DNA of 64,000 bases, from positions 1 to 64,000 of IMG/VR virus record IMGVR_UViG_3300037086_000360; one strand, 5' to 3'. Under the pieces are notes generated by a model. That model did not search any database. It was not told the DNA's origin and saw only the letters and a program-made list of their open reading frames with translations. The stretch is from a virus. The position numbers and the translations under genes were made by a program. This document shows, piece by piece, positions 1 to 64,000 of the stretch; within the stretch, counting starts at the first letter, position 1, and every line of letters begins with the position of its first letter.

Positions 1-36
1 TTAAAATACATTTTGGTAAAAAAAAGGTAATCATTT

Positions 37-1125
37 ATGCCAATTTATCCCCAAGAAGTTATCATCGAATATATTTCAAAATACATTACCACTGATTTCA
101 AAGTCTCATCACATGATGATTGGATTAATATCAAATCTGTCTTTGCTGGTGGGCATAGACACACAATGGGGTTTAGTCCTTCTAGAAACCAAGTTAATGA
201 TTTCAAGACCGGTTCTTGGACTATTGTTCAGTTTATAGCAGAGTATCAAAATATTTCTGAAGAACAAGCAAATAATATCTTGATGAAGATTTTTATGAGA
301 CTTAGAAAGGGTCAATTAAAGTTCAGCGCACCAAGCCAAAAGGCAATTGAACCAGTTGATCTTTCAGAGATTACTCTCGTTCCACCAACAAAATATTTTA
401 CTCCAGATGTCGTTAGAAATAAAGTTGGAAGTCGAGCTTTTAGATATCTTATTCATAGAGAAATTGGACCTCAACATATCAAAAAGTTCAACTTAATGTT
501 TTCTGATGAAGAAAATTGTTGGATTTGTGGTGGAATTGGAACTATAAATGAAGAGACTTGTGAAAATTGCAGTGGACGCGGAAAAAATCCATATTACAAT
601 TACATTATAATCCCTACATATGAGAATGGAAAATTGGTCTATTATCAGGGAAGAAATCTAGACAAAGAATCGGATTTCAGATATAGAAATCCAAGAATTC
701 CAAGACTTCAAGTCGTGTATTTTTATGATCTATTAAAAGAAAATGATTCGATTTACATAGCAGAGGGCCCATTTGATGCTATGACCATGATCAATTATAG
801 TGCTACTTGTCTGATGGGCAATAGAATGTCGGACCCTCAAATCTTAAAGATCTTGAGGAAGCATCCGAAAGAAATTATATTTGTCCCAGACTACGACGAG
901 ACTCCAGAAAAAAGAGAAGCGATGAATAAGTCATTGAGGAAAAACATTGACAGGATTCAATACTTGAATTCGAATGGAGTCAGAATAGGAGTTTATAGGT
1001 GGTATCAGAAATATAAGGGCAGTAAGGACGTTAGTGAAGCTCAAGTAAAAGGGGTTGATCGAGATCTCGTCAAATATGTCGATACATTCAAAGAAAAAGC
1101 ATTAGAAAAATTGGGGGCTTCATGA
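37..1125 (+). CDS. DnaG-type DNA primase (TOPRIM)
   Basis: This 362-residue protein probably makes RNA primers for the phage replisome. A TOPRIM core is visible: the glutamate motif IAEGPFDAM near residue 245 and the metal-binding motif FVPDYDE near residue 287. The N-terminal 80 residues follow the pattern of the DnaG zinc-binding domain (MGFSPSRN, then a Gly/Trp turn and a helix) but lack its cysteines. A separate zinc module of two CxxCxGxG-like knuckles (CWICGGIG, CENCSGRG) sits in the middle near residues 165-188 and resembles the DnaJ cysteine-rich type. It overlaps the helicase gene by ATGA, so primase and helicase are probably translated together. The start follows an AAGGTA ribosome site. 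Confidence 0.85.
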   Translation: MPIYPQEVIIEYISKYITTDFKVSSHDDWINIKSVFAGGHRHTMGFSPSRNQVNDFKTGSWTIVQFIAEYQNISEEQANNILMKIFMRLRKGQLKFSAPSQKAIEPVDLSEITLVPPTKYFTPDVVRNKVGSRAFRYLIHREIGPQHIKKFNLMFSDEENCWICGGIGTINEETCENCSGRGKNPYYNYIIIPTYENGKLVYYQGRNLDKESDFRYRNPRIPRLQVVYFYDLLKENDSIYIAEGPFDAMTMINYSATCLMGNRMSDPQILKILRKHPKEIIFVPDYDETPEKREAMNKSLRKNIDRIQYLNSNGVRIGVYRWYQKYKGSKDVSEAQVKGVDRDLVKYVDTFKEKALEKLGAS

Positions 1126-2474
1126 AAGACAATTTAGAATTAGGAGATCTCGAAATAGACATTTTCAAAATGATGCATCTTGATAGGGCGTTTCTTGTTA
1201 AAATGATTATCAATTTGAAGCCGGAATACTTTGAGAGTACGCTCCTTCAAAAGTTATTCAAAATATACAAAGGGTATTTCGATCGCTATAGCAACACACC
1301 AACTAGAAAAATCACTGATGATTTGTTGATCAAGAGCAACGTGGACAAAACAACCGCTGATGCCTATTTGGATAGGATTTTTGTCAATGCAACTCTTGAT
1401 CCAAAAGAAAGAGATTACCTTGTTGATGAGGTTGTGACTTTTGCTAAACAAGCAAGAATGAAAGAGGCGGTTATGGAGTCTATAGGACTCCTTGAGAAGA
1501 ACGATTTTGCTGGAATTAATGAAAAGGTTCGAAACGCTCTTTTATTCAATCTTGATGTTAATGTTGGATATGATCTTTATGACGTCGATGAAAGATACAG
1601 AAGTCTGAAATTATCTTTGGACAATAGGGTTCCAACTGGATATGCTCAACTTGATAGAGTTTTAGTTGGAGGTTGGGCTAAAAAGGAACTTTATGCAGTT
1701 ATGGGACCTCCAGGAATTGGTAAGTCGGTATTTTTGCCAAACTTTGGTCTTAAAGCTTTATTAAATGGTCTTAATGTAATTCACTATACGTTAGAAATGT
1801 CGGAAGACAGATTGGGCATGAGATATGATGCCTGTGCTTCCAATATAGCAATGAACATGTTGATGAGCTCTCCTGATGAAATCAAGCAAAAATATGAAAC
1901 AATAAAAAAAGTCACCCAAGCTCACTTGAAGATGAAGGAATACCCAACATCGTTGGCTAGCATCCTGGATTTTGAAGCTAACATTGAACAATTTAGACTC
2001 ATGAGCTTCGTTCCAGATATGTTGATCGTAGATTACGGTGACATTATGAGATCTACTCGTAAGACAAATAATCTTTACGAAGAACAAGGTTGGATTTTTA
2101 GAGAACTAAGAGGTCTTGCAGTCAAGACAAATACCATCATTATCACAGCTACTCAATCTAACAGAGATAGTATGGCGGCCGATGGTGGAACGAAAGAAAT
2201 CATTGGAATGAACCAAACTGCAGATTCAATGGAAAAGAACAGAATTCTTGACGCTCTCTTTTCTATCACACAAACACCACAAGAGAAGGATGCTGGAAGG
2301 ATCAATTTGTGGGTTGCCAAAAATAGAAATGGTGAATCTGGAATCTATTGTGAGTTCTTGATCAACTACTCAAACATGCAAATCAAAGAAGTTTCAATGG
2401 GTCAAACTGCTCCTCAGAGCACTTCAGCAAAGGGTGGTAAAGATGATGCTGAGACCGAAGATTCGCTACTCTAG
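1122..2474 (+). CDS. DnaB/gp41-type replicative helicase
   Basis: This 450-residue SF4 (RecA-fold) helicase probably unwinds the fork and works with the upstream primase. Walker A is MGPPGIGKS near residue 195 and Walker B is DMLIVDYGD near residue 305. The later QSNR segment and NRNGESG near residue 405 fit the H3/arginine-finger region of DnaB-like proteins. The N-terminal 150 residues are helical, as in the DnaB N-terminal domain. The start codon overlaps the primase stop. Confidence 0.85.
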   Translation: MKDNLELGDLEIDIFKMMHLDRAFLVKMIINLKPEYFESTLLQKLFKIYKGYFDRYSNTPTRKITDDLLIKSNVDKTTADAYLDRIFVNATLDPKERDYLVDEVVTFAKQARMKEAVMESIGLLEKNDFAGINEKVRNALLFNLDVNVGYDLYDVDERYRSLKLSLDNRVPTGYAQLDRVLVGGWAKKELYAVMGPPGIGKSVFLPNFGLKALLNGLNVIHYTLEMSEDRLGMRYDACASNIAMNMLMSSPDEIKQKYETIKKVTQAHLKMKEYPTSLASILDFEANIEQFRLMSFVPDMLIVDYGDIMRSTRKTNNLYEEQGWIFRELRGLAVKTNTIIITATQSNRDSMAADGGTKEIIGMNQTADSMEKNRILDALFSITQTPQEKDAGRINLWVAKNRNGESGIYCEFLINYSNMQIKEVSMGQTAPQSTSAKGGKDDAETEDSLL

Positions 2475-2721
2475 AGATCAATATGCTAAATTGGTCTTAG
2501 AGCACTTAAGTGATAGACGATGTATTCTATGTAAATATGACACTGGAAATTATGAGAGGATGGACATGGTATATCAAAAAGTATTATTTGAACATTGCAA
2601 TAATTGCATACATATGAGAGGGGCTCCAGCTACCAGAATGAATGCTGATGGGAAGCCTATGCCGGGTCCTTATATTGCCGACAACTTCAAGCCCCTTTAT
2701 GAATGGGAAGATGATGAGTAA
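2443..2721 (+). CDS. small four-cysteine protein with AKxxL motif
   Basis: The protein is about 92 residues. Its start overlaps the end of the helicase gene and follows an AAGGGTGG ribosome site. It carries YAKLVLEHL followed closely by CILC, and a second pair CNNC about 30 residues later, so it probably binds one zinc ion. The AK-x-x-L plus CxxC layout is the first of about 20 occurrences of a motif shared by small proteins of this phage. The biochemical function is not recognised. Confidence 0.6.
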   Translation: MMLRPKIRYSRDQYAKLVLEHLSDRRCILCKYDTGNYERMDMVYQKVLFEHCNNCIHMRGAPATRMNADGKPMPGPYIADNFKPLYEWEDDE

Positions 2722-2731
2722 GGAGTCAAAA

Positions 2732-2911
2732 ATGAAGACATTACAGGTAAATAAGGATTACACGAAGATCTCTATTGCCAAGGATCTTCATGAGTTAGTA
2801 AAAAGGATATGTGATGAGAAGGGTCTTAAAATGTATCATTTTGAAAACAAAGCGGTTGAAAATTACATCAAAGACAATTTTCCAGAGTATCTGAATGGAC
2901 ACAAAGAATAA
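2732..2911 (+). CDS. possible ribbon-helix-helix regulator
   Basis: This 59-residue protein starts at an ATG behind an AAGGAG site; an upstream in-frame ATG inside the preceding gene is less likely. The pattern of a short beta strand (KTLQVN, KISIAK) followed by two helices resembles Arc/MetJ-type ribbon-helix-helix proteins. It lies directly before the replication initiator and could regulate it; that role is inferred. Confidence 0.5.
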   Translation: MKTLQVNKDYTKISIAKDLHELVKRICDEKGLKMYHFENKAVENYIKDNFPEYLNGHKE

Positions 2912-2931
2912 AATTGAAAAGGATATAAAAA

Positions 2932-3714
2932 GTGGGACAAGTAACCATCGTCAATCCTGGCGGGGATTATCATTATATTCAAAATTATGTTCTCCAACTG
3001 ACAGCTGAGAAGAAACTTACTTCAAGTGCCTATTTGCTTTATGGTTTTTATAATAGTGTCGGTGGTTTCAAAAAAATTGAAATGGGATATAAATATATTT
3101 CAAAGAATACTGGTCTCTCAATTGGAGGTATCAGCAAGAGTAACAAACTTTTGGTAAAAGAAGGTCTCATTTCTATTCACGGTAACGGAGTAAATACAAA
3201 TTATAAAATTATATTGACTGATTCTCGTAAGCTACCCAGAAGGCACCTTTCTTCTATAGAAAGAACATCTATAGGTGAAGCTTCACCTAGTGAAAGTAAA
3301 ATAGCTTCACTGAGTGAAAGTCCAGTTTCACCTAGTGAAGGTCGACTTTCACCGGGTGAATCGACATATACAGATAAGAAATATATTTCTAAATATACAA
3401 CAACAGGACGTGGGCTCACTAAGGAACTAGATCTGCTAGTATCTAAGTTCATTGAACACTGGGAAGGAGTCTATAAAACTAAATATATTAAGAGGGATTG
3501 GAATACCCTAGAAGGGTTGGAGCACCCGGCCTCAGTGTTACGTTATATCCCCGTCCTCTGGTCTCTGGATGGAGAAGACAGGTGGATCAAAAACTCCGAC
3601 CATTCTCTTACCATCTTCGCGAAGGAACTAAAGAGCGGGAGACTCCAGGCTTTTTATCCGCAAACCAGGCATTTTCATAAAGAGAAAACAGATAGAGTCA
3701 TGGCAGGGCTATAA
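2932..3714 (+). CDS. replication initiator (lambda O-like), contains origin iterons
   Basis: This 260-residue protein starts with GTG behind AAAAGG. Residues 1-100 look like a winged-helix DNA-binding domain (YKYISKNTGLSIGGISKSNK, then a wing). Residues 115-145 form a Ser/Pro/Glu-rich linker encoded by four palindromic iterons. The C-terminal 100 residues are a separate domain rich in Trp. The arrangement of N-terminal DNA binding, an iteron-encoded linker and a C-terminal domain that would contact helicase machinery is that of phage lambda O. It lies near primase and helicase genes. Assignment rests on architecture, not on clear sequence similarity. Confidence 0.6.
   Translation: MGQVTIVNPGGDYHYIQNYVLQLTAEKKLTSSAYLLYGFYNSVGGFKKIEMGYKYISKNTGLSIGGISKSNKLLVKEGLISIHGNGVNTNYKIILTDSRKLPRRHLSSIERTSIGEASPSESKIASLSESPVSPSEGRLSPGESTYTDKKYISKYTTTGRGLTKELDLLVSKFIEHWEGVYKTKYIKRDWNTLEGLEHPASVLRYIPVLWSLDGEDRWIKNSDHSLTIFAKELKSGRLQAFYPQTRHFHKEKTDRVMAGL
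3273..3402. other. putative origin of replication (iterons plus AT-rich stretch)
   Basis: Four 13-bp palindromes of the form TTCACnnnGTGAA lie at 3282-3294, 3306-3318, 3327-3339 and 3348-3360. Centre spacings are 24, 21 and 21 bp, close to two helical turns. A further GGTGAA half-site precedes the first, making a perfect 16-bp palindrome at 3273-3288. Immediately downstream, 3361-3402 is strongly AT-rich and could be the unwinding element. The block lies inside the initiator gene, as the lambda origin lies inside gene O. Confidence 0.6.
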
Positions 3715-3718
3715 GATT

Positions 3719-3796
3719 ATGAACAAGAAATTTGAAAGATACCAAATGAGACATAAAGATAAAACTACCAGATTTTTTGCTGGAGAAAAGGCATAG
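3719..3796 (+). CDS. possible 25-residue peptide
   Basis: A short, lysine- and arginine-rich reading frame fills the gap between the initiator and the next gene, and its stop overlaps a GCATAGTTTA promoter motif. No clear ribosome-binding site is visible, so this may not be translated. Confidence 0.25.
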   Translation: MNKKFERYQMRHKDKTTRFFAGEKA

Positions 3797-3800
3797 TTTA
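3791..3800 (+). promoter_or_regulatory. putative late promoter GCATAGTTTA
   Basis: This is a copy of the recurring GCATAnTTTA motif, ending 4 bases before the ATG at 3805. The transcript would have little or no leader. Confidence 0.5.
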
Positions 3801-3804
3801 GAAT

Positions 3805-4020
3805 ATGAGAACTGTTCAAATCGGGAACGAGAAAACGAGACTCAAATTCGAAAGACCCGAAACTGCGGAAACCATATCTCTTACATTCACGAACCTTGGA
3901 AAAACCATATCGGGGACCTTTGACCTCGATGAACTAAAGGTTGCTCTGAGATTCATTTTGGAGGATCCAAATGACGTTGACAGAAGATCAGAGAAAGAAA
4001 CTAGGAACCATAGCCATTAA
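3805..4020 (+). CDS. hypothetical 71-residue protein
   Basis: Small acidic/basic beta-rich protein (alternating TISLTF, GTFDL) with no recognised family. It starts right behind a GCATAGTTTA motif, and its 3' end overlaps the next small gene by 50 bases. Confidence 0.5.
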   Translation: MRTVQIGNEKTRLKFERPETAETISLTFTNLGKTISGTFDLDELKVALRFILEDPNDVDRRSEKETRNHSH

Positions 4021-4117
4021 GCTTGGGACAACTATTGAAAAGCTTTTAGAGGGGGCTAGCCCTAGTGATATAATTGAAAAGTATTCAAAGGGAGACATGA
4101 AGATTTTGAACGAGTAG
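3971..4117 (+). CDS. hypothetical 48-residue protein
   Basis: A short gene overlapping its neighbour in another frame. The ATG is preceded by GGAGG at good spacing. The peptide is amphipathic (TIEKLLEGASPSDIIEKYSKG) and ends in GDMKILNE. The function is unknown; the strong ribosome site and regular composition support translation. Confidence 0.5.
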   Translation: MTLTEDQRKKLGTIAIKLGTTIEKLLEGASPSDIIEKYSKGDMKILNE

Positions 4118-4139
4118 AAAGGAGACTCTTGGAGTTGAT

Positions 4140-4168
4140 TTTAGAGTGTTGATGTTCTGTGTTATAAT
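4140..4168 (+). promoter_or_regulatory. sigma70-type promoter TTTAGA-N17-TATAAT
   Basis: TTTAGA at 4140-4145 and TATAAT at 4163-4168 are separated by 17 bases, with TG one base before the -10 (extended -10). It precedes the late sigma factor operon and is one of five similar TTTTAGA promoters in the window. Reading by host RNA polymerase is inferred. Confidence 0.6.
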
Positions 4169-4190
4169 CTATACAGAGGAAGGAGCATGC

Positions 4191-4478
4191 ATGAGCGAAA
4201 ACGAAATTCAGGAGCCTTGGATCCTCGAGATCGACAATGAGGTAGATAGCGTAAGATTCTATCTGATGCTTAAGATCCGGCTTGGAAACGAAAGACGCTA
4301 TGAAGCATACACGAAGGATCTTCAAGCCAAGCTCCGGAAGTTGTATCAAGGAGATGCTGCCTACGCCGAAAAGGTGTATGTTCGCATCATGAATCGAGTT
4401 GCGGCAACCCTGCCCGACAGCTTCTTGGACAACACCCTGCGAGTAAAACATTTGTCGATTGACGGCAAGCCTACATAA
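4191..4478 (+). CDS. hypothetical protein upstream of late sigma factor
   Basis: This 95-residue, mainly helical, charged protein starts at ATG 4191 behind AAGGAGC; an ATG further upstream lies inside the promoter. It is the first gene after the sigma70-type promoter and lies 21 bases before the gp55-like sigma factor. A role in late transcription, such as a co-activator like T4 gp33, is possible from position only. Confidence 0.5.
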   Translation: MSENEIQEPWILEIDNEVDSVRFYLMLKIRLGNERRYEAYTKDLQAKLRKLYQGDAAYAEKVYVRIMNRVAATLPDSFLDNTLRVKHLSIDGKPT

Positions 4479-4499
4479 CACAACAAGGAGGACACTACA

Positions 4500-5129
4500 T
4501 TGAACATTGACAAGAAGGAAATGGCTCACGCTTGGCGCAACCGCAAGGACCCAGCAAAGATGCAGGAGTTTATGGGCTATCTTGAGCAGATGGGATACTA
4601 CATGTGCAAGAAGTTTGGCATCCACACGTACTTCAGGGATGAATACGTCCAGGAGGCCGTGATCACCGCCATCAAGGCGATGAGGAAATATCGCGCTACT
4701 CAGTCCAACCCATTCTCCTACTTCTACAAGGTCATCTATACGGCCTTCACGTACCTCATGAGGCGTGAGAAGCAGAAGAGGGATAAGGCTCCAAACGTCT
4801 GTTCCTACGACGTTATCGCTGCCTCTGTGGGCGACGATTTTGACATTCCTATGGAGAACGGCGAAAACTATGTCTCCATTGATGGCAAGCCGTATCTGAA
4901 GGATGTGGCCATCAGGGCAGCCCAGGAAGCTCAGAGAATCGCCAAGACGGTTCTCCAGCTTGGTGCCAACAGCATCGCCGCCGAGCATATGCTCAAAGAC
5001 GTTGATGATGAACTCACGATGAAAGCCATCAATGTCATTCTCGAAAAAAAGGCTGGCAGGAAGCGCAGGTCTCAGGCAAAGGCCTTGACCAAGAAGACTG
5101 CTGCCCTCAAGCAGAGGGGTAAGCGATGA
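4500..5129 (+). CDS. gp55-like RNA polymerase sigma factor for late transcription
   Basis: This 209-residue protein resembles T4 gp55, which redirects host RNA polymerase to late promoters. A helical region-2-like core is visible: YVQEAVITAIKAMRKY, then NPFSYFYKVIYTAFTYLMRR, then a basic stretch (EKQKRDKA). The C-terminal 40 residues are very basic. Translation probably starts at TTG 4500 with AAGGAGG eight bases upstream. It overlaps the next gene by ATGA. It is the natural reader of the GCATAnTTTA motifs seen throughout the window. The gene is visibly richer in G+C than its surroundings. Confidence 0.7.
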   Translation: MNIDKKEMAHAWRNRKDPAKMQEFMGYLEQMGYYMCKKFGIHTYFRDEYVQEAVITAIKAMRKYRATQSNPFSYFYKVIYTAFTYLMRREKQKRDKAPNVCSYDVIAASVGDDFDIPMENGENYVSIDGKPYLKDVAIRAAQEAQRIAKTVLQLGANSIAAEHMLKDVDDELTMKAINVILEKKAGRKRRSQAKALTKKTAALKQRGKR

Positions 5130-5419
5130 GGCTGAGAAAGTTTGATTACAAGAAAGAATCCACTGGAGAGGCGAGCACCCGCGAGGTGCTCGTCCTCCAA
5201 GAGAGTAAAGAGCTTGTTGAAGGCATAGACCTTGGCAAGCTTGATGGTTGGGAGCGAAAGTCTCTCATGGCCATTCAAGAAGAGTATGAAAAAAAGATGA
5301 AGCCTTTCATCAAGGCATATCGTCGCTTCAAAAAGGAGAATGTAACTGCTTATGAAGAAATCACTGATGACGCTGGAAGCCTGGTGCAGAGGGCCGGACT
5401 GTCGGAAACATCCAAGTAG
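5126..5419 (+). CDS. conserved-looking phage protein coupled to the sigma factor
   Basis: This 97-residue protein has an N-terminal beta segment (TREVLVLQESKEL, then GIDLGKLDGWE) and a C-terminal helix (MKPFIKAYRRFKKENV). Its start overlaps the sigma factor stop, so translation is probably coupled. The family is not identified; a late-transcription accessory is possible by context. Confidence 0.5.
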   Translation: MRLRKFDYKKESTGEASTREVLVLQESKELVEGIDLGKLDGWERKSLMAIQEEYEKKMKPFIKAYRRFKKENVTAYEEITDDAGSLVQRAGLSETSK

Positions 5420-5438
5420 AAAAATTTTCAAGCATCGA

Positions 5439-5462
5439 GCAGCTATGAGCTGCCTTTCTTGT
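5439..5462 (+). terminator. weak intrinsic terminator
   Basis: A 6-bp stem GCAGCT/AGCTGC with an ATG loop is followed by a pyrimidine-rich tail. It would end the late sigma factor operon. The stem is short, so termination may be partial. Confidence 0.35.
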
Positions 5463-5510
5463 AAAAAGTTCGTACAAAAGGATTTATATCTTCCTCCCCC
5501 AACAAAATAA

Positions 5511-6581
5511 ATGAAAAAAGCCTACATTGTAGGCGGCGGGATTGCTGGATGTTCCGCCGCCTCATTCTTGAAAAATGATTTTAATGTTGTTCTATTTGAA
5601 AAAGAACAAGTGTTAGGAGGCCTTAGTCGCACCCAATTCAACATTGAAAACATTCCTTACCAAAATGGAGCCCATATCCTTCATACTAATGATCAGTGGG
5701 TTCTAGACCTATTCAGAACAGGTTGCAAGATGGAATCCACTGAATATTCCGTTGCAATAAATCCACTTTTTGATTTTAGATACTATTCCTACCCATTCAC
5801 AAAACAAGCTATTGACATAATGCCCTGGCATTGGAAAGAAGCTATTAAGCTCGATATGGAAAAGGCCGATGGGAAGCATGCCGATAACATGAGGGATCTT
5901 CTCGTAAATCACTATGGTCAAACAGTGTTCGATATTTTCTACGTCAATCTTTTTAAGAAATGGTTTGGTGTTGAAGCTCATAAAATTAATGTTGTGGATT
6001 GGTTTAGAAAACAAATGAGAGACGTCGATTCTTCAACATTCCGCCATGATCAGTATTTCAAAGAGAAAATTATAGCGTTCCCAATCAATGAAGGATACAA
6101 TAATCTCTTTGAAGTTCTTACTAGTGGAGTGGATGTTCAGTTTGGAGTTGAGGCCTCTCTTTCATTCATACCAAAAGATGGAGTAATAGTTTGCACCTCT
6201 CGACCTGATAATTTTGTTGAATATAAAAACTCTCTCGAATATGTAGGAGTGACATTTGACATTGACTCAACAGAGTATGCCAATAATAAACCAGATTCAG
6301 TGATTTTTCCAAACTACACTCCATTCCTTTCAATGACTCAATTTGGAAGATACTTTCCAAATTTTCAAAAATCTATTCTCGTAAAAGAATATCCAGACGG
6401 AAAGGAACTGGCATATCCTGTTCCAACAAAAAGAAACTACAAGATCTTTGAAGAAATTCAAAACGAATTTCCAAACATTTATTTTATTGGAAGACAAGGC
6501 TCATATCAATTTTTAGATATGGCCGATTGTATAAAACAGGCAGCTATTATTGCTGCCGAAATCAAACAGAAGGAGGGTTAA
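5511..6581 (+). CDS. glf: UDP-galactopyranose mutase
   Basis: This 356-residue flavoenzyme converts UDP-galactopyranose to UDP-galactofuranose. The FAD-binding Rossmann motif VGGGIAGCSAA is at residues 8-18, followed by the acidic FEKEQVLGGLSR turn and NGAHILHT, typical of Glf. The C-terminal FIGRQGSYQFLDM fits the conserved end of the family. Length is close to the usual 365-390 residues. With the sugar dehydrogenase, epimerases and glycosyltransferase downstream it could supply a sugar donor for DNA or surface glycosylation. Confidence 0.85.
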   Translation: MKKAYIVGGGIAGCSAASFLKNDFNVVLFEKEQVLGGLSRTQFNIENIPYQNGAHILHTNDQWVLDLFRTGCKMESTEYSVAINPLFDFRYYSYPFTKQAIDIMPWHWKEAIKLDMEKADGKHADNMRDLLVNHYGQTVFDIFYVNLFKKWFGVEAHKINVVDWFRKQMRDVDSSTFRHDQYFKEKIIAFPINEGYNNLFEVLTSGVDVQFGVEASLSFIPKDGVIVCTSRPDNFVEYKNSLEYVGVTFDIDSTEYANNKPDSVIFPNYTPFLSMTQFGRYFPNFQKSILVKEYPDGKELAYPVPTKRNYKIFEEIQNEFPNIYFIGRQGSYQFLDMADCIKQAAIIAAEIKQKEG

Positions 6582-6589
6582 AAACCCCA

Positions 6590-6811
6590 ATGGCCGCAAT
6601 GACCCCAGATCCCTTTTTCACAGTGAACAACAGAATCAAGAAGCTCGAAGAAAGATGTGATACATATGAAAGAGTAATCCATACCCTAACAGTTGAATTC
6701 AATCAATTGAAGAACGAAGCTGGTCTTGCTAGAAAGAAGACCAAGGCAGATCTCCAATCTATTAGTGACAAGGTAAATGGTGTGATGACTCGATTTGCTT
6801 CCAAGACTTAA
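6590..6811 (+). CDS. small coiled-coil protein
   Basis: This 73-residue protein starts with ATG behind GGAGG. Most of it is a heptad-like helix (NNRIKKLEERCDTYERVIH and on), indicating a coiled coil. The function is unknown. Confidence 0.5.
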   Translation: MAAMTPDPFFTVNNRIKKLEERCDTYERVIHTLTVEFNQLKNEAGLARKKTKADLQSISDKVNGVMTRFASKT

Positions 6812-6821
6812 GCATATTTTA
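6812..6821 (+). promoter_or_regulatory. putative late promoter GCATATTTTA
   Basis: Copy of the recurring motif directly after a stop codon, 24 bases before the GTG at 6836. The expected transcript would begin just before the GGAGG ribosome site. Confidence 0.55.
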
Positions 6822-6835
6822 TTTCGGAGGAGCAA

Positions 6836-7036
6836 GTGACAAAGAGAAAGGTTCCCAAGAAGGAAGCATCTGAAGCAATTCAGAAGAGTCTTGACCATCT
6901 TCTCTTCTTCGAGGGCCTTAAAAGTCTGAGAAAGATCGAGGATCCAGACTTGAAGCATTTGGCTGGTAAGGCTCTCGAGAACATTTGGCTTTCTCTTCCA
7001 GTGGAGGATGATGTAGTGCCATTCGATGACAAATAA
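6836..7036 (+). CDS. hypothetical 66-residue protein
   Basis: It starts with GTG behind GGAGG at 5 bases. The basic N-terminus (TKRKVPKKEA) is followed by helices and an acidic end (VEDDVVPFDDK). No family is recognised. It overlaps the next gene by 11 bases. Confidence 0.5.
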   Translation: MTKRKVPKKEASEAIQKSLDHLLFFEGLKSLRKIEDPDLKHLAGKALENIWLSLPVEDDVVPFDDK

Positions 7037-7310
7037 AATTTGGGTGCTGGGACCAGCTAAGGCTGGAAAAACAACGTTCATACAAAAAATGTATGACTCC
7101 AAGTTTCTCTTAGAGAATGGCTTAGTCCAAGAATGTCATGAAATGAAGCCTCCTAATAATCCTGCCCATGTGTATATCATACTTCCTCCATATGAGGAGC
7201 TCAAGAAAAGAAGAGATGATGATCCAAAAACGGACTATGAGGCCTGGCTTAATTTTTTCATGAACTATTCTAGAATAGAAAGAAATACTACACTGGTATA
7301 TACGTATTGA
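7026..7310 (+). CDS. small P-loop NTPase-like protein
   Basis: This 94-residue protein has a Walker A motif GPAKAGKTTF at residues 9-18 and an arginine-rich segment (LKKRRDDDP) as in small kinases. It is much shorter than a full nucleoside or guanylate kinase, so it may be a minimal or reduced domain. It is translationally coupled (TTGA overlap) to the degenerate radical-SAM-like protein downstream. Confidence 0.5.
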   Translation: MTNKIWVLGPAKAGKTTFIQKMYDSKFLLENGLVQECHEMKPPNNPAHVYIILPPYEELKKRRDDDPKTDYEAWLNFFMNYSRIERNTTLVYTY

Positions 7311-8167
7311 AAATAAATGTCTTCCTTAACAATAAGTTTCTGAAATACAAAACACCACTCAACATAACAGAGAACCTTGATTTCAAGGTCTTCCTTGACA
7401 TTGCAAAATTTGTTCGAGAAGAAAAACACCTTCTTATTCTACGTGGAGAGCCACCCCTCTACCCTCAATTTGAGAATGCTCTAAAAGAACTCAAAGATGT
7501 TGATTTTATACTCTCGACAGAGGGATATGATGTTGAGAGGCTTATTGCATATCCTAGAAAAATACCCTATCTATCCCTGCTTTATGATGGCTTTAAAAAT
7601 GATGAAATTAAACAAGTACCACTATCTGCCAACATTTTCAGAGTTATCAATAATTTTGCCAACAAAGATTCAATATTCAGATTCAATTACACCATATCTC
7701 CTTTTAATTTTGATTGGTTAGTAATTGACGCACAAATCATGCGTCAATTTATCACTAAATACAAAAACATGGCGCGTCCATTTTTTAATATCTACCAACA
7801 AGGGCTGTTATATGGCGAGTCGACGTTCTCTTGGACACCTCTTACTAAAACATTGATCGATTTTTTGAATCAAACTATGGTTCTCACTGAGAATGAGCTG
7901 AAGACCATGAGTATGTGGCTGACTAAACAACTCTATCAATGTATATCTCCTCAAAACAATATCACAATTATGTCAGATGGAACAATGCGCCTTTGCATGA
8001 GTCATAGGATTAATGAAGTGGTTGCAGACTTAAACAAAATGTCTCTGACGGATGCCACTAGGGTCTCAAAAAATCTTAGGAAGAATGCTGAAGAATGTCC
8101 TTTTAGATTCAGTTGTTGGATGTCCTATCATTTCAAAGACAATGTTGGTACAAAAGACGTCTCATAG
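7307..8167 (+). CDS. radical-SAM/SPASM-like protein lacking the CxxxCxxC cluster
   Basis: This 286-residue protein starts with TTG overlapping the previous stop. LILRGEPPLYPQFENALKEL resembles the GGEPLL motif of radical SAM enzymes. The C-terminal 90 residues resemble a SPASM domain: a cysteine, then SDGTMRLCMSHR, then CPFRFSC. The N-terminal CxxxCxxC that binds the catalytic iron-sulfur cluster is absent. It may be a catalytically dead relative that uses the fold for another purpose. Confidence 0.45.
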   Translation: MKINVFLNNKFLKYKTPLNITENLDFKVFLDIAKFVREEKHLLILRGEPPLYPQFENALKELKDVDFILSTEGYDVERLIAYPRKIPYLSLLYDGFKNDEIKQVPLSANIFRVINNFANKDSIFRFNYTISPFNFDWLVIDAQIMRQFITKYKNMARPFFNIYQQGLLYGESTFSWTPLTKTLIDFLNQTMVLTENELKTMSMWLTKQLYQCISPQNNITIMSDGTMRLCMSHRINEVVADLNKMSLTDATRVSKNLRKNAEECPFRFSCWMSYHFKDNVGTKDVS

Positions 8168-8176
8168 CATATTTTA
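8167..8176 (+). promoter_or_regulatory. putative late promoter GCATATTTTA
   Basis: Copy of the recurring motif that begins within the stop codon of the preceding gene, 26 bases before ATG 8193. Confidence 0.55.
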
Positions 8177-8192
8177 CTGTAGGTAGAAGTCT

Positions 8193-8522
8193 ATGAAATT
8201 AGTGATCGATGAGTTCTTCAATCTTCAAAAACAAATCCTCGAGTATTTTAATCGCACCAATGAATGGGATTCGTTGGCCTTGGTTGATTTCACCAACATG
8301 TATTGGTATTTATTCAACTTTGAAAGTGGACTGATTGTTGTCAGGTACAGTGAGAGCAAACCGGCCCATCCGAAAGGTCATAGATTTGAAGCTACTGTTT
8401 TTGAGCCTCCGTTTAGAGCAGAGGCCTTTACTTTAATTCCGATAAATCTTACAGTAAGCAAGGTCTTAGGTATATTTTCAAATATTAGGGAGCAAATTGA
8501 TCATGAAAGCGTTCATGTATGA
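8193..8522 (+). CDS. hypothetical 109-residue protein
   Basis: No family is recognised. It is rich in aromatic residues (NMYWYLFNFESG) and looks globular alpha/beta. It lies behind a late promoter motif and overlaps the next gene. Confidence 0.5.
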   Translation: MKLVIDEFFNLQKQILEYFNRTNEWDSLALVDFTNMYWYLFNFESGLIVVRYSESKPAHPKGHRFEATVFEPPFRAEAFTLIPINLTVSKVLGIFSNIREQIDHESVHV

Positions 8523-8898
8523 GGTATCAATCGTAGAAGGATCTTTGGCCATGACACATGGCTGGTCGGAAAGAATTAAAGAAGTTTGGGTTCCAGAGTT
8601 CAACATTGTTTTCAACGAAAAATATGGAGCGTTCAGATCTGAGACCCCAAGAAATAAAGTCTATCCTCCTGAAACTTTTAATTTAGTAACCACTAAACAG
8701 GAAGATTCATCTATGGAAGAAATCGATTTGGATATCAATGATGTTCGAACAATTTCGACCCATGTTCAAGCTGCTGAATATGCAAAACAAACTATAAAGA
8801 AGGTATTCAATGTCAGAGATGATAGTGATAAAGAAGATCCCGACGTCAAAGCTATCTTGGGATCAATTGTTCATCAAGATGGCACTATTGCTGGCTGA
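8503..8898 (+). CDS. hypothetical protein upstream of dCMP deaminase
   Basis: This 131-residue protein starts at ATG 8503 behind GGAG. The N-terminal half is beta-rich; the C-terminal half is helical and acidic, including YAKQTIKKVFNVRD. It overlaps the dCMP deaminase gene by 89 bases, an unusually long overlap. The function is unknown. Confidence 0.45.
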   Translation: MKAFMYEVSIVEGSLAMTHGWSERIKEVWVPEFNIVFNEKYGAFRSETPRNKVYPPETFNLVTTKQEDSSMEEIDLDINDVRTISTHVQAAEYAKQTIKKVFNVRDDSDKEDPDVKAILGSIVHQDGTIAG

Positions 8899-9313
8899 AA
8901 AAAGTACTTGTGTCAGGATGCAAGTTGGAGCAGTGTTGGTGAAACAAAACAGAATCATTTCAATGGGATATAATGGTGTTCCGCGGGGAAAAGAGCACTG
9001 TAATGAAAAATTTGCTGATCCAAAATGGTTGGATCCCGCAAATGAAAAACAATTTCTAGAAGAACACCACGTTTTTGCCGTTCGTAATGAGATTCATGCC
9101 GAAATGAATGCGATTCTTTTTGCAGCAAGGAGTGATGTATCAACTGAAGATACAGCTATGTATGCTTCTTGGTCTCCATGCATCCAGTGTGCTAAAGCCA
9201 TGCTTGTTGCAGGAATCACAAAATCTTATTTCTATAAACTTTATGATCGTGAAATAGAGGGCGTTGAGTTCTTGAGAGAAAATGGAATCGTCTGTGAGCA
9301 GGTAGATGTTTGA
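8810..9313 (+). CDS. deoxycytidylate (dCMP) deaminase
   Basis: This 167-residue zinc enzyme converts dCMP to dUMP for dTTP synthesis. It shows the zinc/catalytic motif EIHAEMNAILFAA and the second motif SWSPCIQCAKAML (PCxxC). VGAVLVKQNRIISMGYNGVPRG is characteristic of the family. The start at 8810 has AGAAGG at good spacing. It fits the neighbouring dUTPase, dNMP kinase and thymidylate-synthase-like genes. Confidence 0.88.
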   Translation: MSEMIVIKKIPTSKLSWDQLFIKMALLLAEKSTCVRMQVGAVLVKQNRIISMGYNGVPRGKEHCNEKFADPKWLDPANEKQFLEEHHVFAVRNEIHAEMNAILFAARSDVSTEDTAMYASWSPCIQCAKAMLVAGITKSYFYKLYDREIEGVEFLRENGIVCEQVDV

Positions 9314-9551
9314 GGATATTATAGCCAAAAATCTTTTAATGGAACGCACGTGTTTTCATTGTAAACATCATAATACCAAATATGACAATTGGAATAGTCC
9401 GCAGTTTGGTCATATAGAATGCGCGCGGTCAAGTCCACCAAAATCAGTCAATGCAAATTCAAGTTGTATCGATTATCATCCACTCAATGAATTGTCGGAA
9501 AATATCGCAAGAGCAGCTAATTTAATATGGAAAAATGCACATAGAGCATAG
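9306..9551 (+). CDS. AKxLL-CxxC small protein
   Basis: This 81-residue protein begins MFEDIIAKNLLMERTCFHCK, followed by further Cys residues (ECARS, SSCIDYHP), suggesting a small zinc-binding fold. It belongs to the recurring AKxLL-CxxC group. It overlaps the end of the dCMP deaminase gene by 8 bases. Confidence 0.55.
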   Translation: MFEDIIAKNLLMERTCFHCKHHNTKYDNWNSPQFGHIECARSSPPKSVNANSSCIDYHPLNELSENIARAANLIWKNAHRA

Positions 9552-9555
9552 TTCT
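9546..9555 (+). promoter_or_regulatory. putative late promoter GCATAGTTCT
   Basis: Variant copy of the recurring motif overlapping the preceding stop, 37 bases before the dUTPase ATG, which has its own TAGGAG ribosome site. Confidence 0.45.
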
Positions 9556-9582
9556 TAATAATATAAAAACTTAGGAGAAAAA

Positions 9583-10125
9583 ATGTATATTCGTTTTGCG
9601 AAAACCAGAAACGTTGCTGATCCGTCACGTGCTCACCCAACAGATGCGGGAATTGATTTCTTTGTTCCAAAAGTTGATGAGCAATACTATCATGATCTTG
9701 CCTCAAATCCAGCAAATGTTGGTGTAACATTAAGCCAAATAGGTGAAACTCCACAGATTTGTATTCCAGCTGGAGCAAATGCTTGTCTTCCATCTGGAAT
9801 CAAAATTGAGATTCCATATGGTTGCATGGGACTCTTTCTCAATAAATCGGGCTTTGCATCAAAGAAAGATGGTATAATGGGTGCTCAAGTTATTGATACA
9901 TTTTATGCTGGAGAAGTCCATCTTGATATTCACAATATTGGTCTTGAGCCCATATATCTTAGTACTGGTGACAAGGTGACTCAGATGGTAGTCGTTCCTA
10001 TTTCAGTTCCAGCACTTTTAAAATGTGAAGAAAGTGATCTTTACAAAGACTTCAAGTTGGAATCATATAGGGGAGAAAAAGGATTTGGCTCTTCCGATTC
10101 AACAGGTGGCCAAAAGTCTTCTTGA
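9583..10125 (+). CDS. dut: dUTPase
   Basis: This 180-residue enzyme would hydrolyse dUTP to dUMP, keeping uracil out of DNA and feeding thymidylate synthesis. Motifs in order: HPTDAGIDFF (I), LNKSGFASK (II), DTFYAGEVHLDIHN (III), GDKVTQMVV (IV) and the glycine-rich RGEKGFGSSDS (V). It is slightly longer than the 140-150 residues typical of the trimeric family because of an insertion after motif I. Confidence 0.9.
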   Translation: MYIRFAKTRNVADPSRAHPTDAGIDFFVPKVDEQYYHDLASNPANVGVTLSQIGETPQICIPAGANACLPSGIKIEIPYGCMGLFLNKSGFASKKDGIMGAQVIDTFYAGEVHLDIHNIGLEPIYLSTGDKVTQMVVVPISVPALLKCEESDLYKDFKLESYRGEKGFGSSDSTGGQKSS

Positions 10126-10300
10126 AGGGAAGACTTGTGACACATGTAATTTTTACGGGCGCTTCTCTTCTCTCACCATAGAGAGTGCTCCATTTTGTCA
10201 AAGAAAAAGAACAACAACTCTCCCAAAAATATATACATGTTCAAAGTGGTTTGGAGATCTTCGTAATGAATCCGGCACTACTAGCAAAAAACCTTCTTGA
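10085..10300 (+). CDS. AKxLL-CxxC small protein
   Basis: The likely start is TTG 10085 with GGAG nine bases upstream, overlapping the dUTPase end. It carries QVAKSLLEGKTCDTCNFYG, then CQRKR and CSKWF, giving a four-Cys zinc-binding pattern. It is the first of three consecutive paralogues. Confidence 0.55.
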   Translation: MALPIQQVAKSLLEGKTCDTCNFYGRFSSLTIESAPFCQRKRTTTLPKIYTCSKWFGDLRNESGTTSKKPS

Positions 10301-10523
10301 AAACAAATTGTGTGACACGTGTATTCATCACGACCTAGAGTTTAATGGAGATGAGTATTGTTTTTTGAAAGTTACTCTTAAGAGTTCGAAAGAAATAGAG
10401 AGACTTGATTCTGATCTTCCAGAAGATAGGTCTTGTGAGAATTGGGAACAAGACAATAAAGAAAAAAGACTAAGAAATCTGTTCAACACATATGGAAAAA
10501 ATACCAATAAAAAGACTAGCTGA
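10266..10523 (+). CDS. AKxLL-CxxC small protein
   Basis: This 85-residue paralogue starts at ATG 10266 behind GGAG. It contains LLAKNLLENKLCDTCIHH, then a later Cys (YCFLK) and SCENWEQ near the end. The CxxC, C, CxxW layout matches its neighbours. The gene overlaps genes on both sides. Confidence 0.6.
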   Translation: MNPALLAKNLLENKLCDTCIHHDLEFNGDEYCFLKVTLKSSKEIERLDSDLPEDRSCENWEQDNKEKRLRNLFNTYGKNTNKKTS

Positions 10524-10764
10524 AGATCAGGCCATAGACATAGTTGCTAAAAATCTGCTTGTTGGAAAAATATGTGATAATTGTCTTTATTTCTTTCCGA
10601 TTTTAGAAACAAACAGAGAAATTGAATTTTGTTTTGCAGAATCAACTTACGACTATAAAAAAAATAAAGTAAAAGTTGGTGACAACAATGGGGTTCCTAT
10701 AACTCGAACCTGTGCTAATTGGAAACTCAAAAGAGAACGCTTAAGTGTCCCTTGGGATCAATAA
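10492..10764 (+). CDS. AKxLL-CxxC small protein
   Basis: This 90-residue paralogue contains DIVAKNLLVGKICDNCLYFF, then EFCFAES and TCANWKLK, the same Cys spacing style as the two preceding genes. The stop overlaps the next ATG. Confidence 0.6.
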   Translation: MEKIPIKRLAEDQAIDIVAKNLLVGKICDNCLYFFPILETNREIEFCFAESTYDYKKNKVKVGDNNGVPITRTCANWKLKRERLSVPWDQ

Positions 10765-11522
10765 TGGATCAACTTCTTAGAATAAGAAATTACAAAAAAT
10801 GGGGATTCCAACTTCAATATTGGTTGATAGATGCAACCAAGTGGGGTGGAAAAACCATTGAAATGGTAAAGTCTTTTACTTTGCCGGAAGGGTACTATAT
10901 TGGTGACAGTAAGTGGGCATATCGAATTTGTGTTAAGCGCGGAATCAAACCTCGTCCAATAGAATTACCGAAACCTCAGCTTCCTCATAATGAAGCTAAA
11001 GAATTATTGTTGAATGGTGAATCTGATTCTGGTCCTATTTGCAGCATTGGATACAACAAGAAGCAACACAAGTGGTATGGGTGGTCTCATCGCGCAATTT
11101 GTGGTTTCTCTATCGGAAGCAAAGTGAAAAAGGGGCATTGTGCCTACAACGCTCCTACTCCAAAAGAAATGCTTGAGGATTTGATTAATTTTTTCGGTGG
11201 CAATGATGAAAACCATCGTGTTATTTTTGCGAACGAGAAAATGAAATTTGGAGACACTAATCAATATAGGCAATACCAAATGCATTCTCATGCATTGAAA
11301 AATGGCGGTAATAAAAGGTCAACATCTATATCTCCTAATTTTCCAGAAAGAAATACTTTTGGAGTCTATATCAAAATAGAAACAACAAAAAAAGATGGAT
11401 CTGGTATGATTATCGAACACTTTGAACCATATCCATTTAAGTGGGGTAGGGGTGAATGGACCGCTAAAACTATGGATGATGCGATGCAAATGGCAATTGC
11501 TTTTGCTCAAGGTGTTGCATGA
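10764..11522 (+). CDS. hypothetical protein with internal AKxLLL motif
   Basis: This 252-residue protein starts at ATG 10764 in a TAATG overlap. HNEAKELLLNGES near residue 80 carries the recurring motif in an internal position. It is followed by GYNKKQHKWYGWSHRAICGF, a Trp/His-rich segment that looks conserved. No enzymatic family is recognised. Confidence 0.5.
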   Translation: MDQLLRIRNYKKWGFQLQYWLIDATKWGGKTIEMVKSFTLPEGYYIGDSKWAYRICVKRGIKPRPIELPKPQLPHNEAKELLLNGESDSGPICSIGYNKKQHKWYGWSHRAICGFSIGSKVKKGHCAYNAPTPKEMLEDLINFFGGNDENHRVIFANEKMKFGDTNQYRQYQMHSHALKNGGNKRSTSISPNFPERNTFGVYIKIETTKKDGSGMIIEHFEPYPFKWGRGEWTAKTMDDAMQMAIAFAQGVA

Positions 11523-11800
11523 ACAAGCCACTTTTGGCCAAACAACTACTGCTTAAGCAGCTTTGCACCAATTGTTACCACCGCTCATCAAATAATTACT
11601 GTCGTCTGAAAAAAGGTGGTCCGAAACAACTCGACATATATTTACTTATCACATGTGATCAATGGAAGAATGAAAAAGGACGTCCTGGAACCGATATTGT
11701 TTGGGGGTTTATTGATGGCAGAAAAAATCCAATAAAATTGTATTTCGATCGCTATGATCAAAAATCTCATCCTGGACGAACATATGCAAAAAACCCTTGA
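11519..11800 (+). CDS. AKxLL-CxxC small protein
   Basis: This 93-residue protein contains PLLAKQLLLKQLCTNCYHR, then YCRLKKG and TCDQWKN. It is another member of the zinc-binding AKxLL group. The ATGA overlap with the preceding gene suggests coupled translation. Confidence 0.6.
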   Translation: MNKPLLAKQLLLKQLCTNCYHRSSNNYCRLKKGGPKQLDIYLLITCDQWKNEKGRPGTDIVWGFIDGRKNPIKLYFDRYDQKSHPGRTYAKNP

Positions 11801-12677
11801 AACAGAAGCCAAATCTCTATTGCTCAATAGTTTCTACCTTAAAAAAGTTGTGATGAGTTTGGGTTTTAGGACTAATGAAGAAGAGCCAGAATACCCACAC
11901 AGATTTTGGCACGTTTCTTATTTCGCTAAATTTGAAGCAGATGAGGATTGGAAAGAACAACACTCCTTTGATGTTGATTCTTTAGAAGAGGCAGTGGCAC
12001 ACGGAATCATTGGTTCAAAAACAGAATTGGTTTATGAAATATGTGCTCTTCCAGAAAGGTTGAAAAAGCATTGGAAATATTACATAATCACTGTTGAGGA
12101 ATATATAAGGAGAAAACATAAATGGGGAGAGGCCAGAGAAGATCTCAGAGGCAAAACGACATATTCTATTTTGACGAATAATGGGTGGAAAAAAGATTTT
12201 GAGAGTGGTGGTTTGAGTCTCGAAACAGCATTGATCTTTGCGGCTCCTCAATTTTACAAGATGACGGAGGGCGGAGTGCCCTACTACTTGTCATATTTTG
12301 ATGTAGATGAGCCCGACAAAGATCGTTATCCAATTTTCAGATATAAGGGCTACTATTTCAAAACTAAGTATTTCTTCCCAGACCAGAAATGCATTGCTGG
12401 AGAATCATTTGGTGATGATTACTACAACGACTATGACAATAATAATGAGGTAAAAGCAGAAGTGTGGGACACATATTGCTTTGAAAAAGACGTTGTTCAT
12501 ATTGATGGTAGCTTTTTGATCTATAATGATTTGATAGAAAAATTGAATCCAAAATCGAGAATAAGTCTGAATACTGTTCTTGATACGGATGATTTTGAGG
12601 ATCTTCGCAAACGTTTTCCAAAAGCAATAGGATTCAACAATCACATGCAGCACACCAATTGGAAACCAGAAGCGTAG
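11784..12677 (+). CDS. hypothetical protein with N-terminal AKxLLL motif
   Basis: This protein of about 297 residues has its start set at ATG 11784. TEAKSLLLNSFYLKK lies at residues 7-21, the recurring motif without the cysteines. The rest is rich in aromatic and acidic residues, including a DDYYNDYDNNNE stretch. No family is recognised. Confidence 0.5.
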   Translation: MQKTLETEAKSLLLNSFYLKKVVMSLGFRTNEEEPEYPHRFWHVSYFAKFEADEDWKEQHSFDVDSLEEAVAHGIIGSKTELVYEICALPERLKKHWKYYIITVEEYIRRKHKWGEAREDLRGKTTYSILTNNGWKKDFESGGLSLETALIFAAPQFYKMTEGGVPYYLSYFDVDEPDKDRYPIFRYKGYYFKTKYFFPDQKCIAGESFGDDYYNDYDNNNEVKAEVWDTYCFEKDVVHIDGSFLIYNDLIEKLNPKSRISLNTVLDTDDFEDLRKRFPKAIGFNNHMQHTNWKPEA

Positions 12678-12686
12678 CATAATTCA
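12677..12686 (+). promoter_or_regulatory. putative late promoter GCATAATTCA
   Basis: Copy of the recurring motif directly after a stop, 38 bases before ATG 12715, which has a TAGGAG ribosome site. Confidence 0.5.
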
Positions 12687-12714
12687 ATACATAACTAAAA
12701 GTTAGGAGTTAAAA

Positions 12715-13953
12715 ATGTCGAACGTTTGCATCGTAGGTTTGGGTAGAGTAGGTCTCCCACTAGCACTTTCGCTTGAAGAAGCTGGGCATAAACTAGTTGG
12801 AGTTGATTCAAATCCAGATGTTCAAAAATCGATTCAAGATGGAAAGATGCCATTTGATGAACCAGGGTATGATGATCTTATCAAGAAATCTCAAATTACA
12901 ATTTCAGATCCAGATCATTACCCAGATTCAGAAATATATATCATTACAGTTGGAACTCCTCTTAAACAACACATTGAAACGGATCTATCTAATGTAATGG
13001 CTGTATCTGATAGATTGATTGATCAAAATAAGATAAAGGATAAGCTCATCATTCTTCGTTCGACTGTTGCCCCTAAAACAACTGAAATACTTAAGACTCA
13101 TATTGAACAAAAAACCGGTTTCATTGTTGGAAAGGACTTTTATTTAGCTATGTGCCCAGAAAGATTAGCTGAAGGAGAGGCTAAAGATGAATTGACTTGG
13201 CTTCCACAGATTGTTGGAGCATTTGATTCAACTTCTAGTGCAAAGGCTTCAGATCTTTTCAAGACTTTAGGAAGAGGAGTTGAGATTCACCCATGTTTGC
13301 CAATTGAGGCAGAACTCTCGAAGCTTTTCTGTAACATCTATCGTTATATCAACTTCTCAATTCCAAACTATTTCACCTATCTTGCCTCTACTTTCAATGT
13401 GGACATATTCAGCCTTTTTAGAACAATGAATACAAACTACCCAAGAAATAACGGGCTCAAGATGCCTGGATTTGCAGCTGGAACCTGTCTCCGCAAGGAC
13501 TTTGGAATGATTAACGAATCATTTCCACAAACAGATCTTTTGCTCCAAGCCTATAAGATTAATGAGTTCATGCCTAAGTTTTACGCAGATCTTGCCGGTG
13601 ATAAAATGACTGGAAAGAGTGTTGGTATTCTTGGCTATACAATGAAGTCCAACACTGATGACACACGAGATTCTTTGGTTCCAAAACTGATCCAATATAT
13701 CAGTAGGTATAACCCATCAGATATTTTGATTAGTGATCCAAATCTGCCTGGTGGCGATTTTAACGACAAGTTTAATTGCACGCTATTCAACGTACAAACT
13801 ACTGATGAGACTGTTGAAAATACCGATATTGTCTTTATTGCGATGAATCATGACGAGTATAAGAATCTCGACAAAACATTTTTCAAGGGAAAGATTGTGA
13901 TTGATATCTGGGGCATGTTGTTCGGGACTATCATGATGGATTTCAGGCAATGA
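12715..13953 (+). CDS. UDP-glucose/UDP-ManNAc-type nucleotide-sugar dehydrogenase
   Basis: This 412-residue NAD-dependent enzyme oxidises the C6 hydroxyl of a UDP- or GDP-sugar to a uronic acid. Seen are the NAD motif IVGLGRVGLPLA at residues 6-17, CPERLAEGEA near residue 145 and the catalytic cysteine in AAGTCLRKDFG near residue 260. The final domain carries GILGYTMKSNTDDTRDS. Length fits the family. The substrate cannot be fixed from sequence. It may act with Glf and the epimerases on a sugar donor. Confidence 0.85.
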   Translation: MSNVCIVGLGRVGLPLALSLEEAGHKLVGVDSNPDVQKSIQDGKMPFDEPGYDDLIKKSQITISDPDHYPDSEIYIITVGTPLKQHIETDLSNVMAVSDRLIDQNKIKDKLIILRSTVAPKTTEILKTHIEQKTGFIVGKDFYLAMCPERLAEGEAKDELTWLPQIVGAFDSTSSAKASDLFKTLGRGVEIHPCLPIEAELSKLFCNIYRYINFSIPNYFTYLASTFNVDIFSLFRTMNTNYPRNNGLKMPGFAAGTCLRKDFGMINESFPQTDLLLQAYKINEFMPKFYADLAGDKMTGKSVGILGYTMKSNTDDTRDSLVPKLIQYISRYNPSDILISDPNLPGGDFNDKFNCTLFNVQTTDETVENTDIVFIAMNHDEYKNLDKTFFKGKIVIDIWGMLFGTIMMDFRQ

Positions 13954-14231
13954 ATTCGCCAATTTATGCTAAACATCTCTTAGACCCAGAACATTCAGTT
14001 ATTATAGCTGAAGGATGGGTGGCAGATTGCAGTATTAGTCTTTATGAGGACGAACTCTTCACTCCTAGTCCAGTGGCTTGTCCAGTCTCTCCAAAATATC
14101 GTGCCGATATCAAAATCACATCTTATGATATTGATAAAATCGCAATTCAAAAGATGCAGCTGGCAACGGTGCCGTATGCTGGCGGCAAACTCAGAAAAGT
14201 GATGATAGTATTTCTTGAGAGAAACATATGA
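13950..14231 (+). CDS. YAKxLL tandem paralogue 1
   Basis: This 93-residue protein begins PIYAKHLLDPEHSVIIAEGW. It is the first of three adjacent genes that share YAKxLL, a Pro/Asp turn and an AEG motif, then a common C-terminal pattern (LRKVMIVFLE). The function is unknown. Overlaps by ATGA on both sides. Confidence 0.55.
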   Translation: MNSPIYAKHLLDPEHSVIIAEGWVADCSISLYEDELFTPSPVACPVSPKYRADIKITSYDIDKIAIQKMQLATVPYAGGKLRKVMIVFLERNI

Positions 14232-14440
14232 ATGAGGCTTCGTACGCTAAGTGGCTATTGGCCCCAAATATTGATGATATTGCTGCCGAAGGATACATTA
14301 AGAGTTATTCATTTACTAATAGTGGTTCACCAGAAATAGTGATTGAGTGCATGGAGCTCAATATGAAAAGAGCGACTGGTCTCCTAACTCCCGGCATGCT
14401 CCCCAAAGTAATGATAATAGTGGTGGATGAGGAAATATAA
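14228..14440 (+). CDS. YAKxLL tandem paralogue 2
   Basis: This 70-residue protein begins ASYAKWLLAPNIDDIAAEGY and ends LPKVMIIVVDEEI, matching the preceding and following genes. It is shorter in the middle. Coupled by overlap to both neighbours. Confidence 0.55.
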   Translation: MNEASYAKWLLAPNIDDIAAEGYIKSYSFTNSGSPEIVIECMELNMKRATGLLTPGMLPKVMIIVVDEEI

Positions 14441-14706
14441 TGGTTGATGCCCATTATGCCAAATATCTTTTAGATCCGGACTCAACAAATGTTTTGGCAG
14501 AGGGAGATATAACGGAATGTATCAGTGATGCCCCAATACAAAAACTTGAATTCAAGGGCCAATTTGTCAACATTGCTGTTCGACCCCATATTGAAATGAA
14601 AATTGCTTGTACACATGTCAATAAAAAATTGATGGATGAGATTAATAAAACAACACTGTCTGGGCATACCAGAAAAGTGCTAGTAATTTCAATCAACGAT
14701 ATATAG
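14440..14706 (+). CDS. YAKxLL tandem paralogue 3
   Basis: This 88-residue protein begins AHYAKYLLDPDSTNVLAEGD and ends TRKVLVISINDI. Same plan as the two upstream genes. Its stop runs into a late promoter motif. Confidence 0.55.
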   Translation: MVDAHYAKYLLDPDSTNVLAEGDITECISDAPIQKLEFKGQFVNIAVRPHIEMKIACTHVNKKLMDEINKTTLSGHTRKVLVISINDI

Positions 14707-14715
14707 CATATTTTA
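14706..14715 (+). promoter_or_regulatory. putative late promoter GCATATTTTA
   Basis: Perfect copy of the recurring motif at the stop of the preceding gene. The next gene starts 80 bases further on, giving an unusually long leader. Confidence 0.5.
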
Positions 14716-14795
14716 TGAATGAAGAATGATGATGGTTTATACTGAAAAATTATCGTTAAATAGCGAAGTCATAATCTTATTGATAGAGGAATAAA

Positions 14796-15827
14796 ATGGC
14801 AAAATCAGTTCTTATCACTGGATCTTCTGGTTTTATTGGTGGATACGTTGTTGAGCAACTTCTTGCTCAGGGATATAGAGTTTTTGGAGTTGATAATTTT
14901 AGCAAATATGGTCTAGTTCATAGATCATATGATCAAGATCCAAACTATGAGTTGATTCATGGTGACGCAAAAGACATGCAACTTCTTTCCAAAACATTGA
15001 TTCGAGAAGAGTGTAACCATTTTATCGTAAGTGCAGCAATGATTGGTGGCATTTCTTATTTCCACAAGTTTGCATTTGATCTGATGGCAGAAAATGAGAG
15101 AATCCTTGCTTCTTCTTTTGAAGCCGCAATCGCAGCGTATAAACATGGAAATTTGAAGAAGGTTACCGCTCTCTCATCATCGATGATTTATGAAAATACA
15201 ACTACATGGCCTTCGGTAGAAGGAGATGAGCGTCGAATTGCTCCACCAGAATCTACATACGGTTTTCAAAAGCTCGCAGTTCATTACTTCTGTCAAGGAG
15301 CTCTCGAACAATACCAACTTCCATATACCATTTGCATTCCATTCAACTGTATTGGTGTTGGTGAATCAAGAGCAAAAACTGATGTAGAAATAAAGAGTGG
15401 AAATGTAACTCTCGCAATGAGTCATGTTGTTCCAGACTTGATTCAAAAAGTATTAAAGGGTCAAGATCCTCTTCATATTCTTGGTGAAGGAAATCAGATT
15501 CGTCACTATACGTATGGAACAGATCTTGCAAAAGGGATTGTAGCAACTCTTGAGAATCCAGGAGCATTAAACGAATCTTTCAATCTTGCAACTCCAGAAG
15601 GTCATACAGTTCTTGAACTTGCACAAATGATTTGGAAAAAGATTAATGGAGACAAGCCATTTAATTATGTCAGTGATGCTCCGTATGATTATGATGTTCA
15701 GAAAAGAGTTCCAGATGTGTCTAAGGCAAAAGACATTCTAGGATGGGAAGCAGATACGTCTCTCGATAAAGCTCTGGACATTGTAGTTCCTTGGATCGAA
15801 GAACAGGTAGTCAAGGGCACAATATAA
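14796..15827 (+). CDS. NAD-dependent sugar epimerase/dehydratase
   Basis: This 343-residue extended short-chain dehydrogenase has the NAD motif TGSSGFIGGYV at residues 8-18. The catalytic serine region (SSSMIYE near residue 128) and the YGFQK motif (YxxxK) near residue 156 are present. NxVG-like FNCIGVGE and the C-terminal DILGWEADTSLDKAL fit nucleotide-sugar epimerases. It probably acts on a UDP- or GDP-sugar with the neighbouring dehydrogenase. Confidence 0.8.
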   Translation: MAKSVLITGSSGFIGGYVVEQLLAQGYRVFGVDNFSKYGLVHRSYDQDPNYELIHGDAKDMQLLSKTLIREECNHFIVSAAMIGGISYFHKFAFDLMAENERILASSFEAAIAAYKHGNLKKVTALSSSMIYENTTTWPSVEGDERRIAPPESTYGFQKLAVHYFCQGALEQYQLPYTICIPFNCIGVGESRAKTDVEIKSGNVTLAMSHVVPDLIQKVLKGQDPLHILGEGNQIRHYTYGTDLAKGIVATLENPGALNESFNLATPEGHTVLELAQMIWKKINGDKPFNYVSDAPYDYDVQKRVPDVSKAKDILGWEADTSLDKALDIVVPWIEEQVVKGTI

Positions 15828-15837
15828 GCATAATTAG
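15828..15837 (+). promoter_or_regulatory. putative late promoter GCATAATTAG
   Basis: Variant motif directly after a stop, ending 2 bases before ATG 15840, so the mRNA would be leaderless. Confidence 0.4.
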
Positions 15838-15839
15838 AT

Positions 15840-16436
15840 ATGATGGACTTGAATGGGCTTGAAGATCAGATTCTTGGATGCAGACGGTGTACTAGGTTGT
15901 GTACCGTCAATCCTTTTCCAATGCCACACATCTGCTATTGTGACCCTAAAAATGTAGAAATTGTTTGTATTGGCAGGAATCCAGGTCTAGAGAATGAGTT
16001 CTCAGACATTCCTAAAGAAAAGTTTATGGTTTATTATCGTGATAAGTGGTGGACTTGTAGAGTGGGCAAGTATTTAAGAGAACGGCTTGGAGACGATATT
16101 GTGAAAGACAAGTTCTTTTTCACAAATATTTGTAAATGTTCAAGTCCAAATAACTCCGCACTTTTGCAGTCAGAAAAAGAAAACTGTCTGCCTTATTTTT
16201 TGCAGCAATTAGAGACTGTCCAACCGAAGGTTATCATTACCATCAGTGGAGATGCAAAAGCAATGCTATCTCTCTATGTGAAAAATAGTCGATTTAATGG
16301 AACAATCCCTGTTTTTAATCTTTATCATCCTTCCTATCTTTCTAGGGGCTATGATCTAGCAGCTTCAAGAAAGCAAGACAGGCTTCTCAAAGCGATTGGT
16401 GATAAGATTAGACAGAATTCGATAACGACAAAATAG
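15840..16436 (+). CDS. uracil-DNA glycosylase family 4/5-like protein
   Basis: This 198-residue protein contains GRNPGLENE (motif A position), the central TNICKCSSPNN, the helix QPKVIITISGDAK and YHPSYLSRG (the HPS motif). The N-terminal CRRC and later Cys residues could hold an iron-sulfur cluster as in family 4. It would remove uracil from DNA, which fits a phage with dUTPase. A second, degenerate copy of this fold is fused to the polymerase at 21171. Confidence 0.7.
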   Translation: MMDLNGLEDQILGCRRCTRLCTVNPFPMPHICYCDPKNVEIVCIGRNPGLENEFSDIPKEKFMVYYRDKWWTCRVGKYLRERLGDDIVKDKFFFTNICKCSSPNNSALLQSEKENCLPYFLQQLETVQPKVIITISGDAKAMLSLYVKNSRFNGTIPVFNLYHPSYLSRGYDLAASRKQDRLLKAIGDKIRQNSITTK

Positions 16437-16437
16437 C

Positions 16438-16447
16438 GCATATTTAT
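16438..16447 (+). promoter_or_regulatory. putative late promoter GCATATTTAT
   Basis: Copy of the recurring motif just after a stop, 25 bases before ATG 16463 with TTGGAG between. Confidence 0.55.
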
Positions 16448-16462
16448 ATTATTGGAGTCTTA

Positions 16463-17017
16463 ATGTCTCAATTAATATTGTTCGAGGGACTCGATCAATC
16501 AGGCAAATCCTCTATTGCAAAAATTCTAGCAAAAAGGATTGGATTTTCCTATTTCAAGAATCCATCTGAAAAGACTCAATTTTTTGTTGATGATAATCGA
16601 GTGACTTGGATAATTGAGGGAACTTATCTCTTTAATCTAGTCGAACAAGGTGTCATCAATAAGGTCATCTTAGATCGTCATCTGCCATCAGAATATGCAT
16701 ATTCATATGCTTATGGTAGAAAAACAGATGGAGCAAAAATAGTAGAATTTGATGCAAGACTCGCAGATCTTGGAGCGATAATTATTTATTGTTACAAAGA
16801 TTCTTATGAGCAGTATGAAGATTGGGCAGTCAAACAAAAGGATAGGGCAAAGATTAAAGAAGGTTTTGAGCTTTATCTTGAACAAACAAGAATACCTTAT
16901 CTTAAGCTCAACACCACAGATCAAAATCTTGAAAATCAAATAGATGCAATCACTTTCTTTATGAGACAACAAATCTATAATGGTTGGTATTGGCCAGAAG
17001 GTGGGAGTAAAGAATGA
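16463..17017 (+). CDS. thymidylate/deoxynucleotide monophosphate kinase
   Basis: This 184-residue protein has Walker A FEGLDQSGKSS at residues 7-17 and the DRH motif (ILDRHLPSEYAY) near residue 75, as in dTMP kinases. A lid-like basic segment (KQKDRAKIKEG) follows. In a phage with a dCMP-hydroxymethylase-like enzyme, the substrate could be hydroxymethyl-dCMP, as for T4 gp1, but this is inferred. ATGA overlap with the glycosyltransferase. Confidence 0.7.
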   Translation: MSQLILFEGLDQSGKSSIAKILAKRIGFSYFKNPSEKTQFFVDDNRVTWIIEGTYLFNLVEQGVINKVILDRHLPSEYAYSYAYGRKTDGAKIVEFDARLADLGAIIIYCYKDSYEQYEDWAVKQKDRAKIKEGFELYLEQTRIPYLKLNTTDQNLENQIDAITFFMRQQIYNGWYWPEGGSKE

Positions 17018-18222
17018 ATATCCTTTATATTTTACAACAATCAATCTATAACAACAATGGAAAATGGCTAACTGCAGATTCAAACATCCAGATGATGTGT
17101 GGTATGTTGAGAGAAGTCACGAGAAGGACTAATTGGAAGTTTTATGTCTTAATTGGAAGGCTTGAAGATTTTGCAGACATTAAGTCTTATGACGAAATAT
17201 TCAAGCATGAGAATGTGAATTTTATTCCATACAAATTTCCTGTCGATGCCTTTCTCAACCGCCAACATTTTTCCGTGTTTGAATTTGATGAACTCATGAA
17301 GAATCTTCCAAAGATTGATGTCGTTTGGAACAACATTACAGAGGCATCTAGAAACATCAAGACATATCTTTATTACAAAAAGCTTCCGGCCAAGCTCATT
17401 TCATCTTGTTATTGGTTGGACACCCCTCAAATTCCAGGCCAAAATAAAGTCCCACCCGAGATTTCATATCAATGGCGTCAGTTCGATGGATTTGAGTGCA
17501 GCGATCTAGTTTCATTTACATGTAATTCAACCATCAATGCATTTATCAAAAATGCCGAGCACTTTTTCCATAAAGGCAGCTTGATGCAAATTATCAATAA
17601 GGCCACAATTTGGGATTTTGGTTACAGCCAGAAAGAAATGGATCAATGGAAAGTAAATAGTGGTTTTTACATCAAGAAGATTCTATTTCTTAATCGACTT
17701 AGCGGCATTAACTATACTCACCACGAAGAATTCATCAAAGCAGCAAATGAGTTGTATGACGAGTTAGGCGGTCTTTTTGAAGTCATCTTTACCAATCCAT
17801 CTCAGAAATATTCATGGGATCAACTCAAGTCTATGGTTAAGCCACTAAAGATCTATAGTGAAAAGCCTTTGACAAGAGAAGAATATATTAAACTTCTTTG
17901 GTCAAGTGATGCCTCCGTTCATCTCTATGCTAGCGAATTATACGGCGGGTGTAGCCACAGAGAATCTTTGCATTGCAACAATGTTGTAATCACTCCAAAG
18001 GTTTTTGAGTATGAAAGAATTCAGGGACAACACTATCCATACTATGTAAGAGAGGATTTGAAGGACCTTAAAGATGTTCTCAGAAAAGTTGTGTTGAATG
18101 GAGATTTTTATAAGATTCCAGAAACTGATAAGATTTTAGAGAGAAATAGGGAAAGTTCATTTGAAGTAGTGGCTGAAAAGGTGGTGTTTGACATTAACCA
18201 ATTAATAGAAGGTAAAGCATGA
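17014..18222 (+). CDS. GT-B-fold glycosyltransferase
   Basis: This 402-residue protein has two Rossmann-like halves. The second half carries KKILFLNRLSGINYTHHEEF near residue 222 and the nucleotide-sugar site region HLYASELYGGCSHRESLHC near residue 305, typical of GT-B retaining enzymes. It overlaps the upstream kinase and the downstream hydroxymethylase-like gene by ATGA, so the three are probably made together. Transfer of a sugar to hydroxymethylated DNA is the favoured inference; a surface-polysaccharide target is the alternative. Confidence 0.65.
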   Translation: MNILYILQQSIYNNNGKWLTADSNIQMMCGMLREVTRRTNWKFYVLIGRLEDFADIKSYDEIFKHENVNFIPYKFPVDAFLNRQHFSVFEFDELMKNLPKIDVVWNNITEASRNIKTYLYYKKLPAKLISSCYWLDTPQIPGQNKVPPEISYQWRQFDGFECSDLVSFTCNSTINAFIKNAEHFFHKGSLMQIINKATIWDFGYSQKEMDQWKVNSGFYIKKILFLNRLSGINYTHHEEFIKAANELYDELGGLFEVIFTNPSQKYSWDQLKSMVKPLKIYSEKPLTREEYIKLLWSSDASVHLYASELYGGCSHRESLHCNNVVITPKVFEYERIQGQHYPYYVREDLKDLKDVLRKVVLNGDFYKIPETDKILERNRESSFEVVAEKVVFDINQLIEGKA

Positions 18223-18914
18223 CCAATGAAGAAGTATTGAAACCAATCTTTACAACTCTGCACAATAAGGTCATGACTGGTGATGTTGTCATCGACAAGA
18301 GCGGTGTAAAATGTGTAGAATTGATTGCACCAAGAATTGAGTTAGACCCAACTCAACCCATTCTCAATTTTTCAGGTAGGAAAACTCCAATTAAATACTG
18401 CGAAGCAGAGTCTGAATGGTACCATTCAATGGATCTCAGTGTTGAAAAGATTGGCCAAGTCGCCGAGATTTGGAAAAAGATCTCCAGCAAAGATGGTTTA
18501 GTAAATTCCAATTATGGTTGGTGCATTTACTCTGAGGAAAACGGTAGTCAATATAGGCATTCAATCGAAGAATTGAAAAGTAATAGAGACTCTAGAAGGG
18601 CATGCCATATCTACAACCGTCCGTCGATGCAGGAAGATTACAATAAAAATGGAATGTCGGATTTTATGTGCACTTTTGCCACTCAACAATTCATTCGAAA
18701 TGATGAATTGATTTATGTGGTCATGATGAGAAGCAATGATGCTATTTTTGGATTCTTTAATGATTTCTATTGGCACTGTGAAGTATACGATGAAATGTAT
18801 AATGATCTTTTGACAACATATTCAGAGCTTGAGATTGGAAAGATTATTTGGGTTGCAAATTCTTTCCACGTATACGAACGTCATTTTGAAATGTTGAAAG
18901 GAATGGTTGAATAA
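18219..18914 (+). CDS. thymidylate synthase family, probable dCMP hydroxymethylase
   Basis: This 231-residue protein has the catalytic Cys at residue 151 (DFMCTFATQQF), MRSNDAIFGF matching the RSxD motif, and FHVYERH matching the HxY dUMP-binding motif. Where thymidylate synthase has the pyrimidine-selecting Asn (GxPFN), this protein has Asp 182 (GFFND). In T4 dCMP hydroxymethylase an Asp at that site selects cytosine. The product would be 5-hydroxymethyl-dCMP. It is short for the family. Overlaps the glycosyltransferase. Confidence 0.7.
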   Translation: MTNEEVLKPIFTTLHNKVMTGDVVIDKSGVKCVELIAPRIELDPTQPILNFSGRKTPIKYCEAESEWYHSMDLSVEKIGQVAEIWKKISSKDGLVNSNYGWCIYSEENGSQYRHSIEELKSNRDSRRACHIYNRPSMQEDYNKNGMSDFMCTFATQQFIRNDELIYVVMMRSNDAIFGFFNDFYWHCEVYDEMYNDLLTTYSELEIGKIIWVANSFHVYERHFEMLKGMVE

Positions 18915-18916
18915 GA

Positions 18917-19507
18917 ATGAGTATGTCTTTTGAAGAGCGGCTGGAGTTTGGTAAAAAAGCTGAAAGAGCAGTTCTGGCTTATCTTAAGCAGTATGGTTTT
19001 GATTTAGAATATAGAGAAGTTTATCCTACTGCTGATAATAGAACTGAGCTTAGAATTCAAAATCTTGTTCATGGAGACATCTCAGTTAAGAACGTAGCAT
19101 ATGAAAGGAGATCAGACAGGACCCTTCCAAACAAACAATTGGATTTGGATGTCAAGGCCACCTATTTCATTTCAGAAAAGAGTATTTCTGGATTCAAGGG
19201 ACAGTACTATATTTTTTATCCAGTAAGAAAAGAGGGTGTATTTGAAGAGGACGCCCTATTGGCAAAAGTTGTCAGAGCTAAAACTATTCAAAGGTATTGG
19301 GAACGAATTCCAGTTAAGCAAAGATTACATGGTCCATCTGGAGATTCGGGCTATTACTTCAAGAACGTAAAGAATCATATTACTCTAGAAGAGTTCGCAC
19401 CTCTTCTGATCAAAATAATTTTGACTCACTCTGAAACATCGGCACAATTCTATCGTGATCTAAACCTTCCTTTCAAGAAGGTTATGCCAAAGGGAGTTAC
19501 GCTATGA
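18917..19507 (+). CDS. possible PD-(D/E)XK-type nuclease
   Basis: This 196-residue protein has an early helix with Glu (GKKAERAVLAYLKQYGFD) and a later LDLDVKATYF strand. The E ... D-x-K order is compatible with a PD-(D/E)XK fold. The match is weak and no family is firmly recognised. It lies between the hydroxymethylase-like gene and a sugar reductase with overlaps. Confidence 0.35.
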   Translation: MSMSFEERLEFGKKAERAVLAYLKQYGFDLEYREVYPTADNRTELRIQNLVHGDISVKNVAYERRSDRTLPNKQLDLDVKATYFISEKSISGFKGQYYIFYPVRKEGVFEEDALLAKVVRAKTIQRYWERIPVKQRLHGPSGDSGYYFKNVKNHITLEEFAPLLIKIILTHSETSAQFYRDLNLPFKKVMPKGVTL

Positions 19508-20364
19508 AGATTTGGACCACTGGAGAATCTGGGTTTCTGGCCAGAAGTCTTACGAGGTGTTTGCCACCCCAGCATGAAATAGTCAATAGGCTGGGCAGTG
19601 ACTATTACGACTATTTTAGAAGCCATTCTTCTGGCATGAAGGGTTATTCAAAAGAAGTTGATATATTTGATCCAACCTTGCCGGTCCTCATCAGCAGATC
19701 CGGAGCAGAATGCATCATCCATACAGCCGCTATAGTTGGTGACAGAAGGTGTGATGAGTACCCCGCTGCCGCTCTTAGAACAAACATTGAGGGCACGCTC
19801 CACGTTGTCAATGCTGCTAATGAAGTTGGAATTCCAATTATTTCTGCTGAACTTCTTTCTCCACCCTGGGGTGTCTCAACATATATCACAAGCAAATGGG
19901 CAGCTGGAGACCTGGTAAAAATTCATGCTAAGAAGTTTATCAGACTATTGCTTCCAAATGTTTATGGCATCGGAGATTTCAATGGTCCTATTGGCCAATT
20001 GTTTGAGACAGCTTTCATGAAACTCGAAATGGCCATCATTGACATGGATCCCGACATTCAAAAGCCTTGGTTGTATGCTGATGATTTCAGTGATGCAGTT
20101 TCTGCCGTCCTCGACAAAATTGAGAATACTCCAAATGGAGGATTTGCTGTTCCACATGGCAGAGCACACACTCTAACTGATATTATCGATAGGTTTGATA
20201 AGATGGATTTGACACCAATTTATGAAATCCATCCAAAAAAAGATGTATTTGGAGAAAGCTCCGTCAAATCTGGCAAAGACATATTTAAGGATACTTTTGG
20301 TTGGGAGCCTAAAACAACCCTTACTGAAGGATTGAAGGCAATTAAGAAAAGCTATGGCAAGTAA
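19504..20364 (+). CDS. RmlD-like NAD(P)-dependent sugar reductase/epimerase
   Basis: This 286-residue short-chain dehydrogenase has the cofactor motif TGESGFLARSL at residues 6-16, HTAAIVGDRRCDEYP and the YITSK (YxxxK) motif near residue 128. It resembles dTDP-4-dehydrorhamnose reductase and related enzymes. It is the fourth nucleotide-sugar enzyme in this 15-kb region. ATGA overlap upstream. Confidence 0.7.
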   Translation: MKIWTTGESGFLARSLTRCLPPQHEIVNRLGSDYYDYFRSHSSGMKGYSKEVDIFDPTLPVLISRSGAECIIHTAAIVGDRRCDEYPAAALRTNIEGTLHVVNAANEVGIPIISAELLSPPWGVSTYITSKWAAGDLVKIHAKKFIRLLLPNVYGIGDFNGPIGQLFETAFMKLEMAIIDMDPDIQKPWLYADDFSDAVSAVLDKIENTPNGGFAVPHGRAHTLTDIIDRFDKMDLTPIYEIHPKKDVFGESSVKSGKDIFKDTFGWEPKTTLTEGLKAIKKSYGK

Positions 20365-20758
20365 AGAAGAAATAAAAATAGCCTGCGCAAAGTGGACATG
20401 GTTGCTTGAAAATCTAAGTAGGCCAAAACACATTCAATACAAGCTCACTCAGATTCTTGAGAAGATTCAAAAGCATAATCCAGAACGATTTCATCGCTTA
20501 TTGCTGCCAATAGCCTATAGAGTGTTTGCTGGACTTGGAGATATGAAGCTGACAAAGTCGTGTAAGAATTCATACTTTGTCTGCGAATTCACTGATGACA
20601 TTCTATTGGCTTATAATGAATTGAACGCTCATGCTGAAATGGTGAAAAAAATAGCGGAGATAATTATCTCCGCCTATAAGGAAGCGAAACTTACTAAAAT
20701 TTCTCATCTAGAGCTTGACACTGATGGAACTTGCAGAAAGCTCTATATCAAATATTGA
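20354..20758 (+). CDS. hypothetical 134-residue protein
   Basis: Mostly helical basic protein (WTWLLENLSRPKHIQYKLTQ) with no recognised family. It overlaps the sugar reductase by 11 bases and faces the minus-strand gene that follows. Confidence 0.5.
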   Translation: MASKEEIKIACAKWTWLLENLSRPKHIQYKLTQILEKIQKHNPERFHRLLLPIAYRVFAGLGDMKLTKSCKNSYFVCEFTDDILLAYNELNAHAEMVKKIAEIIISAYKEAKLTKISHLELDTDGTCRKLYIKY

Positions 20759-20767
20759 CAGCTTGGA

Positions 20768-21112
20768 CTAGACTTGAGTAACTCCAGTTGGTTGAGCTGA
20801 CTTTTGAGCTGGAACTGCGGAAGGAGCCGTTAGTTGTGCAGTAGTGGCCTTCTGAAGAACTGCAATAGCTCCTGGGGACTTAACTACAATTCCAAACTTT
20901 GATTTCAAAATACCAATAACCCTATCATAGTCCAGTGGGTTTCTATCAACTGCTGTTATGACAATTGGTCGAAGTTGCGCCGCGGCGGCATCTGGGTTGC
21001 TTCTCATGAGTGCTGTAAAAATTGGGTCTTTTAGCTTTTGGGCAAGAATAGGAACTGCCATTTCATATAATTTGTCCTCGTTCATTTTTCCTAGAATCTT
21101 TTCTAACTTCAT
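20768..21112 (-). CDS. hypothetical minus-strand protein
   Basis: One of only three likely minus-strand genes. The 114-residue product starts behind GGAG at good spacing. The N-terminal 80 residues are helical; the end is Ala/Pro/Gln-rich (TAPSAVPAQKSAQPTG). The convergent or divergent position next to the polymerase suggests separate regulation. The function is unknown. Confidence 0.55.
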   Translation of the reverse strand: MKLEKILGKMNEDKLYEMAVPILAQKLKDPIFTALMRSNPDAAAAQLRPIVITAVDRNPLDYDRVIGILKSKFGIVVKSPGAIAVLQKATTAQLTAPSAVPAQKSAQPTGVTQV

Positions 21113-21145
21113 ATCTCACTCCTGCAGATAGTTTAGTTTATCTTT

Positions 21146-21155
21146 GCATAATTTA
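21146..21155 (+). promoter_or_regulatory. putative late promoter GCATAATTTA
   Basis: Perfect copy of the recurring motif 25 bases before the polymerase ATG, with AAGGAT between. It would drive the first polymerase fragment. Confidence 0.55.
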
Positions 21156-21170
21156 TAGAAAAGGATACAT

Positions 21171-23474
21171 ATGGCATTCATAGAAACATCTCAGATCCAA
21201 GCAACACATTTAAAGCAAACTGTCAATCTTGACAGCATTCGTTCAGATATACAGAAAAACAAAGAGCTATCTGAGTTAGCATCGGAGCCTGGCAAGCGTC
21301 CCCTTCCTGTTGGTCACTCTTCTCCTTTCATGGTAGTAGGCCAGGCTCCATCCAAACTGGATGTCAATAGTTTCTTTGAGGATCCGACTCTCAGCAAATA
21401 CATCGATGAAATCTGCGAACATGTTGGTCTCCAAAGAGACGATCTCTATCTTACTTACGCTCTCAAATATCCATTTGCGGGTGATGAGCCCTATTTCAAA
21501 GATGGTAAGGCCCATATTCGCCAGTTCCTCTACAAAGAGATCCTTGCAGTAAACCCTGATATTCTTTTCATCATTGGTAAATGGACTCAAAAACTCTTTG
21601 AAAAGACTTTTCTTTTTGAGTTTTCAGGAGGACTTCAAAAGGTTCTTCTTCAACTTCAGATCGATGAATACAAGCTTGAGTACGAAACGTGGATATATCC
21701 AGTAGATTCAATCGAAGACATTGAACAGTTTGACAAGGTCAAGGACCTCATTGATAGAGTCAAGATCAATTGGAAGTTTGTCCATCTCCATGTCCATGAT
21801 TCTCTTTCACTCAAAGACGGAATTGGAACTCCAGAATCTCGTGTAATGCTTCACTACTCCAGAAAGAAACCGGCCATAGCCATCACAAACCATGGAAACA
21901 TTTGCTCATGGATCTCTGTCTATGAGGGTGCTAAGAAATATGGCATGAAACCAATTCTTGGAGTAGAGGGTTATGTCAATCGTTTTGCAGATGAACTTCA
22001 GGGAGCCCTCAAAGATGACTCTCCAGAAAGCAAACAGAAGAGGAAAGAGCTCAGCAAGAAGGGTTTCCATTGCACTCTCTTTGCAAAGAATCTGATTGGT
22101 TTCAAAAATCTCATTCACATTCACAATGATGCATGGGTGAATCGATTCTATCGTAATCCCATCATGTCGGCAAATGAAATCAAAGCCAATCATGAAGGGT
22201 TGATAGTCCTTTCAGGTTGTTCTTCTGGTGAGCAGAATCGAATCATCTCGGAAAAATACTTCCTCCTTTCAGATCAGAGAAAAGCCCAACTCGATCAACT
22301 CGTTGAAAACAAAGTCAATTCAATGAGAGGGTTGATGAGGACCAAGAATGATGAGAAGTATTCTGAGGATGAATACCTCGATGATCAGGATTTCAAGTGG
22401 TTTTATGCTCATCAAGAAGAAAAGAAGTTCAATGAAGAACTTTATCGTCAGGAAGCTCGAGATTTTGTTGCCAAGTCTGATATAGAGAAGATTGAATCTG
22501 CAGATAAGAGAGTTCGTGAAATAGTTGATTGGTGGAAAGATCTTATGGGTGAAGACTATTTCATTGAGCTCATGACAATCGATTTTCCATTACAGAAGCA
22601 GATCAATCAAGAGCTCATCAAAGTTGCCAAAGAAAAGGGCATAAAGCTCGTCATCACAAACGACTGCCATTATCCTACAAGGACTGACGCAGAGCTTCAG
22701 GAAGTCCAGATGCTCTCAGATCAAAATAAGACTCTTGATGAATTGAAGAACGACAAAGAGGGCAAGATCTGGACAATCAAATCCAAAGAACTCTATTACA
22801 AGAGTGTTGATGAGCTTCATGAGGCATGGGAGACATGGCACAAGTCCGATATATTTACTGAAGAAGTATTTTGGGAGGCCATCCAAAACACAGTTGAGCT
22901 TGTAGAAAAGAAATTTGAAAACTATATTCTCGACAGAAGTGATAAGCTTCCAAAACTATATGATGACTCAAAGACAATATTAGCAAAAAAGATTGCACAA
23001 GGTCTCAAAGACAGAGGTCTTGAAGGCAACAAAGTCTATAAAGATAGGGCTGTCTTCGAATTCAAAGTTATTGCGGACAAGGGATACACCGATTATTTTC
23101 TCATCATGGAAGACATTATTGGTTGGACAAAAAAAACTTATGGTGAGCTTTCGGTTGGACCGGGTAGAGGGTGCTTTGTGCCTGAGACAGAAGTGAGGAT
23201 GGCCAATGACTCATTCAAGAAGATTTCGGATATCAAGAAGAATGATGAAATCACCAGCGGGTGGGGAGCCAAGAGAAAAGTAAAGAATGTTCTTGTGTAT
23301 GATGTGAATGAGAACCTCACTAAGATTAACCTCAAGAATGGTGATTCCATAGATTGTACGAATGATCACGAGATCTTGGTTGTTCCAAAAGGCAAAGAAA
23401 AGAATATAAAGAATGCAATTTGGAAAAAGGCTTCAGAGTTAGAAGAGGGAGATTGTCTGATCAAGGGTGTATAA
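21171..23474 (+). CDS. dnaE: DNA polymerase III alpha, N-terminal fragment: UDG-like domain, PHP, palm start, N-intein 1
   Basis: This 767-residue protein is the first of three polymerase pieces. Residues 1-200 resemble a family-4 uracil-DNA glycosylase (MVVGQAPSKLD, then NPDILFIIGKWTQKLF) but lack the HPS motif. Residues 205-285 are the PHP domain (FVHLHVHDSLSLKDG, AITNHGN, GMKPILGVEGYV). The polymerase core then runs to SVGPGRG at residue 667. Cys 668 opens a 100-residue N-intein. The reading ends at a TAA and a strong terminator, so the rest must be joined by trans-splicing with the fragment at 29875. Confidence 0.85.
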   Translation: MAFIETSQIQATHLKQTVNLDSIRSDIQKNKELSELASEPGKRPLPVGHSSPFMVVGQAPSKLDVNSFFEDPTLSKYIDEICEHVGLQRDDLYLTYALKYPFAGDEPYFKDGKAHIRQFLYKEILAVNPDILFIIGKWTQKLFEKTFLFEFSGGLQKVLLQLQIDEYKLEYETWIYPVDSIEDIEQFDKVKDLIDRVKINWKFVHLHVHDSLSLKDGIGTPESRVMLHYSRKKPAIAITNHGNICSWISVYEGAKKYGMKPILGVEGYVNRFADELQGALKDDSPESKQKRKELSKKGFHCTLFAKNLIGFKNLIHIHNDAWVNRFYRNPIMSANEIKANHEGLIVLSGCSSGEQNRIISEKYFLLSDQRKAQLDQLVENKVNSMRGLMRTKNDEKYSEDEYLDDQDFKWFYAHQEEKKFNEELYRQEARDFVAKSDIEKIESADKRVREIVDWWKDLMGEDYFIELMTIDFPLQKQINQELIKVAKEKGIKLVITNDCHYPTRTDAELQEVQMLSDQNKTLDELKNDKEGKIWTIKSKELYYKSVDELHEAWETWHKSDIFTEEVFWEAIQNTVELVEKKFENYILDRSDKLPKLYDDSKTILAKKIAQGLKDRGLEGNKVYKDRAVFEFKVIADKGYTDYFLIMEDIIGWTKKTYGELSVGPGRGCFVPETEVRMANDSFKKISDIKKNDEITSGWGAKRKVKNVLVYDVNENLTKINLKNGDSIDCTNDHEILVVPKGKEKNIKNAIWKKASELEEGDCLIKGV
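23172..23471 (+). other. split intein 1, N-terminal part
   Basis: It starts CFVPETEVRMANDSFKKISD (block A with Cys1). Block B is visible as CTNDHEILVV (TxxH). It ends EEGDCLIKGV, the usual end of an N-intein. The 100-residue length matches naturally split inteins of phage fractured genes. It interrupts the GPGRG/SAAGS motif of DnaE. The partner C-intein is at 29875-29988. Confidence 0.85.
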
Positions 23475-23508
23475 TACCCTTTCTAGGACAACATTCATAC
23501 AAAAATTA

Positions 23509-23531
23509 GCCCCTCGAAAGAGGGGTTTTTC
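23509..23531 (+). terminator. intrinsic terminator
   Basis: Stem CCCCTC/GAGGGG with a GAAA tetraloop, followed by five T. It ends the first polymerase fragment. Confidence 0.8.
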
Positions 23532-23548
23532 ACTATTGGAGTTTAGAA

Positions 23549-24220
23549 ATGATAATACAATTGGACAAAATTATGAAAGACGGTTCAACTGAAATTGATT
23601 TAGATCAAGTTGAACTAATTGTTTATCACGTTGTTACAGTGAAAGATGAGTATATTGGTGGTGGAACAGGTGAGGATATGCCGGTTGGTATGGAAATTGA
23701 TAGAGTTGTTTGGAGAGATAAATCGAAGGGTGATGAGAGAATTTTTCCGTCTGCAACTGTTTTTGCAAACGAAAATACTGAAAGGGATTTACTACAATAT
23801 GGAAAGGATCATCCATTCTCTCCTGCATTTCCTTGGCCAATAGAACCACGAGAATCAACAGGAATCAAAATATATACTCGTCAGTGGATTCTACAAAAAG
23901 AGGAAGAAGAACATAAAAAAGCAATCAAGTGGTTTATAGAATCCGCATCCAAAGGTCCAGAAGCGGATAAGAAGGCAGAAGAAGCCCTTATGAAAATCGA
24001 TGGTGTAGATGCCAAAGTTATTACAAAAAAAGATGAAAATGATTATACGTTTGAACTCATTTTTGGTTTGATTATTGCTGAAGTTGTGGCATTTCCAGAA
24101 TGGTGGAAGGTGATTACTATTGCAGTTTTTGGTACCATTCTGGTCATGGTAATCAAAAACTGGGGACCTGGAAGGATCATCAATCAAATTCGACACCATT
24201 TCAAAAATCCCTCAGCTTGA
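23549..24220 (+). CDS. hypothetical protein with C-terminal membrane helices
   Basis: This 223-residue protein has a soluble, beta-rich N-terminal 110 residues and a charged helical linker. One or two hydrophobic segments follow near residues 172-205 (FELIFGLIIAEVVAFPEWW; VITIAVFGTILVMVI). It lies inside the first polymerase break. The family is not recognised. Confidence 0.5.
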   Translation: MIIQLDKIMKDGSTEIDLDQVELIVYHVVTVKDEYIGGGTGEDMPVGMEIDRVVWRDKSKGDERIFPSATVFANENTERDLLQYGKDHPFSPAFPWPIEPRESTGIKIYTRQWILQKEEEEHKKAIKWFIESASKGPEADKKAEEALMKIDGVDAKVITKKDENDYTFELIFGLIIAEVVAFPEWWKVITIAVFGTILVMVIKNWGPGRIINQIRHHFKNPSA

Positions 24221-24244
24221 GCATGAACATATAGACGACATCAT

Positions 24245-24273
24245 TTTAGAGCCTTTTGGAGATATGTTAGAAT
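24245..24273 (+). promoter_or_regulatory. sigma70-type promoter TTTAGA-N17-TAGAAT
   Basis: TTTAGA at 24245-24250 and TAGAAT at 24268-24273 with a 17-base spacer. It leads to the secreted protein at 24294 with an AGAGGT ribosome site. Same TTTTAGAGC -35 as two other promoters in the window. Confidence 0.55.
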
Positions 24274-24293
24274 ATTTCAAGAGGTAAACAAGC

Positions 24294-24644
24294 ATGAAGA
24301 AGCTTATTGTAGTTCTGGTCCTGCTCACAATAGCACTGAGTGTTTTTGGTGAGGCCAAGATTGGAACCGGTGATTGGCTTCATGCTGATTGGCTTCACTT
24401 CACCACAAAGTCGGATGTCACCTGGCAGGATTTTTCCTATGGCGGTGAATACTTTGGTTTTGTTGTTGGAGTTGCAAGTCTTGCAGCTAGTTTGAGTGGA
24501 CAGCTACCCCTTTATACTTCTACCGTCGGTATGCGTTTTTGCTATGTTGTTGGAAATTTTCTGGACAAACACCCAGAGAGATGGGCAGAAGATGCTGATG
24601 TTCTAGTAATCGATGCATTGAAGGAAGCATACCCCAAGAGGTAG
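24294..24644 (+). CDS. secreted Rap1a/Tai-type immunity-domain protein
   Basis: This 116-residue protein has a signal peptide (MKKLIVVLVLLTIALSVFG). The mature part, FGFVVGVASLAASLSGQ, a conserved FC, FLDKHPERW and VIDALKEAYPKR, follows the pattern of the Rap1a/Tai domain. That domain inhibits peptidoglycan amidase effectors in the periplasm. In a phage it could protect the infected cell or time lysis. It is transcribed alone between a sigma70-type promoter and a terminator. Confidence 0.55.
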   Translation: MKKLIVVLVLLTIALSVFGEAKIGTGDWLHADWLHFTTKSDVTWQDFSYGGEYFGFVVGVASLAASLSGQLPLYTSTVGMRFCYVVGNFLDKHPERWAEDADVLVIDALKEAYPKR

Positions 24645-24660
24645 TCTTGTTTGAAAAAAC

Positions 24661-24684
24661 GCCCCTCAAAAGAGGGGCTTTTCA
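24661..24684 (+). terminator. intrinsic terminator
   Basis: Stem GCCCCTC/GAGGGGC with an AAAA loop and a T-rich tail. It ends the immunity-like gene and lies right before the next promoter. Confidence 0.8.
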
Positions 24685-24685
24685 T

Positions 24686-24715
24686 TTTAGAGCAGATGTC
24701 TATCTGGTGTATAAT
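24686..24715 (+). promoter_or_regulatory. sigma70-type promoter TTTAGA-N18-TATAAT
   Basis: TTTAGA at 24686-24691 and TATAAT at 24710-24715. The expected start site, about 7 bases after the -10, coincides with the A of ATG 24722, so the mRNA would be leaderless. Confidence 0.6.
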
Positions 24716-24721
24716 GATGAT

Positions 24722-27700
24722 ATGAGTAGAGCAACAAGTACTTTTGCAGTAAGAGAAATGTCACTTCAAGAAGCCATTAACAAGTGGGGTCAGAAAAAGG
24801 GACTATATTTGCTCTTTTATCAAAATCCTGACACGGGAGAATGTTTCTATAAGCTTGGATACTCAAAAGATATCACGAGTCGATTTCAACAATATCCTCT
24901 TACAGTGAGAGTTTTGCATTTCTTTGTTGGAGAAAACTATTTCGACAGACCCTGTCAAACTCAATTGCGCAAATGGGGTTTCAAGTTCAGAACGAATGTT
25001 GTCAATCTTAATGATACAGAGTGGATGGAAGCTCTCAATGGAATTCGCAATGATGAAGAGCATCTCAAGTGGTCCCAGGAAGCGATCAATGTAGTTTTTC
25101 ATGAAAAAGAGGATTATCGACTTCTTCATCTAGAAACGTATAAACCCGATTCACTTCAACAGCCAATTATTGATGAAACCTTCAGAGACCTCATGTCTCA
25201 GAGGATTAATCCGAGATATCTCATTCATGCTGAAACAGGCTCAGGCAAAACTCTTATGGGGTATAAGATCGCTCTCAAAATTGTCAAAAGCCTACCCGAC
25301 AAGAAAGCTACAATCATTGTGATTCTCACATGGAAGCCAAAAGTTCTTATAGATTGGGAATCATATGTAAATGGAAATGAAAACGGAAAACTTCCTCATA
25401 AAGATCTTCGAGGGGCGTTCAAATTTACCACTGATGCGGAACAAGCAAAGAAATGGATCAAAGATCCTGAAGACGATAGGGCTATTGTAATTGGTCTCAG
25501 CGCCTTCAAACTCATGGTTGATGCAAAAAAGGAAGATGCTGATGAAGAAGACCCAAAATCGTATCAAAAGAAATGGAACTTCATATACAACTACAGAATC
25601 GCACTTCTAATCACCGATGAGGTGCATTATGGTGCAAGCGGAAAAGCCTTTTTTCATCTTACGGCAGAAGAAGAAGAGGACAATTATGAGAGCAAATTTG
25701 ATGGTCAATTTCAGTTTGATAAGTTATTGGCTCTTAGCGCAACTCCATTTCCAAATCTTCGCTATTCTGACTTCTATCACGGGCATCTCTCAAAACTCAC
25801 TAGCGATGAACAAGTTGCTCTTCGGGAAGCTGTGAGGAGTGGCAAAAATATTGAAGAGCGTGATCAACGCTACAAAGATTACCCCGATGTTGATTATGCG
25901 ATCATTCAGTGTGATCTAGAAGTCCAAGAAAATGCAATTTCTTCTGGTCGTGATATATTTAGCATTGACTATCTCTTTATAGATCCGACTCTTAAGCCGT
26001 ACGCTAATCAATCTTTGAGAAAGCTCAGAACTGCTACTATGAAGGGAGAAGATCCTGGAGACGATTTGGAAGGGCCCCCATTTACCTTTCTTGAGAAATA
26101 TGATCACGTCATCGTGAGAACAAGACGAAGAATAGCGGCCCAAAATGCTATTCAGCTTTTTGATAACGACTCATCATATGATGAGTATATAAAAATTGAT
26201 GGACCTGGTTCTGGTTACGACAAAACGAAGCTTGACAAAATTTTGAATGAGAATTCAAATGTGATGTTTGGAACTGCGGGTGGCTTGATGACTGGTTGTG
26301 ATATGCCGAGTATGAACAAGTTGATTAATCTCGGCACCATAAAATCATCTGTTACTCTAGCTCAAGATGTTGGCAGAATAAGAAGAATATACCCCGGCAA
26401 GGATCGAGCCTTGGTTGTTTTTCTTTCTCCTGATGTTGAAACGACTCTTGTCGATATTGCAAAATCTTGGTGCATAATTAGAAAAGAAGGCGAAAGTGAA
26501 GAAGACGCAGTCAAAAGAAATCCGTCATTCGACAAGGTTGCTCTCTATAACATTGATAGTTTTAGAATGGCAAATTGGAATGATTTCAATTCGGCTCTCA
26601 ACAAGGCTTACCTGAGGGAAGCTGAAAGTGGTAGAATTTCAAGCCAACTCTTTACTGAAGAAGGGTTGCATTTTCTAATCCAGAATGTGTTCATTAATCT
26701 CAAGATTGATAAAAAAGGCAAAATTGTTTTAGTAAAGAGTAAATATAAGAGAGGCCAATCAACCACAAGAGTCATAACAGACTCTAGTCGCGATAAAAAC
26801 AAAAATGGAACTAAAGAAGTTGATTATACAAAGCTGCTTTCGGCGATTGCATCAAATTTTATATTGATATTGAAATCAGATCGAAACGGTTCTGCAAGAG
26901 AAATTATTGAGCGTAATGTCGAGGTCCTAGCTGAGTTTTGCAACACCAATCTTGAAACAATTCATCTTTTGTTTGCAAATGGAGTTAATTGGTCCGCGGT
27001 ACAAAAACTGATGGATTCTGGAGCGATTGATTTACTGCCGGACAATTATGAGGGATCTTTTCAAACTGTTCCAGAATCTCTTGCTGATAAAATGGAAAAA
27101 GAGTGCTATAAGAATGCGTCAATAAATAAAACTTGGAAAGAAAGCACTTCAATTCCTGGTGGTGGTAAATATCTAGTGGATAGAGCTTTGAAGCACTGTG
27201 AACATGTTACATATGCTGCTCACTCTCAGGAAGAAAGATTTTTTATGCAGGGACAATACAAAAGCGTCGAGAATTCAAACGGAGAGCGCAGAGTTCGTGT
27301 CGTAATGTGGAAAGATTTCGAAAAGGAAACTGAAATGGGTGACAAATATTGTATTCTTAACCCGCCGTACGGCAGAATGCATCTCAGGATTCTCAAGAAA
27401 ATGATTGAATTAATAGTAAACAAAAATAACGGAAAAGTAGTAAGCTTACAGCCAGTTCGTTGGCTGCAAGATCCTTTGATTGATTCGAAAGAAGATAGTG
27501 TTGAAATGAGATCTTTTCTCGAGGGTAAAACAACTATCGAAATAATTACTAAGAATGAAGCAGCTAGAATTTTCAATATACCGATAGCTATGGATATTGG
27601 AATTTACAAGATCGGTCCTAAAACTAAGATCTCTCTTGATACTGTTAGACAGCCCGTTATAGCAAGACATTTGCTGAAGAAAGACAACTTGAAAAATAGT

Positions 27701-28168
27701 GGACTTATCAAAACGACTGTTGGTAAGTCAAAGACTGGTAATTTTGTTTTGCTTCTTATGATTGGAGCTTCTGGAGGACATCGAAAAGAGAGTCATGTTT
27801 CTTCTATTGTTCGCGAGTCTTATGGAGTTTTTGTGAATTTCAAGAATGAACATGGAAGAACTGTTCTAGAACAGAAGAAAACGGATCCAAAATCGACAAA
27901 TGGTAATCCAGAAAATTGGCCATGTATAGAATTTGAAACTGGAGAAGAAGCTATAAACTTTTGGAAGTATTGCCATTTGGCAGATATGCGCTATTTTGCC
28001 CGAATGTCATCAAACGATGTCAATGTCCAAACCAATTATCTTCCATTCCCCCGTGAGCGGGATGCTTTCAAGAATGAATGGACAGAAGGCCACTTTCATA
28101 AATATTGGAAAATCGAAAAAGAAAAAAAAGAGATTGAAAAAATTATGAGAGAAATTGATGCGAACTAG
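24722..28168 (+). CDS. GIY-YIG nuclease - SF2 helicase - adenine methyltransferase-like fusion
   Basis: This protein of about 1148 residues starts at ATG 24722. Residues 30-75 resemble a GIY-YIG/T5orf172 nuclease (GLYLLFYQNP, FYKLGYSKDITSRFQQYP). The SF2 helicase has Walker A AETGSGKTLMG near residue 170, TDEVHYG (DExH) near 300, LSATPFPN near 340 and QDVGRIRR near 550. The last third holds an NPPYGRMHL motif near residue 880 of N6-adenine methyltransferases, but the S-adenosylmethionine motif before it is degenerate (IPGGGKYLV). A restriction-modification or anti-defence enzyme is inferred. It lies inside the first polymerase break and overlaps the truncated methyltransferase. Confidence 0.6.
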   Translation: MSRATSTFAVREMSLQEAINKWGQKKGLYLLFYQNPDTGECFYKLGYSKDITSRFQQYPLTVRVLHFFVGENYFDRPCQTQLRKWGFKFRTNVVNLNDTEWMEALNGIRNDEEHLKWSQEAINVVFHEKEDYRLLHLETYKPDSLQQPIIDETFRDLMSQRINPRYLIHAETGSGKTLMGYKIALKIVKSLPDKKATIIVILTWKPKVLIDWESYVNGNENGKLPHKDLRGAFKFTTDAEQAKKWIKDPEDDRAIVIGLSAFKLMVDAKKEDADEEDPKSYQKKWNFIYNYRIALLITDEVHYGASGKAFFHLTAEEEEDNYESKFDGQFQFDKLLALSATPFPNLRYSDFYHGHLSKLTSDEQVALREAVRSGKNIEERDQRYKDYPDVDYAIIQCDLEVQENAISSGRDIFSIDYLFIDPTLKPYANQSLRKLRTATMKGEDPGDDLEGPPFTFLEKYDHVIVRTRRRIAAQNAIQLFDNDSSYDEYIKIDGPGSGYDKTKLDKILNENSNVMFGTAGGLMTGCDMPSMNKLINLGTIKSSVTLAQDVGRIRRIYPGKDRALVVFLSPDVETTLVDIAKSWCIIRKEGESEEDAVKRNPSFDKVALYNIDSFRMANWNDFNSALNKAYLREAESGRISSQLFTEEGLHFLIQNVFINLKIDKKGKIVLVKSKYKRGQSTTRVITDSSRDKNKNGTKEVDYTKLLSAIASNFILILKSDRNGSAREIIERNVEVLAEFCNTNLETIHLLFANGVNWSAVQKLMDSGAIDLLPDNYEGSFQTVPESLADKMEKECYKNASINKTWKESTSIPGGGKYLVDRALKHCEHVTYAAHSQEERFFMQGQYKSVENSNGERRVRVVMWKDFEKETEMGDKYCILNPPYGRMHLRILKKMIELIVNKNNGKVVSLQPVRWLQDPLIDSKEDSVEMRSFLEGKTTIEIITKNEAARIFNIPIAMDIGIYKIGPKTKISLDTVRQPVIARHLLKKDNLKNSGLIKTTVGKSKTGNFVLLLMIGASGGHRKESHVSSIVRESYGVFVNFKNEHGRTVLEQKKTDPKSTNGNPENWPCIEFETGEEAINFWKYCHLADMRYFARMSSNDVNVQTNYLPFPRERDAFKNEWTEGHFHKYWKIEKEKKEIEKIMREIDAN

Positions 28169-28595
28169 GTCTTATTATCTCACTACTGAACATATTGAGA
28201 GCGATCACTTAGATAAAAAAACAAAAAGCAATAATGGGGCTTTTTATACACCAGCCACTCTCTCCATAAAGATGGCTAAAAAATTAGAATTGAAGAAAGG
28301 TGACACCGTGCTTGATCCATGTGTTGGAAGCGCTAATCTTTTATGTGCGTGTCTCGATGAATATCCAGATCTACAAGAAGAAGATTGCTATGGAATTGAT
28401 ATAGATCCAGAAGCAATTAAGAAGTGTTTTGAAAGAATACCACATGGCCACTTTCAAGTTGGCAATTGTCTAATAGATGACCTGTCTGATGAAAATTTTT
28501 GGAAAAAAGATCCATATGACATCTCTGACACTTATAGAAGAGTTTCAAATAAGAACTGTTTGAATCATCTTCCGCATCATCCACTCCTGATCTGA
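28158..28595 (+). pseudogene. truncated DNA adenine methyltransferase (N-terminal half)
   Basis: This 145-residue product has NNGAFYTPATLSIKMAKKL, motif I VLDPCVGSANLL and CYGIDIDPEAIKKC. It reaches FWKKDPYDI, where the family continues into the catalytic NPPY motif. Here the similarity stops and the frame ends about 30 residues later in sequence antisense to a minus-strand gene. The catalytic half is missing. It may complement the NPPY-bearing fusion protein just upstream, or be a deletion remnant. Confidence 0.55.
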
Positions 28596-28835
28596 TTCTT
28601 TGATGTGCTCCCAAAAATAAGAAGTGATGTCTGTGTCCTCTTCATCTTTGTGTGAATGAATATGAAATAAATATGTTCCTTTCTTTGGAGGAAGATTTCT
28701 TTGATTGTTTGGTAGATTGTCCCAGCTGATCCGAAGCTGAGCCCCATCAAAACTCCAAATAACAATTTCTACTCCGGTATCATATTTGCTATAGAAGATC
28801 TGCATATAGATTATCTTTGTGAAGATAGTGATCAA
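28545..28835 (-). CDS. hypothetical minus-strand protein
   Basis: This 96-residue frame starts with TTG behind GAGAGG. GVEIVIWSFDGAQLRISW and GTYLFHIHSHKDEE look like real protein rather than a shadow. It fills the otherwise empty gap before the endonuclease and overlaps the broken end of the methyltransferase. It may be a relic of a deleted region. No family is recognised. Confidence 0.4.
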   Translation of the reverse strand: MITIFTKIIYMQIFYSKYDTGVEIVIWSFDGAQLRISWDNLPNNQRNLPPKKGTYLFHIHSHKDEEDTDITSYFWEHIKESDQEWMMRKMIQTVLI

Positions 28836-28839
28836 TAAG

Positions 28840-28871
28840 CCTCTCTTTTGTAAGATAAGTACAAGAAGAGG
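28840..28871 (+). promoter_or_regulatory. hairpin masking the endonuclease ribosome site
   Basis: CCTCTCTTTTGT (28840-28851) can pair imperfectly with ACAAGAAGAGG (28861-28871) around a 9-base loop. The 3' arm holds the AGAAGAGG ribosome site of the gene at 28883. It parallels the stronger hairpin at 30572. Confidence 0.45.
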
Positions 28872-28882
28872 TACCCCGGCTA

Positions 28883-29893
28883 ATGAAAATAAAGATTTAT
28901 AATAAAGTGTTTGATTTGAAAGACGACTGCCCTACTGAAGTAATGGAAGAACTAAAAAAGAGAAACAAGACAATTTCTTCAGATTTATTTTTCAAATACT
29001 ATGACTATTGGCCATCATCACATAAATTGATTATTGGACCTTGTGCAGTTTGTGGTACGGAATGTAAAAATCAAATACCTAAAATAAGGTATAGAACCTA
29101 TGCTCCTGGAAAACTACTTTGTAGAAAATGTAGTGCCAAGGAACCTGGAAAACATCCAGAGTTCTTGAAGAGAAATTCTGATGCTCAACATATCGCACAA
29201 AATAGGCCTGAAGTAAAAAAGAAAATGTCGGAATCACTCATAAGAACTTGGAGTGATGAAGAAACAGCAAAAAGATGGGCTGCAGGAATTGCTCGCAATA
29301 ATAGTAGCAAAGAGGGTAGAGAAGCAACAAGCAGAGCTTCAAAACGTCTTTGGCAAGATGAAAAATATAGAAGCAAAATGCTCGATTCGTTTATTGGATT
29401 CAGAGGAGTCTCTGGTTATTTTCTTACCAAAAATAGTGGAAAGATTCGATTTGACAGCACTTACGAGTTCTTCTATCTCTTCTTCGAAGATCTAAAAGGC
29501 AACAAAATAAAGAGATTTGGCGGTGAAATAAAGTATGTTCTCAATGGAATGACAAAAGGATATAGACCAGATTTCATTGATCAAAACAACAATCTGATTG
29601 AAATCAAATCTTCTTATGTAAGAGATGTCTATAATGGACTAGAAGAATTGAATGCAAAAAGAGATGCCGCAAAGAAGTTCATAGAAGAGAATGATTACAA
29701 CGACTATTATCTCTTGGAAGAAAGAGACTTGAATCTATACGCGAAACTAAGACTTCGTTATCAATTGATGTTTCTCATGAGAAGAGATGGGCATATATCT
29801 ATTCATCATGGTAAAGTATCAGACTTCAAGGAGTCTTCAGTCTCCTTGAAGAAGGCAGAGGAGTTTTACAAAGAATGGAATTCGTTGAAGTAA
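28883..29893 (+). CDS. free-standing homing endonuclease, PD-(D/E)XK type
   Basis: This 336-residue protein begins with a zinc-ribbon ([16 protein letters not shown]). Two NUMOD3-like DNA-binding repeats follow ([36 protein letters not shown]). The catalytic region has [12 protein letters not shown], then [20 protein letters not shown] (PD ... ExK). It lies directly before the next polymerase fragment and overlaps its start by 19 bases. It would promote spread of the first break. Confidence 0.7.
29824..29851 (+). other. 10-bp inverted repeat upstream of middle polymerase fragment
   Basis: CTTCAAGGAG at 29824-29833 and CTCCTTGAAG at 29842-29851 form a perfect 10-bp stem with an 8-base loop inside the end of the endonuclease gene. 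The ribosome site of the next gene lies just outside it. It might affect translation or mRNA stability; no role is shown. Confidence 0.35.
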
Positions 29894-29988
29894 AGAGCGT
29901 TGAATCCCTTCCATATAAAGGCAAAGTATATGATCTAGAAGTCGAAGTAGATCACTGCTACACTGCAAATGACTACTCTGTTCATAAC
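29875..29988 (+). other. split intein 1, C-terminal part
   Basis: A 38-residue C-intein with block [21 protein letters not shown] and terminal His-Asn followed by Ser+1. Length and layout match C-inteins of known phage fractured genes. Confidence 0.85.
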
Positions 29989-30570
29989 TCAGCAGCTGGA
30001 AGCCTCGTCAACTATCTCTTGAGAATTACTGATATCGATCCAATCAAACACGATCTTCTTTTCGAACGTTTCCTTGATATGGGAAGAAAAGATTTACCAG
30101 ACATTGATTGTCTTCATGAAAGAACTGCAGTAAAAATGGCTGATGGATCAATAAAAGAATTGAAGAATATAAAAGTTGGTGATGTTGTCTTGGATCATAT
30201 GGATCATCAACAAAAAATTTTGAATTGGGCATCTCGCAGTGCCAAAGTCGGATTTGAAGTTGTTGTTGAAATAGTAATTGAAAATAATGGTGAATTAGGA
30301 TCATTCATTTGTCCAGGACATCATAGAATGATACTTGATTCAAATGAAGTGAGATATGCCTATGATCTAAAAATTACAGATTGTATCAAGTCTTTTGGCA
30401 GAGATAGGGCGCTAATAATAGCCATCAATAAGGTTGATATTTCTTATAATGAAATCACTCTATGTGATATCCAGGTAGAGAATAGTGAAACATTTCAAAT
30501 CTATCCTTTTAGAGTAAATGATGACTTGACAGCTATTGACATGCTTTATAAAAATTTGAACAAACGATAG
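29875..30570 (+). CDS. dnaE: DNA polymerase III alpha, middle fragment: C-intein 1, 40-residue extein, N-intein 2
   Basis: This 231-residue protein starts behind AGAGGAG, overlapping the endonuclease. Residues 1-38 are the C-intein, ending DYSVHN. Residues 39-78 are the only polymerase sequence: [18 protein letters not shown] through DLPDID, i.e. the GRGSAAGS motif and the first catalytic aspartate. Cys 79 opens a second N-intein of 153 residues. This piece must be spliced at both ends to give an active polymerase. Confidence 0.85.
30109..30567 (+). other. split intein 2, N-terminal part
   Basis: It begins [20 protein letters not shown] (block A). Block B is CPGHHRMIL. Unlike intein 1 it also holds what looks like block F ([16 protein letters not shown]) near its end. 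At 153 residues it contains almost the whole Hint fold, leaving only the last strand and block G to the partner fragment at 31684. Confidence 0.75.
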
Positions 30571-30571
30571 C

Positions 30572-30620
30572 ATTTTGCTCCAAGTCTGTAAGATAATGTA
30601 AATACAGACTTGGAGCAAAT
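30572..30620 (+). promoter_or_regulatory. 17-bp hairpin masking the endonuclease ribosome site
   Basis: TTGCTCCAAGTCTGTA near 30575-30590 pairs with TACAGACTTGGAGCAA near 30603-30618 around a loop of about 12 bases. The 3' arm contains the TTGGAG ribosome site of the endonuclease whose ATG is at 30621. T4 I-TevI is silenced in early transcripts by a comparable hairpin. Confidence 0.7.
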
Positions 30621-31703
30621 ATGAATAAGTTATTGGATTTCTTCTTGAAAAATGATGAAAATAAGAATAAAGAATTGAATGAGATAGTTCTTGATTGGAT
30701 GAGGGAAGAGGCGCCCTCTCTTTTGCTTGAAAAAGAAATGAATTGTATATTATCCCACAAGCAAGAGTCGAATACTACTTATTTTTATATGGACCCATTT
30801 CTAATAGCACCATACTTCTCCATCCATATAGATGGTAACGTATTGCCATTGAGTTTTTCTATAAGACCTGTCTTAAGATCTAGAAGTAGAGTGAAAGTAG
30901 ATTGTCTAAATATAGATCAGAGGAAACCAACAAAATATAGTTTTTCATTCAAATGTTTGTCTTGTGGGAAACTAAAAGAAAATCTGCAAACAAAAGATTT
31001 ATATCACAAAATGTTGGATGCCGGTCTGGTGTGTAAACATTGTAAAAAAACAGTGGCCCATCGAACTAATGAGACAATCAGCAGATACTCTCATTCTATG
31101 AATGAGAAGTATGGATGTTCTTTTCCTATTCAAAGCAGTGAACTAAAGAAAACTATAAGAAAAACGATGTTTAAAAGGTATGGATGTGAAACCTCATTCA
31201 ATAATGGAATCTTGAGAGATAAGGCCAATAAGACGATAATAAAAAAATATGGTAAGGGTTCAGTTTCTTATGGGGGTGGTTCTTCTTCTTTATTGGAAGG
31301 TAGTTTTATTGAACAATTCTTGATGAAATACTCTAAACTCTATCCCATAGGCGATTTATATTGTCGTGAGTTGAATAAACAATATTTCGTTGACACTGCT
31401 AATGGAAGAAGACGATTGGACTTATACATCAAATCTAAAAAAATTGCCATCCAAGTTCATGGTGATTTTTGGCATGGAAATCCAGAAGCCTTTCCTAGAG
31501 ATAAAATCAATCCAATATTGAAAAAATCTTATGGTGAGATATATGAAGAAACTCTAAAAATAGATCAAGAGATTTTAGATACTAAAAAGGTTGATCTATA
31601 TATAGTTGTTTGGGAGAAAACGATTTCCTATGGCATATATCCTATAATAGACAGGGTAATTGAACTTATTGAAGGCGGTAAAAATGGATCTTTCTATCTA
31701 TAA
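30621..31703 (+). CDS. free-standing homing endonuclease, EDxHD (Vsr-like) type
   Basis: This 360-residue protein has an N-terminal part with two CxxC pairs (CLSCGK, CKHCKK) and two NUMOD-like repeats around KYGCSFPIQSSELKKTIRK. The catalytic core is RRRLDLYIKSKKIAIQVHGD, then FWHGNPEAF, the D ... H-G-D-x-W-H signature of Vsr-related homing endonucleases. This family is known from phage genes fractured by split inteins. The stop overlaps the next fragment's start by 20 bases. Confidence 0.75.
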   Translation: MNKLLDFFLKNDENKNKELNEIVLDWMREEAPSLLLEKEMNCILSHKQESNTTYFYMDPFLIAPYFSIHIDGNVLPLSFSIRPVLRSRSRVKVDCLNIDQRKPTKYSFSFKCLSCGKLKENLQTKDLYHKMLDAGLVCKHCKKTVAHRTNETISRYSHSMNEKYGCSFPIQSSELKKTIRKTMFKRYGCETSFNNGILRDKANKTIIKKYGKGSVSYGGGSSSLLEGSFIEQFLMKYSKLYPIGDLYCRELNKQYFVDTANGRRRLDLYIKSKKIAIQVHGDFWHGNPEAFPRDKINPILKKSYGEIYEETLKIDQEILDTKKVDLYIVVWEKTISYGIYPIIDRVIELIEGGKNGSFYL

Positions 31704-31731
31704 CACTTCATTTACTCTTTGTTCTCACAAC
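31684..31731 (+). other. split intein 2, C-terminal part (about 16 residues)
   Basis: Only LSIYNTSFTLCSHN before Cys+1 remains, ending in the required His-Asn. This is far shorter than the 35-40 residues of usual natural C-inteins. Confidence 0.65.
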
Positions 31732-33708
31732 TGCGACTTTGAGCCAAGAATCCGAGACTCAGTCATCCAATATATGATCAAGCGCTTTGGCAAAGACAAC
31801 GTAGCACCCATTGGAACATTTGGTATTCTCAAAACGAGGAGTGCTATTCTCGATGTAGCAAGAGTATGCAACATCCCTCCTCAGGAAACCATGGCGGTTA
31901 CTACAAAACTGCCAAAAGATCTTGATGAAAACGACGATCTTGCAACTCTTGAGGAAGATTATCCCGCACTCAAAGCGTTTCTCGACAAGTGGGAAGCTGA
32001 AGGAAAACCACTTCGCTATTATATCAATGGGATCAGAGGTGGCGCTCGCAATGTTTCTCAGCATGCCGCAGGAGTACTACTCTCTTCAAATAAACTCGTT
32101 GATAATGTAGCGCTTATCAAAACGAAGAAAGGGATCGTCACCGGATGGGTTGAAGGAGCTGGTGGAAGAGAGCTTTCAGATCTTGGATATGCCAAATACG
32201 ATATTCTTGGTCTTAACAACCTACAGGTAGTCAACGATACTCTTACTCTCATAAAGAAGAGAAGGGGCATTGATGTCGAAATTACAAAAATTGACCTTGA
32301 TGATCCAAAGGTTTATGCTGAAGTTGTTAAACCTCAAGATCACATGGGAGTTTTCCAGTTTGAAAGTGGATTAGTGCGCAAATTGATGAAAGATATTCTT
32401 CCCGACAATTTCAACGAATTGTCGGATATTTCAGCATTAATCCGTCCGGGACCTCTCAAAATGAAGATGCCAGAAGAATATGCAAATCGCAAGCATCGTA
32501 GGCCTGATGACCATGGAAGAACATGGACCTCAGATGATATTCTTCCAGCACTTCGGCCAATTCTTGGTCGTACATTTGGAATCATTATCTATCAAGAGCA
32601 AGTTATGCAGATCGCGGAAGTTCTTGGTGGATTCTCAAAGACTGAAACCAATAGTCTCCGCAAACTCATCATTAAGTATGGAAAAGTATCTCAAGACGAT
32701 CCTCAATACCAAAAGAATGTCAAGAAGTATCACGACCAGTTTATTGATAATGCAGCAAAACCCGATAAATTGGGTGATAGACTTGCTGCAGAAGAACTTT
32801 GGCAGTTGATGGTAGCGTTCTCAAATTACGGTTTTAATTTGTCGCATTCCGTTTCTTATACATACACCTCAATCAGAGAGTATTGGTTGAAGTGTTACTA
32901 TGCTGCAGAGTTCAATGTCACTCTTCTCAACAACACTCCAAGAAGCAAGGAAAAGAAGGGTGAGAGCATTATGGGTGAGTATATCACAAACATGATGAGG
33001 AAGGGTTTCAAAGTAGCACAGCCCTCTGTCAATGAATGTTTTGCAAATTTCACACTCAAATCAGATGATGAAATTGTGTGGGGATTGGGTTGGATCAAAA
33101 ACCTTCCAGAAGGTTCTATTGATGCAATTGTTGAAGAACGAACCAAGAACGGCAAGTTTGAATCTGTTGATGATCTCTACAAGAGAGTTGGCAGCAAGGC
33201 TCTCAACAAGAGAGCAGTTGATGCTCTAGTTTGGTCAGGATGTCTTGATGAGTTTGGTGAGAGAGCAGAATTGGCCGATCATATCTACACAACACTTAGG
33301 GGTGATAAGAAATACGCCCCCGAAAAGATCACTCCTAAGAAGAGAACTGAAAAGGAAATCGAGCTTCTTGGTCTTTCATTGAACGAGATGCTCTCATTCA
33401 AAAGCTTGAGAGAAGAAGCAGAGCGTTCCACCTCACTTCATATGGATACCCTCACAGAAGTAGCAGTTGCTGGAGAGTATTATTGTGTTGGAAAAGTGAC
33501 GAAGCTCGAGAAGAAACAGACCAAGACCAAAAAGGACTATGTTCGTATTTCTTTGAAGGACGAAACAACAACTCAAAGGAATATATATTGCTGGCCGTGG
33601 CAGGCCAAACGAATCTTTGAACTTCATATGGATGATGTGGTTCTTGCTAAGATTGTCAATGACGGAAATTTCGTCAATTTGATGCAGTTTCAAAAAGTTC
33701 TAGAGTAA
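31684..33708 (+). CDS. dnaE: DNA polymerase III alpha, C-terminal fragment with very short C-intein 2
   Basis: This 674-residue protein starts at ATG 31684 behind GAAGGCGG. The first 16 residues (MDLSIYNTSFTLCSHN) would be the C-intein and Cys 17 the splice residue. The extein then continues CDFEPRIRDSVIQYM, so splicing restores PDID-C-DF with the second catalytic aspartate. The third catalytic Asp is in YDILGLNNLQ (residue 173). Helix-hairpin-helix and OB-like regions follow in the C-terminal half. A TTG at 31660 would add 8 residues. The spliced enzyme would be about 1365 residues. Confidence 0.8.
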   Translation: MDLSIYNTSFTLCSHNCDFEPRIRDSVIQYMIKRFGKDNVAPIGTFGILKTRSAILDVARVCNIPPQETMAVTTKLPKDLDENDDLATLEEDYPALKAFLDKWEAEGKPLRYYINGIRGGARNVSQHAAGVLLSSNKLVDNVALIKTKKGIVTGWVEGAGGRELSDLGYAKYDILGLNNLQVVNDTLTLIKKRRGIDVEITKIDLDDPKVYAEVVKPQDHMGVFQFESGLVRKLMKDILPDNFNELSDISALIRPGPLKMKMPEEYANRKHRRPDDHGRTWTSDDILPALRPILGRTFGIIIYQEQVMQIAEVLGGFSKTETNSLRKLIIKYGKVSQDDPQYQKNVKKYHDQFIDNAAKPDKLGDRLAAEELWQLMVAFSNYGFNLSHSVSYTYTSIREYWLKCYYAAEFNVTLLNNTPRSKEKKGESIMGEYITNMMRKGFKVAQPSVNECFANFTLKSDDEIVWGLGWIKNLPEGSIDAIVEERTKNGKFESVDDLYKRVGSKALNKRAVDALVWSGCLDEFGERAELADHIYTTLRGDKKYAPEKITPKKRTEKEIELLGLSLNEMLSFKSLREEAERSTSLHMDTLTEVAVAGEYYCVGKVTKLEKKQTKTKKDYVRISLKDETTTQRNIYCWPWQAKRIFELHMDDVVLAKIVNDGNFVNLMQFQKVLE

Positions 33709-33712
33709 AAAT

Positions 33713-33738
33713 AGGGGCCGTGAGGCCCCTTGTTTTTC
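33713..33738. terminator. bidirectional intrinsic terminator
   Basis: Stem AGGGGCC/GGCCCCT with a GTGA loop, T-rich on the right and A-rich on the left. It separates the convergent polymerase and OmpA-like genes. Confidence 0.8.
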
Positions 33739-33748
33739 TCATAAAACT

Positions 33749-34459
33749 CTAGTTCAAGAAAAGCTCAACTCTTCTATTCTGCCATCTGTTTTTCAAATCA
33801 CTGTCTGGAACAATCTGATCTGTTGCTCCAACCCCCTGTACAGTTGCAAATCTAGCAACTTCAACTCCTCTATCGGCCAATGCCTTTAGAATTACTTGAG
33901 CTCTCTTTTCAGAGAGAGGAATCAATATGTCTTTTTGCTCTCTATCACCAAGTTTTTGGTTGAACCAATAAATCTTTACTGCATGTCCAACAAGTTTGAG
34001 ATTCTTATTATCAATGTCTTTTAGCATTGCCGCCAATTTGTCGAGACGAGCAGTGTTCTGTGCAGCTTGTGGTACATCCATATAATCAGCAGTAAATGGC
34101 TTGAAGAATATGCGAGACATTTCAAACTGATAACCCTCATCTGCAGTTTTCCTAACCACAGTAACCTGTGCTGGTTCAGATGCGGGCGTTGGTACTGGAG
34201 TAACAATTGGTGCAATCGCTGGAGCTGAAGTTTCTGTTGCTGGTTGAACAACTGGAGCAGGAATTGGTGCCGGATTTTCAGTAGCCGGTTGAGTGGTTGG
34301 TTGTTCAACTGGAGTTGTTGGAGCGTTGACAACAGCTGGTGCAGGCTGAGTAGTTGGTGTTGGTGTTTCAGTTGTGGGTGTAGGCTTTGCGCTCTGACAC
34401 ATCATGGTCAAAGCAAGTACCACTACCACAATACCTATCATCAATAGGCGTTTTTTCAT
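33749..34459 (-). CDS. OmpA-like outer-membrane lipoprotein
   Basis: This 236-residue protein starts behind a perfect AAGGAGG. A signal peptide ends in LALTMMC, a lipobox-like cysteine with non-canonical residues before it. Residues 25-100 are a Pro/Thr/Ala linker. The C-terminal 110 residues resemble the OmpA peptidoglycan-binding domain: LSEKRAQVILKALADRGV, GVGATDQ and NRRVELFLN. It is probably exported and may alter the host envelope, for example in superinfection exclusion. One of three minus-strand genes. Confidence 0.65.
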   Translation of the reverse strand: MKKRLLMIGIVVVVLALTMMCQSAKPTPTTETPTPTTQPAPAVVNAPTTPVEQPTTQPATENPAPIPAPVVQPATETSAPAIAPIVTPVPTPASEPAQVTVVRKTADEGYQFEMSRIFFKPFTADYMDVPQAAQNTARLDKLAAMLKDIDNKNLKLVGHAVKIYWFNQKLGDREQKDILIPLSEKRAQVILKALADRGVEVARFATVQGVGATDQIVPDSDLKNRWQNRRVELFLN

Positions 34460-34616
34460 GTTTGCCTCCTTAACTTTGATATATCTTTCTCACTTTATCG
34501 ATACCATAACATTTGCTACCCTGGCATCTTCATCCCACAGGCATCCTTTTGCCAAGTGGTATATTGTTTGTCACGACACATATTTTTGTATGACAGAAAT
34601 GGAAATACAAGACTTA

Positions 34617-34626
34617 GCATATTTAT
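34617..34626 (+). promoter_or_regulatory. putative late promoter GCATATTTAT
   Basis: Copy of the recurring motif, 26 bases before ATG 34643, with TTGGAGG between. The 183 bases between the divergent genes hold no other obvious gene. Confidence 0.55.
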
Positions 34627-34642
34627 ATTGGAGGGTACCAAA

Positions 34643-35578
34643 ATGAAGTGCAAAGTGGTTGGTTGTGGCAATGCATTTTCTTTCATCAACTTCAATGTCA
34701 GCTTTGTCTTAGAAGAGGATGACAAGAAGTTGCTTATAGACTGCGGTGGTCGAGTTCCTTTGGCCCTCATGAACTCTGGGTATAAGCTCACTGATATCGA
34801 TGCTATCTACATCAGTCACGCACACGCAGACCACATTGGTGGTCTTGAGGAGTTTGCATTCACTCGCTATGATTGGATGCTTCGTCCTCGTCTATGGGAT
34901 GACTACAAGTTCAATGGAGAGAATCACCGCGACTATATGGATCCAAAGGTCACATACAAAACCTACGCCCCTAAGATCATTGCTAACGAAAAACTTCTAA
35001 AAGATCTTTGGGAAAATTCTCTCAAGGGCGGACTTGCATCTATGGAAGGATTTGATTCAACCATTGAAACATTTTTCGAGCCAGTTCCAGTCAAAGCAAA
35101 TGTCCCATTCTATTGGCCCGACAAAGATGGTTGGAAATTCGAACTTATTCAGCAAATTCACGTGATGGCTGGATCAACCATCATGCCTACCTATGGCCTT
35201 GTAATGTCGAAGCCCGGACACAAGACTGTCTACCTCACCACTGACAGTCAGCATTGCTCACCCAAACAAATCGAGATTTTCTACAAACAGGCTGATCTGA
35301 TCTTTCAGGACTGTGAGTGTTCTGGAGTGGATACCAAGAACAAGAAGTTTGTTTTCGGTTCTGGAGTCCATGCAAGCTATGCGCAGTTGGCTGGATGGGA
35401 TTCCGCCAACTCTACTAGGCTCTCAGCTGACATTAAAGCGAAAATGCTGCTCACCCATTATCAGGATTTCGTTTCCAAGTTCAAGGATGGATTTGGGAAT
35501 GATTGTGATTGGTACCAGCTTGCAGCTGCAGATGGCTTTAAGGGATTCGTAGCAGTCGGTGAGGTCTATGAAATCTGA
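34643..35578 (+). CDS. metallo-beta-lactamase-fold hydrolase
   Basis: This 311-residue protein has the zinc motif SHAHADHIGGLEE (HxHxDH) near residue 56 and later histidines (QIHVMAG, LLTHYQDF), as in RNase Z-like or phosphodiesterase-type MBL proteins. A C-terminal aspartate-rich stretch (IFQDCECSG) fits the metal site. The substrate is unknown; nucleic acid or a cyclic nucleotide signal are possibilities. Confidence 0.75.
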   Translation: MKCKVVGCGNAFSFINFNVSFVLEEDDKKLLIDCGGRVPLALMNSGYKLTDIDAIYISHAHADHIGGLEEFAFTRYDWMLRPRLWDDYKFNGENHRDYMDPKVTYKTYAPKIIANEKLLKDLWENSLKGGLASMEGFDSTIETFFEPVPVKANVPFYWPDKDGWKFELIQQIHVMAGSTIMPTYGLVMSKPGHKTVYLTTDSQHCSPKQIEIFYKQADLIFQDCECSGVDTKNKKFVFGSGVHASYAQLAGWDSANSTRLSADIKAKMLLTHYQDFVSKFKDGFGNDCDWYQLAAADGFKGFVAVGEVYEI

Positions 35579-35789
35579 AGCAATAGAGGCCAAGCTGCTT
35601 CTTGTTGGGGCAGCTTGTGGCTGGTGTCAAACATGGCAGGACGCTATAGAAAACTACGAATGGCCAGAAGCTCAAATGATTATTCTAGAGAGAAATTGTC
35701 CTATACATGTAAAAATAAAGAAGCATGGAGCTTTTGAGCTTCAAACACCCAAAGAAGAAATGTGTGAAAACTACACACCATATAAATGA
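35568..35789 (+). CDS. AKLLL-CxxC small protein
   Basis: This 73-residue protein begins KSEAIEAKLLLVGAACGWCQ. A later pair of single Cys residues (RNCPIH, EMCENY) completes four. Its start overlaps the end of the hydrolase and its stop overlaps the next small gene. Confidence 0.55.
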   Translation: MKSEAIEAKLLLVGAACGWCQTWQDAIENYEWPEAQMIILERNCPIHVKIKKHGAFELQTPKEEMCENYTPYK

Positions 35790-35962
35790 GATTCAGTGCT
35801 GATCAATATGCTAAAATGCTCTTACTTGGAGACCTGTGCAAAAGTTGTGCATTCCTTCACCAAGGTGAATGTTTGAAAACTAGATATGAGGCATCACCCG
35901 CAAATCTACAGAATGGAAACTGCAGTGGATGGTCACTACCTTCAGACATTGAAATAGTATGA
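35786..35962 (+). CDS. AKxLLL-CxxC small protein
   Basis: A 58-residue gene beginning DQYAKMLLLGDLCKSCAFLH, then GECLKT and NCSGWS. Cys spacing and motif match the family. ATGA overlaps on both sides support translation. Confidence 0.6.
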   Translation: MRFSADQYAKMLLLGDLCKSCAFLHQGECLKTRYEASPANLQNGNCSGWSLPSDIEIV

Positions 35963-36291
35963 AGTCAGAAGAATTTTTGATATGGGGAAACCTCCGAACA
36001 TTTAAATCGCATAGACACCCAACCTGGATGGAGGCCTATAACCAGTATTACCCCTTTGGAATGCTGAAAGAGAATCATCACTGTTTGCTCATAAATGCTG
36101 GTCGTGGATTGCACGATTACTGGGTGTTAGTTGATGTTCCTGATGGCATAATTAAGATTAAGCCTGATGAAAAGACAGGGATAAAAAAGGTCAGTCCATT
36201 AGTAATGAGACAAGCCACAAAAATGGTAGATGAATATATAAGCTATCATGCTAAAAAAGTCTTGGATGAATCTTTGAAAGGAATTAGATGA
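35959..36291 (+). CDS. hypothetical 110-residue protein
   Basis: It begins MKSEEFLIWGNLRTFKSHRH and has a central GMLKENHHCLLINAGRGLHDYW segment with a basic C-terminal helix. No family is recognised. Coupled to the phosphoesterase by ATGA overlap. Confidence 0.5.
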   Translation: MKSEEFLIWGNLRTFKSHRHPTWMEAYNQYYPFGMLKENHHCLLINAGRGLHDYWVLVDVPDGIIKIKPDEKTGIKKVSPLVMRQATKMVDEYISYHAKKVLDESLKGIR

Positions 36292-36893
36292 GTATTTGGG
36301 CAACTTCGGATTTCCACATTTCGCACACTAATATAATTCGCTATGCTAATCGCCCCTTCAAGTCAGTTTTTGAAATGGATGAAGTGATCATTGATAACCT
36401 CTTCAAGACAATAAAGAGTGGAGACACTCTCTATTATCTCGGAGACTTGTCATTCAACAAAGAAAGTGACGTAAGAATCATCAATATGCTACACAAACAG
36501 AACATTAAGACATTTTTCGTCATAGGCAATCATGATAAGGCTATGAAAACTACAGAGGTTCGTGAAACAATCAAATCATGTTCTACATTTAAAGGTATGT
36601 GGGATCTATTGGATGAGCATATTGAAAACCAAGAAGTCACGATGTGTCACTATCCCATGCTCACCTTCAAAGGATCTCATTTTAATGCATGGCAACTCTA
36701 CGGCCACCATCATTCCGACATTTCTGCTATAGCTACTGGCAAAAAATTAAATGTTTGCGTGGATCATCACGATTTTAAGCCATGGTCATGGGAACAAATT
36801 GTAGAATATATGGCTCGACGTCCCGACAATTGGGACAAAATACCTGATGAGAAAATAAGAAAGAGGGAGGTGGAACGCAATTCTCACTTGTAA
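36288..36893 (+). CDS. calcineurin-like metallophosphoesterase
   Basis: This 201-residue protein carries the motifs in order: SDFHISH (DxH), YYLGDLSF (GDxxF), VIGNHDKA (GNHD), CHYPML and YGHHHSD (GHxH). It is a phage-size phosphoesterase that could act on nucleotides or nucleic-acid ends. The substrate cannot be fixed from sequence. Confidence 0.8.
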   Translation: MSIWATSDFHISHTNIIRYANRPFKSVFEMDEVIIDNLFKTIKSGDTLYYLGDLSFNKESDVRIINMLHKQNIKTFFVIGNHDKAMKTTEVRETIKSCSTFKGMWDLLDEHIENQEVTMCHYPMLTFKGSHFNAWQLYGHHHSDISAIATGKKLNVCVDHHDFKPWSWEQIVEYMARRPDNWDKIPDEKIRKREVERNSHL

Positions 36894-36896
36894 CTT

Positions 36897-36906
36897 GCAT
36901 ATATTC
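36897..36906 (+). promoter_or_regulatory. putative late promoter GCATATATTC
   Basis: Variant copy of the recurring motif after the phosphoesterase stop, about 70 bases before the SSB gene. The leader has an AAAAAGG ribosome site. Confidence 0.4.
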
Positions 36907-36973
36907 TTTATAGAAAAAAGTTGGACGTTGTCCTACATCAAATCAAAACACACATCTAAAAAGGAAAAAACTC

Positions 36974-37822
36974 ATGGATGCAAAAGCACACGCTCGAAAG
37001 ACTAATCTGGATGCATTGAAGAAGGCTTGGGACAACCAGAATAAAGCTGGTCAGTATAAGTTCTGGAAGCCAATTAAGAATGGAAAGTATGTTATACGTT
37101 TCCTCCCTTCAAATGAATCTGACGGCCTTTTCTACAAGGCCACCGCTCAACACAAAATCGGAGACAATTATTACTTCTGCCCAAAGGTAGAAGGTGAAAC
37201 TTGCCCAATCTGCGAGTATTATAAGAAGCTTTGGGACGTTGGAACCGATTCAGCCATTGCTCTCGCAAGAGACATCAAGCCAAGAAAACAGTATCTCTAC
37301 AACATCATTGTAAAGATGGAGCTTGAAAAGCCCTATCCAAATCCAAACCAAGTTCAAGTTTATATGTCTGGAAAGAAACTCTACGACAAACTCATGGACT
37401 ATTTCTTCGACAATGAATATGGTGACTTGACTGATGTTGAAGGTGGATATGATTTCACTCTTGAAAAGGATGATGGTGAGGGCGGATTCCCATCTTATGA
37501 CAAGTCAAAGCCAAAAAAGAATGCTTCTCCTCTAGCCGAAACAGAATCAGATATAGAGAGCATTCTTGCTGGTGTGAAAGACTTGGGCAAGGAAGTCGAA
37601 TACAAGACTTACGATGAATTGAAGCAGACTCTTGATAGATTCTTGAGTGCTGAAAAAGCTGCAGCTCCGGGATCAAAGAGTTCATCTGATGAAGATGAGA
37701 AGCCAGCCGCTAGACCAGCTTCCACAGCTTCAGTCGCTGGTGCAAAGCCAGTTCCAATTGAGGAGCCAGAAACAGAGGATTTGAACGAATTCGAAAAAGA
37801 GCTACTTGCAGAATTGAAATAA
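36974..37822 (+). CDS. gp32-like single-stranded DNA-binding protein
   Basis: This 282-residue protein has a basic N-terminus, an OB-fold region (FWKPIKNGKYVIRFLPSN) and a zinc-type element HKIGDNYYFCPKVEGETC, then PIC. The C-terminal tail is acidic (EEPETEDLNEFEKELLAEL), as in gp32 and other SSBs that use the tail to contact replication partners. It has its own promoter motif and terminator, consistent with high expression. Confidence 0.75.
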   Translation: MDAKAHARKTNLDALKKAWDNQNKAGQYKFWKPIKNGKYVIRFLPSNESDGLFYKATAQHKIGDNYYFCPKVEGETCPICEYYKKLWDVGTDSAIALARDIKPRKQYLYNIIVKMELEKPYPNPNQVQVYMSGKKLYDKLMDYFFDNEYGDLTDVEGGYDFTLEKDDGEGGFPSYDKSKPKKNASPLAETESDIESILAGVKDLGKEVEYKTYDELKQTLDRFLSAEKAAAPGSKSSSDEDEKPAARPASTASVAGAKPVPIEEPETEDLNEFEKELLAELK

Positions 37823-37832
37823 CAATTCAACA

Positions 37833-37856
37833 GCCCCTCTTTCGAGGGGCTTTCTA
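37833..37856 (+). terminator. intrinsic terminator
   Basis: Stem GCCCCTC/GAGGGGC with a TTTC loop and a T-rich tail, right after the SSB gene. Confidence 0.8.
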
Positions 37857-37893
37857 TTTGCAAGATAGGCCCCACCCTTTGAAAGCTAATCTC

Positions 37894-38187
37894 ATGCTAG
37901 CAAAGAATTGTTCGATTGGTGACATCCTTCAAATACCTGATGAAGAAACACTCTTTTTGTTTATTATAAAGAAGGTCCATGGTGCTGATCCAAACGAGGG
38001 TGAGGGCATTACTGGTATTGAAATCAACATCAAAGGTGATTCAATTGAGTATATTTCTGGTCAATATGTTGATTGGGCCATGCTTGGTTCCTATAAGAAA
38101 GCCAACTTTAAGAAATTGAAAGCCCACGGTAGGCTCTTAGTCAGACTTCTTTTTTCTGATAGGGTTTCTAGAACAGTCCATCACTAA
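37894..38187 (+). CDS. hypothetical protein
   Basis: This 97-residue protein has its start placed at ATG 37894, because the frame further upstream lies in the terminator. It is beta-rich (GDILQIPDEETLFLFIIKKV) and may be a small sheet domain. No family is recognised and the ribosome site is weak. Confidence 0.45.
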   Translation: MLAKNCSIGDILQIPDEETLFLFIIKKVHGADPNEGEGITGIEINIKGDSIEYISGQYVDWAMLGSYKKANFKKLKAHGRLLVRLLFSDRVSRTVHH

Positions 38188-38192
38188 CCTCG

Positions 38193-38202
38193 GCATATTT
38201 TT
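38193..38202 (+). promoter_or_regulatory. putative late promoter GCATATTTTT
   Basis: Copy of the recurring motif ending 4 bases before ATG 38207; the mRNA would be leaderless. Confidence 0.5.
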
Positions 38203-38206
38203 CTAT

Positions 38207-38467
38207 ATGCTAAAATTTGAGTTCTCAGATTCCGATTGCAAACCAGACGTTGAAGAACCAGATTCTCAATATGCCAACATTACCATCAAATGGCGCGGAG
38301 AAATTGGTGACATCGATAATATGATGATGAGGTTCAAGTCTTTTCTTCTTGCCTTGACATTCCACGAAGACAATGTTAAAAGAATAGTGTATCTCGAGAA
38401 AGACGAGTGGGATCTTCTTCGAGCTAAAAATCTATTACAGGATGGAGAAGATGTCGAGGATAGATGA
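38207..38467 (+). CDS. hypothetical protein ending in an AKNLL motif
   Basis: This 86-residue protein has an acidic N-terminal half (DSDCKPDVEEPDSQY) and a C-terminal LLRAKNLLQDGEDVEDR, an AKxLL motif near the end of the chain. The function is unknown. Confidence 0.45.
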   Translation: MLKFEFSDSDCKPDVEEPDSQYANITIKWRGEIGDIDNMMMRFKSFLLALTFHEDNVKRIVYLEKDEWDLLRAKNLLQDGEDVEDR

Positions 38468-38500
38468 GTCGGCCGAAGGGTATACAGCAAGATAAATGAA

Positions 38501-38782
38501 ATGCCGTTACATGCAGGTGACATATATACTATTATCGATCAAACTAAAATCAGGACCAACAACCAAGGGTTCAAATACTTTAGGCTCAAGTATTGGGATG
38601 GGAAAAATTGGATTGTACGATTCATAAAGTCGAACGATACTGATTGGATAGCACTTCCTGAAAGAAGAATAGAGGAGATGGCCCTTGATAAGGTTATTGC
38701 TAGATCACCTCCACACGAACAGCTGGATGCCATAATTATGGAAGAGAAAAATGAGGCTGGTGGTGGCAAGCTCAGAAGATAG
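38501..38782 (+). CDS. hypothetical 93-residue protein
   Basis: Small basic beta protein (GFKYFRLKYWDGKNWIVRF), possibly an SH3- or OB-like barrel. No family is recognised. It overlaps the following AK-LL gene. Confidence 0.45.
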   Translation: MPLHAGDIYTIIDQTKIRTNNQGFKYFRLKYWDGKNWIVRFIKSNDTDWIALPERRIEEMALDKVIARSPPHEQLDAIIMEEKNEAGGGKLRR

Positions 38783-38966
38783 GATTGTTGATGAGGCTCG
38801 AAATATGTTGCTTGGTGAGAAGTGTGAAACCTGTAACCATGCTACTGTTATTGTCTATTATCATGCTAAAAAGGTAAACAAAGATCTCACTCATCAATGG
38901 TGTAGAATGAGAAATGGTGTCCAAAACAGCGACTCGCGATGTCATGATTGGAATCCAAAACACTAA
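38751..38966 (+). CDS. ARNMLLG-CxxC small protein
   Basis: This 71-residue member contains VDEARNMLLGEKCETCNHAT, then WCRMRNG and RCHDWNP. The Cys pattern is CxxC ... C ... CxxW. The start follows GGAAGAG. TAATG overlap with the next paralogue. Confidence 0.55.
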   Translation: MRLVVASSEDRIVDEARNMLLGEKCETCNHATVIVYYHAKKVNKDLTHQWCRMRNGVQNSDSRCHDWNPKH

Positions 38967-39169
38967 TGAGAAAAGCAGAAAAGGTCGAAATAATCAACAT
39001 GGCAAAATCTCTGTTATTGGGATATGCTTGTGTGACCTGTGTCCATCTGTACAACAAATTCAGAAGAGATGGTGTTACCATGGGTAAATGTAATGTGTAT
39101 GCTAAATCAGTGAAACATACAGATCTCTGTCATCATTGGGACACTTGGGACTCTCTAGGAAAGAAATGA
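38966..39169 (+). CDS. AKSLLLG-CxxC small protein
   Basis: This 67-residue paralogue contains NMAKSLLLGYACVTCVHLYN, then KCNVYAK and LCHHWDTW. It has the same Cys/Trp pattern as the preceding gene. Confidence 0.6.
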   Translation: MRKAEKVEIINMAKSLLLGYACVTCVHLYNKFRRDGVTMGKCNVYAKSVKHTDLCHHWDTWDSLGKK

Positions 39170-39489
39170 GAAAAAGGACCTGGTGTTTCATAATGGAACC
39201 ATATCTCTACGACATCGAATGTGATCTTTGTCATGGTTCTCGTATCACCTGGTCAGAATATGAACATAAGATTTGGTGTTTTGATTGTGAAGATGATACT
39301 AAAGGAACTGATGGAGTTTTTGGAGGTCCAATTCCAATCAATGCTGCCTACATGCTTGGAGTTTCTTTCGACAAGGTAAGGATTCGAGATGGTGCGATTT
39401 TGAAACTCAATCGAAAGACACACAGTTGGGATCCACCCAATATTGCAGCAAAACATCTATTAGAGAATAACCACTATTATGACGGATGA
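39166..39489 (+). CDS. zinc-ribbon protein with C-terminal AKHLL motif
   Basis: This protein of about 107 residues has two CxxC pairs near its start (IECDLCHGS, WCFDCEDD), making a zinc ribbon. It ends NIAAKHLLENNHYYDG, placing the AKxLL motif at the C-terminus. ATGA overlap upstream. Confidence 0.5.
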   Translation: MRKRTWCFIMEPYLYDIECDLCHGSRITWSEYEHKIWCFDCEDDTKGTDGVFGGPIPINAAYMLGVSFDKVRIRDGAILKLNRKTHSWDPPNIAAKHLLENNHYYDG

Positions 39490-39512
39490 TCAAGCCATTA
39501 TGGAGATAAAAG

Positions 39513-40244
39513 ATGAAATATAACGAAGAGATTTGGACCGATATGACTCAGGATGAAAAAGCAACCTATCATTTGGCTGAAGCTTTTCAAAAACACACTA
39601 AAGACCGTGGTGAAGTGATGCAATGGATTCCGTCGGCTGAAGCCAAACAGTGCTACAATTATGAGCGAGATGGAAAATACCCAGCAGATAAGATCCGCGA
39701 ATCAAAACATTGGCCATATTTTATGGAAACTTGGGAGATTTTCAAGGACGACGAAAACTTCAATGCAGATATGTTTATTGATGCAGTATTTAGTAGGTTG
39801 AGAAAAGGCCGCCGTATATTTCCTGCTCAACTTAGAACCAAAACGGCTCTTGCAAATTATAAAGAATATAGAATGAAGATGAAAATGTCAAAAACAATTT
39901 CCACTGAGAAGAAAATGATGCAAGATTTAGCTTCTACTTATAAGTTTATTAGGATGCGGTTAGGTATAGATAAACTATCTGAAACCGACTTGGATTATTT
40001 CTTCTCCCATGTGAAAGATAAAAATATACTAAGTGATGGAATTGTTTGTTGTATTCAGCAAATGCTCTCTCCTTTTTATATGGTTATATCAAAGGCATTT
40101 ATGAAAGCATATCTTAATCTTGATAGGGACGTCCAAGATGAGATTTTGGGTCCTGGAGACTATGAGAATCTTCGTATTTTGGTGAAATTAAAGACTCCGG
40201 TCTATGGTTTTGCTAAGAAAGTTTTTGGGGATGATATACTATGA
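39513..40244 (+). CDS. hypothetical 243-residue protein
   Basis: Largely helical, with many aromatic and charged residues (HWPYFMETWEIFKDDENFN) and a C-terminal KTPVYGFAKKVFGDD. No family is recognised. It is coupled to the membrane protein gene by ATGA. Confidence 0.5.
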   Translation: MKYNEEIWTDMTQDEKATYHLAEAFQKHTKDRGEVMQWIPSAEAKQCYNYERDGKYPADKIRESKHWPYFMETWEIFKDDENFNADMFIDAVFSRLRKGRRIFPAQLRTKTALANYKEYRMKMKMSKTISTEKKMMQDLASTYKFIRMRLGIDKLSETDLDYFFSHVKDKNILSDGIVCCIQQMLSPFYMVISKAFMKAYLNLDRDVQDEILGPGDYENLRILVKLKTPVYGFAKKVFGDDIL

Positions 40245-40741
40245 GCAAAAAAATGTGGTTTAGATTAATAGCATATACCATAACAGTGTTGATGTTTGTG
40301 TTATTTACACTTGATAGCACATTTAATTTCGCTAGTGATTTCAACATTGACAAAGTGAGCTCTGACTTCTCTTCATTGTTGGTAATTTTGTCGCTGAAGA
40401 GTCTCATTGCCGCAGGATTGGCCATTGCCATCATGATGATTATATCGGTTTTGGGTAACATTGGAGGAGAGAAGCCGACAAGAGGTGGCAAACTTGTTTT
40501 CAGGTTTGCAACATATTTGACTGTTGCTCTTTTGCTTGAATTGTGGTCTATGTATATGGTATTTGATACAGCCTCTCACTATCAAATTTCACAGATTACA
40601 TCTGTCTTAACACAGCATTTATTTGAACGAGCTTTGATGGCGGCATTTTCATCAGTTGTAATTGTGGTTTTAATGTATGCAATGTCGATTCCTATGAGTA
40701 TAATAAAACATGGACTTCCAAAAAACAATACGCTTAAGTAG
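40241..40741 (+). CDS. membrane protein, four predicted helices
   Basis: This 166-residue protein has hydrophobic segments at about residues 8-25, 45-70, 88-108 and 130-152, with a basic loop (GGEKPTRGGK) in the middle. The function is unknown. Confidence 0.55.
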   Translation: MSKKMWFRLIAYTITVLMFVLFTLDSTFNFASDFNIDKVSSDFSSLLVILSLKSLIAAGLAIAIMMIISVLGNIGGEKPTRGGKLVFRFATYLTVALLLELWSMYMVFDTASHYQISQITSVLTQHLFERALMAAFSSVVIVVLMYAMSIPMSIIKHGLPKNNTLK

Positions 40742-41174
40742 GTTTTATGCCTCTCTAGACGAGGCGCTACAGAACCAAAGAAGATCTGAACTCATGGATA
40801 AATATAGCTGGCAAATACAGGAGCTACGAGAAACACTTTTTGACTTGTATGACGTAGAAGAGTATCATCTCATTGGAGATTTTCTCGACAAAGAAAAATA
40901 CGATGTTACTAAAATAGGCATCACTTTTAATATGACAAAAGGAGCGTTTGAAGAGTTAGTTGATCATCACCTACTAGATTCATGCAGCTTAGACTGCTTT
41001 ATAGGAGTGGATAATAGTCTCTATCATTTAGAGGGGAGGACTTGGCAAATCGTTGATTTGCCTGCTACACCAAAGATTTTATTAGAGAAAATATATGAAA
41101 CCAAAGCACATAATCTTGTTGGTGGAAGACGATCCTCAGCTATCTCCAATAGTGAAAAGACAGCTGGAAAATGA
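40710..41174 (+). CDS. hypothetical 154-residue protein
   Basis: A soluble helical N-terminal half (RRSELMDKYSWQIQELRETL) is followed by a beta-rich part. It overlaps the following response regulator gene by 80 bases, so the two may be co-translated. The function is unknown. Confidence 0.45.
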   Translation: MDFQKTIRLSRFYASLDEALQNQRRSELMDKYSWQIQELRETLFDLYDVEEYHLIGDFLDKEKYDVTKIGITFNMTKGAFEELVDHHLLDSCSLDCFIGVDNSLYHLEGRTWQIVDLPATPKILLEKIYETKAHNLVGGRRSSAISNSEKTAGK

Positions 41175-42072
41175 TAATACAGACGTCATCATTGCCCCAA
41201 GCGTAAAAGCAGCCTTAGAGATTATTAAGAACATCGACATTCATATGTTAATTGCCGATTATTTTCTTCCAGATGGTTTGGGAACTGACATCATCAAGAT
41301 TGTAAAAGAAAATAATCCAACTACTCCAACAATTGTTTTATCGGGAGGTGGCAATGAAATCAAAATGCCATCTCTAGAAGTTGGTGCGAATTTGTTTATT
41401 TCCAAACCATTTAATGGCAGAGAGTTTAAAGCATCAGTTAATAACCTTCTGAATCTATTTGATGCCTATTCGGATCTGGAAGATGCCAGAGATATCATCA
41501 CTGCTTTGAATAGAGCAGTTGAAGCAAAAGATAGTTACACAGAAGGTCATTCAAGAAGAGTGGCAGAGTATAGTACCATGCTTTATGATGCAATTGGATA
41601 TGAAGATTACGATCAACGTCAAGCTTTGTATCTAGGATGCCTTCTCCATGATATAGGAAAAATTGGTGTTCCAGATGATATACTCAAGTCTGAAAAACAT
41701 CCATTGGAGCCACAAGAATATGAGAAAATAAAACAACATCCTGCTGATGGATGGAGTATATGCAAAGATTTAAAGAAGTTACAAAACTCTTTGTTGGTAA
41801 TTAGAAACCACCACGAAAAACTTGATGGGTCTGGTTACCCCGACAAATTACTTGATAGCAAAATACCGGAAGTTGTCCAAATCAGCACTATTGCAGACAT
41901 CTTTGATGCTTTGACAAGTAAAAGAGCTTATCGTCCAGACAACGATTTGAAGAGAGCGTTCGACATTTTAGATAAAGAAGTGATACAAGGTAAGATAAAT
42001 AAGTACTTCACCGAATTGTTTAAGAAAACAATTCTTGAGAAGTTCAACAAAGACAAGAAATTACCATCTTAG
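41095..42072 (+). CDS. response regulator with HD-GYP phosphodiesterase domain
   Basis: This 325-residue protein has a receiver domain at residues 5-120: the acidic pair EDD, phospho-acceptor Asp 55 (IADYFLPDGLG), VLSGGG and ISKPF. The HD-GYP domain follows with EGHSRRVAEYS, LLHDIGKIGVPDDIL, RNHHEKLDGSGYPD and ADIFDALTSKRAYRP, all canonical. It should hydrolyse cyclic di-GMP when phosphorylated. It may be the output partner of the hybrid kinase at 52159. Confidence 0.88.
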   Translation: MKPKHIILLVEDDPQLSPIVKRQLENDNTDVIIAPSVKAALEIIKNIDIHMLIADYFLPDGLGTDIIKIVKENNPTTPTIVLSGGGNEIKMPSLEVGANLFISKPFNGREFKASVNNLLNLFDAYSDLEDARDIITALNRAVEAKDSYTEGHSRRVAEYSTMLYDAIGYEDYDQRQALYLGCLLHDIGKIGVPDDILKSEKHPLEPQEYEKIKQHPADGWSICKDLKKLQNSLLVIRNHHEKLDGSGYPDKLLDSKIPEVVQISTIADIFDALTSKRAYRPDNDLKRAFDILDKEVIQGKINKYFTELFKKTILEKFNKDKKLPS

Positions 42073-42078
42073 TCGAGA

Positions 42079-42088
42079 GCATAATTTA
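42079..42088 (+). promoter_or_regulatory. putative late promoter GCATAATTTA
   Basis: Perfect motif ending 2 bases before ATG 42091; a leaderless mRNA is expected. Confidence 0.5.
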
Positions 42089-42090
42089 AT

Positions 42091-42285
42091 ATGAGAGTAT
42101 ATATACCTCAGATTTTTGTAGCGATAGAAGTCTGGGCCATAATTGCGGGTGTTTTAGGATTTATGTTGAATCCAGTAATAGGCAACTTTCTTTGGTTTTG
42201 TTCGATTATTAATGCTTTACTCTTCGCATGCGGTTGGATTGTGTGGAGATTCTTCTTTCATAAGGAGAAAGAACATGGCCCATAG
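42091..42285 (+). CDS. small membrane protein
   Basis: This 64-residue protein has two hydrophobic helices (VAIEVWAIIAGVLGFML and NFLWFCSIINALLFACGWIV) and a basic C-terminus. The function is unknown. Confidence 0.5.
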   Translation: MRVYIPQIFVAIEVWAIIAGVLGFMLNPVIGNFLWFCSIINALLFACGWIVWRFFFHKEKEHGP

Positions 42286-42496
42286 CAAATACAAGCCCGG
42301 CCATGGAAGTCAAAAAAGATCCGGTGGATATGAGTATTGGGGAAGACGTCCTGGTCCAAGAGATCCTGCAAGAGGAAACAAAAGAATCACTCATCAGATC
42401 GAACGTCAGCAAGCAAAAGAAGAAATCGAAGAATTGCTTGATGATTTTAGTGTAGAGGATGAAGAGCATATATTAGATATTGATATGCCACCTTAG
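42275..42496 (+). CDS. small charged protein
   Basis: This 73-residue protein starts at ATG 42275 behind AAGGAG. The N-terminus is basic and Gly-rich (HSKYKPGHGSQKRSGGYEYW); the C-terminus is acidic and helical. The end of the gene overlaps a tRNA 5'-half remnant. Confidence 0.5.
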   Translation: MAHSKYKPGHGSQKRSGGYEYWGRRPGPRDPARGNKRITHQIERQQAKEEIEELLDDFSVEDEEHILDIDMPP

Positions 42497-42508
42497 CTCA
42501 GTTGATAA
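42487..42508 (+). pseudogene. tRNA 5'-half remnant
   Basis: GCCACCTTAGCTCAGTTGAT looks like the acceptor 5' strand and D-arm of a tRNA (TAGCTCAGTTG) but lacks an anticodon arm. The intact tRNA-Thr begins 3 bases later. Confidence 0.4.
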
Positions 42509-42510
42509 TT

Positions 42511-42582
42511 GCTGCCTTACTTCAGTAGGTAGAAGGCCGCCTTGGTAAGGCGGATGTCCGCGGTTCGATCCCGCGAGGCAGC
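42511..42582 (+). tRNA. tRNA-Thr (GGT)
   Basis: Acceptor GCTGCCT/AGGCAGC, D-stem CTTC/GAAG, anticodon stem CCGCC/GGCGG with loop TTGGTAA (anticodon GGT), T-stem CGCGG/CCGCG with TTCGATC. A full cloverleaf; the CCA end is not encoded. Confidence 0.9.
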
Positions 42583-42588
42583 TTTTCT

Positions 42589-43348
42589 ATGCAAGAAAAA
42601 GTTCATCAGTGTAGTGTTTGTGGTAAAGAGATATCTTCTAAAAACATTAGAAGACACGAAGATAGATGCGTCTTCATAAATGAAAGTAAGAAGTGTTCTT
42701 TTTGTGGAAGAGTTTGTAAGAACCATAATTCTCTCATAAATCATGAGAGATTATGTAGAGCAAATTCAAATAGAGATATTAGTTCTTTTGCCAAATGGAA
42801 TAAGGAGAAAGAAAGAGGAGAGAATCAATTTACAAAAGCGATTAGTTTAGGCCTTTCAAAGCCCACAATTTCAACTGAAACTAGAAAGAAGCTTTCTGAT
42901 AAAGCTTCAAATCAACAATGGAAGTCTAGAAAGTAGATTAAGACATTCTGAAATGGCCAAGGCAAATGGCTATGGAGGTAATATCTCGAGAAAAAGGATC
43001 CACTATATCACGAAAGGTGGGTCAGAAGTTCTTTTACAATCTTCATATGAAGAAACAGTTGCAAAAGAATTAGATCTCAACAATATCACTTGGGTGAGAC
43101 CAAATGGTCTTCCATGGAAAGATGATTCGTTGAGAGGTCACACATATTATGCAGATTTTTATCTACCAGAATACGGAGTGTATTTGGATCCAAAATCTGA
43201 TTACTTGATTGAAAAGATAAATCCAAGATTTGGTATGAAAGATTCTGAAAAGATAAGAAGAGTAGAATTAGAAAATAAAGTGAAAATTTTTATCCTAAAT
43301 AAGGACAACTTGACTTGGGATAAAATACAAATTTTGTTGGGTAATTAA
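42589..43348 (+). pseudogene. homing endonuclease broken by a frameshift
   Basis: Frame 1 (42589-42936) gives two zinc-finger-like Cys/His units (CSVCGKEI, CSFCGRVC) and a NUMOD3-like repeat, ending QQWKSRK-stop. In the next frame the reading continues naturally from about 42931 as RLRHSEMAKANGYGG into a nuclease domain (SSYEETVAKELD, YYADFYLPEYGVYLDPKSDY). A one-base insertion near 42930 or programmed slippage would explain it. It lies between two tRNA genes. Confidence 0.6.
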
Positions 43349-43350
43349 TT

Positions 43351-43432
43351 GCTGGAGTCCCATAGCGGCTATTGGAGCTGCATCGTAAGCAGCCGTGAGA
43401 AATCACTCGGGGGTTCGAGTCCCTCCTCCAGC
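43351..43432 (+). tRNA. class II tRNA with threonine anticodon (CGT)
   Basis: Acceptor GCTGGAG/CTCCAGC, D-arm CCCATAGCGGCTATTGG, anticodon stem GCTGC/GCAGC with loop ATCGTAA (anticodon CGT), a 15-base variable arm with GTGA/TCAC stem, T-arm GGGGG-TTCGAGT-CCCTC. The scaffold resembles tRNA-Tyr, but the anticodon and the G1-C72, C2-G71 pairs are those of tRNA-Thr. Confidence 0.75.
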
Positions 43433-43457
43433 TCAATAATGTTTTTAGGAGGTAATA

Positions 43458-43688
43458 ATGGCTACTACTATTGCTACAAAAACTATTTACGATTTAAAAC
43501 TACATGAAAAGTTGGAAATCGATGCCGAAACTTCAGTTTTGGCTGTCCATAACGGATGGATTTATCTATTCACAAATGCACAAGGGCATGTGACATCTTG
43601 TTACGTCACCTCCACAAAACGTGGCCGCCCGGAAGCATCGAACAAAGGGTCAGATGAACAAGAGTCTGGATCAGGAACAGAGTCATAA
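43458..43688 (+). CDS. hypothetical 76-residue protein
   Basis: It starts behind AGGAGG. The N-terminal 50 residues are beta-rich (SVLAVHNGWIYLFTNAQGH); the end is Ser/Gly/Glu-rich and basic. The function is unknown. Confidence 0.5.
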   Translation: MATTIATKTIYDLKLHEKLEIDAETSVLAVHNGWIYLFTNAQGHVTSCYVTSTKRGRPEASNKGSDEQESGSGTES

Positions 43689-43692
43689 TAGC

Positions 43693-43965
43693 ATGGAATT
43701 TGAGCCAAACGTTGTTGAGTGCGAGTGTTTGAGGTGTGGCCGAAAACATTTCACATTTACCAAGAAAATCAATACAGAGTTTTTTGGGATTTGTGAGAAC
43801 TGTCTGAATCCAAAAGAAAAGCGACTTATGCTAATGGAAGTTCGCAGATCATTGGGTGTAAAATACCAACCAATGACAGGAGAAAAGTATTCCGCAAAAG
43901 AACAAGATGTTAGAGAGGAGGTTCCCGAAGAAAGTAAAGAACCAGAGGCCGCCATCAACAGTTAG
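43693..43965 (+). CDS. four-Cys zinc-binding protein
   Basis: This 90-residue protein has CECLRCGRKHF and GICENCLNPK, two CxxC pairs for a zinc ribbon, and an acidic, probably disordered tail. ATG 43654 in the same frame is an alternative start. The function is unknown. Confidence 0.5.
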   Translation: MEFEPNVVECECLRCGRKHFTFTKKINTEFFGICENCLNPKEKRLMLMEVRRSLGVKYQPMTGEKYSAKEQDVREEVPEESKEPEAAINS

Positions 43966-44077
43966 CATTCTGAATTTTATTTGTTGGACGGTTGCCTGTA
44001 TCGTGGGAGTGTTCTGTTTTGGAGCGTCATACTTTATCATCGTGTTTTTGTTCAATTATAGTTTATTTGTGAGATGA
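43907..44077 (+). CDS. small membrane protein
   Basis: A 56-residue reading overlapping the previous gene in another frame. A basic N-terminus (LERRFPKKVKNQR) is followed by a strong hydrophobic stretch (VACIVGVFCFGASYFIIVFL). The ribosome site is weak. Confidence 0.4.
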   Translation: MLERRFPKKVKNQRPPSTVSILNFICWTVACIVGVFCFGASYFIIVFLFNYSLFVR

Positions 44078-44081
44078 AATT

Positions 44082-44387
44082 ATGATTAGGCCAAAATGGT
44101 ATTCTATCAAATATATGGACGAAGTCGAGAACATGATAAAAAGGATATGGGCCGAAAATGGTCACAATCTGATTGTCCTCGGTGCTTCAAAATTAATGGG
44201 CAACTATAGGGTATTAGAAGTAAGGGTATTGACTACCTTGGCTCTTTTGAAAATAGAAGGACCGACAGAAGTCATATCGAAATTCAAGATAGAATTGGAA
44301 AAAGGAATAGAACATGCGTCAAAAGTGGATAAAGGAGATAAGAAGGATTTTGAGGACGAAGTATCCGGATCTGACTCCAGAAGTTAG
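44082..44387 (+). CDS. hypothetical 101-residue protein
   Basis: Alpha/beta protein (MDEVENMIKRIWAENGHN, VLTTLALLKIEGPTEVI), ending in an acidic tail. Not recognised. It overlaps the next small gene. Confidence 0.45.
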   Translation: MIRPKWYSIKYMDEVENMIKRIWAENGHNLIVLGASKLMGNYRVLEVRVLTTLALLKIEGPTEVISKFKIELEKGIEHASKVDKGDKKDFEDEVSGSDSRS

Positions 44388-44469
44388 AGATCGTCTCTAC
44401 AAGCAAATGAAGGCCGCATACCTTGCAACTCCTCGAAACGAAAGACATAAAACTATTTCGATTGAGTAA
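44314..44469 (+). CDS. small basic protein
   Basis: A 51-residue frame, MRQKWIKEIRRILRTKYPDL, strongly basic and helical, with AAGGAATAG before its ATG. Overlaps the preceding gene by 74 bases. The function is unknown. Confidence 0.4.
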   Translation: MRQKWIKEIRRILRTKYPDLTPEVRDRLYKQMKAAYLATPRNERHKTISIE

Positions 44470-44482
44470 ATCTTGTAAAAAT

Positions 44483-44614
44483 ATGTCGAATTGTAGTGCA
44501 ATCTACAACGACCAGCTTGCCCAAACATTTGGAGAACATTTTAATGCTATGGGTAAATGTAATTCTCGTTATAGGTTGTACGATGGTTTTTATTTCTTTA
44601 GCAGGCTTAATTAA
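44483..44614 (+). CDS. possible 43-residue Cys-containing peptide
   Basis: The frame MSNCSAIYNDQLAQTFGEHF fills part of the gap before the next promoter motif. No clear ribosome site is visible, so this is uncertain. Confidence 0.25.
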   Translation: MSNCSAIYNDQLAQTFGEHFNAMGKCNSRYRLYDGFYFFSRLN

Positions 44615-44656
44615 GGCTTTAGATTTGTATCTAAAAAGAAAAGATAAATCTAAAGA

Positions 44657-44666
44657 GCATACTTAA
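44657..44666 (+). promoter_or_regulatory. putative late promoter GCATACTTAA
   Basis: Variant copy of the recurring motif, 42 bases before ATG 44708, which has GGAGGT. Confidence 0.4.
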
Positions 44667-44707
44667 TTGTATTATTGAATCGTCAATTAAAAATAGGAGG
44701 TGCCTTG

Positions 44708-44866
44708 ATGGCTAATAATGACGACAGTTTGGATAGGATTGCAAAGTTGGGACAGTTGATCGCACATGTGAATTCGAGTTACATTCCCGACAAGACGAAG
44801 AAGGACCAGATCATCACATTAGCGGCTGACCAGATCCTTAAGGATCTTGGAACTTTGCAGCAATAA
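44708..44866 (+). CDS. small helical protein
   Basis: A 52-residue protein starting behind GGAGGT: acidic N-terminus (ANNDDSLDRIAKLGQLIAH), then a polar helix. It has its own promoter motif and terminator, so it may be strongly expressed. The function is unknown. Confidence 0.5.
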   Translation: MANNDDSLDRIAKLGQLIAHVNSSYIPDKTKKDQIITLAADQILKDLGTLQQ

Positions 44867-44879
44867 GCTTTGAAAATAA

Positions 44880-44903
44880 GCCCCCTGCAAATGGGGGCTT
44901 TTT
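44880..44903 (+). terminator. intrinsic terminator
   Basis: Stem GCCCCC/GGGGGC with a 7-base loop and five T. Confidence 0.8.
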
Positions 44904-44927
44904 ATGCTCTATACTATTTCAAGTATA

Positions 44928-44937
44928 GCATAATTTT
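44928..44937 (+). promoter_or_regulatory. putative late promoter GCATAATTTT
   Basis: Motif ending 4 bases before ATG 44942; the mRNA would be leaderless. Confidence 0.5.
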
Positions 44938-44941
44938 TAGT

Positions 44942-45157
44942 ATGGAAGTTTGGAAAGAAGCTAAGATAGCCTTAGCTGGAGAGTTAAAAGCGACTGCTAG
45001 GTTTGGTCCTAAAGGATCAGGAATGTTGCTTTTTGCTGAGACATGTCCAGCTTGTGGTAATTACCATAGAAAACCGTTGCCCCAACATCAAAGAGATGGA
45101 TGTGTGTGCCTAAAATGCCCAAAGACGGGTCTGTTGGTTTTTTTGATTTACACCTAG
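44942..45157 (+). CDS. EAKIALAG zinc-ribbon protein
   Basis: This 71-residue protein begins MEVWKEAKIALAGELKATAR, a looser form of the recurring motif, followed by CPACGNYH and CVCLKCPKTG. The two Cys pairs suggest a zinc ribbon. The function is unknown. Confidence 0.5.
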   Translation: MEVWKEAKIALAGELKATARFGPKGSGMLLFAETCPACGNYHRKPLPQHQRDGCVCLKCPKTGLLVFLIYT

Positions 45158-45191
45158 CATATGGTCTAAAGACATATTTGATTTCCTATAG

Positions 45192-45201
45192 GCATACTTA
45201 T
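45192..45201 (+). promoter_or_regulatory. putative late promoter GCATACTTAT
   Basis: Copy of the recurring motif, 19 bases before ATG 45220, with GGAGG between. Confidence 0.5.
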
Positions 45202-45219
45202 ATCTGATGTGGAGGTATA

Positions 45220-45579
45220 ATGGCTAAGGAGTCTGTTGAGAAAAACTTTCCTCTCTCGAAAGAGAGAGTTCAGAAAATGCTTGAGGGTATGCCGGGTGGA
45301 AAGCACTTTATAACAGGTGACATGGTAAAGGCCAATGTTGTGATTGTTCCAAGGAGGATTGAGGTGCCGAATGATCCAGAAGAAAATGAAATGCTGGATC
45401 CTGAAGAAATGATGAGGGAGATTCGAATGCTGAGGGGCAGGGTCGAAGATCTCGAAATGATTGTTCATGGAGGGTTACCTTCTTCTAAGAAAGATCAATT
45501 CTCTAAACTTCTTCGAGATTTCAACAAGTTGTCGAAGAAGGTTGGAGAAATGGAAAATCATCTGCCTTCTGATTGGTGA
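45220..45579 (+). CDS. hypothetical protein with C-terminal coiled coil
   Basis: This 119-residue acidic protein has regular helix repeats (MMREIRMLRGRVEDLEMIVH, then KLLRDFNKLSKKVGEMENHL) that suggest a coiled coil. The function is unknown. Confidence 0.5.
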   Translation: MAKESVEKNFPLSKERVQKMLEGMPGGKHFITGDMVKANVVIVPRRIEVPNDPEENEMLDPEEMMREIRMLRGRVEDLEMIVHGGLPSSKKDQFSKLLRDFNKLSKKVGEMENHLPSDW

Positions 45580-45583
45580 GAGT

Positions 45584-45838
45584 GTGGGAATTTTCAAGAA
45601 GGAGTGTGATCACTTCTTTGGTCCAGTGGATGAAAATAATTTTCAATACTGTTCTAAGTGTGGCAGAGCAGTTCAGGTTTTTGTTGAGTGTTTCCATATC
45701 TGGGAAGAAGTTGAAAGCTTCACCAAGTCCACAGGTAGTATTGTCAAGGACCATATTTACAAGCAAGTTTGCAAGAAATGTGGTGAGATTAAGTTTGTAA
45801 GCATTGATGCTTCCCTGAATAAGTTGAAGGGCAAGTAA
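45584..45838 (+). CDS. zinc-ribbon protein
   Basis: Starting at GTG 45584 this is an 84-residue protein with YCSKCGRA and VCKKCGEI about 50 residues apart, a standard zinc-ribbon pattern. An upstream in-frame start inside the previous gene is possible. Confidence 0.5.
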   Translation: MGIFKKECDHFFGPVDENNFQYCSKCGRAVQVFVECFHIWEEVESFTKSTGSIVKDHIYKQVCKKCGEIKFVSIDASLNKLKGK

Positions 45839-45842
45839 AAAT

Positions 45843-45880
45843 GCGACGTTATCTCAGTTGGTAAAGTGATAGAAGTTTTA
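45843..45880 (+). pseudogene. tRNA 5'-half remnant
   Basis: GCGACGTTATCTCAGTTGGT has the look of a tRNA acceptor strand and D-arm (CTCAGTTGGTA). No anticodon arm follows; an intact tRNA-Gly begins right after it. Same arrangement as at 42487. Confidence 0.45.
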
Positions 45881-45881
45881 T

Positions 45882-45951
45882 GCGAAATTGACAGAGCGGC
45901 TATGTTCTGGCCCTCCAAGCCAGCCAGGCGGGTTCGACTCCCGCATTTCGC
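45882..45951 (+). tRNA. tRNA-Gly (TCC)
   Basis: Acceptor GCGAAAT/ATTTCGC, anticodon stem CTGGC/GCCAG with loop CCTCCAA (anticodon TCC), T-stem GCGGG/CCCGC. Position 33 reads C, where tRNAs almost always have U. Confidence 0.85.
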
Positions 45952-46007
45952 TTTCGATTAGAAAGTTGTTTGTAGAGGTGTAACACATACCCAAGGAATT
46001 TACATAA

Positions 46008-47282
46008 ATGGAAAGTAGCAGACTCAATGTCATGTCTGTGATAAAAACGGTTTCGTTCATCATCTTAGTGACGATTTCGTTCAGCGTGACGATGTACTTG
46101 TTTATCCAATTCTCCGACAAAATAATAGAAAAGATTTTTTTTGGATGTCTCGCTTTTGCTGTTGAGGGCTCAAAGATTTTCGCCCTAGTTTCTGCTATGA
46201 GCGTCTTCACTCTCAAAAAATTTGGTTCATTTGCAATAAGAATTACGATCTACTGCTTCCTTGCCATTCTTTCAATCATAGCTTCATATGGTTTTACTCT
46301 CTCCTCTATTCAAGGAACTCAAGACGTAGTCGCCGTTGCAGATTATACCAATGCTGCTCTCAAGAGTCGAATTGATACTATCGACAAACAAGTCGCTATT
46401 CTAGAGAAACGTCAAACCGACATGCCTCCCGATTTCGTTACAGCTTCAAACAACATTACTAAACAACTCAATCAATTAGCCACCGAGAGAACTGAGCTTG
46501 TTGCAAAAATTGCTGCTACTCCCATAAAAAAGGAGGTAGCCAAGAGTGTTTTTCAACTCATTGCTGAAACCCTAGGCATGACTTCAAAACGGTTTGAGTT
46601 TATGCTGCTTGTTCTTCTTTCCATTATGGTTGAAACATGTGTAGTATTCACTTCACCAAAAGCAGTCCATGAGTTCACGTCAGGAATAAAAGAGCCGATA
46701 AAAGAACCAGAAAATCCTATTGAAGCACCAAAACAAACTCCTACTCCAGCACCAGTCCATGCATCCATAGAAGCCTCTATTCTTGATTCTATGCGCATGC
46801 AATCAGTGATCGAGCTTCACAGGCCAGAAAAACCAGTACCACAAATTGGGATGACTGAGTCAGAGCCACAACAAATAGAGACTCAGACCTCAGCAGCGCC
46901 TTCTTCGGTCGTTCCAGTAATACTTCCTTCTATGACTTCTACGGCGGAACAACCTCGACAGATGGTGAAAAGACCTATTCAAACGATGGTTGCTAATCAA
47001 ATGAGGTTTGGTGGAAAAACAGCAGCAGATAAGGTGAAGTTTGAAAAGTTTGTAAAATCTCTCTTTATTGAAAATGTGAATTACTTGAATGACGTAAAAG
47101 TGGCTGCCAAGCTTGCAGGATTGGAAGAAATCGTCGCCATGTCGTATTTCAACAAAATGTTGGCGACAAAGAGTAGTAAGGGCTACCCACTCATCGAACT
47201 CAGAGGCAAAAATTATTATCCATATTATGCTCAGGATATCATCCTTAAAGTCATGACTCAAGTGATGTCAAGTGTGAAATAG
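46008..47282 (+). CDS. large membrane protein with coiled coil and Pro-rich linker
   Basis: This 424-residue protein has three hydrophobic segments in the first 110 residues, then a coiled coil (RIDTIDKQVAILEKRQTD) and another hydrophobic segment near residue 205 (FMLLVLLSIMVETCVVF). A long Pro/Thr/Glu-rich linker follows. The last 80 residues form a soluble domain that looks like a winged helix (VKVAAKLAGLEEIVAMSYFN). The overall plan resembles anchored phage structural or signalling proteins, but no family is recognised. Confidence 0.5.
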   Translation: MESSRLNVMSVIKTVSFIILVTISFSVTMYLFIQFSDKIIEKIFFGCLAFAVEGSKIFALVSAMSVFTLKKFGSFAIRITIYCFLAILSIIASYGFTLSSIQGTQDVVAVADYTNAALKSRIDTIDKQVAILEKRQTDMPPDFVTASNNITKQLNQLATERTELVAKIAATPIKKEVAKSVFQLIAETLGMTSKRFEFMLLVLLSIMVETCVVFTSPKAVHEFTSGIKEPIKEPENPIEAPKQTPTPAPVHASIEASILDSMRMQSVIELHRPEKPVPQIGMTESEPQQIETQTSAAPSSVVPVILPSMTSTAEQPRQMVKRPIQTMVANQMRFGGKTAADKVKFEKFVKSLFIENVNYLNDVKVAAKLAGLEEIVAMSYFNKMLATKSSKGYPLIELRGKNYYPYYAQDIILKVMTQVMSSVK

Positions 47283-47295
47283 TTAAGATAACTTT

Positions 47296-47559
47296 GTGAG
47301 CGAAGTTATCAGAAAAGTTTATGTTGTATATTTATCTCACGAAACTCCCTGGCAAGTTGTATGCATAGCTGATCAGATCCCATCGGGCATTGAGGGTAAA
47401 GTACATGTCAGACCTACTGAAATTTTTTACACTGATGCTGAAGAGGTCATGAATCAAGGAAAGCTGGGACCTACTGAAGAAAGATATATCCCCAGGAGAT
47501 TTGTCTTTGGAATTGACGACCATCACGGTGTTATAGCCACTATTTTTGATCTTGAGTGA
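47296..47559 (+). CDS. hypothetical 87-residue protein
   Basis: It starts with GTG; the ribosome site is weak. Beta-rich (KVYVVYLSHETPWQVVCIAD). The function is unknown. Confidence 0.45.
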   Translation: MSEVIRKVYVVYLSHETPWQVVCIADQIPSGIEGKVHVRPTEIFYTDAEEVMNQGKLGPTEERYIPRRFVFGIDDHHGVIATIFDLE

Positions 47560-47562
47560 CAT

Positions 47563-47591
47563 TTTAGACCATCTTACTGTTAAGATATAAT
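47563..47591 (+). promoter_or_regulatory. sigma70-type promoter TTTAGA-N17-TATAAT
   Basis: TTTAGA at 47563-47568 and TATAAT at 47586-47591. It precedes the gene at 47637 together with a late motif, so that gene may be transcribed in both phases. Confidence 0.55.
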
Positions 47592-47598
47592 TGCTCTT

Positions 47599-47608
47599 GC
47601 ATATATCT
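47599..47608 (+). promoter_or_regulatory. putative late promoter GCATATATCT
   Basis: Variant copy of the recurring motif, 8 bases after the sigma70-type -10 box. Confidence 0.35.
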
Positions 47609-47636
47609 CATTACAAGAATGGTGCAGGAGGAAGAG

Positions 47637-47924
47637 ATGAAGGTGATTGATACGTCGAAGATTCTTGTTCGCTTCGTTCACAAGGGACAGAAGTCCCCTC
47701 ATCCTGGCATGCCCATCGGGTATGTTGTCGCAGTTGGGAAGGGACAAATCGGATGGTCCAAATGGGACCGAACGATGAAGTTTGACAAGGAATTTGGCAG
47801 GAACCTCGCCACTGGACGAGCTGTCAATGGAACCATTTTGCCCATTCCTTCTTCTTTGAAGAGGGAGTATGATCGAATGGCTGAGCGTGCCAGAGTGGCG
47901 TTCGGTGAGAAGAACCCAGCGTAG
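47637..47924 (+). CDS. hypothetical 95-residue protein
   Basis: It starts at ATG 47637 behind AGGAGG. Basic, beta-rich (SPHPGMPIGYVVAVGKGQIG) with a C-terminal helix. It is read from both promoter types and is richer in G+C than neighbours. The function is unknown. Confidence 0.5.
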   Translation: MKVIDTSKILVRFVHKGQKSPHPGMPIGYVVAVGKGQIGWSKWDRTMKFDKEFGRNLATGRAVNGTILPIPSSLKREYDRMAERARVAFGEKNPA

Positions 47925-48019
47925 TCTGGAAGAAAAAGGAAACTGAAGAATGCGTTGCGAACGTGAGGATGAAGATACTTAGAGACTCAAAAAGAAGGCA
48001 AGACCTATTGCAATAAACA

Positions 48020-48046
48020 GGCCGCCTTCGAGCGGCCTTTTTTGTT
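48020..48046 (+). terminator. intrinsic terminator
   Basis: Stem GGCCGC/GCGGCC with a CTTCGA loop and a run of T. Confidence 0.8.
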
Positions 48047-48049
48047 TTT

Positions 48050-48253
48050 ATGAGAAGGAAGAAAAAGAGACTACAAAAATGGCGACACAATTCTTGCGAA
48101 GGCAAGATCGATTTCCAGTCATTCGAGACTGCTGAGAAAGCGGTCGAGAGAATGAACTTGAAGAAGGAGAGGGACGGTTATCACAAGTTGGAAGCCTATC
48201 AATGTTCTTTTTGTGGTGGATGGCATATTGGTCGAAAATATATGCCGGGTTAG
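48050..48253 (+). CDS. small basic two-Cys protein
   Basis: This 67-residue protein starts just after the terminator. A very basic N-terminus (RRKKKRLQKWRHNSCEGK) is followed by YQCSFCGGWHIGRK, a CxxC-GGWH motif seen in many small phage proteins. The function is unknown. Confidence 0.5.
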   Translation: MRRKKKRLQKWRHNSCEGKIDFQSFETAEKAVERMNLKKERDGYHKLEAYQCSFCGGWHIGRKYMPG

Positions 48254-48284
48254 TTTGGAGCTGAGGACAAACAGAATGGATTAT

Positions 48285-48354
48285 AGAGTATTGGTGTAGC
48301 GGTAGCACGGCGGCTTGTCAAGCCGTAGGTACGGGTTCAACTCCCGTATATTCT
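48285..48354 (+). tRNA. tRNA-Asp (GTC)
   Basis: Acceptor AGAGTAT/ATATTCT, anticodon stem GCGGC/GCCGT with loop TTGTCAA (anticodon GTC), T-stem ACGGG/CCCGT. Confidence 0.88.
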
Positions 48355-48397
48355 GGAAATACGATTGAAGGGGGATTTTACATAGGAGACACATATT

Positions 48398-48517
48398 ATG
48401 GCAACCGCACTCGTATTCGTAGTGATAGTGTTGCTGTTTCTTGCACTTGATTCCTACATGGATTGGAAAAGAGAAAAAGACAAGCGCAAGAAAAAAGAAG
48501 ATCAAGACTTTGAATGA
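48398..48517 (+). CDS. 39-residue membrane peptide
   Basis: A short gene behind AGGAG. One hydrophobic helix (ALVFVVIVLLFLALDSY) and a highly basic tail. The function is unknown. Confidence 0.5.
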   Translation: MATALVFVVIVLLFLALDSYMDWKREKDKRKKKEDQDFE

Positions 48518-48552
48518 TCTGCCCAAAGACAATCGAATGATAGGAGGCATCT

Positions 48553-48723
48553 ATGGCAAAGACCGAAGTTCAACTAATGGATTTACCTTTCGTCAAGGGG
48601 ATTTTCGTTGAACCCGAAAATCCAGCCCCTATCGTGTTTGTAAATAAACAGGATCTGGCAACCTGGGAGAAAAACATTCTCACAGCGACCATTGGTTCTT
48701 ACAGAGTTAGGCTGAAACCCTGA
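48553..48723 (+). CDS. hypothetical 56-residue protein
   Basis: It starts behind TAGGAGG. Compact beta-rich peptide (LPFVKGIFVEPENPAPIVFV). The function is unknown. The tRNA-Glu gene begins 8 bases later. Confidence 0.5.
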   Translation: MAKTEVQLMDLPFVKGIFVEPENPAPIVFVNKQDLATWEKNILTATIGSYRVRLKP

Positions 48724-48731
48724 CTCTGCAT

Positions 48732-48802
48732 GGCCCCTTCGTCTAGTGGTTCGGACGCTGGGTTTTCATCCCAGAAACGGGATTTCGATTATCCCAGGGG
48801 CT
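48732..48802 (+). tRNA. tRNA-Glu (TTC)
   Basis: Acceptor GGCCCCT/AGGGGCT (G1-U72 wobble), TTCGTCTAG D-region typical of tRNA-Glu, anticodon stem CTGGG/CCCAG with loop TTTTCAT, T-stem GGGAT/ATCCC. Confidence 0.88.
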
Positions 48803-48812
48803 AGAGTTTCGA

Positions 48813-48882
48813 GGTCCCTTCAGCTACAGGAAGGCTGCTGCGTTTTCAGCGCGGACACACCCGTTCGAATCGGGTAGGGACT
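48813..48882 (+). tRNA. tRNA with TTC anticodon (Glu-like)
   Basis: Acceptor GGTCCCT/AGGGACT (G1-U72), anticodon stem CTGCG/CGCGG with loop TTTTCAG (anticodon TTC), T-stem ACCCG/CGGGT. The D-arm differs from the preceding tRNA-Glu, so identity is less sure. Confidence 0.7.
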
Positions 48883-48889
48883 ATTTCGT

Positions 48890-48961
48890 GGAGCTATACA
48901 CTAATCGGTTAGGTGACGAGCCTCTCAAGCTCGGTGCCCGGGTTCGAATCCCGGTAGCTCT
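48890..48961 (+). tRNA. tRNA-Glu (CTC)
   Basis: Acceptor GGAGCTA/TAGCTCT (G1-U72), anticodon stem CGAGC/GCTCG with loop CTCTCAA (anticodon CTC), T-stem CCGGG/CCCGG. Confidence 0.8.
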
Positions 48962-48965
48962 ATCT

Positions 48966-48975
48966 GCATATTTTA
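48966..48975 (+). promoter_or_regulatory. putative late promoter GCATATTTTA
   Basis: Perfect motif ending 4 bases before TTG 48980, suggesting a leaderless mRNA for the endonuclease. Confidence 0.5.
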
Positions 48976-48979
48976 TTAC

Positions 48980-49828
48980 TTGAAATGTAAAATCTGTGAG
49001 CGAAACACTAAAAACCACAATGGCTTCTCTCTTCATCTAAAAGAACATAATCTAAGTCTTGTTGATTATTTCATAGAATATGAAGGTTTTGAAATTCCTA
49101 AATGTCTTTTCTGTGGAAAACCAAGCAAATACAAGAGCGGTCTGCATTTTTATAAAACATGTGCCAGCGAGGAATGCGACGACAAGATTCGTAGGTCAAA
49201 AAGACATACTCAACAGTCTCGTCTAAAAATGAGAAAATCTCATTTGAGGCACATGAAAGAGCATCCAGAAAATACAGCATGGAGAAAAGCCAATCAACTT
49301 TCTTGGCCAGAAAAGATTTTCATGGATGCCCTCTATCGACACAGATTCAATGAAGAGTTTGAAATCGAAAGAGAAAAATCCTTCTTTCCATTCTTTGTAG
49401 ATTTCGCTCTTCTAAACACTAAGGTCGCTATAGAAATAAACGGCTCTCAACATAATCAAAAAGAGAGAAAGAGATCGGATGCCAGAAAAAGAAGAGTGAT
49501 CTTGAAATCTGGTTGGCGTCTCTATACTGTTTCTGCTTCTCAAGTTCAATCTAACGTAGACGATGTTCTCGTTGAGCTTCGACGCTTCATAGGAAATACC
49601 TATGACAAGGCATTCATGTCGGAAATAAAAACTGAGGCAGAGAAGAAGAGAGAAATAAGAGTGAAGAGAAGAATGGAAAGAAAAGAGGCCAAGTTGAACC
49701 TCCTTCTCTCTCGAAAGAAAGATTACGATGAAATAGAGAAAAGTTGGGGGTATATCACCGTCCTTGCTAGAAAATGGGGAGTTTCCTGGGTTCAGGCTGG
49801 AAGATATATCAGACTCAACATTACTTGA
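48980..49828 (+). CDS. tRNA-cluster homing endonuclease, Vsr/EDxHD type
   Basis: This 282-residue protein starts at TTG 48980. Two zinc-finger units open it (CKICERNTKNHNGFSLHLKE and CLFCGKPS). The catalytic region is SWPEKIFMDAL, EREKSFFPFFVDFALL, VAIEINGSQHNQKERKRSDA and LKSGWRLYTVSAS, the E ... D ... E-x-x-G-x-x-H-x(8)-D layout of Vsr-related endonucleases. The C-terminus is basic with a helix-turn-helix-like end. It lies directly after three tRNA genes, a typical homing site. Confidence 0.65.
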   Translation: MKCKICERNTKNHNGFSLHLKEHNLSLVDYFIEYEGFEIPKCLFCGKPSKYKSGLHFYKTCASEECDDKIRRSKRHTQQSRLKMRKSHLRHMKEHPENTAWRKANQLSWPEKIFMDALYRHRFNEEFEIEREKSFFPFFVDFALLNTKVAIEINGSQHNQKERKRSDARKRRVILKSGWRLYTVSASQVQSNVDDVLVELRRFIGNTYDKAFMSEIKTEAEKKREIRVKRRMERKEAKLNLLLSRKKDYDEIEKSWGYITVLARKWGVSWVQAGRYIRLNIT

Positions 49829-49846
49829 GACTATAGAGGAGACATT

Positions 49847-50407
49847 ATGAAAAACATCAATGGTATTCCTGTGACGTTTGAAGTCACGAAGTCCAAAAAG
49901 AGCAAAGAGCTTATCATCCACTACGGCTTTCATACCTCTCCATTCGGAGAAGTTCTTATTGGTATGACAAACAAGGGCATTTGTGCATTGCATTTTGTTG
50001 ATAAGTCTCATCGAGTGGCGCTTGATCAACTGCACAAAGATTTCAATGGAGCCACATTTGTTGAAGATCAAGCTTCAACTATCACTACCGTACAACACAT
50101 CTTCTCACGTCTGCCCCACGCAAAAGGTCCTTTTGAACTTCATCTTATGGGAACCGAATTTCAATTAAAAGTTTGGAAAGCCCTGCTCTCTATCCAATCA
50201 GGTCGAACTTTGGCCTATTGGGACATTGCTCAGAACATTGGTCAGCCAACAGCGGCTCGAGCCGTTGGAACAGCGGTTGGTAGTAATCATGTGGCATTCC
50301 TAGTTCCATGCCATAGAATCATAACTAAGTACGGAAACATTGGTGGTTATCGCTGGGGAGTTGATCGCAAAAAGCATATTTTGGAGTGGGAAAGTAAAGA
50401 GTCTTAG
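49847..50407 (+). CDS. ogt: methylated-DNA-protein cysteine methyltransferase
   Basis: This 186-residue suicide enzyme would remove alkyl groups from O6 of guanine. The active-site PCHRII follows GSNHVAFLV; the helix-turn-helix RAVGTAVGS and YGNIGGYRWG are typical. The N-terminal domain resembles the Ada/Ogt ribonuclease-like fold (LFALGL-type replaced by GICALHFVD). Repair of phage DNA is the plain reading. Confidence 0.85.
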   Translation: MKNINGIPVTFEVTKSKKSKELIIHYGFHTSPFGEVLIGMTNKGICALHFVDKSHRVALDQLHKDFNGATFVEDQASTITTVQHIFSRLPHAKGPFELHLMGTEFQLKVWKALLSIQSGRTLAYWDIAQNIGQPTAARAVGTAVGSNHVAFLVPCHRIITKYGNIGGYRWGVDRKKHILEWESKES

Positions 50408-50415
50408 GAGGAACC

Positions 50416-50688
50416 ATGGAAGGCTTCAAGGATCTATCAATTATCCAGAAACACACTGAGATTGAAAGAGTTCTCGACGAAAGCATTCGCCCAATGCTCA
50501 ATGCTGATGGTGGAGATCTTGAGGTGATGCAGGTGGAATCGGTCAATGGAAACACTGAGGTGAAAGTTCGCTATAGTGGAGCTTGTCACGGATGTGAACA
50601 TGCCCAGATTGGAACTCTCAATTTCGTAGAAGAAACTCTTCAGAAATTGCTTGATCCGGCAATTTATGTTTTCGCAAACGCAACGTAA
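50416..50688 (+). CDS. NfuA/NifU C-terminal-type iron-sulfur carrier
   Basis: This 90-residue protein matches the NifU C-terminal domain: VLDESIRPMLNADGGDLEVM and YSGACHGCEHAQIGTL (CxxC that holds the cluster at a dimer interface). It could carry clusters to the radical-SAM-like or glycosylase-like proteins of this phage. It lies 8 bases after ogt and starts behind TAGGAGG. Confidence 0.8.
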   Translation: MEGFKDLSIIQKHTEIERVLDESIRPMLNADGGDLEVMQVESVNGNTEVKVRYSGACHGCEHAQIGTLNFVEETLQKLLDPAIYVFANAT

Positions 50689-50697
50689 CTATTTCTC

Positions 50698-50979
50698 ATG
50701 ACGAAAGATGATGATTATCTTCCGTGGCATGGAAACTCTAGAGCAAAGAAAGCTAGGTTGTTGCTTCTGGGATATAAGGCATGCCCTGTTTGTGGAGGAT
50801 TGTGTTTTCATCTAAGATGTGCTGCCGTGGGTGCTCCTGGTGTTTGTCATCTGTGCCATGAAGTGTGGGACACGAACGGATACGCTGCTCATTATGCTGA
50901 TCCTAAAATGGGAGCGAGAGTAAAACGTCACGCTCGAAAGTATCCCGCCGCAGCAGAAAAAGTGGCAAAAATAGTATAA
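50698..50979 (+). CDS. ARLLLLG zinc-binding protein
   Basis: This 93-residue protein contains RAKKARLLLLGYKACPVCGG, the recurring motif followed by CPVC, then LRCAAVG and CHLCHEVW. The Cys pattern suggests one or two zinc ions. The C-terminus is basic. The function is unknown. Confidence 0.55.
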   Translation: MTKDDDYLPWHGNSRAKKARLLLLGYKACPVCGGLCFHLRCAAVGAPGVCHLCHEVWDTNGYAAHYADPKMGARVKRHARKYPAAAEKVAKIV

Positions 50980-50998
50980 GAAGCCACTTCTAACTAAA

Positions 50999-51008
50999 GC
51001 ATAGTTCC
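50999..51008 (+). promoter_or_regulatory. putative late promoter GCATAGTTCC
   Basis: Variant copy of the recurring motif, 28 bases before ATG 51027, with GAGAGGAG between. Confidence 0.45.
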
Positions 51009-51026
51009 TTATGAGAGGAGAACGAC

Positions 51027-51278
51027 ATGTTCGCAAGTTTGTCCGATGAAGACAATGATGGCGGAATGAAGATGTTTTCCGACTGTTCTGGTCCATGTGT
51101 TGTATGTGCCTCTACTGGTGGATGTCTAGCTGGCCATGGCGACGACGACTTTTCTGTCGCATCTGCAGAAGATCTTGGAAAGCGACTTGAAACTGGCAGG
51201 TGGGGTGGAAAGACCGATGGACGTGTTCTTGATCTAGAAGAACTCAATACGATTCGAGCATATTTAAAAATGAGATAG
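51027..51278 (+). CDS. Cys-rich acidic small protein
   Basis: This 83-residue protein has CSGPCVVCASTGGCLAGHGD followed by an acidic stretch. Four Cys within 16 residues could bind iron-sulfur or zinc. The function is unknown. Confidence 0.5.
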   Translation: MFASLSDEDNDGGMKMFSDCSGPCVVCASTGGCLAGHGDDDFSVASAEDLGKRLETGRWGGKTDGRVLDLEELNTIRAYLKMR

Positions 51279-51356
51279 ACGAAGACAGACAGTCAGTCAT
51301 CCGACAAGGATTTCCTACCTTAGGACCGCTTTGGTAAGAATCCAACGGAGGATGAT

Positions 51357-51770
51357 ATGGGTCTTCAAATTTGGGAAGAAGCAAAACTTTTACTCACCTC
51401 AGATCGCCTTGCTGATTACTACTTTCTTTTGAAGAAGGAAGGAGTAGAACACAAGCGCGCCAATAGAGTTCTCAGAGAACAACTCCTCAAAATAGATACA
51501 AGAGAGCTCAACCGCAGATGGGAACATGCAAAATGCCATCTCAGCTATGCGGCATACATGAGGAGTCGTGATTTCTTTGTTGATCAAAAGCCAGAATTTT
51601 ATCTTCCTTGGTATAGGGAATACAAGATTGATCCGATTGAGGAAGAGATTGAGATTCTGAAGTATGAGCTCGATCGTAGACCACCTCTTTCACCCAAGCT
51701 CAACAGGAAGCAATTGCGTCAGGATAGAGCCAAGAGGAATAAGGCCCATGGCAGATGCAAGAACCGATAG
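51357..51770 (+). CDS. basic helical protein with N-terminal EAKLLL motif
   Basis: This 137-residue protein begins MGLQIWEEAKLLLTSDRLAD, with the recurring motif at residues 8-12 but no CxxC. The rest is helical and very basic at the end. It starts behind GGAGG. The function is unknown. Confidence 0.5.
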   Translation: MGLQIWEEAKLLLTSDRLADYYFLLKKEGVEHKRANRVLREQLLKIDTRELNRRWEHAKCHLSYAAYMRSRDFFVDQKPEFYLPWYREYKIDPIEEEIEILKYELDRRPPLSPKLNRKQLRQDRAKRNKAHGRCKNR

Positions 51771-51794
51771 TAGAGGCATCAAGCAACATGCGTA

Positions 51795-51804
51795 GCATAT
51801 TTTT
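51795..51804 (+). promoter_or_regulatory. putative late promoter GCATATTTTT
   Basis: Motif ending 5 bases before ATG 51810; leaderless or nearly so. Confidence 0.5.
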
Positions 51805-51809
51805 TGTTT

Positions 51810-52109
51810 ATGAAGATTTACATGATGGCTGAGGCTGGTGCCACGAGACCCATTCATATCCATACCATGAAAACATTCTCATCTTTGGAGCTTCTTGGAA
51901 GAGGATTGATTGACCTCTTTAGAGAGAAGCAGCCTATGAGATGGTCTTTCGAAGATTGGATTTCTCATGGAAGTGAGATGAAAGTCTTCGAGTTTGACAT
52001 AGACTCGAAAGAAACTGGGAAGCTTATGGGTGGTTCTACTTTGTGGAAGCTTATCCGCAAAGAAGCAGCTCTCCATCCTGATGTGGCATCTGCCATGCTC
52101 TTCAAATAG
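51810..52109 (+). CDS. hypothetical 99-residue protein
   Basis: Alpha/beta protein (MKTFSSLELLGRGLIDLFRE, then a Trp/Asp-rich part). No family is recognised. It follows a late promoter motif without a ribosome site. Confidence 0.45.
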   Translation: MKIYMMAEAGATRPIHIHTMKTFSSLELLGRGLIDLFREKQPMRWSFEDWISHGSEMKVFEFDIDSKETGKLMGGSTLWKLIRKEAALHPDVASAMLFK

Positions 52110-52158
52110 CGAATCGACACCGTAATTTACAAAAAGATACTCTATATAAGAGGTGTCA

Positions 52159-55100
52159 ATGAATTCCCACAAAAAGTCTCTAAACACAATCATAATCGGC
52201 ATCCTAGTAATTTCATTTGTTTTAGCAGCAGTATTGGGAGTAATGGGCCTAATCAATAGTGACCTGTTACATAATCCAAATTATTACTATATATTTTTTG
52301 CCTGTGGGATCATGTTTGTTCCAAACATAGTATCTTACTTTTTAAACAAAAGGGGATTCTATTATCCTGCTGCAATTATTCTGATTTTCTCTATAATGGT
52401 TGCCATATTCTTCAGCGATGCCCCATCGAGTGTTTTGGCTAGCGACAATATTCTTCTTTTTTCGGTTCCAATCTTTTTGTCGGGTATTTTGTTGTTTCCA
52501 TCTTCGAGTTGGATTGCAGTCTGCATCATTGCTGTTCCAACGTTCTTTTTAGATAAAAGTGTAAACCACCTCAACTTCATTCAAATTGCTGCCCTGATGT
52601 TTATTATAGCACTCATTACATGGATTACGGCCTGGAGTCGTGAGCGACTTGAAAAAGTGTTGAGAACCCGAGAGCGATCTCACAAAATGCTTTTTGATTC
52701 GTCCTCAAACCCCATCATTATTCGAAAACCAGATGGCACCGTTATTGATGCCAATGATGCAGCCTCTATCTTTCTTGGTTATGCTTATGAAGAAATAACG
52801 AAGATGAATGCAAAATCGTGGTATCTTTCTGAAGATGAATGGAAGAAAGTTTCAAAGGAAATAGCTTATCAAACAGTCAATCAATCGACTTATGAAGTAC
52901 TAACTACCTATGTTCCAAAAAATGGTGAAAAGATAAGAGTGAATCTTACAGGCAATGTTTTGAAGAGGAATGGTGAAAGTCTCTACCAAACTATTATCAA
53001 GCCTCTTGATTCAAGAGAAATGGAACAAGAGCTTCATCAATCGCAAATCAAATACAGGACATTAATTGATTCAGTTGATGGAATTGTTTGGGAATCTGAT
53101 ATTGATAGTCATTTTACATTTGTCAGCGCGCAAGCAGTAAAACTTTTGGGTTATCCTACGAGAGATTGGATTAATAATCCAGAGTTTCTCATTGAACACA
53201 TTCATGAAAATGATAGAAATCGATTTGTTGATAATTATAAAGAAATGACTCGTGTAAAAAAGGACCACGAGCTTGAATATAGGATGATTGATATCAAAGG
53301 TAATACCATATGGGTCAGAGATATAATTTCAGTAGTTGTTAAAGTTGATGAAGTTATTGGTTTTAGGGGTATATTGGTCGATATTTCTGCTAGAAAGGAA
53401 GCAGAGATGTTGAAGTCTGAAGCTCAGTCAATGCTTCAGCTACAAATGGATAAAATGCCAGTGGCTTGTATTCTTTGGAATCCAGTTCATACAATCAACT
53501 CTTGGAATCCTGCTGCTGAAAAAATGTTTGGTTATTCTCAAGCCGAAGCCATAGGCGCAACAGTTGAGCAACTGTGTCTCGTTTCTCAAGAAGAAGTCAA
53601 AAAAGTTGATGCTGTTTGGGATCAACTAAACGCTGGCAGAGTGGTAAATAGTGAAAATTTGAATCTAACAAAGGATGGTCGACAAATTCTTTGCAATTGG
53701 ATTAACACTCCTCTTATAAAAGACGGTGTATCGGTTGGTATTCTTTCTATGGCAGAAGACATAACTGAACACAGACAGGCTGAAAAGCGCATTACTGATC
53801 TCGCCCGTTTTCCAGAAGAAAACCCAAATCCAGTCGCACGCATTCTTCCTGATGGAACCTTTCTCTATTTGAACGATGCTGCTAAAGATGTCATGAGTGA
53901 TGAATTGAAAAAGAGTGGAAAAATACTCGAAAAGTATTTGGAAAGAATACAGCAAATTTGGGAAACTGGTATGCCAGTCGAAACTGAGATTATGGTATCA
54001 AAGAATAGATCTTTGAATCTTTATATTGTTCCAGTTCGTTTTTCTGGGTATATAAATCTCTATGGCAGGGACGTTACCAATGAAAAAATTCTATCTGAAA
54101 AGTTAAACCAAGCTCTAAAAATGGAAGCCATAGGAAGATTAGCCGGTGGAATAGCACATGATTTCAACAACCTTCTGACTGTCATTGGTGGATACACCGA
54201 TATTGCTCTTGAAAAAGCTAATAGTGGAATTATTGAATCTGAAGAAATTAAGTTTGACATCGAACAAATCAAATTGGCTACCAAGAGGGCGGCAACCGTC
54301 ACATCTCAGCTCTTAGCTTTCAGCAGGAAATCAATTCTTCAAATGAGAGTCATGGATCTTAATGCCTCTGTTACAACATCTCAAAAGATGTTGTCAAATT
54401 TCATTGGTGAAAACATAGAGATTAAGTCTTTCTTAAATGAGGATCTTGGAAGAATCAAGGCCGATCCAACCCAAATCGAACAAATCATTATGAACATGTG
54501 CATCAATTCAAAAGATGCAATGCCTCGTGGTGGCACCATTACTATAGAAACAAATAATAAGACCATTGATGAGGAGTATGTGAAAACACATCCAGAAATT
54601 GTACCCGGAAACTTTGTCTGCATGGCCATATCTGACACTGGACATGGAATGGGAAAAGATGTGCTTGCAAAAATTTTTGAACCATTCTTTACTACCAAGC
54701 CCAAGGGCAAAGGAACAGGTCTGGGTCTTTCAATGGTCTATGGTATTGTAAAACAGTGCAGTGGTAGCATATATTGCTACAGTGAGTTAGATAAAGGAAC
54801 AACATTCAAAATATACTTGCCAAGGGTGGACGAAGAAGTCTTTAAAGAAGAACAATTAATTCAATCTTTTAAGATGATTGGTACTGAAACCGTTCTATTG
54901 GTTGAGGATGATATGACGGTTAGAAATTTAACAAAAATGTTTTTGACTAGAGCCGGATACCACATTATGGAAGCCACTAATGGAACTGATGCGATTGAGG
55001 TGGCTAAGAGCAATGCTGACATTCACCTGCTCGTTACAGATGTGATCATGCCACATATGAATGGCAAAGAGTTGGCGCTGATAATTCAAAAAATACATCC

Positions 55101-55260
55101 CAACATAAAGATTTTGTTTATATCTGGTTACACCGACAATACTATTGTTCATCAAGGTATTTTAGAGGAAGGAGTCAACTTTCTTCAAAAGCCTTTCTCA
55201 AACAAAGAGTTTCTCGAAAAGGTCAGGAGGGTTTTGGATAATGGAGATAAGAGTGAATAA
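52159..55260 (+). CDS. membrane-bound hybrid sensor histidine kinase
   Basis: This 1033-residue protein starts at ATG 52159. Five or six hydrophobic helices lie in residues 12-160. Several PAS-like domains follow at about 175-290, 300-420, 430-545 and 550-650. The kinase core has His 667 in [15 protein letters not shown], then MCINSKDAM (N-box), DTGHGMG and [11 protein letters not shown]. The C-terminal receiver has [10 protein letters not shown], phospho-acceptor Asp 961 ([11 protein letters not shown]), FISGYT and QKPF. It should sense a signal at the membrane. The HD-GYP regulator at 41095 is a possible output partner. Confidence 0.88.
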
Positions 55261-55678
55261 GATTCTTTTCTATATTCTTTGTTTTACTTGGGGATTGCCA
55301 CAGGCAATAGTTGGATCAATGCTGTATTTGGTGAGAAAAATTAGATATCCAAAAGCGAATATTTCATTCTATAATTATGGTACGATCATGTTCAAATCTG
55401 ATAAGTTCGATTCTGGCATGTCTCTTGCACCATTTCTTTTCATCTTAGATTACGACGTGGATGTTGATGATGGACGACAGTCAAGAATGGAGATGCATGA
55501 GTTTGGTCACGTAAAGCAGTCTTTAATATTAGGACCTCTCTATTTGTTTGCAGTTGGTATTCCTTCTATTTGCTGGCTGATTATCAATACTCATTGGTTG
55601 AAAAATCTCAATTATTATAAGTCATTCTACACAGAGATCTGGGCTGACAGGCTTGGACGTGTTGTTGGACGACCATAG
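55241..55678 (+). CDS. membrane protein with HExxH-like zinc site
   Basis: This 145-residue protein has an N-terminal hydrophobic segment and MHEFGHVKQSLILGPLYLFA, where HEFGH resembles a metallopeptidase zinc site. A later EIWAD could give a further ligand. A second hydrophobic stretch follows the motif. It overlaps the kinase gene by 20 bases. Protease activity is not shown. Confidence 0.5.
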   Translation: MEIRVNKILFYILCFTWGLPQAIVGSMLYLVRKIRYPKANISFYNYGTIMFKSDKFDSGMSLAPFLFILDYDVDVDDGRQSRMEMHEFGHVKQSLILGPLYLFAVGIPSICWLIINTHWLKNLNYYKSFYTEIWADRLGRVVGRP

Positions 55679-55686
55679 GATACAAA

Positions 55687-56238
55687 ATGGAATTAAAAAA
55701 TTTCGACAAAGAGCTTCAAAAAAGAGATAAACCAAAGAAAGAAGAACGTCTTGATGAGACTTTTACGCTTTTGACGGCGGCCCTTGCATCGGCTGGTTTT
55801 GTCTTTCTTTTAAGAGCTATAATTGACATCGTAAAGAACAGAAAAAATATTTCTCCTGCAGCTATCATTAAAAGATGGAATGAAATCGCAGATATGAAGG
55901 CTCAAACAAAAGAGCTCAGAAAACAAGGCGCACAACTAGACCTAGAACTAGCAAAGACAAAAAAGCAATACGCTGCGATGAAAAAGGAAGGAGAACTCTT
56001 AGCAAAAATACTACCAAAGATGAATGATCCTGAAGTCATAAGCGCCGGTCGAGACTATTTGCAAATTGCTCAAGGTTATCTCAACAACACGAGAGATGCC
56101 GATAGACTATTGGCCAAATCACAAGCCTTTGGTCGTTTTAGAGAAGTTCTTCAAAATAAAATGACACCATTTGAGATTGATACTCTTAGTGATTTATTGG
56201 ATAGAAAAGCTAGAGAAGACAAAGCTCTCATGAACTAG
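55687..56238 (+). CDS. coiled-coil protein with one membrane segment
   Basis: This 183-residue protein has a short hydrophobic segment near residues 28-48 (LLTAALASAGFVFLLRAIIDI) and a long heptad-like helix (MKAQTKELRKQGAQLDLELA and on). The function is unknown. Confidence 0.5.
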   Translation: MELKNFDKELQKRDKPKKEERLDETFTLLTAALASAGFVFLLRAIIDIVKNRKNISPAAIIKRWNEIADMKAQTKELRKQGAQLDLELAKTKKQYAAMKKEGELLAKILPKMNDPEVISAGRDYLQIAQGYLNNTRDADRLLAKSQAFGRFREVLQNKMTPFEIDTLSDLLDRKAREDKALMN

Positions 56239-56247
56239 CATATTTTA
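56238..56247 (+). promoter_or_regulatory. putative late promoter GCATATTTTA
   Basis: Perfect motif, 9 bases before the tRNA-Leu gene, so transcription would start close to the tRNA 5' end. Confidence 0.55.
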
Positions 56248-56256
56248 TAGTGAAAT

Positions 56257-56340
56257 GGCCCAGTGGTGTAACCCGGCAGCCACGCCAGACTCAAAATCTG
56301 GTGCTCGCAAGAGCGTGTCAGTTCAACTCTGACCTGGGCC
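56257..56340 (+). tRNA. tRNA-Leu (CAA)
   Basis: Acceptor GGCCCAG/CTGGGCC, anticodon stem CCAGA/TCTGG with loop CTCAAAA (anticodon CAA), a long variable arm (GCTC/GAGC stem) and T-stem GTCAG/CTGAC. Confidence 0.9.
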
Positions 56341-56356
56341 AATATAAGGAAAAATC

Positions 56357-56602
56357 ATGGGCATATGGATCGTTGTTTTTATAGTTTTTGCCCTCGCACT
56401 ACTGGGACTAGTCATTCGAGATTGGCACCACCATATTAAATATCACCACCATACCAAACAATCATATCATGATGCAATGGTGAAACTTGGTAGAAGGGCC
56501 GAGGATAGAGCTATTCTTGCTGCACAGGGCATGCATAGAAGAAAATCAGACCAACAGTCTGATGGCCAGCCATGGCATAGAAGAAAGGATGATCCAAAAT
56601 GA
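56357..56602 (+). CDS. small membrane protein, His-rich loop
   Basis: This 81-residue protein has an N-terminal helix (IWIVVFIVFALALLGLVI) and a His-rich stretch (DWHHHIKYHHHTKQSYHD) that could bind metal. The C-terminus is basic. The function is unknown. Confidence 0.5.
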   Translation: MGIWIVVFIVFALALLGLVIRDWHHHIKYHHHTKQSYHDAMVKLGRRAEDRAILAAQGMHRRKSDQQSDGQPWHRRKDDPK

Positions 56603-56745
56603 ACCACGCCATTGTAATTTCTGCTCTTACATTCTTGAGTCTTCTAATCATCGCTTCTTTTGTTGAACTTTTTTCTGTCATCAGAAAGAGAAACGATATG
56701 GTAGAGGCTAATACTGCCCTAGCCGATAAAATACAGAATGAATGA
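56599..56745 (+). CDS. 48-residue membrane peptide
   Basis: ATGA overlap with the previous gene. One hydrophobic helix (AIVISALTFLSLLIIASFVE) and a polar tail. It overlaps the next gene as well. Confidence 0.5.
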   Translation: MNHAIVISALTFLSLLIIASFVELFSVIRKRNDMVEANTALADKIQNE

Positions 56746-57101
56746 AGGTTGCCATAGTTGGTTCTAGAACTTTTAGTGATTATCGACTTCTCAAACGCTT
56801 TGTTTTACAATGTATCCCCCTAGAACAAATTGAATATATAGCAACTGGTGATGCCACTGGAGCAGATGCCCTTGCAGTTATATTTGCAAAAGGCAATCAC
56901 GTTCCTTTTGATAAGCTTAAAGCAGAGTGGAAAAAATATGGAAATGCTGCAGGACCAATTAGAAATCAACAAGTTGTAGATAAAGTAGACTGTGTCATCG
57001 CTTTTTGGGATGGCAAGAGTCCAGGAACAAGAACAACCATTCAATTTGCCAGAAAGGCTGGCAAAAAATACTGGATCTGTGACATTGGAGAAAATAAATG
57101 A
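56742..57101 (+). CDS. SLOG-family protein (YspA/DUF2493-like)
   Basis: This 119-residue Rossmann-like protein has VAIVGSRTFSDY at the start, TGDATGADALAV and NAAGPIRNQQVVDKVD, the motifs of SLOG proteins that bind nucleotide-derived ligands. A role in nucleotide signalling or DNA metabolism is suggested by family only. Confidence 0.75.
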   Translation: MKVAIVGSRTFSDYRLLKRFVLQCIPLEQIEYIATGDATGADALAVIFAKGNHVPFDKLKAEWKKYGNAAGPIRNQQVVDKVDCVIAFWDGKSPGTRTTIQFARKAGKKYWICDIGENK

Positions 57102-57310
57102 ATCGGGGAGAGAAACACCTTGTTGATTGGCAACATAAAATGTCGGGGAGTTTTTTCACCAAACTCTTTGATTGTATGGCCAGCGCAGATGCTGAAAATC
57201 TTGAGCACATGCGACTTGCTTTCCCAGAAGAGGCAGACGCAATGTATCGATTCAAAAACCAGGAAGGATATTGGGAAGCTCTCCTAGCAGAGAGTCTTCT
57301 AAGGAGATAG
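57098..57310 (+). CDS. hypothetical 70-residue protein
   Basis: Small helical protein (KLFDCMASADAENLEHMRLA, ending LLAESLLRR), coupled to the SLOG gene by ATGA. Not recognised. Confidence 0.45.
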   Translation: MNRGEKHLVDWQHKMSGSFFTKLFDCMASADAENLEHMRLAFPEEADAMYRFKNQEGYWEALLAESLLRR

Positions 57311-57312
57311 GA

Positions 57313-57432
57313 ATGAATGCGTTTCTTGCAGCACTTTTAGCCGCTATAGTAGCAGCCACATTGATCGGCGTAGGAGTCTTGATTGGATTTTTCTTGAGGG
57401 GTCATTTAGATGCTAGAAAAGCCAAGGATTGA
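57313..57432 (+). CDS. 39-residue membrane peptide
   Basis: Ala-rich hydrophobic helix (FLAALLAAIVAATLIGVGVL) with a short polar tail. Starts 2 bases after the previous stop and overlaps the next gene. Confidence 0.5.
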   Translation: MNAFLAALLAAIVAATLIGVGVLIGFFLRGHLDARKAKD

Positions 57433-57706
57433 TGAGAACTTTTCTGAGTGGCTGTATAAGACTCTTTTAGACAAATGGTTTTTGTATGCTGCTGGACAGA
57501 ACAGAAAACAACTATATAATGTCAAGATGATTGGAAGAACAAAAATGGGTGGTCTACTTTTTGCTCGCCTTAATCCAAAAAACAAAATTCTGACAGAAGT
57601 TGTAATCAGTGAAATGATTGAATTCAAATTCATGGTCATGATCAACGACCAAGAAGTGATTGATGAACTCGACTCGCTATATGCACAACGTCTTTTGTTG
57701 AAATGA
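57410..57706 (+). CDS. hypothetical 98-residue protein
   Basis: Alpha/beta protein (FSEWLYKTLLDKWFLYAAGQ, MIEFKFMVMINDQEVID). Not recognised. It lies between small membrane peptides and the MazG-like gene. Confidence 0.45.
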   Translation: MLEKPRIDENFSEWLYKTLLDKWFLYAAGQNRKQLYNVKMIGRTKMGGLLFARLNPKNKILTEVVISEMIEFKFMVMINDQEVIDELDSLYAQRLLLK

Positions 57707-57718
57707 TCGGAGAAGGTA

Positions 57719-58078
57719 GTGAGTGAAACATATCAGGCTCGTATTGCTGCATGGATGCAGGCTTGTTTTGGGCCTAAAATTGCGGCTGATAAATATGAAC
57801 GAAATCATCGCTTTTTAGAAGAAGCTCTCGAATTGGTGCAGTCAAACGGTTGCACTAAACAAGAGGCTCTTCTGCTAGTTGATTATGTATTTGATCGTCC
57901 GGTTGGAGATCTGAATCAAGAATGTGGTGGGGTGATGGTCACGCTAGCTGCTCTCTCAAACGCCTCGGGACTTGATATGGAACAAGCTGGAGAAAAAGAA
58001 TTGGCTAGAGTATGGGAGAAGATTGATGTAGTCCGAGAGAAGCAAAAAATGAAACCATCTAGTTCTCCTCTTCCATAG
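57719..58078 (+). CDS. MazG-like nucleotide pyrophosphohydrolase
   Basis: This 119-residue all-alpha protein has RNHRFLEEALELVQSNGC, VDYVFDRPVGDLNQE and ELARVWEKIDVVREK, the pattern of short MazG-like proteins that hydrolyse nucleoside triphosphates. It starts with GTG. It may clean the nucleotide pool or lower alarmone levels, as suggested for phage MazG. Confidence 0.75.
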   Translation: MSETYQARIAAWMQACFGPKIAADKYERNHRFLEEALELVQSNGCTKQEALLLVDYVFDRPVGDLNQECGGVMVTLAALSNASGLDMEQAGEKELARVWEKIDVVREKQKMKPSSSPLP

Positions 58079-58088
58079 GATATAAGAA

Positions 58089-58799
58089 ATGACATGGAAT
58101 CCATGGCATGGATGCCATAAAATAAGTGCTGGGTGTTTGAACTGTTATGTCTATAGGATGGATGACCGTTATAAGAGGGATCCAACTCTCGTAAAAAAGA
58201 CCGGTGCCTTTGATGCTCTAATCAAAAAATCGAAAGATGGATTATACAAGATACCGTCCGGTAAAACCCTTTACACTTGTTTCACCTCCGATTTTCTTCT
58301 AGAAGAAGCCGATAAATGGCGAGATGAAGCGTGGAGTATGATGCAACAGCGGTCTGATTTAGAGTTTTTCATCATTACTAAAAGGATAGATAGATTGATA
58401 TCTGTCCTTCCTGTTAATTGGGGAGATGGTTATCCAAACATCACAATCAGCTGCACTGTTGAAAACCAAGATCGAGTTGATTATAGGCTTCCAATTTTTC
58501 TTAAAACCCCAATCAAACATAAGAACATTATTTGTGAGCCTCTCTTGGAACGTGTCGATATCAGCAAGTATCTTGGTCCTTGGATAGAGGGTGTAAGTGT
58601 TGGTGGAGAATCAGGTTCGGGAGCTCGAGTTTGTGATTACGATTGGGTGCTTGACATCAGAAGACAATGTGTTGAGAAGAGGGTGCCGTTTGAGTTTCGT
58701 CAAACAGGTGCCAGGTTGATGAAGAATGGAAAGCTATTCAACATACCAAGAAAATCACAATTGACCATTGCGAGCAAGCTAAATATAGATACTGCATAA
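58089..58799 (+). CDS. phage Gp37/Gp68-family protein (DUF5131)
   Basis: This 236-residue protein has TWNPWHGCHKISAGCLNCYV near its start, a Cys cluster typical of DUF5131. LEFFIITKRIDRL and GGESGSGARVCDYDWV follow the family. It is radical-SAM-like by fold; the reaction is unknown. A related protein is encoded at 60685. Confidence 0.75.
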   Translation: MTWNPWHGCHKISAGCLNCYVYRMDDRYKRDPTLVKKTGAFDALIKKSKDGLYKIPSGKTLYTCFTSDFLLEEADKWRDEAWSMMQQRSDLEFFIITKRIDRLISVLPVNWGDGYPNITISCTVENQDRVDYRLPIFLKTPIKHKNIICEPLLERVDISKYLGPWIEGVSVGGESGSGARVCDYDWVLDIRRQCVEKRVPFEFRQTGARLMKNGKLFNIPRKSQLTIASKLNIDTA

Positions 58800-58803
58800 T
58801 TTA
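58794..58803 (+). promoter_or_regulatory. putative late promoter GCATAATTTA
   Basis: Perfect motif, 7 bases before the tRNA-Leu gene. Confidence 0.55.
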
Positions 58804-58810
58804 TATATAT

Positions 58811-58892
58811 GCCCCCGTGGCGTAATTGGCAGCCGCATCCGCCTTAAGAGCGGACGTCCTTAGGACGTGTGGGTTCAAGTCCCTCCGGGGGT
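58811..58892 (+). tRNA. tRNA-Leu (TAA)
   Basis: Acceptor GCCCCCG/CGGGGGT (G1-U72), anticodon stem TCCGC/GCGGA with loop CTTAAGA (anticodon TAA), a long variable arm (CGTCC/GGACG) and a standard T-arm. Confidence 0.88.
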
Positions 58893-58913
58893 AAAATGAT
58901 GAAAGGAGAATGA

Positions 58914-59312
58914 ATGAAACGATTGATTTTCATCATTGTTTTTGTTTTGATAACCATGGTTTTGTTCGCACAACAGAGAATAGAAATCATGGAAGTTGAT
59001 CCCGCAGTTCGGGGCGTCTGGCATGCCCAACTCATTTCATATGATGGTGGAAGCTCTACAAAGAACGGAGAAGGCATCGCAATATTCCGTGTATTTGGAA
59101 CTTATGCTATATCGCTTGATGGAAAGCGTCTGAATTTCGATCATATCTACTACACAGAAACTAGTGATAAAAGTCCTTGCAACGTTGTTTTTCTAGAAGG
59201 TGGGACCACGGTTTGGTTTATTACCAAACAAATGCCCCCATATATCTTGGTTCAAGTTTGGGATATAGCATCTAACCGAGAAACCATGAGGGTTTTTGTA
59301 ACTCAACAATAG
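58914..59312 (+). CDS. exported hypothetical protein
   Basis: This 132-residue protein has a signal peptide ending VLFAQQ and a beta-rich mature part (RGVWHAQLISYDGG, LVQVWDIASNRETMRVFV). Probably periplasmic. It starts behind AAAGGAG. The function is unknown. Confidence 0.5.
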   Translation: MKRLIFIIVFVLITMVLFAQQRIEIMEVDPAVRGVWHAQLISYDGGSSTKNGEGIAIFRVFGTYAISLDGKRLNFDHIYYTETSDKSPCNVVFLEGGTTVWFITKQMPPYILVQVWDIASNRETMRVFVTQQ

Positions 59313-59313
59313 T

Positions 59314-59342
59314 TTTAGAGCGATGAGTGATAGGTGTATAAT
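59314..59342 (+). promoter_or_regulatory. sigma70-type promoter TTTAGA-N17-TATAAT
   Basis: TTTAGA at 59314-59319, TATAAT at 59337-59342. The expected start falls on the A of ATG 59349, so the mRNA would be leaderless, as at 24722. Confidence 0.6.
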
Positions 59343-59348
59343 GAAGCC

Positions 59349-60083
59349 ATGAAGATCGTCAAGTCTTCCAAAAGAAAAATCATCACAACCACAGACATCA
59401 AGACTTATCGAACAGATACGTCTGTTTATTTCACTGAGACTTGGGTCAATGGAGAGTTTCGTGGGGTAGCGGCTTACTACACTTCCAAAGCAAAGAATGC
59501 CAGAGACTTTTGGCCGATCTTTCTTGATTCTGCTGCTTTCAGCCAGGAAGCTTTTGCTGAATACAAAGACTATGGAACTTGGATTGAGAAGTGGAAGAGA
59601 GAGCCGGCCTCTATCAATGAAATCGAGAAATACCCCTGCTATTTGATGTATTCCTCTGGTCACATGCTGTTTGATGTCAATCGAAAGCCAGTTTCCATTC
59701 CTTTCGTTTTCGACTATGTCGGTTCTCTTCGCGAGAAGAAGCCTGGTGACCCCATCTACAAGCAGTTGATGGATCTATTGACTCACCACACCTACTTCCT
59801 TGAAATTGAAGAGGATGAGATTCCCTACTACAACTGCCAGTGGAGTGGTCAGAAGGCCCTCACGTGGGGAAAGGTTCTGCTTCCTCAGGATCTTTACGAA
59901 AAGCTCTATGATGCTTGCAAAAGCTATCAATATCCCTCTGTTTTAATGGGTGATTCTATGAGGATGGGATATCGCTCTCGAATCGATCTCTATGGAGTTC
60001 AGGTTTCTGAATTGGTAGAGAAGTGGCAGAAACAGAAAGACTACGAAAGAGATTCTGATAGAGACGAATATGACAACAACTAA
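59349..60083 (+). CDS. hypothetical 244-residue protein
   Basis: The start is placed at ATG 59349; an upstream GTG lies within the promoter -10. Alpha/beta protein with many Tyr and Trp (YFTETWVNGEFRGVAAYY) and an acidic end. Not recognised. It overlaps the exported protein downstream. Confidence 0.5.
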   Translation: MKIVKSSKRKIITTTDIKTYRTDTSVYFTETWVNGEFRGVAAYYTSKAKNARDFWPIFLDSAAFSQEAFAEYKDYGTWIEKWKREPASINEIEKYPCYLMYSSGHMLFDVNRKPVSIPFVFDYVGSLREKKPGDPIYKQLMDLLTHHTYFLEIEEDEIPYYNCQWSGQKALTWGKVLLPQDLYEKLYDACKSYQYPSVLMGDSMRMGYRSRIDLYGVQVSELVEKWQKQKDYERDSDRDEYDNN

Positions 60084-60534
60084 AATCACTCTGCTTTCAA
60101 TGGTTCTAATGTTCATTTTTATGAGTCCTATTTTTGGTCAGATCAATCAAAAATCGAGCTTTGTTGAAGAGCCAAACGCTCCAGAAGGAAAGGCTCTAAT
60201 TTATTTCTACATGCCTGGTTCTCTCGCCAAATTGACTATTGTTTGGATTATGGTGAATAATAAACCATTAACAATAGTTAGTAGTGGTTCTTACAGTCCT
60301 TGTTTGCTTGATAAGGGCCAAATAAAATTCATTCTCATGGCGCTTCAAAAGCCCGACATAGCAAACGCAATTGCTTCAGTGAGTATCAATTTCGAAGATG
60401 GTCAGACCTACTTCATCAAAGTTGTCTATGGTAACCTAAAGCCAGATTTCATCATTGTTCTCGCCGACGAGGCCAAAACAAATGATGAAATTCTTGGTTG
60501 TTTCAAGATGAAGTATCCTCCGACAAAACAGTAA
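60070..60534 (+). CDS. exported DUF2846-like protein
   Basis: This 154-residue protein has a signal peptide (LLSMVLMFIFMSPIFGQ) and PEGKALIYFYMPGS, PLTIVSSGSYSPCLLDKG, then a strand-rich GQTYFIKVVYG, the pattern of DUF2846 proteins. Probably periplasmic or outer-membrane associated. The function is unknown. Confidence 0.5.
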   Translation: MTTTKITLLSMVLMFIFMSPIFGQINQKSSFVEEPNAPEGKALIYFYMPGSLAKLTIVWIMVNNKPLTIVSSGSYSPCLLDKGQIKFILMALQKPDIANAIASVSINFEDGQTYFIKVVYGNLKPDFIIVLADEAKTNDEILGCFKMKYPPTKQ

Positions 60535-60544
60535 GGAGAAATTG

Positions 60545-60688
60545 ATGGACTTACTTTGGCGTCTTACATATGTTGATCCTATCTTCGGCCTTCTCGTTTC
60601 TATTCTCACCTTTGCGTGGGGTCTGCTTGTTTTTGCAGGTATTACTTGGTTGAAAAACAAATTGGCTCGTAAGGAAGTTTCGAAATGA
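60545..60688 (+). CDS. 47-residue membrane peptide
   Basis: It starts behind TAAGGAG. One strong hydrophobic helix (IFGLLVSILTFAWGLLVFAG), basic tail. ATGA overlap with the next gene. Confidence 0.55.
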   Translation: MDLLWRLTYVDPIFGLLVSILTFAWGLLVFAGITWLKNKLARKEVSK

Positions 60689-61356
60689 ATAAGCTCAGCA
60701 AAGCTCGCGGAAACATGTATGATTGGGTGACTCACATGTGGTCACCTTTCACTGGTTGTCCTCATCAGTGTTCCTATTGCTATGTGAAAAATTCTTGGAG
60801 AGACCTGCCTGAGGAGACTGTTCTTCAGGAACCTTTTCCTGCACTTGGCATCGGCAAGACAATTTTCATTGGTCATCTCTGTGATATGTTTGCAGATGGT
60901 GTCAAGGATGCCGACATTCTAAAGGTATTGGAATACTGCAAAAAATTCGACAACGAATATGTGTTTCAGACCAAGAACCCTGAAAGAATGTGGAACTTCA
61001 AACACCATCTTCCTGAAAAGAGAACAATTGGCACCACCATCGAAACAAACAGAGAGAACATTCTTAAGGAGTTGTCAAAAGCTCCTGATCCGATCTCTCG
61101 TGCAAATGGTCTTGGCCAGATTGAAGGAAAGAAGTTTGTCACCATTGAACCCATTATGGATTTCGATGTTCCTGAACTTCTGAGCCTCATCATGTTCTGC
61201 AAGCCGGATTTTGTCAACATTGGTGCAGACTCCAAGAGACATAATCTTCTTGAGCCGAGTGGTGAGAAAATCATGAAGCTTGTGGAAGTGTTCGCTGCCA
61301 ACAGCATCACTATTCGCAAGAAGGTCAATATAGATCGGTTGATGAAAGAGGTGTGA
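60685..61356 (+). CDS. radical-SAM-like protein related to DUF5131
   Basis: This 223-residue protein has WSPFTGCPHQCSYCYVKNSW with CxxxCxxC, the radical SAM iron-sulfur signature, at residues 25-33. FQTKNPERMW, TIGTTIETNRE and VTIEPIMDFD follow. It resembles the gene at 58089 and phage Gp37/Gp68 proteins. The substrate is unknown. Confidence 0.7.
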   Translation: MNKLSKARGNMYDWVTHMWSPFTGCPHQCSYCYVKNSWRDLPEETVLQEPFPALGIGKTIFIGHLCDMFADGVKDADILKVLEYCKKFDNEYVFQTKNPERMWNFKHHLPEKRTIGTTIETNRENILKELSKAPDPISRANGLGQIEGKKFVTIEPIMDFDVPELLSLIMFCKPDFVNIGADSKRHNLLEPSGEKIMKLVEVFAANSITIRKKVNIDRLMKEV

Positions 61357-61360
61357 AGCT

Positions 61361-61450
61361 ATGAAGATGAACTCTACTAAGATTTTTGCGCTGATTTGCA
61401 TAGGAATTGCCGTGATTGGATTAGTTCTCCTGATCACTGGTGTTCTGTAG
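61361..61450 (+). CDS. 29-residue membrane peptide
   Basis: A very short frame (KIFALICIGIAVIGLVLLIT) that is almost all one hydrophobic helix. The ribosome site is weak. Confidence 0.35.
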   Translation: MKMNSTKIFALICIGIAVIGLVLLITGVL

Positions 61451-61459
61451 GGGTCGAAT

Positions 61460-61663
61460 ATGACAAAACCTCAGATTGAGGGTGTCAATGGCATGACTCT
61501 TCGCTCAAAAGTTCATAATGCAACCGGAAAGAGATATATGGATCTTGATGATCTCATCATCTTTTTTCAGTTGAAGAAGAGGCTGTCTCATGGCATGACC
61601 GCTGAACAGGCCTACAACTATCTCATCGAGGTTTTTGTAGAGCTGAAGGAAGGAAGAGCATGA
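61460..61663 (+). CDS. hypothetical 67-residue protein
   Basis: Helical protein (DDLIIFFQLKKRLSHGMTAE, YNYLIEVFVELKEG). The function is unknown. Confidence 0.5.
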   Translation: MTKPQIEGVNGMTLRSKVHNATGKRYMDLDDLIIFFQLKKRLSHGMTAEQAYNYLIEVFVELKEGRA

Positions 61664-61690
61664 AGACATTTACGGTCACTAGGAGGTGAT

Positions 61691-61984
61691 ATGGACCTTG
61701 ATGATTTGGTTTTGAGGATCGGATTCATTATCAAGATTGTGTTTGTGTGTCTTATTGTGGCCGCGTTGATAGTAGTCACGTGCTTGGCAATCACGGGCCA
61801 TCCTCCTTTTGGATATCATCTTGTTATCACTGTCAAAGGTGATAAATACGCTGAACATATTGTCAAGCTTCATTCAGGCATGAAGATGGTAATTGAGGGC
61901 AACAATCTGTTTGTCTATCCAAGCAACCATGAAACCACGACATTTATTGGTGCAGATGATGGTATCACAATTCAAGTGAGATGA
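61691..61984 (+). CDS. membrane-anchored small protein
   Basis: This 97-residue protein starts behind AGGAGG. One long hydrophobic segment (IVFVCLIVAALIVVTCLAI) and a beta-rich C-terminal part. ATGA overlap with the next gene. Confidence 0.5.
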   Translation: MDLDDLVLRIGFIIKIVFVCLIVAALIVVTCLAITGHPPFGYHLVITVKGDKYAEHIVKLHSGMKMVIEGNNLFVYPSNHETTTFIGADDGITIQVR

Positions 61985-62166
61985 TTGCCGTGTGGGGATT
62001 CATCATATTTCTAGCCATAGCGACTCTCGTCATTGTTGCCACCACTGTTGCGGTAAAGAACGAAGTAAATGGCACCGTAATCAGAGGCAATCTCATCGTC
62101 ATTTTCATTTGTTTGGCTGGTGCGATTGTGATGCTTTTCAACTATCTCAAGGGTCTTCACCACTAG
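61981..62166 (+). CDS. small membrane protein
   Basis: This 61-residue protein has two hydrophobic helices (WGFIIFLAIATLVIVATTVA and LIVIFICLAGAIVMLFNYL). Function unknown. Confidence 0.5.
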   Translation: MIAVWGFIIFLAIATLVIVATTVAVKNEVNGTVIRGNLIVIFICLAGAIVMLFNYLKGLHH

Positions 62167-62175
62167 CATAGTTCT
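62166..62175 (+). promoter_or_regulatory. putative late promoter GCATAGTTCT
   Basis: Variant motif at the stop of the previous gene, 61 bases before GTG 62227; an upstream non-ATG start of the ligase frame would be closer. Confidence 0.45.
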
Positions 62176-62226
62176 CTCTTAGAGGGTATTCATATTTTTC
62201 GTGAATACGAAAAAACTTTCAGGATT

Positions 62227-62865
62227 GTGACTCCCACTCTCAACTTCGTGACAAAGAGATGCTTGTCTGAAGAAGACCAGGAACGGCTCTTTGACGGCAA
62301 GGTTTCGGTGTTTGAAAAAGTTGATGGTGCCAATGCTGGAATCGTCAGAGGAAATGGTGATAAATGGATCCTCCAGAAAAGGAGAGGGCTCGCTGACACC
62401 GGCGCTCATCCTCAATACTCTTTCTTTTGGGAATGGGCCAAAGCCAACAACGACAAAATCCTTTCCATCCCCAACGGATGGACTGTCTATGGTGAGCTTC
62501 TTTGGGCTCAGCATCATCTTTCCTATGATCTTCTCCCTTCTTACTTCATGGTGTTTGATGTTTGGGACGGTAGAAGATACCATGAAGACTCTGTTGATGT
62601 GGCCAAGAAACTTGGGTTCCAACACGTTCCTCTTTTGGCTGAAGAGATGCTCGATCCCGAGGATATTGAGAAGTACCTCAGGGAGCTCTCTCCCTTTTCA
62701 TCTACTGACCTTCGTGAAGGAGTGGTCGTAAAGAACTATAGAAAGCAGATGAGAGGCAAACTCGTCAATCCAAAGTTTGTCAAAGAGCTTGAGGAAGATG
62801 ATCACTGGATGAAGGGTCCTCTCAAGAAAAACAAGTTAGCTCCTGGAACTGATGTTTTTGCATAG
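62227..62865 (+). CDS. RNA ligase
   Basis: This protein of about 212 residues has motif I FEKVDGANAGIV (Lys that takes AMP), motif III-like TVYGELLW, IIIa FMVFDVWDG and motif IV LREGVVVKNYRK. The frame remains open upstream to 62167 (HIFREYEKTFRI), so the true start may be an ATT or other rare codon near 62188-62194. It may repair cleaved tRNAs; the phage carries nine tRNA genes. Confidence 0.8.
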   Translation: MTPTLNFVTKRCLSEEDQERLFDGKVSVFEKVDGANAGIVRGNGDKWILQKRRGLADTGAHPQYSFFWEWAKANNDKILSIPNGWTVYGELLWAQHHLSYDLLPSYFMVFDVWDGRRYHEDSVDVAKKLGFQHVPLLAEEMLDPEDIEKYLRELSPFSSTDLREGVVVKNYRKQMRGKLVNPKFVKELEEDDHWMKGPLKKNKLAPGTDVFA

Positions 62866-62874
62866 GAGAAGAAT

Positions 62875-63327
62875 ATGTCGGATGTAGCAGAGAAAACAAA
62901 ATTCGAAAAAATCAAGGACTTCGTCAAATATCTTCGCTACTCAAGAACTGGCAAAATCACTCTTTGGTATTTGCTCTTTATTTTCCTTGTCAATGGTGGA
63001 GTTGTTATTTTTGATGCAATCTTCGCACACAAGTTCGCAATGTGGAATCTGATCAGCATGATTGTCTTTGGCTTTGGCTACCCCTATTTCTTCACCTATC
63101 GTCTTATGTATCGAAAACAAGTAGTCAATGGAGCCAAGGCAGCCATGACTGGTGATCGCTATCTCAATGAATGGGGAGAACCGGACAAACACGCCTTCGA
63201 AAAAGCGATCGAAGAAAATAGACAGGCCTGTACAAAGCTCATGGCAACCATCAATTCTCTTTCACCACAAGCTATAGCCTCTCTTGCCAAAAAGGTTTCT
63301 TCTTCTAAAAAGAGGACAAAGAAATGA
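62875..63327 (+). CDS. membrane protein with NEWGE motif, paralogue 1
   Basis: This 150-residue protein has two hydrophobic segments at residues 28-75 and a soluble end with GAKAAMTGDRYLNEWGEPD. Same plan as the next gene. The function is unknown. It starts behind TAGGAGAAG. Confidence 0.5.
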   Translation: MSDVAEKTKFEKIKDFVKYLRYSRTGKITLWYLLFIFLVNGGVVIFDAIFAHKFAMWNLISMIVFGFGYPYFFTYRLMYRKQVVNGAKAAMTGDRYLNEWGEPDKHAFEKAIEENRQACTKLMATINSLSPQAIASLAKKVSSSKKRTKK

Positions 63328-63782
63328 GGTTTGAATTTTTCTTCCAAATAAAAGATCTCGCAAGATTTCTCTGGCGAAATTGGAGCTCAAAAATTTGGGT
63401 CGTTCTTTTTTTCTTTGGAATTAGTTACAACACGTATCAATTAATTCTCCATATCCACCAGGAGAAGTCTTGGTGGGGCAATCTTGTTGCCATTGGATGG
63501 TGGTTCATCGTTCTCTATTTCATAGAGTATCGCCAATACAAGAAATGTCTTAGAGATGGTGCTAAAAAGCTCATGATGATGGATCCAAAAGAGCGATATT
63601 TTTACAATGAGTGGGGAGAATACGACATTAAGAAGGGTAGAGCCTATACTGAACAGCTCAAGAAAGAGCTTGAAGCAATGGCTGCCAAAATGGGTCCCAA
63701 CACTGTTGTCAGAGGAAGCATGAAGCTTGGAGGAAAGACGTGGCAAATAGGAAAAAGCACACCTCTCCGCAAGTCCAAATAA
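63324..63782 (+). CDS. membrane protein with NEWGE motif, paralogue 2
   Basis: This 152-residue protein has two hydrophobic segments at residues 25-70 and then GAKKLMMMDPKERYFYNEWG. Coupled by ATGA to the preceding paralogue. Confidence 0.5.
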   Translation: MRFEFFFQIKDLARFLWRNWSSKIWVVLFFFGISYNTYQLILHIHQEKSWWGNLVAIGWWFIVLYFIEYRQYKKCLRDGAKKLMMMDPKERYFYNEWGEYDIKKGRAYTEQLKKELEAMAAKMGPNTVVRGSMKLGGKTWQIGKSTPLRKSK

Positions 63783-64000
63783 AGAAACTCTCCCTTTGCA
63801 ATCATGACTTCAACAAGTTTATCAAGCAGATCGATGAGGACAATTATTATCTCGTGAGACTCAAAGGACGTTGGCACTGCGGCAAGATTCATTTTGTTGG
63901 AATGGGTGCACGAAACGATCGCAGAGAAGGACATTCTTGGGATTTTGATTTGGGTTCCTATTCTACCCAACTTTCATATAGAGAACCAAATGTCCTCGAC
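63740..64000 (+). CDS. partial protein, continues past window end
   Basis: Starts with GTG 63740 behind GGAGG, overlapping the previous gene. The first 87 residues include YYLVRLKGRWHCGKIHFVGM, then GARNDRREG. The 3' end is not in the window. Not recognised. Confidence 0.5.
   Translation, partial: MANRKKHTSPQVQIKKLSLCNHDFNKFIKQIDEDNYYLVRLKGRWHCGKIHFVGMGARNDRREGHSWDFDLGSYSTQLSYREPNVLD

Follow-up and report, generated by a model that had tools for sequence, protein, structure and literature searches.

A candidate O-type iteron origin within the initiator gene of a large phage with a T4/SPO1-like replisome

The stretch of DNA analysed in the present study (the window, 64,000 nucleotides) is the first 64 kb of G000, a virus record of 250,111 bp in which nearly all genes lie on one strand. 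All of the records compared here are metagenomic and possibly incomplete. The window begins with a replication operon, in which the genes of a primase and a replicative helicase are followed by a small conserved gene and by a candidate initiator gene, and a gene for a late sigma factor lies further downstream (Table 1). The helicase is about 30% identical to the helicases of T4-like cyanophages and SPO1-like Bacillus phages, as determined by tblastn, and G000 additionally encodes a DnaE-like polymerase and a gp32-like single-stranded DNA-binding protein (SSB). In searches of G000 for a helicase loader, no DnaC-like protein was detected, AAA+ fragments being the only matches to that family, and a gp59-like loader was likewise not detected, in a search run without a positive control. 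The gene of the DNA polymerase III alpha subunit (DnaE-like) is split within the window (21171-23474, 28883-31703 and 31660-33708); its parts have ends that resemble inteins and are separated by endonuclease-like ORFs. Further phage-encoded proteins are a hybrid sensor histidine kinase (1035 aa), a response regulator with an HD-GYP-like domain and a DnaK-like protein (window 52153-55260, window 41095-42072 and L152:9154-11043).

Table 1. Features of the window around the candidate initiator gene, with the evidence for each
Feature	Position	Strand	Evidence
DNA primase (Toprim, zinc finger), heads the replication operon	37..1125	+	phrog_47, E 3.8e-37; Pfam Toprim and DNAG_N weak
DnaB-like/T4 gp41-like replicative helicase	1122..2474	+	phrog_19, E 4.6e-81; PF03796, E 5.9e-21; tblastn to T4-like and SPO1-like phage helicases
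Small Arc-like protein kept in the operon	2732..2911	+	phrog_582, E 1.4e-5; same position in L027, L029, L030/L031
O-type initiator gene (candidate), GTG start, 260 aa	2932..3714	+	Profile match, E 1.0e-9; orthologues in L027, L028, L029, L030/L031
N-terminal winged-helix domain, proposed to bind the iterons	2932..3246	+	AlphaFold2, pLDDT 76, pTM 0.70
Linker of residues 109-161, predicted as disordered; its coding sequence is the region of the iterons and AT-rich block	3256..3414	+	pLDDT below 50
Iteron 1, TTCACCTAGTGAA	3282..3294		Exact match
Iteron 2, TTCACTGAGTGAA	3306..3318		Exact match
Iteron 3, TTCACCTAGTGAA	3327..3339		Exact match
Iteron 4, TTCACCGGGTGAA, adjoins the AT-rich block	3348..3360		Exact match
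AT-rich block (80% A+T), proposed DNA unwinding element	3361..3400		Can be aligned with the AT blocks that follow the arrays in L028, G001, G006
C-terminal helical domain, kept in orthologues; proposed helicase recruitment	3421..3711	+	Orthologue alignment, predicted model
gp55-like late sigma factor	4500-5129		PHROG/Pfam profile matches

The product of the candidate initiator gene was modelled with AlphaFold2. Residues 1-105, modelled together with 17 relatives, were predicted as a winged helix (mean pLDDT 76), in agreement with the N-terminal winged helix that the original prediction had assigned to this protein. Residues 164-259 were predicted as a helical domain. In fold comparison, residues 1-105 weakly match the winged helices of MarR/CodY and also weakly resemble predicted phage helix-turn-helix, replisome organizer and replication initiator proteins. 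Direct sequence searches gave little: there was no Pfam match up to E 1, including none to RepA_N (PF06970), no direct relative was found by single sequence in the viral contigs (viral_contigs), the named phages returned only DnaD-like matches at E 0.07-0.8, and a comparison of the sequence with solved structures yielded nothing useful. The direct PHROG matches were weak (E 0.008-0.02) and fell to phrog_186 (DnaD-like loader), phrog_270 (initiation protein) and phrog_678 (O-like); against the last of these the window protein scored E 0.019, and its orthologue in L028 reached E 8.4e-7. A profile built from unrelated array-bearing replication proteins, which are described below, found the window protein at E 1e-9 as its sole match in the 250-kb record, and the same profile found the L028 gene in its contig (E 3e-7). 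Furthermore, when the winged-helix profile was aligned with the array-bearing initiators, hhalign gave 96.3% and E 1.7e-9.

Within this gene there are four exact copies of the 13-bp palindrome TTCACNNNGTGAA (TTCAC-N3-GTGAA), spaced 24, 21 and 21 bp apart and followed by the AT-rich block, just as had been described from the sequence at the outset. The array sits in the middle of the gene, iteron 1 falling at residue 116 of 260 in ORF 2932-3714, and an extra GTGAA half-site at 3275 forms together with iteron 1 the sequence TAGGTGAAGCTTCACCTA (3272-3289). There are no other perfect tandem TTCAC-N3-GTGAA sites in the 250,111-bp record; this is also the sole array of G000 with at least three identical gapped palindromes of 5-bp arms within 150 bp, and no such array occurred in 2 Mb of Markov-shuffled sequence. 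Because the four iterons share one reading frame, it was necessary to rule out a peptide repeat as their source. In synonymous codon resampling with the peptide held constant, more than two sites arose in 0 of 200,000 trials, and shuffling of the gene's own codons gave four sites in 0 of 50,000. The arms of the iterons are invariant and the changes at their centre alter amino acids (P/L, S/G), a pattern indicating selection at the DNA level on the arms while the peptide varies. As for the AT-rich block, its A+T content peaks at 82.5% in one 40-mer within 3361-3410, and 0.06% of the window's 40-mers are that rich in A+T. The block can be aligned with that of G001 and G006, a match that is not significant alone. 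A T4 late promoter (TATAAATA) was rejected as the cause of the block, since the window's block lacks this motif and the genome has few copies of it. Cumulative GC skew, which had been suggested as a check, is uninformative and gives the origin no support: owing to the location of nearly all genes on a single strand, it is positive along almost the whole of G000, and only 3.3 kb separate the array from the end of the record.

Orthologues of the candidate initiator were reached through the neighbouring helicase, which led to L027-L032. The order of primase, helicase, small genes and O-type gene is kept in L027, L028 and L030/L031, as well as in the truncated L029, and the identity of the O-type gene among the orthologues is 33-57%. 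No in-gene iterons were found in L027 and L031; the L031 contig is a 30-kb fragment, and its genome may carry the array elsewhere. In the initiator gene of L028 there are two TTCAY sites at a distance of 39 bp, one of them exact and the other with 1 mismatch, and the in-gene site is directly followed by an AT block of the G001/G006 type. In G001, the 179-kb genome of L027, four TTCAY-N3-RTGAA sites are present at 49916, 49937, 49957 and 49978 (spacings of 21, 20 and 21 bp), in an intergenic position about 100 kb from the initiator gene of G001, and are followed by an AT-rich block. A second contig of the same metagenome, G006, on which no initiator gene was found, carries two arrays, G000 one only. 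In G006 a cassette of about 130 bp, consisting of the four palindromes and the AT block, is present twice (L193:925-1060 and L200:831-968; G001:49914-50051 is the copy of G001). The cassette copies are 86-93% identical with unrelated flanks, and the cassette may be a duplicated or mobile origin. The AT-block pattern occurs four times in 2.9 million viral contigs, in every case within this group and beside the sites.

The original prediction had taken a lack of conservation of the iterons in homologues as an argument against an origin. The iterons are indeed missing from the genes of L027 and L031, but L027 carries the array and the AT block elsewhere, which strengthens the origin reading and indicates that the in-gene position is not essential. 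Since the in-gene array is not conserved and yet array and AT block recur between genes in G001 and G006, sequence comparison indicates that the two together are a cis element separable from the initiator gene, which can reside inside or outside it. Among 80 relatives of the primase, an O-type gene was found near the primase only in four contigs that were already known (L227-L230), and a 3-copy palindrome array at none of the 80 loci. This restriction of the O-type gene to four known relatives suggests that the gene was acquired by this lineage. Separately from the initiator, the helicase genes of L028, L029, L030, L031 and L032 are interrupted at the Walker A motif by an intein-like sequence, and several of them are accompanied by a separate endonuclease ORF; the helicase of the window is uninterrupted. 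Beside the primase-helicase operon of L027 there is also a Tubulin/FtsZ-like ORF with a GGGSGSSS motif (L027:3083-4123), without a PHROG match at E 1e-4, for a possible PhuZ-like protein.

Viral contigs were also scanned for three TTCAY-N3-RTGAA sites at a pitch of about 21 bp. The scan returned 41 stretches, against 2 for a permuted half-site, and on ORF inspection about half of them (21) were located in the linker of winged-helix replication genes. Those array-bearing examples that were tested match replication-initiation PHROGs, and the genes downstream of the arrays, again in tested examples, encode DnaC-like loaders (L180, L187) or RNase H and a primase/helicase (L198). The position of the array beside a phage-encoded primase and helicase, to which the original prediction had drawn attention, is confirmed by the profile matches of the window (phrog_47 and phrog_19) and is not unique, since L198 has a primase/helicase too. 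In 24 array-bearing genes, 60 of the 66 spacings are 19-24 bp with a mode of 21. The A+T content of the 50 bp that follow the array, toward the C-terminal end, exceeds that of the remainder of the gene by 12 points (p 0.0004) and is also higher than on the upstream side (p 0.002). The motif AAAGAA stands directly behind the last site in 18 of 21 genes, many of which share an A-rich sequence starting with nnAAAGAA. Short A-rich repeats (nnAAAGAA, TAAGAAnnAACCC) behind the last iteron were observed in most of the 21 genes, among them those of L185, L186, L198, L182 and L183, and could be a strand-opening motif. No named phage encoding an L185-like protein was found, and a search of the literature for the half-site string returned no relevant paper. 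In L196 (9717-13338), ParA-like and ParB-like genes come after an O-type gene that bears an array, and this locus looks like a phage-plasmid.

On this evidence we consider it very likely that the array and its AT-rich block form the iteron-type origin at which an O-type initiator starts replication, and that this origin lies in the part of the initiator gene that encodes the linker. The best reading of the whole locus, as far as sequence comparison can tell, is that a T4/SPO1-like replisome has been combined with an iteron origin of the O type. By analogy with lambda, the four palindromes, displayed roughly on one face of the helix at intervals of about two turns, would be occupied by dimers of the winged-helix domain, and the complex of protein and iterons would put strain on the AT-rich block (3361-3400) and so open it. 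The C-terminal domain would then recruit the DnaB-like helicase and the primase that the phage itself encodes; as no DnaC-like loader was detected, this domain may contact the helicase itself. The DnaE-type polymerase and the gp32-like SSB would join for initiation in the theta mode.

Several other explanations of the array were weighed. It could be an operator with which the winged-helix protein regulates transcription, of its own operon here and of other genes in G001 and G006, while replication starts elsewhere. The resemblance of the fold to MarR/CodY regulators fits this explanation, as does a sigma70-like promoter (TTCATA/TTCACG-17-TATAAT) overlapping the last palindrome in G001 and G006, and both of the G006 copies lie upstream of gene starts. 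In the window, however, the array is in the middle of a gene and no promoter-like site overlapping it was found in 2300-4300; the AT block has about 50 conserved bases, which is beyond the need of a promoter; and this layout is also found in genes that have DnaC-like loaders or primase/helicase downstream, where the A+T-rich side is in most cases the C-terminal one. We regard an operator as unlikely. It is a shade less likely again that the phage replicates mainly in the manner of T4, by R-loops and recombination, and that the initiator and its array are a minor or decaying origin. The phage does have a T4-type primase and helicase, a gp32-like SSB and a late sigma factor, T4 itself has several origins without shared motifs, among them oriE with iterons of no established role (PMC3016281), and some orthologue genes have no array or an eroded one. 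Against decay, the four copies of the window are perfect and under constraint at the DNA level, and the arrays of G001 and G006 are intact with a near-identical AT block.

A centromere (parS-like) for the partition of the genome or of a plasmid-prophage would account for the ParA-like and ParB-like genes behind the array-bearing gene of L196, and the fold has a weak match to winged-helix centromere-binding proteins, e.g. AspA and its pNOB8 relative. Other array-bearing genes are followed instead by helicase loaders or primase/helicase, partition needs no AT-rich block, and no ParA was seen near the gene of the window, so that a centromere appears very improbable. Finally, the palindromes might be a by-product of coding, arising from an S-P-S-E peptide repeated in a flexible linker. 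The spacings are all multiples of 3, the peptide does repeat and the region is predicted to be a disordered linker; nevertheless, such an origin of the sites is excluded by the synonymous resampling, the array recurs in non-coding sequence of G001 and G006, and we give this explanation practically no credence.

Origins placed inside initiator genes are already known from lambda O, SPP1 gp38 and pSK41, and the proposed iteron origin can be compared with each of them. In lambdoid phages (lambda, Stx phages), four to six iterons and an AT-rich region are present in the middle of gene O (PMC7466680). As in ori-lambda, the iterons of the window are inverted repeats in the middle of the initiator gene with an AT-rich region beside them, and the window protein is predicted to have the winged-helix N-terminus, linker and C-terminal domain of lambda O. 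The likeness to lambda that had been noticed originally holds for the predicted winged helix, for the AT block on the C-terminal side and for the iterons, which lie in the part that codes for the linker at intervals of about two helical turns; this layout recurs in about 20 unrelated phage replication genes. Unlike lambda, the window phage is of 250 kb and has its own DnaB-like helicase, primase, DnaE polymerase, SSB and late sigma factor; its iteron sequence differs, no P gene was found near its initiator gene, and in its orthologues the array is eroded in the gene or about 100 kb away. In SPP1, whose initiator is gp38, oriL lies in gene 38 and oriR 13 kb away, both consisting of direct repeats and an AT-rich DNA unwinding element (PMC6316719). 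With its own DnaB-type helicase (gp40) and one in-gene and one distant origin, SPP1 is the closest parallel to the set of window, G001 and G006, but it is a phage of 44 kb with a separate loader (gp39) that uses the host primase, whereas the window phage encodes its primase. In the RepA_N protein of pSK41, the winged-helix N-terminus binds four Rep boxes central in rep, and the origin encodes the linker (PMC5703833); the RepA_N comparison includes a pPR9 hybrid with a pfam13730 helix-turn-helix. The window protein differs in having no RepA_N match, in belonging to a phage and not a plasmid, and in its boxes. T4, which shares with the window phage its large size and the types of primase, helicase, SSB and late sigma factor, has at oriE evenly spaced 12-nt direct repeats with no established role (PMC3016281) and no initiator shown to bind them, in contrast to the 13-bp palindromes of the window with their candidate initiator gene. 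What is new here is a probable O-type origin in a lineage with a T4/SPO1-type replisome, an array position that differs between orthologues, and a half-site common to many unrelated initiators.

The choice of start sites in T4-like large phages is only partly understood. A T4/SPO1-type replisome that comes with a defined candidate initiator and a compact candidate origin makes initiator-dependent starting directly testable, and the in-gene and intergenic copies of the array offer a natural experiment on why initiator genes house origins. A wider proposal, which we offer tentatively and to which we give somewhat less than an even chance, is that one iteron code (TTCAY-N3-RTGAA at a 21-bp pitch with an A-rich unwinding block) serves widespread and largely undescribed winged-helix initiators of phages; that one lineage of large phages added it as a movable origin cassette to a T4/SPO1-type replisome and relocated and duplicated it between the initiator gene and intergenic sites; and that some genomes have several initiator-dependent origins. 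The half-site shared by about 20 unrelated phage replication genes may also be useful as a simple query with which to look for origins in viral contigs that lack annotation. In bacterial genomes, paired TTCAC-N3-GTGAA sites occur mostly as dispersed repeats or in coding contexts unrelated to replication, and hence the half-site alone is not diagnostic. Many dispersed pairs per genome were seen in L036, L039, L046 and sibling loci (Alloprevotella, Pirellulaceae, Bacillus sp. FJAT-49736), and these are probably repeat families unrelated to phage origins. In Streptomyces/Kitasatospora, ParB-like genes (L038:3109-3537, L059:3-860 and L063:6206-6916) contain tandem TTCAC-N3-GTGAA inside their own coding sequence, and these palindromes are possible in-gene partition sites.

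What the first reader, a model, noticed from the sequence alone, without database searches (positions are those of the whole stretch)
21171..33708. DNA polymerase III alpha gene fractured twice by two split inteins
Seen: three separate frames encode N-extein (667 residues) plus N-intein, C-intein plus 40-residue extein plus a second N-intein, and a short C-intein plus 658-residue extein. Joined, the exteins form one continuous polymerase of about 1365 residues. Known: single fractured genes with one split intein and one free-standing endonuclease were described in phage and metagenomes by Dassa and co-workers. A double fracture of one polymerase is the unusual part. Inference: active polymerase needs two trans-splicing reactions.
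Basis: partly seen in the sequence, partly recalled or inferred. Interest (0 to 1): 0.92.

Follow-up and report, generated by a model that had tools for sequence, protein, structure and literature searches.

The report
Phage polymerase gene split in three
A very large bacterial virus carries its only detectable DNA-copying enzyme gene as three separate pieces whose ends carry two different self-splicing tags, one of them cut at a place so far reported only in laboratory-made versions, so the virus probably has to stitch three proteins into one before it can copy its DNA.

Summary
Three ORFs (21171-23474, 29875-30570, 31684-33708) encode 667 + 40 + 658 extein residues. Joined, they form one gap-free DnaE of 1365 aa (157 kDa). 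The breaks fall at GPGRG|SAAGS and at PDID|CDF, between two catalytic aspartates. No other DnaE copy lies in the 250-kb virus record. Intein 1 is canonical (100-aa IntN, 38-aa IntC). The same site carries inteins in many other viral DnaEs, and in two of them it is fractured with an endonuclease homologous to HEG1, so fracture 1 is a known kind. Intein 2 is the new part: its IntN alone covers positions 1-132 of a 138-position mini-intein profile, and its IntC is only 16 aa, of which about 7 (FTLCSHN) look native. This is an 'S11' split, which the papers I could read report only as engineered. No second example was found. Most likely both junctions trans-splice, each fracture having arisen by insertion of a free-standing endonuclease gene whose 3' end now holds the next piece's start codon. 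Trans-splicing itself is inferred. Main rival: a non-covalent polymerase with a dead intein 2. Verdict: new variant of a known kind (fractured genes).

The parts
21171..23171 (+). N-extein of the polymerase, 667 aa: UDG-like domain (50-146), PHP domain (205-371), start of the DNA_pol3_alpha domain, ending ...SVGPGRG
23172..23474 (+). IntN1, 100 aa (CFVPETEV...), block B TNDH, stop TAA
   Evidence: TIGR01445, Intein_splicing; profile match
23549..28595 (+). Genes inside break 1 that are not part of the polymerase: ORFs 23549-24220 (unknown), 24294-24644 (phrog_3870), 24647-28168 (helicase-like, with an NPPY motif near the C-end), 28155-28595 (N6-methyltransferase N-half)
28883..29893 (+). HEG1, 336 aa, putative free-standing nuclease (phrog_33911; RPDF...LIEIK, PD-(D/E)XK-like by eye) of break 1
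   Evidence: homologues at the same break in L080 and L110
29875..29988 (+). IntC1, 38 aa [38 protein letters not shown]; its start overlaps the end of HEG1
   Evidence: Intein_splicing 120-155, TIGR01443
29989..30108 (+). Middle extein, 40 aa [40 protein letters not shown] (holds the first Asp of the PDxDxDF motif)
30109..30570 (+). IntN2, 153 aa (CLHERTAV...), stop TAG; residues 1-132 (30109-30504) match an intein profile through block F, residues 132-153 are a tail
30621..31703 (+). HEG2, 360 aa, homing endonuclease of break 2 (phrog_3339; weak Vsr match; zinc-finger-like CxxC pairs)
31684..31731 (+). IntC2, 16 aa MDLSIYNTSFTLCSHN; start overlaps the end of HEG2; about the last 7 residues look like native intein
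31732..33708 (+). C-extein, 658 aa CDFEPRIRD... (second Asp of PDxDxDF, fingers, HHH, OB-like), stop TAA

Best explanation
This is a phage replicative polymerase (DnaE-type DNA polymerase III alpha) encoded as a doubly fractured gene. Two inteins sat 40 residues apart in the most conserved part of the gene. Each was broken by insertion of a free-standing homing endonuclease gene that carries its own start and stop. The endonuclease's 3' end now overlaps, and holds the ribosome-binding site and start codon of, the next polymerase piece, so the pieces may be translationally coupled to the endonucleases. After translation, IntN1 (piece 1) pairs with IntC1 (piece 2) in the ordinary way and ligates GPGRG to SAAGS. 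IntN2 (piece 2) is a nearly complete intein lacking only its last strand and the HN terminus. Piece 3 delivers these as a 16-residue N-terminal peptide that docks like the C-part of an engineered 'S11' split intein, and PDID is ligated to CDF. Only then are two catalytic aspartates on one chain. Shown from sequence: the pieces, the junctions, the intein parts, the split positions, the nuclease genes and the absence of another copy in the record. Inferred: both splicing reactions, translational coupling and the insertion history.
For: Exact tiling of the polymerase profile and gap-free junctions. Intact splicing residues: Cys1 in both IntN, block B TNDH (IntN1) and CPGH (IntN2), block F Asp in both, HN|S and HN|C. 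IntN2 residues 1-132 match positions 1-132 of a 138-position mini-intein HMM built without it (E 2e-10). The gp41-1 intein aligns through block F. The AlphaFold model of IntN2 (pLDDT 78) matches whole intein structures. The last six residues of IntC2 fit the last six profile positions (8.6 bits) and the IntN2 tail does not (0.0 bits). In all four endonuclease/IntC pairs (two in the window, plus L080 and L110) the IntC ATG lies about 14-20 nt before the endonuclease stop. HEG1 homologues sit at the same break in L080 and L110. Single copy in the record; no other inteins there. The C-extein matches Taq and E. coli Pol III alpha structures through the polymerase core. GC falls to 0.32-0.33 over the second intein/endonuclease stretch against about 0.40 in the exteins.
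Against: No experiment. No second natural S11-type split or site-2 intein was found, so intein 2 cannot be checked by comparison. IntN2 has a 22-aa tail, and AlphaFold puts its residues 134-137 as a strand where the last strand belongs, so IntC2 would have to displace it or the tail must be out of the way. Block B of intein 2 has CxxH rather than TxxH. IntC2 does not score on its own in a whole-profile search because it is so short. Only 4 of 14 mini-inteins engineered as S11 splits trans-spliced in the study read (PMC3620165).
Confidence: 0.68

Rival explanations
1. Intein 1 splices, but intein 2 is dead or only cleaves. The polymerase works as a non-covalent complex of chains that meet near the PDID motif, as presumably in other phages with a two-ORF DnaE, or in a nucleotide reductase split by a homing endonuclease.
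For: Several phage DnaEs are encoded as two ORFs with the C-half beginning roughly 100 residues before PDID and no intein there: L047, L338/L351, L133, L178, L197. IntN2 carries a 22-aa tail and AlphaFold fills the last-strand position with it. A nucleotide reductase split by a homing endonuclease into two peptides keeps its function (PMC10448857, citing Friedrich 2007).
Against: In those two-ORF polymerases the C-half has its own N-terminal segment before PDID (e.g. NNVLSLYLLGLSEYPKKLRHYYSLADMADVDMDF). Piece 3 here has none and begins with HN exactly before the extein. IntN2 keeps Cys1, the block B His and the block F Asp, and its frame is open. Under relaxed constraint an exact HN|C end facing an exact PDID|C start would not be expected to persist.
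Confidence: 0.22
2. Decaying gene: the double break is the wreck of a polymerase gene that no longer makes a working enzyme, and the phage uses the host polymerase or one outside the record.
For: The record may be incomplete; 5.4 kb of other genes have accumulated in break 1; only one such locus is known.
Against: All three extein pieces are open over 1365 codons with conserved catalytic motifs, both intein pairs keep their terminal residues, and each piece has a plausible ribosome-binding site. No frameshift or internal stop.
Confidence: 0.06
3. Artefact or RNA-level event: an assembly chimera, sequencing frameshifts, or self-splicing introns rather than split inteins account for one or both breaks.
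For: One metagenomic contig; neighbouring positions in L063 and L113 are broken at LP^DIDIDF by something that does not look like an intein.
Against: No Rfam intron in 21-34 kb of the window up to E 0.1. Intein models and HN ends mark both breaks at exact codon boundaries. The same arrangement at break 1 occurs in independent contigs L080 and L110. TAG read-through joins nothing.
Confidence: 0.04

Closest known systems
Fractured genes of Dassa et al. 2009 (paper not held; known from citations and my own knowledge) and the AceL NrdHF split intein (Hoffmann 2020, PMC7891396)
   Same: Phage gene broken at a conserved motif; split intein halves on the two sides; free-standing homing endonuclease gene between; downstream piece with its own start
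   Different: Two fractures in one gene 40 codons apart, each with its own apparently unrelated nuclease; about 5.4 kb of other genes also in break 1; the second split is not at the canonical position
Viral DnaE inteins at GPGRG|S: split with an endonuclease in L080/L093 and L110, split without one in L103, continuous in L063, L065, L067, L086 and others (this work)
   Same: Same insertion site as intein 1; in L080 and L110 a homologous nuclease and the same overlap of nuclease stop and IntC start
   Different: None has an intein at PDID; none of the split ones has long cargo between IntN and nuclease
[quoted passage not shown]
   Same: Split between the last two strands; large N-part (127-165 aa there, 153 here) and tiny C-part ending in HN
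   Different: Natural; C-part carries a 9-residue leader that mostly overlaps the nuclease gene; N-part has a 22-residue tail; activity unknown
Natural atypically split inteins (AceL-TerL, VidaL, PolB16; PMC13014065)
   Same: Natural, one very short fragment
   Different: There the short fragment is the N-part (15-37 aa), split at S1 or S2; here the C-part is short
Cyanobacterial split DnaE inteins (Ssp, Npu DnaE; own knowledge)
   Same: DnaE cut in two and trans-spliced
   Different: One break at a different site, canonical split, no endonuclease gene in the break; here phage, two breaks, at GPGRG|S and PDID|C

Membership tests
Fractured gene with split intein | Host gene in separate ORFs that together encode one protein without gap or overlap | tested here: met
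Fractured gene with split intein | Intein N-part after the upstream extein and C-part before the downstream extein at each break | tested here: met
   for IntC2 only the last ~7 residues are intein-like
Fractured gene with split intein | Free-standing homing endonuclease gene in the break | tested here: met
   HEG2 matches homing endonuclease PHROGs; HEG1 has homologues in the same break of L080 and L110 but no family named as endonuclease
Fractured gene with split intein | Trans-splicing activity | not testable with these tools
   needs expression
S11-type split intein | N-part reaches through block F (strand 11) | tested here: met
   HMM 1-132 of 138; gp41-1 alignment; model with strand 128-131
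S11-type split intein | C-part is the last strand ending in HN, a few residues long | tested here: met
   TLCSHN 8.6 bits, random hexamers reach it in 0.02%; but it sits on a leader of about 9 residues
S11-type split intein | Last-strand position on the N-part is free for docking | tested here: inconclusive
   AlphaFold places tail residues 134-137 as a strand there, at lower confidence, with the alignment biasing towards it
DnaE-type DNA polymerase III alpha | PHP, polymerase core with PDxDxDF, fingers, HHH | tested here: met
EDxHD/Vsr-like homing endonuclease (HEG2) | Vsr-like nuclease core | tested here: inconclusive
   Vsr models hit weakly (E 0.002-0.003) over the VHGDFWHGN stretch; structure prediction failed (pLDDT 33); no PDB match by sequence
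Group I intron interruption | Catalytic intron RNA at the break | tested here: not met
   no Rfam match in 21-34 kb of the window up to E 0.1

The most novel reading that the evidence does not exclude
The first natural S11-type split intein, with a C-part of about 7 native residues on a 16-residue peptide, created when a homing endonuclease gene landed in the loop before the last intein strand. It sits between two catalytic aspartates of a replicative polymerase that is broken a second time 40 residues upstream, so genome replication depends on two orthogonal trans-splicing reactions, and deletion of either endonuclease gene would remove the start site of an essential polymerase piece.
Probability: 0.58. 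Interest if true: 0.78.

Novelty: new variant of a known kind. Interest (0 to 1): 0.68.

Why it matters
Split inteins with one very short fragment are prized for protein labelling. A 2026 paper describes natural atypical split sites only near the N-terminus (PMC13014065), and Hoffmann et al. 2020 predicted that split variants so far only made in the laboratory might exist in nature (PMC7891396). This locus offers a natural candidate with a short C-part, plus a natural pair of presumably orthogonal inteins that build one protein from three chains, which chemists now engineer by hand. It also shows how a selfish nuclease could become locked in: the essential polymerase piece takes its start codon from inside the nuclease gene. 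The second break, between two catalytic residues, would keep the polymerase inactive until spliced, an easily testable claim.

Tried and rejected
Stop-codon recoding (two CTA-anticodon tRNAs are in the record): reading through TAG does not join any pieces. Introns in the breaks: no Rfam match. A second, intact dnaE: none in the record. Close relatives of the polymerase in viral contigs by single-protein search: none; by alignment, only 27-36% identical proteins, none with an intein at PDID. Pattern scans for PDID|C in viral contigs and in a truncated scan of bacterial genomes gave only chance hits; the HN|CDF pattern gave one chance hit. A nine-sequence alignment was too divergent to search with. 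AlphaFold of HEG2 without an alignment failed, so its family rests on sequence. Sequence searches of the PDB with both nucleases found nothing. The helicase/methyltransferase cargo has no phage relative by tblastn; the defence library gave mostly generic methyltransferase and weak helicase matches, best mad2 at 9e-15 for the short methyltransferase ORF, not followed. The Dassa 2009 and Carvajal-Vallejos 2012 papers are not held, so I could not check whether a double fracture was reported there.

Full report
WHAT IS THERE. The window is bases 1-64000 of a 250,111-base virus record. Three plus-strand ORFs encode parts of one DnaE-type DNA polymerase III alpha. Piece 1 (21171-23474) holds 667 extein residues (UDG-like and PHP domains, start of the polymerase domain) plus a 100-residue intein N-part. 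Piece 2 (29875-30570) holds a 38-residue intein C-part, 40 extein residues and a second intein N-part of 153 residues. Piece 3 (ATG 31684 to 33708) holds a 16-residue intein C-part and 658 extein residues. The Pfam polymerase profile is tiled 3-66, 66-106 and 106-260. In an alignment with eight uninterrupted viral DnaEs both junctions are gap-free, and the joined product is 1365 aa and 157.4 kDa. The first aspartate of the PDxDxDF motif lies in piece 2 and the second in piece 3; that these are catalytic in Pol III alpha is established knowledge of the family. Piece 3 aligns with Taq and E. coli Pol III alpha structures, E about 1e-72 to 1e-78. No other polymerase III alpha and no other intein was found in the record.

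FRACTURE 1 IS A KNOWN KIND. A pattern scan for VGPGRG|C in viral contigs found about two dozen viral dnaE loci with an intein at exactly this site. Many are continuous. Others are split: L076/L077/L098, L080/L093, L103 and L110. In L080 and L110 the break holds an ORF homologous to HEG1 of the window (BLASTP E 5e-21 and 1e-15). In each, the ATG of the IntC piece lies about 14-20 bases before the stop of the nuclease gene, as at both breaks of the window (IntC1 ATG 29875 against HEG1 stop ending 29893; IntC2 ATG 31684 against HEG2 stop ending 31703). What differs is that the window has 5.4 kb with four other ORFs between IntN1 and HEG1 (23549-28595).

FRACTURE 2 IS NEW. I built a mini-intein profile from ten viral site-1 inteins, without IntN2. 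IntN2 residues 1-132 match positions 1-132 of 138 (E 2e-10 among the four sequences searched, 29 bits). The best solved relative, gp41-1, aligns through its block F, which in the natural gp41-1 lies on the C-part. An AlphaFold model of IntN2 (mean pLDDT 78; alignment rows were viral inteins) matches complete intein structures. So IntN2 is an almost complete intein lacking only the last strand and the HN terminus. IntC2 supplies them: its last six residues (TLCSHN) score 8.6 bits against the last six profile positions, a value reached by 0.02% of random hexamers, while the ungapped continuation of IntN2 scores 0.0. The residues before TSFTLCSHN are coded inside the nuclease gene. This is the 'S11' split position between strands 11 and 12, which Lin et al. 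2013 engineered with N-parts of 127-165 aa and C-parts of 6-7 aa; 4 of 14 trans-spliced (PMC3620165).

HOW IT LIKELY WORKS. Two inteins probably sat in two of the most conserved motifs. Each was then broken by a free-standing endonuclease gene. HEG2 matches a homing endonuclease PHROG (1.4e-6) and weakly Vsr; HEG1 belongs to a different, unnamed family (phrog_33911). Each leaves its 3' end as the translation start of the following piece. After translation the two inteins splice in trans. Their sequences differ, which fits orthogonality, but that was not tested. Splicing is inferred, not shown.

DOUBTS. IntN2 carries 22 residues beyond strand 11, and AlphaFold places residues 134-137 as a strand in the last position; the alignment used biases towards this, and whether the tail blocks IntC2 is open. 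Block B is CPGH instead of TxxH. Some phages have a DnaE in two ORFs broken just before PDID without any intein (L047, L133, L197, L338), so a non-covalent polymerase is possible. There, however, the C-half has an extra N-terminal segment that piece 3 lacks. The record is one metagenome contig, so read-level confirmation is wanted. The founding paper on fractured genes could not be read here.

VERDICT. Observation confirmed. Fracture 1 is a new member of a known kind. The double fracture with a natural S11-type split inside the active-site motif is a new variant. Confidence that both junctions trans-splice is about 0.68 (junction 1 alone about 0.88).

Noticed in passing
L047, L338/L351:9737-12010, L133, L178, L197: Several phage DnaEs have a C-half ORF that begins roughly 100 aa before the PDID motif with a segment resembling NNLL..LLG; in G001 the N-half is about 14 kb away and in G002 it lies downstream of the C-half. 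Apparently natural two-chain polymerases without an intein at that point.
   Followed up: partly
window:24647-28168 and 28155-28595: A DNA methyltransferase looks permuted or broken: an NPPY motif is near the C-end of the helicase ORF, and the SAM-binding N-half is in the next, short ORF (best PADLOC match mad2, 9e-15).
   Followed up: no
window:21171-23171, residues 50-146: A uracil-DNA-glycosylase-superfamily domain (Pfam 3.6e-8) is fused in front of the PHP domain of the polymerase.
   Followed up: no
L013:13217-13367 and the whole record: The record carries about 63 tRNAs and a tmRNA (tag ANNFALAA), including two adjacent CTA-anticodon tRNAs (possible amber suppressors), although TAG ends about a third of the long ORFs.
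   Followed up: partly
L063 (around 7120-7611), L113:3302-4110: Two related viral dnaE genes are broken at LP^DIDIDF, three codons from break 2 of the window; L113 has a GIY-YIG-like ORF just after the break. No Rfam intron reaches threshold. The PDID codons may be a hotspot for different mobile elements.
   Followed up: partly
L088:5109-13535: A single 2809-aa viral dnaE frame with HN[CST] motifs at four places, suggesting several inteins in one DnaE.
   Followed up: no
L013:16873-18705, L007:13154-15043, L008:1189-2778: Host-like genes in the virus record: FtsH protease, Hsp70, and a TROVE (Ro60-like) protein.
   Followed up: no
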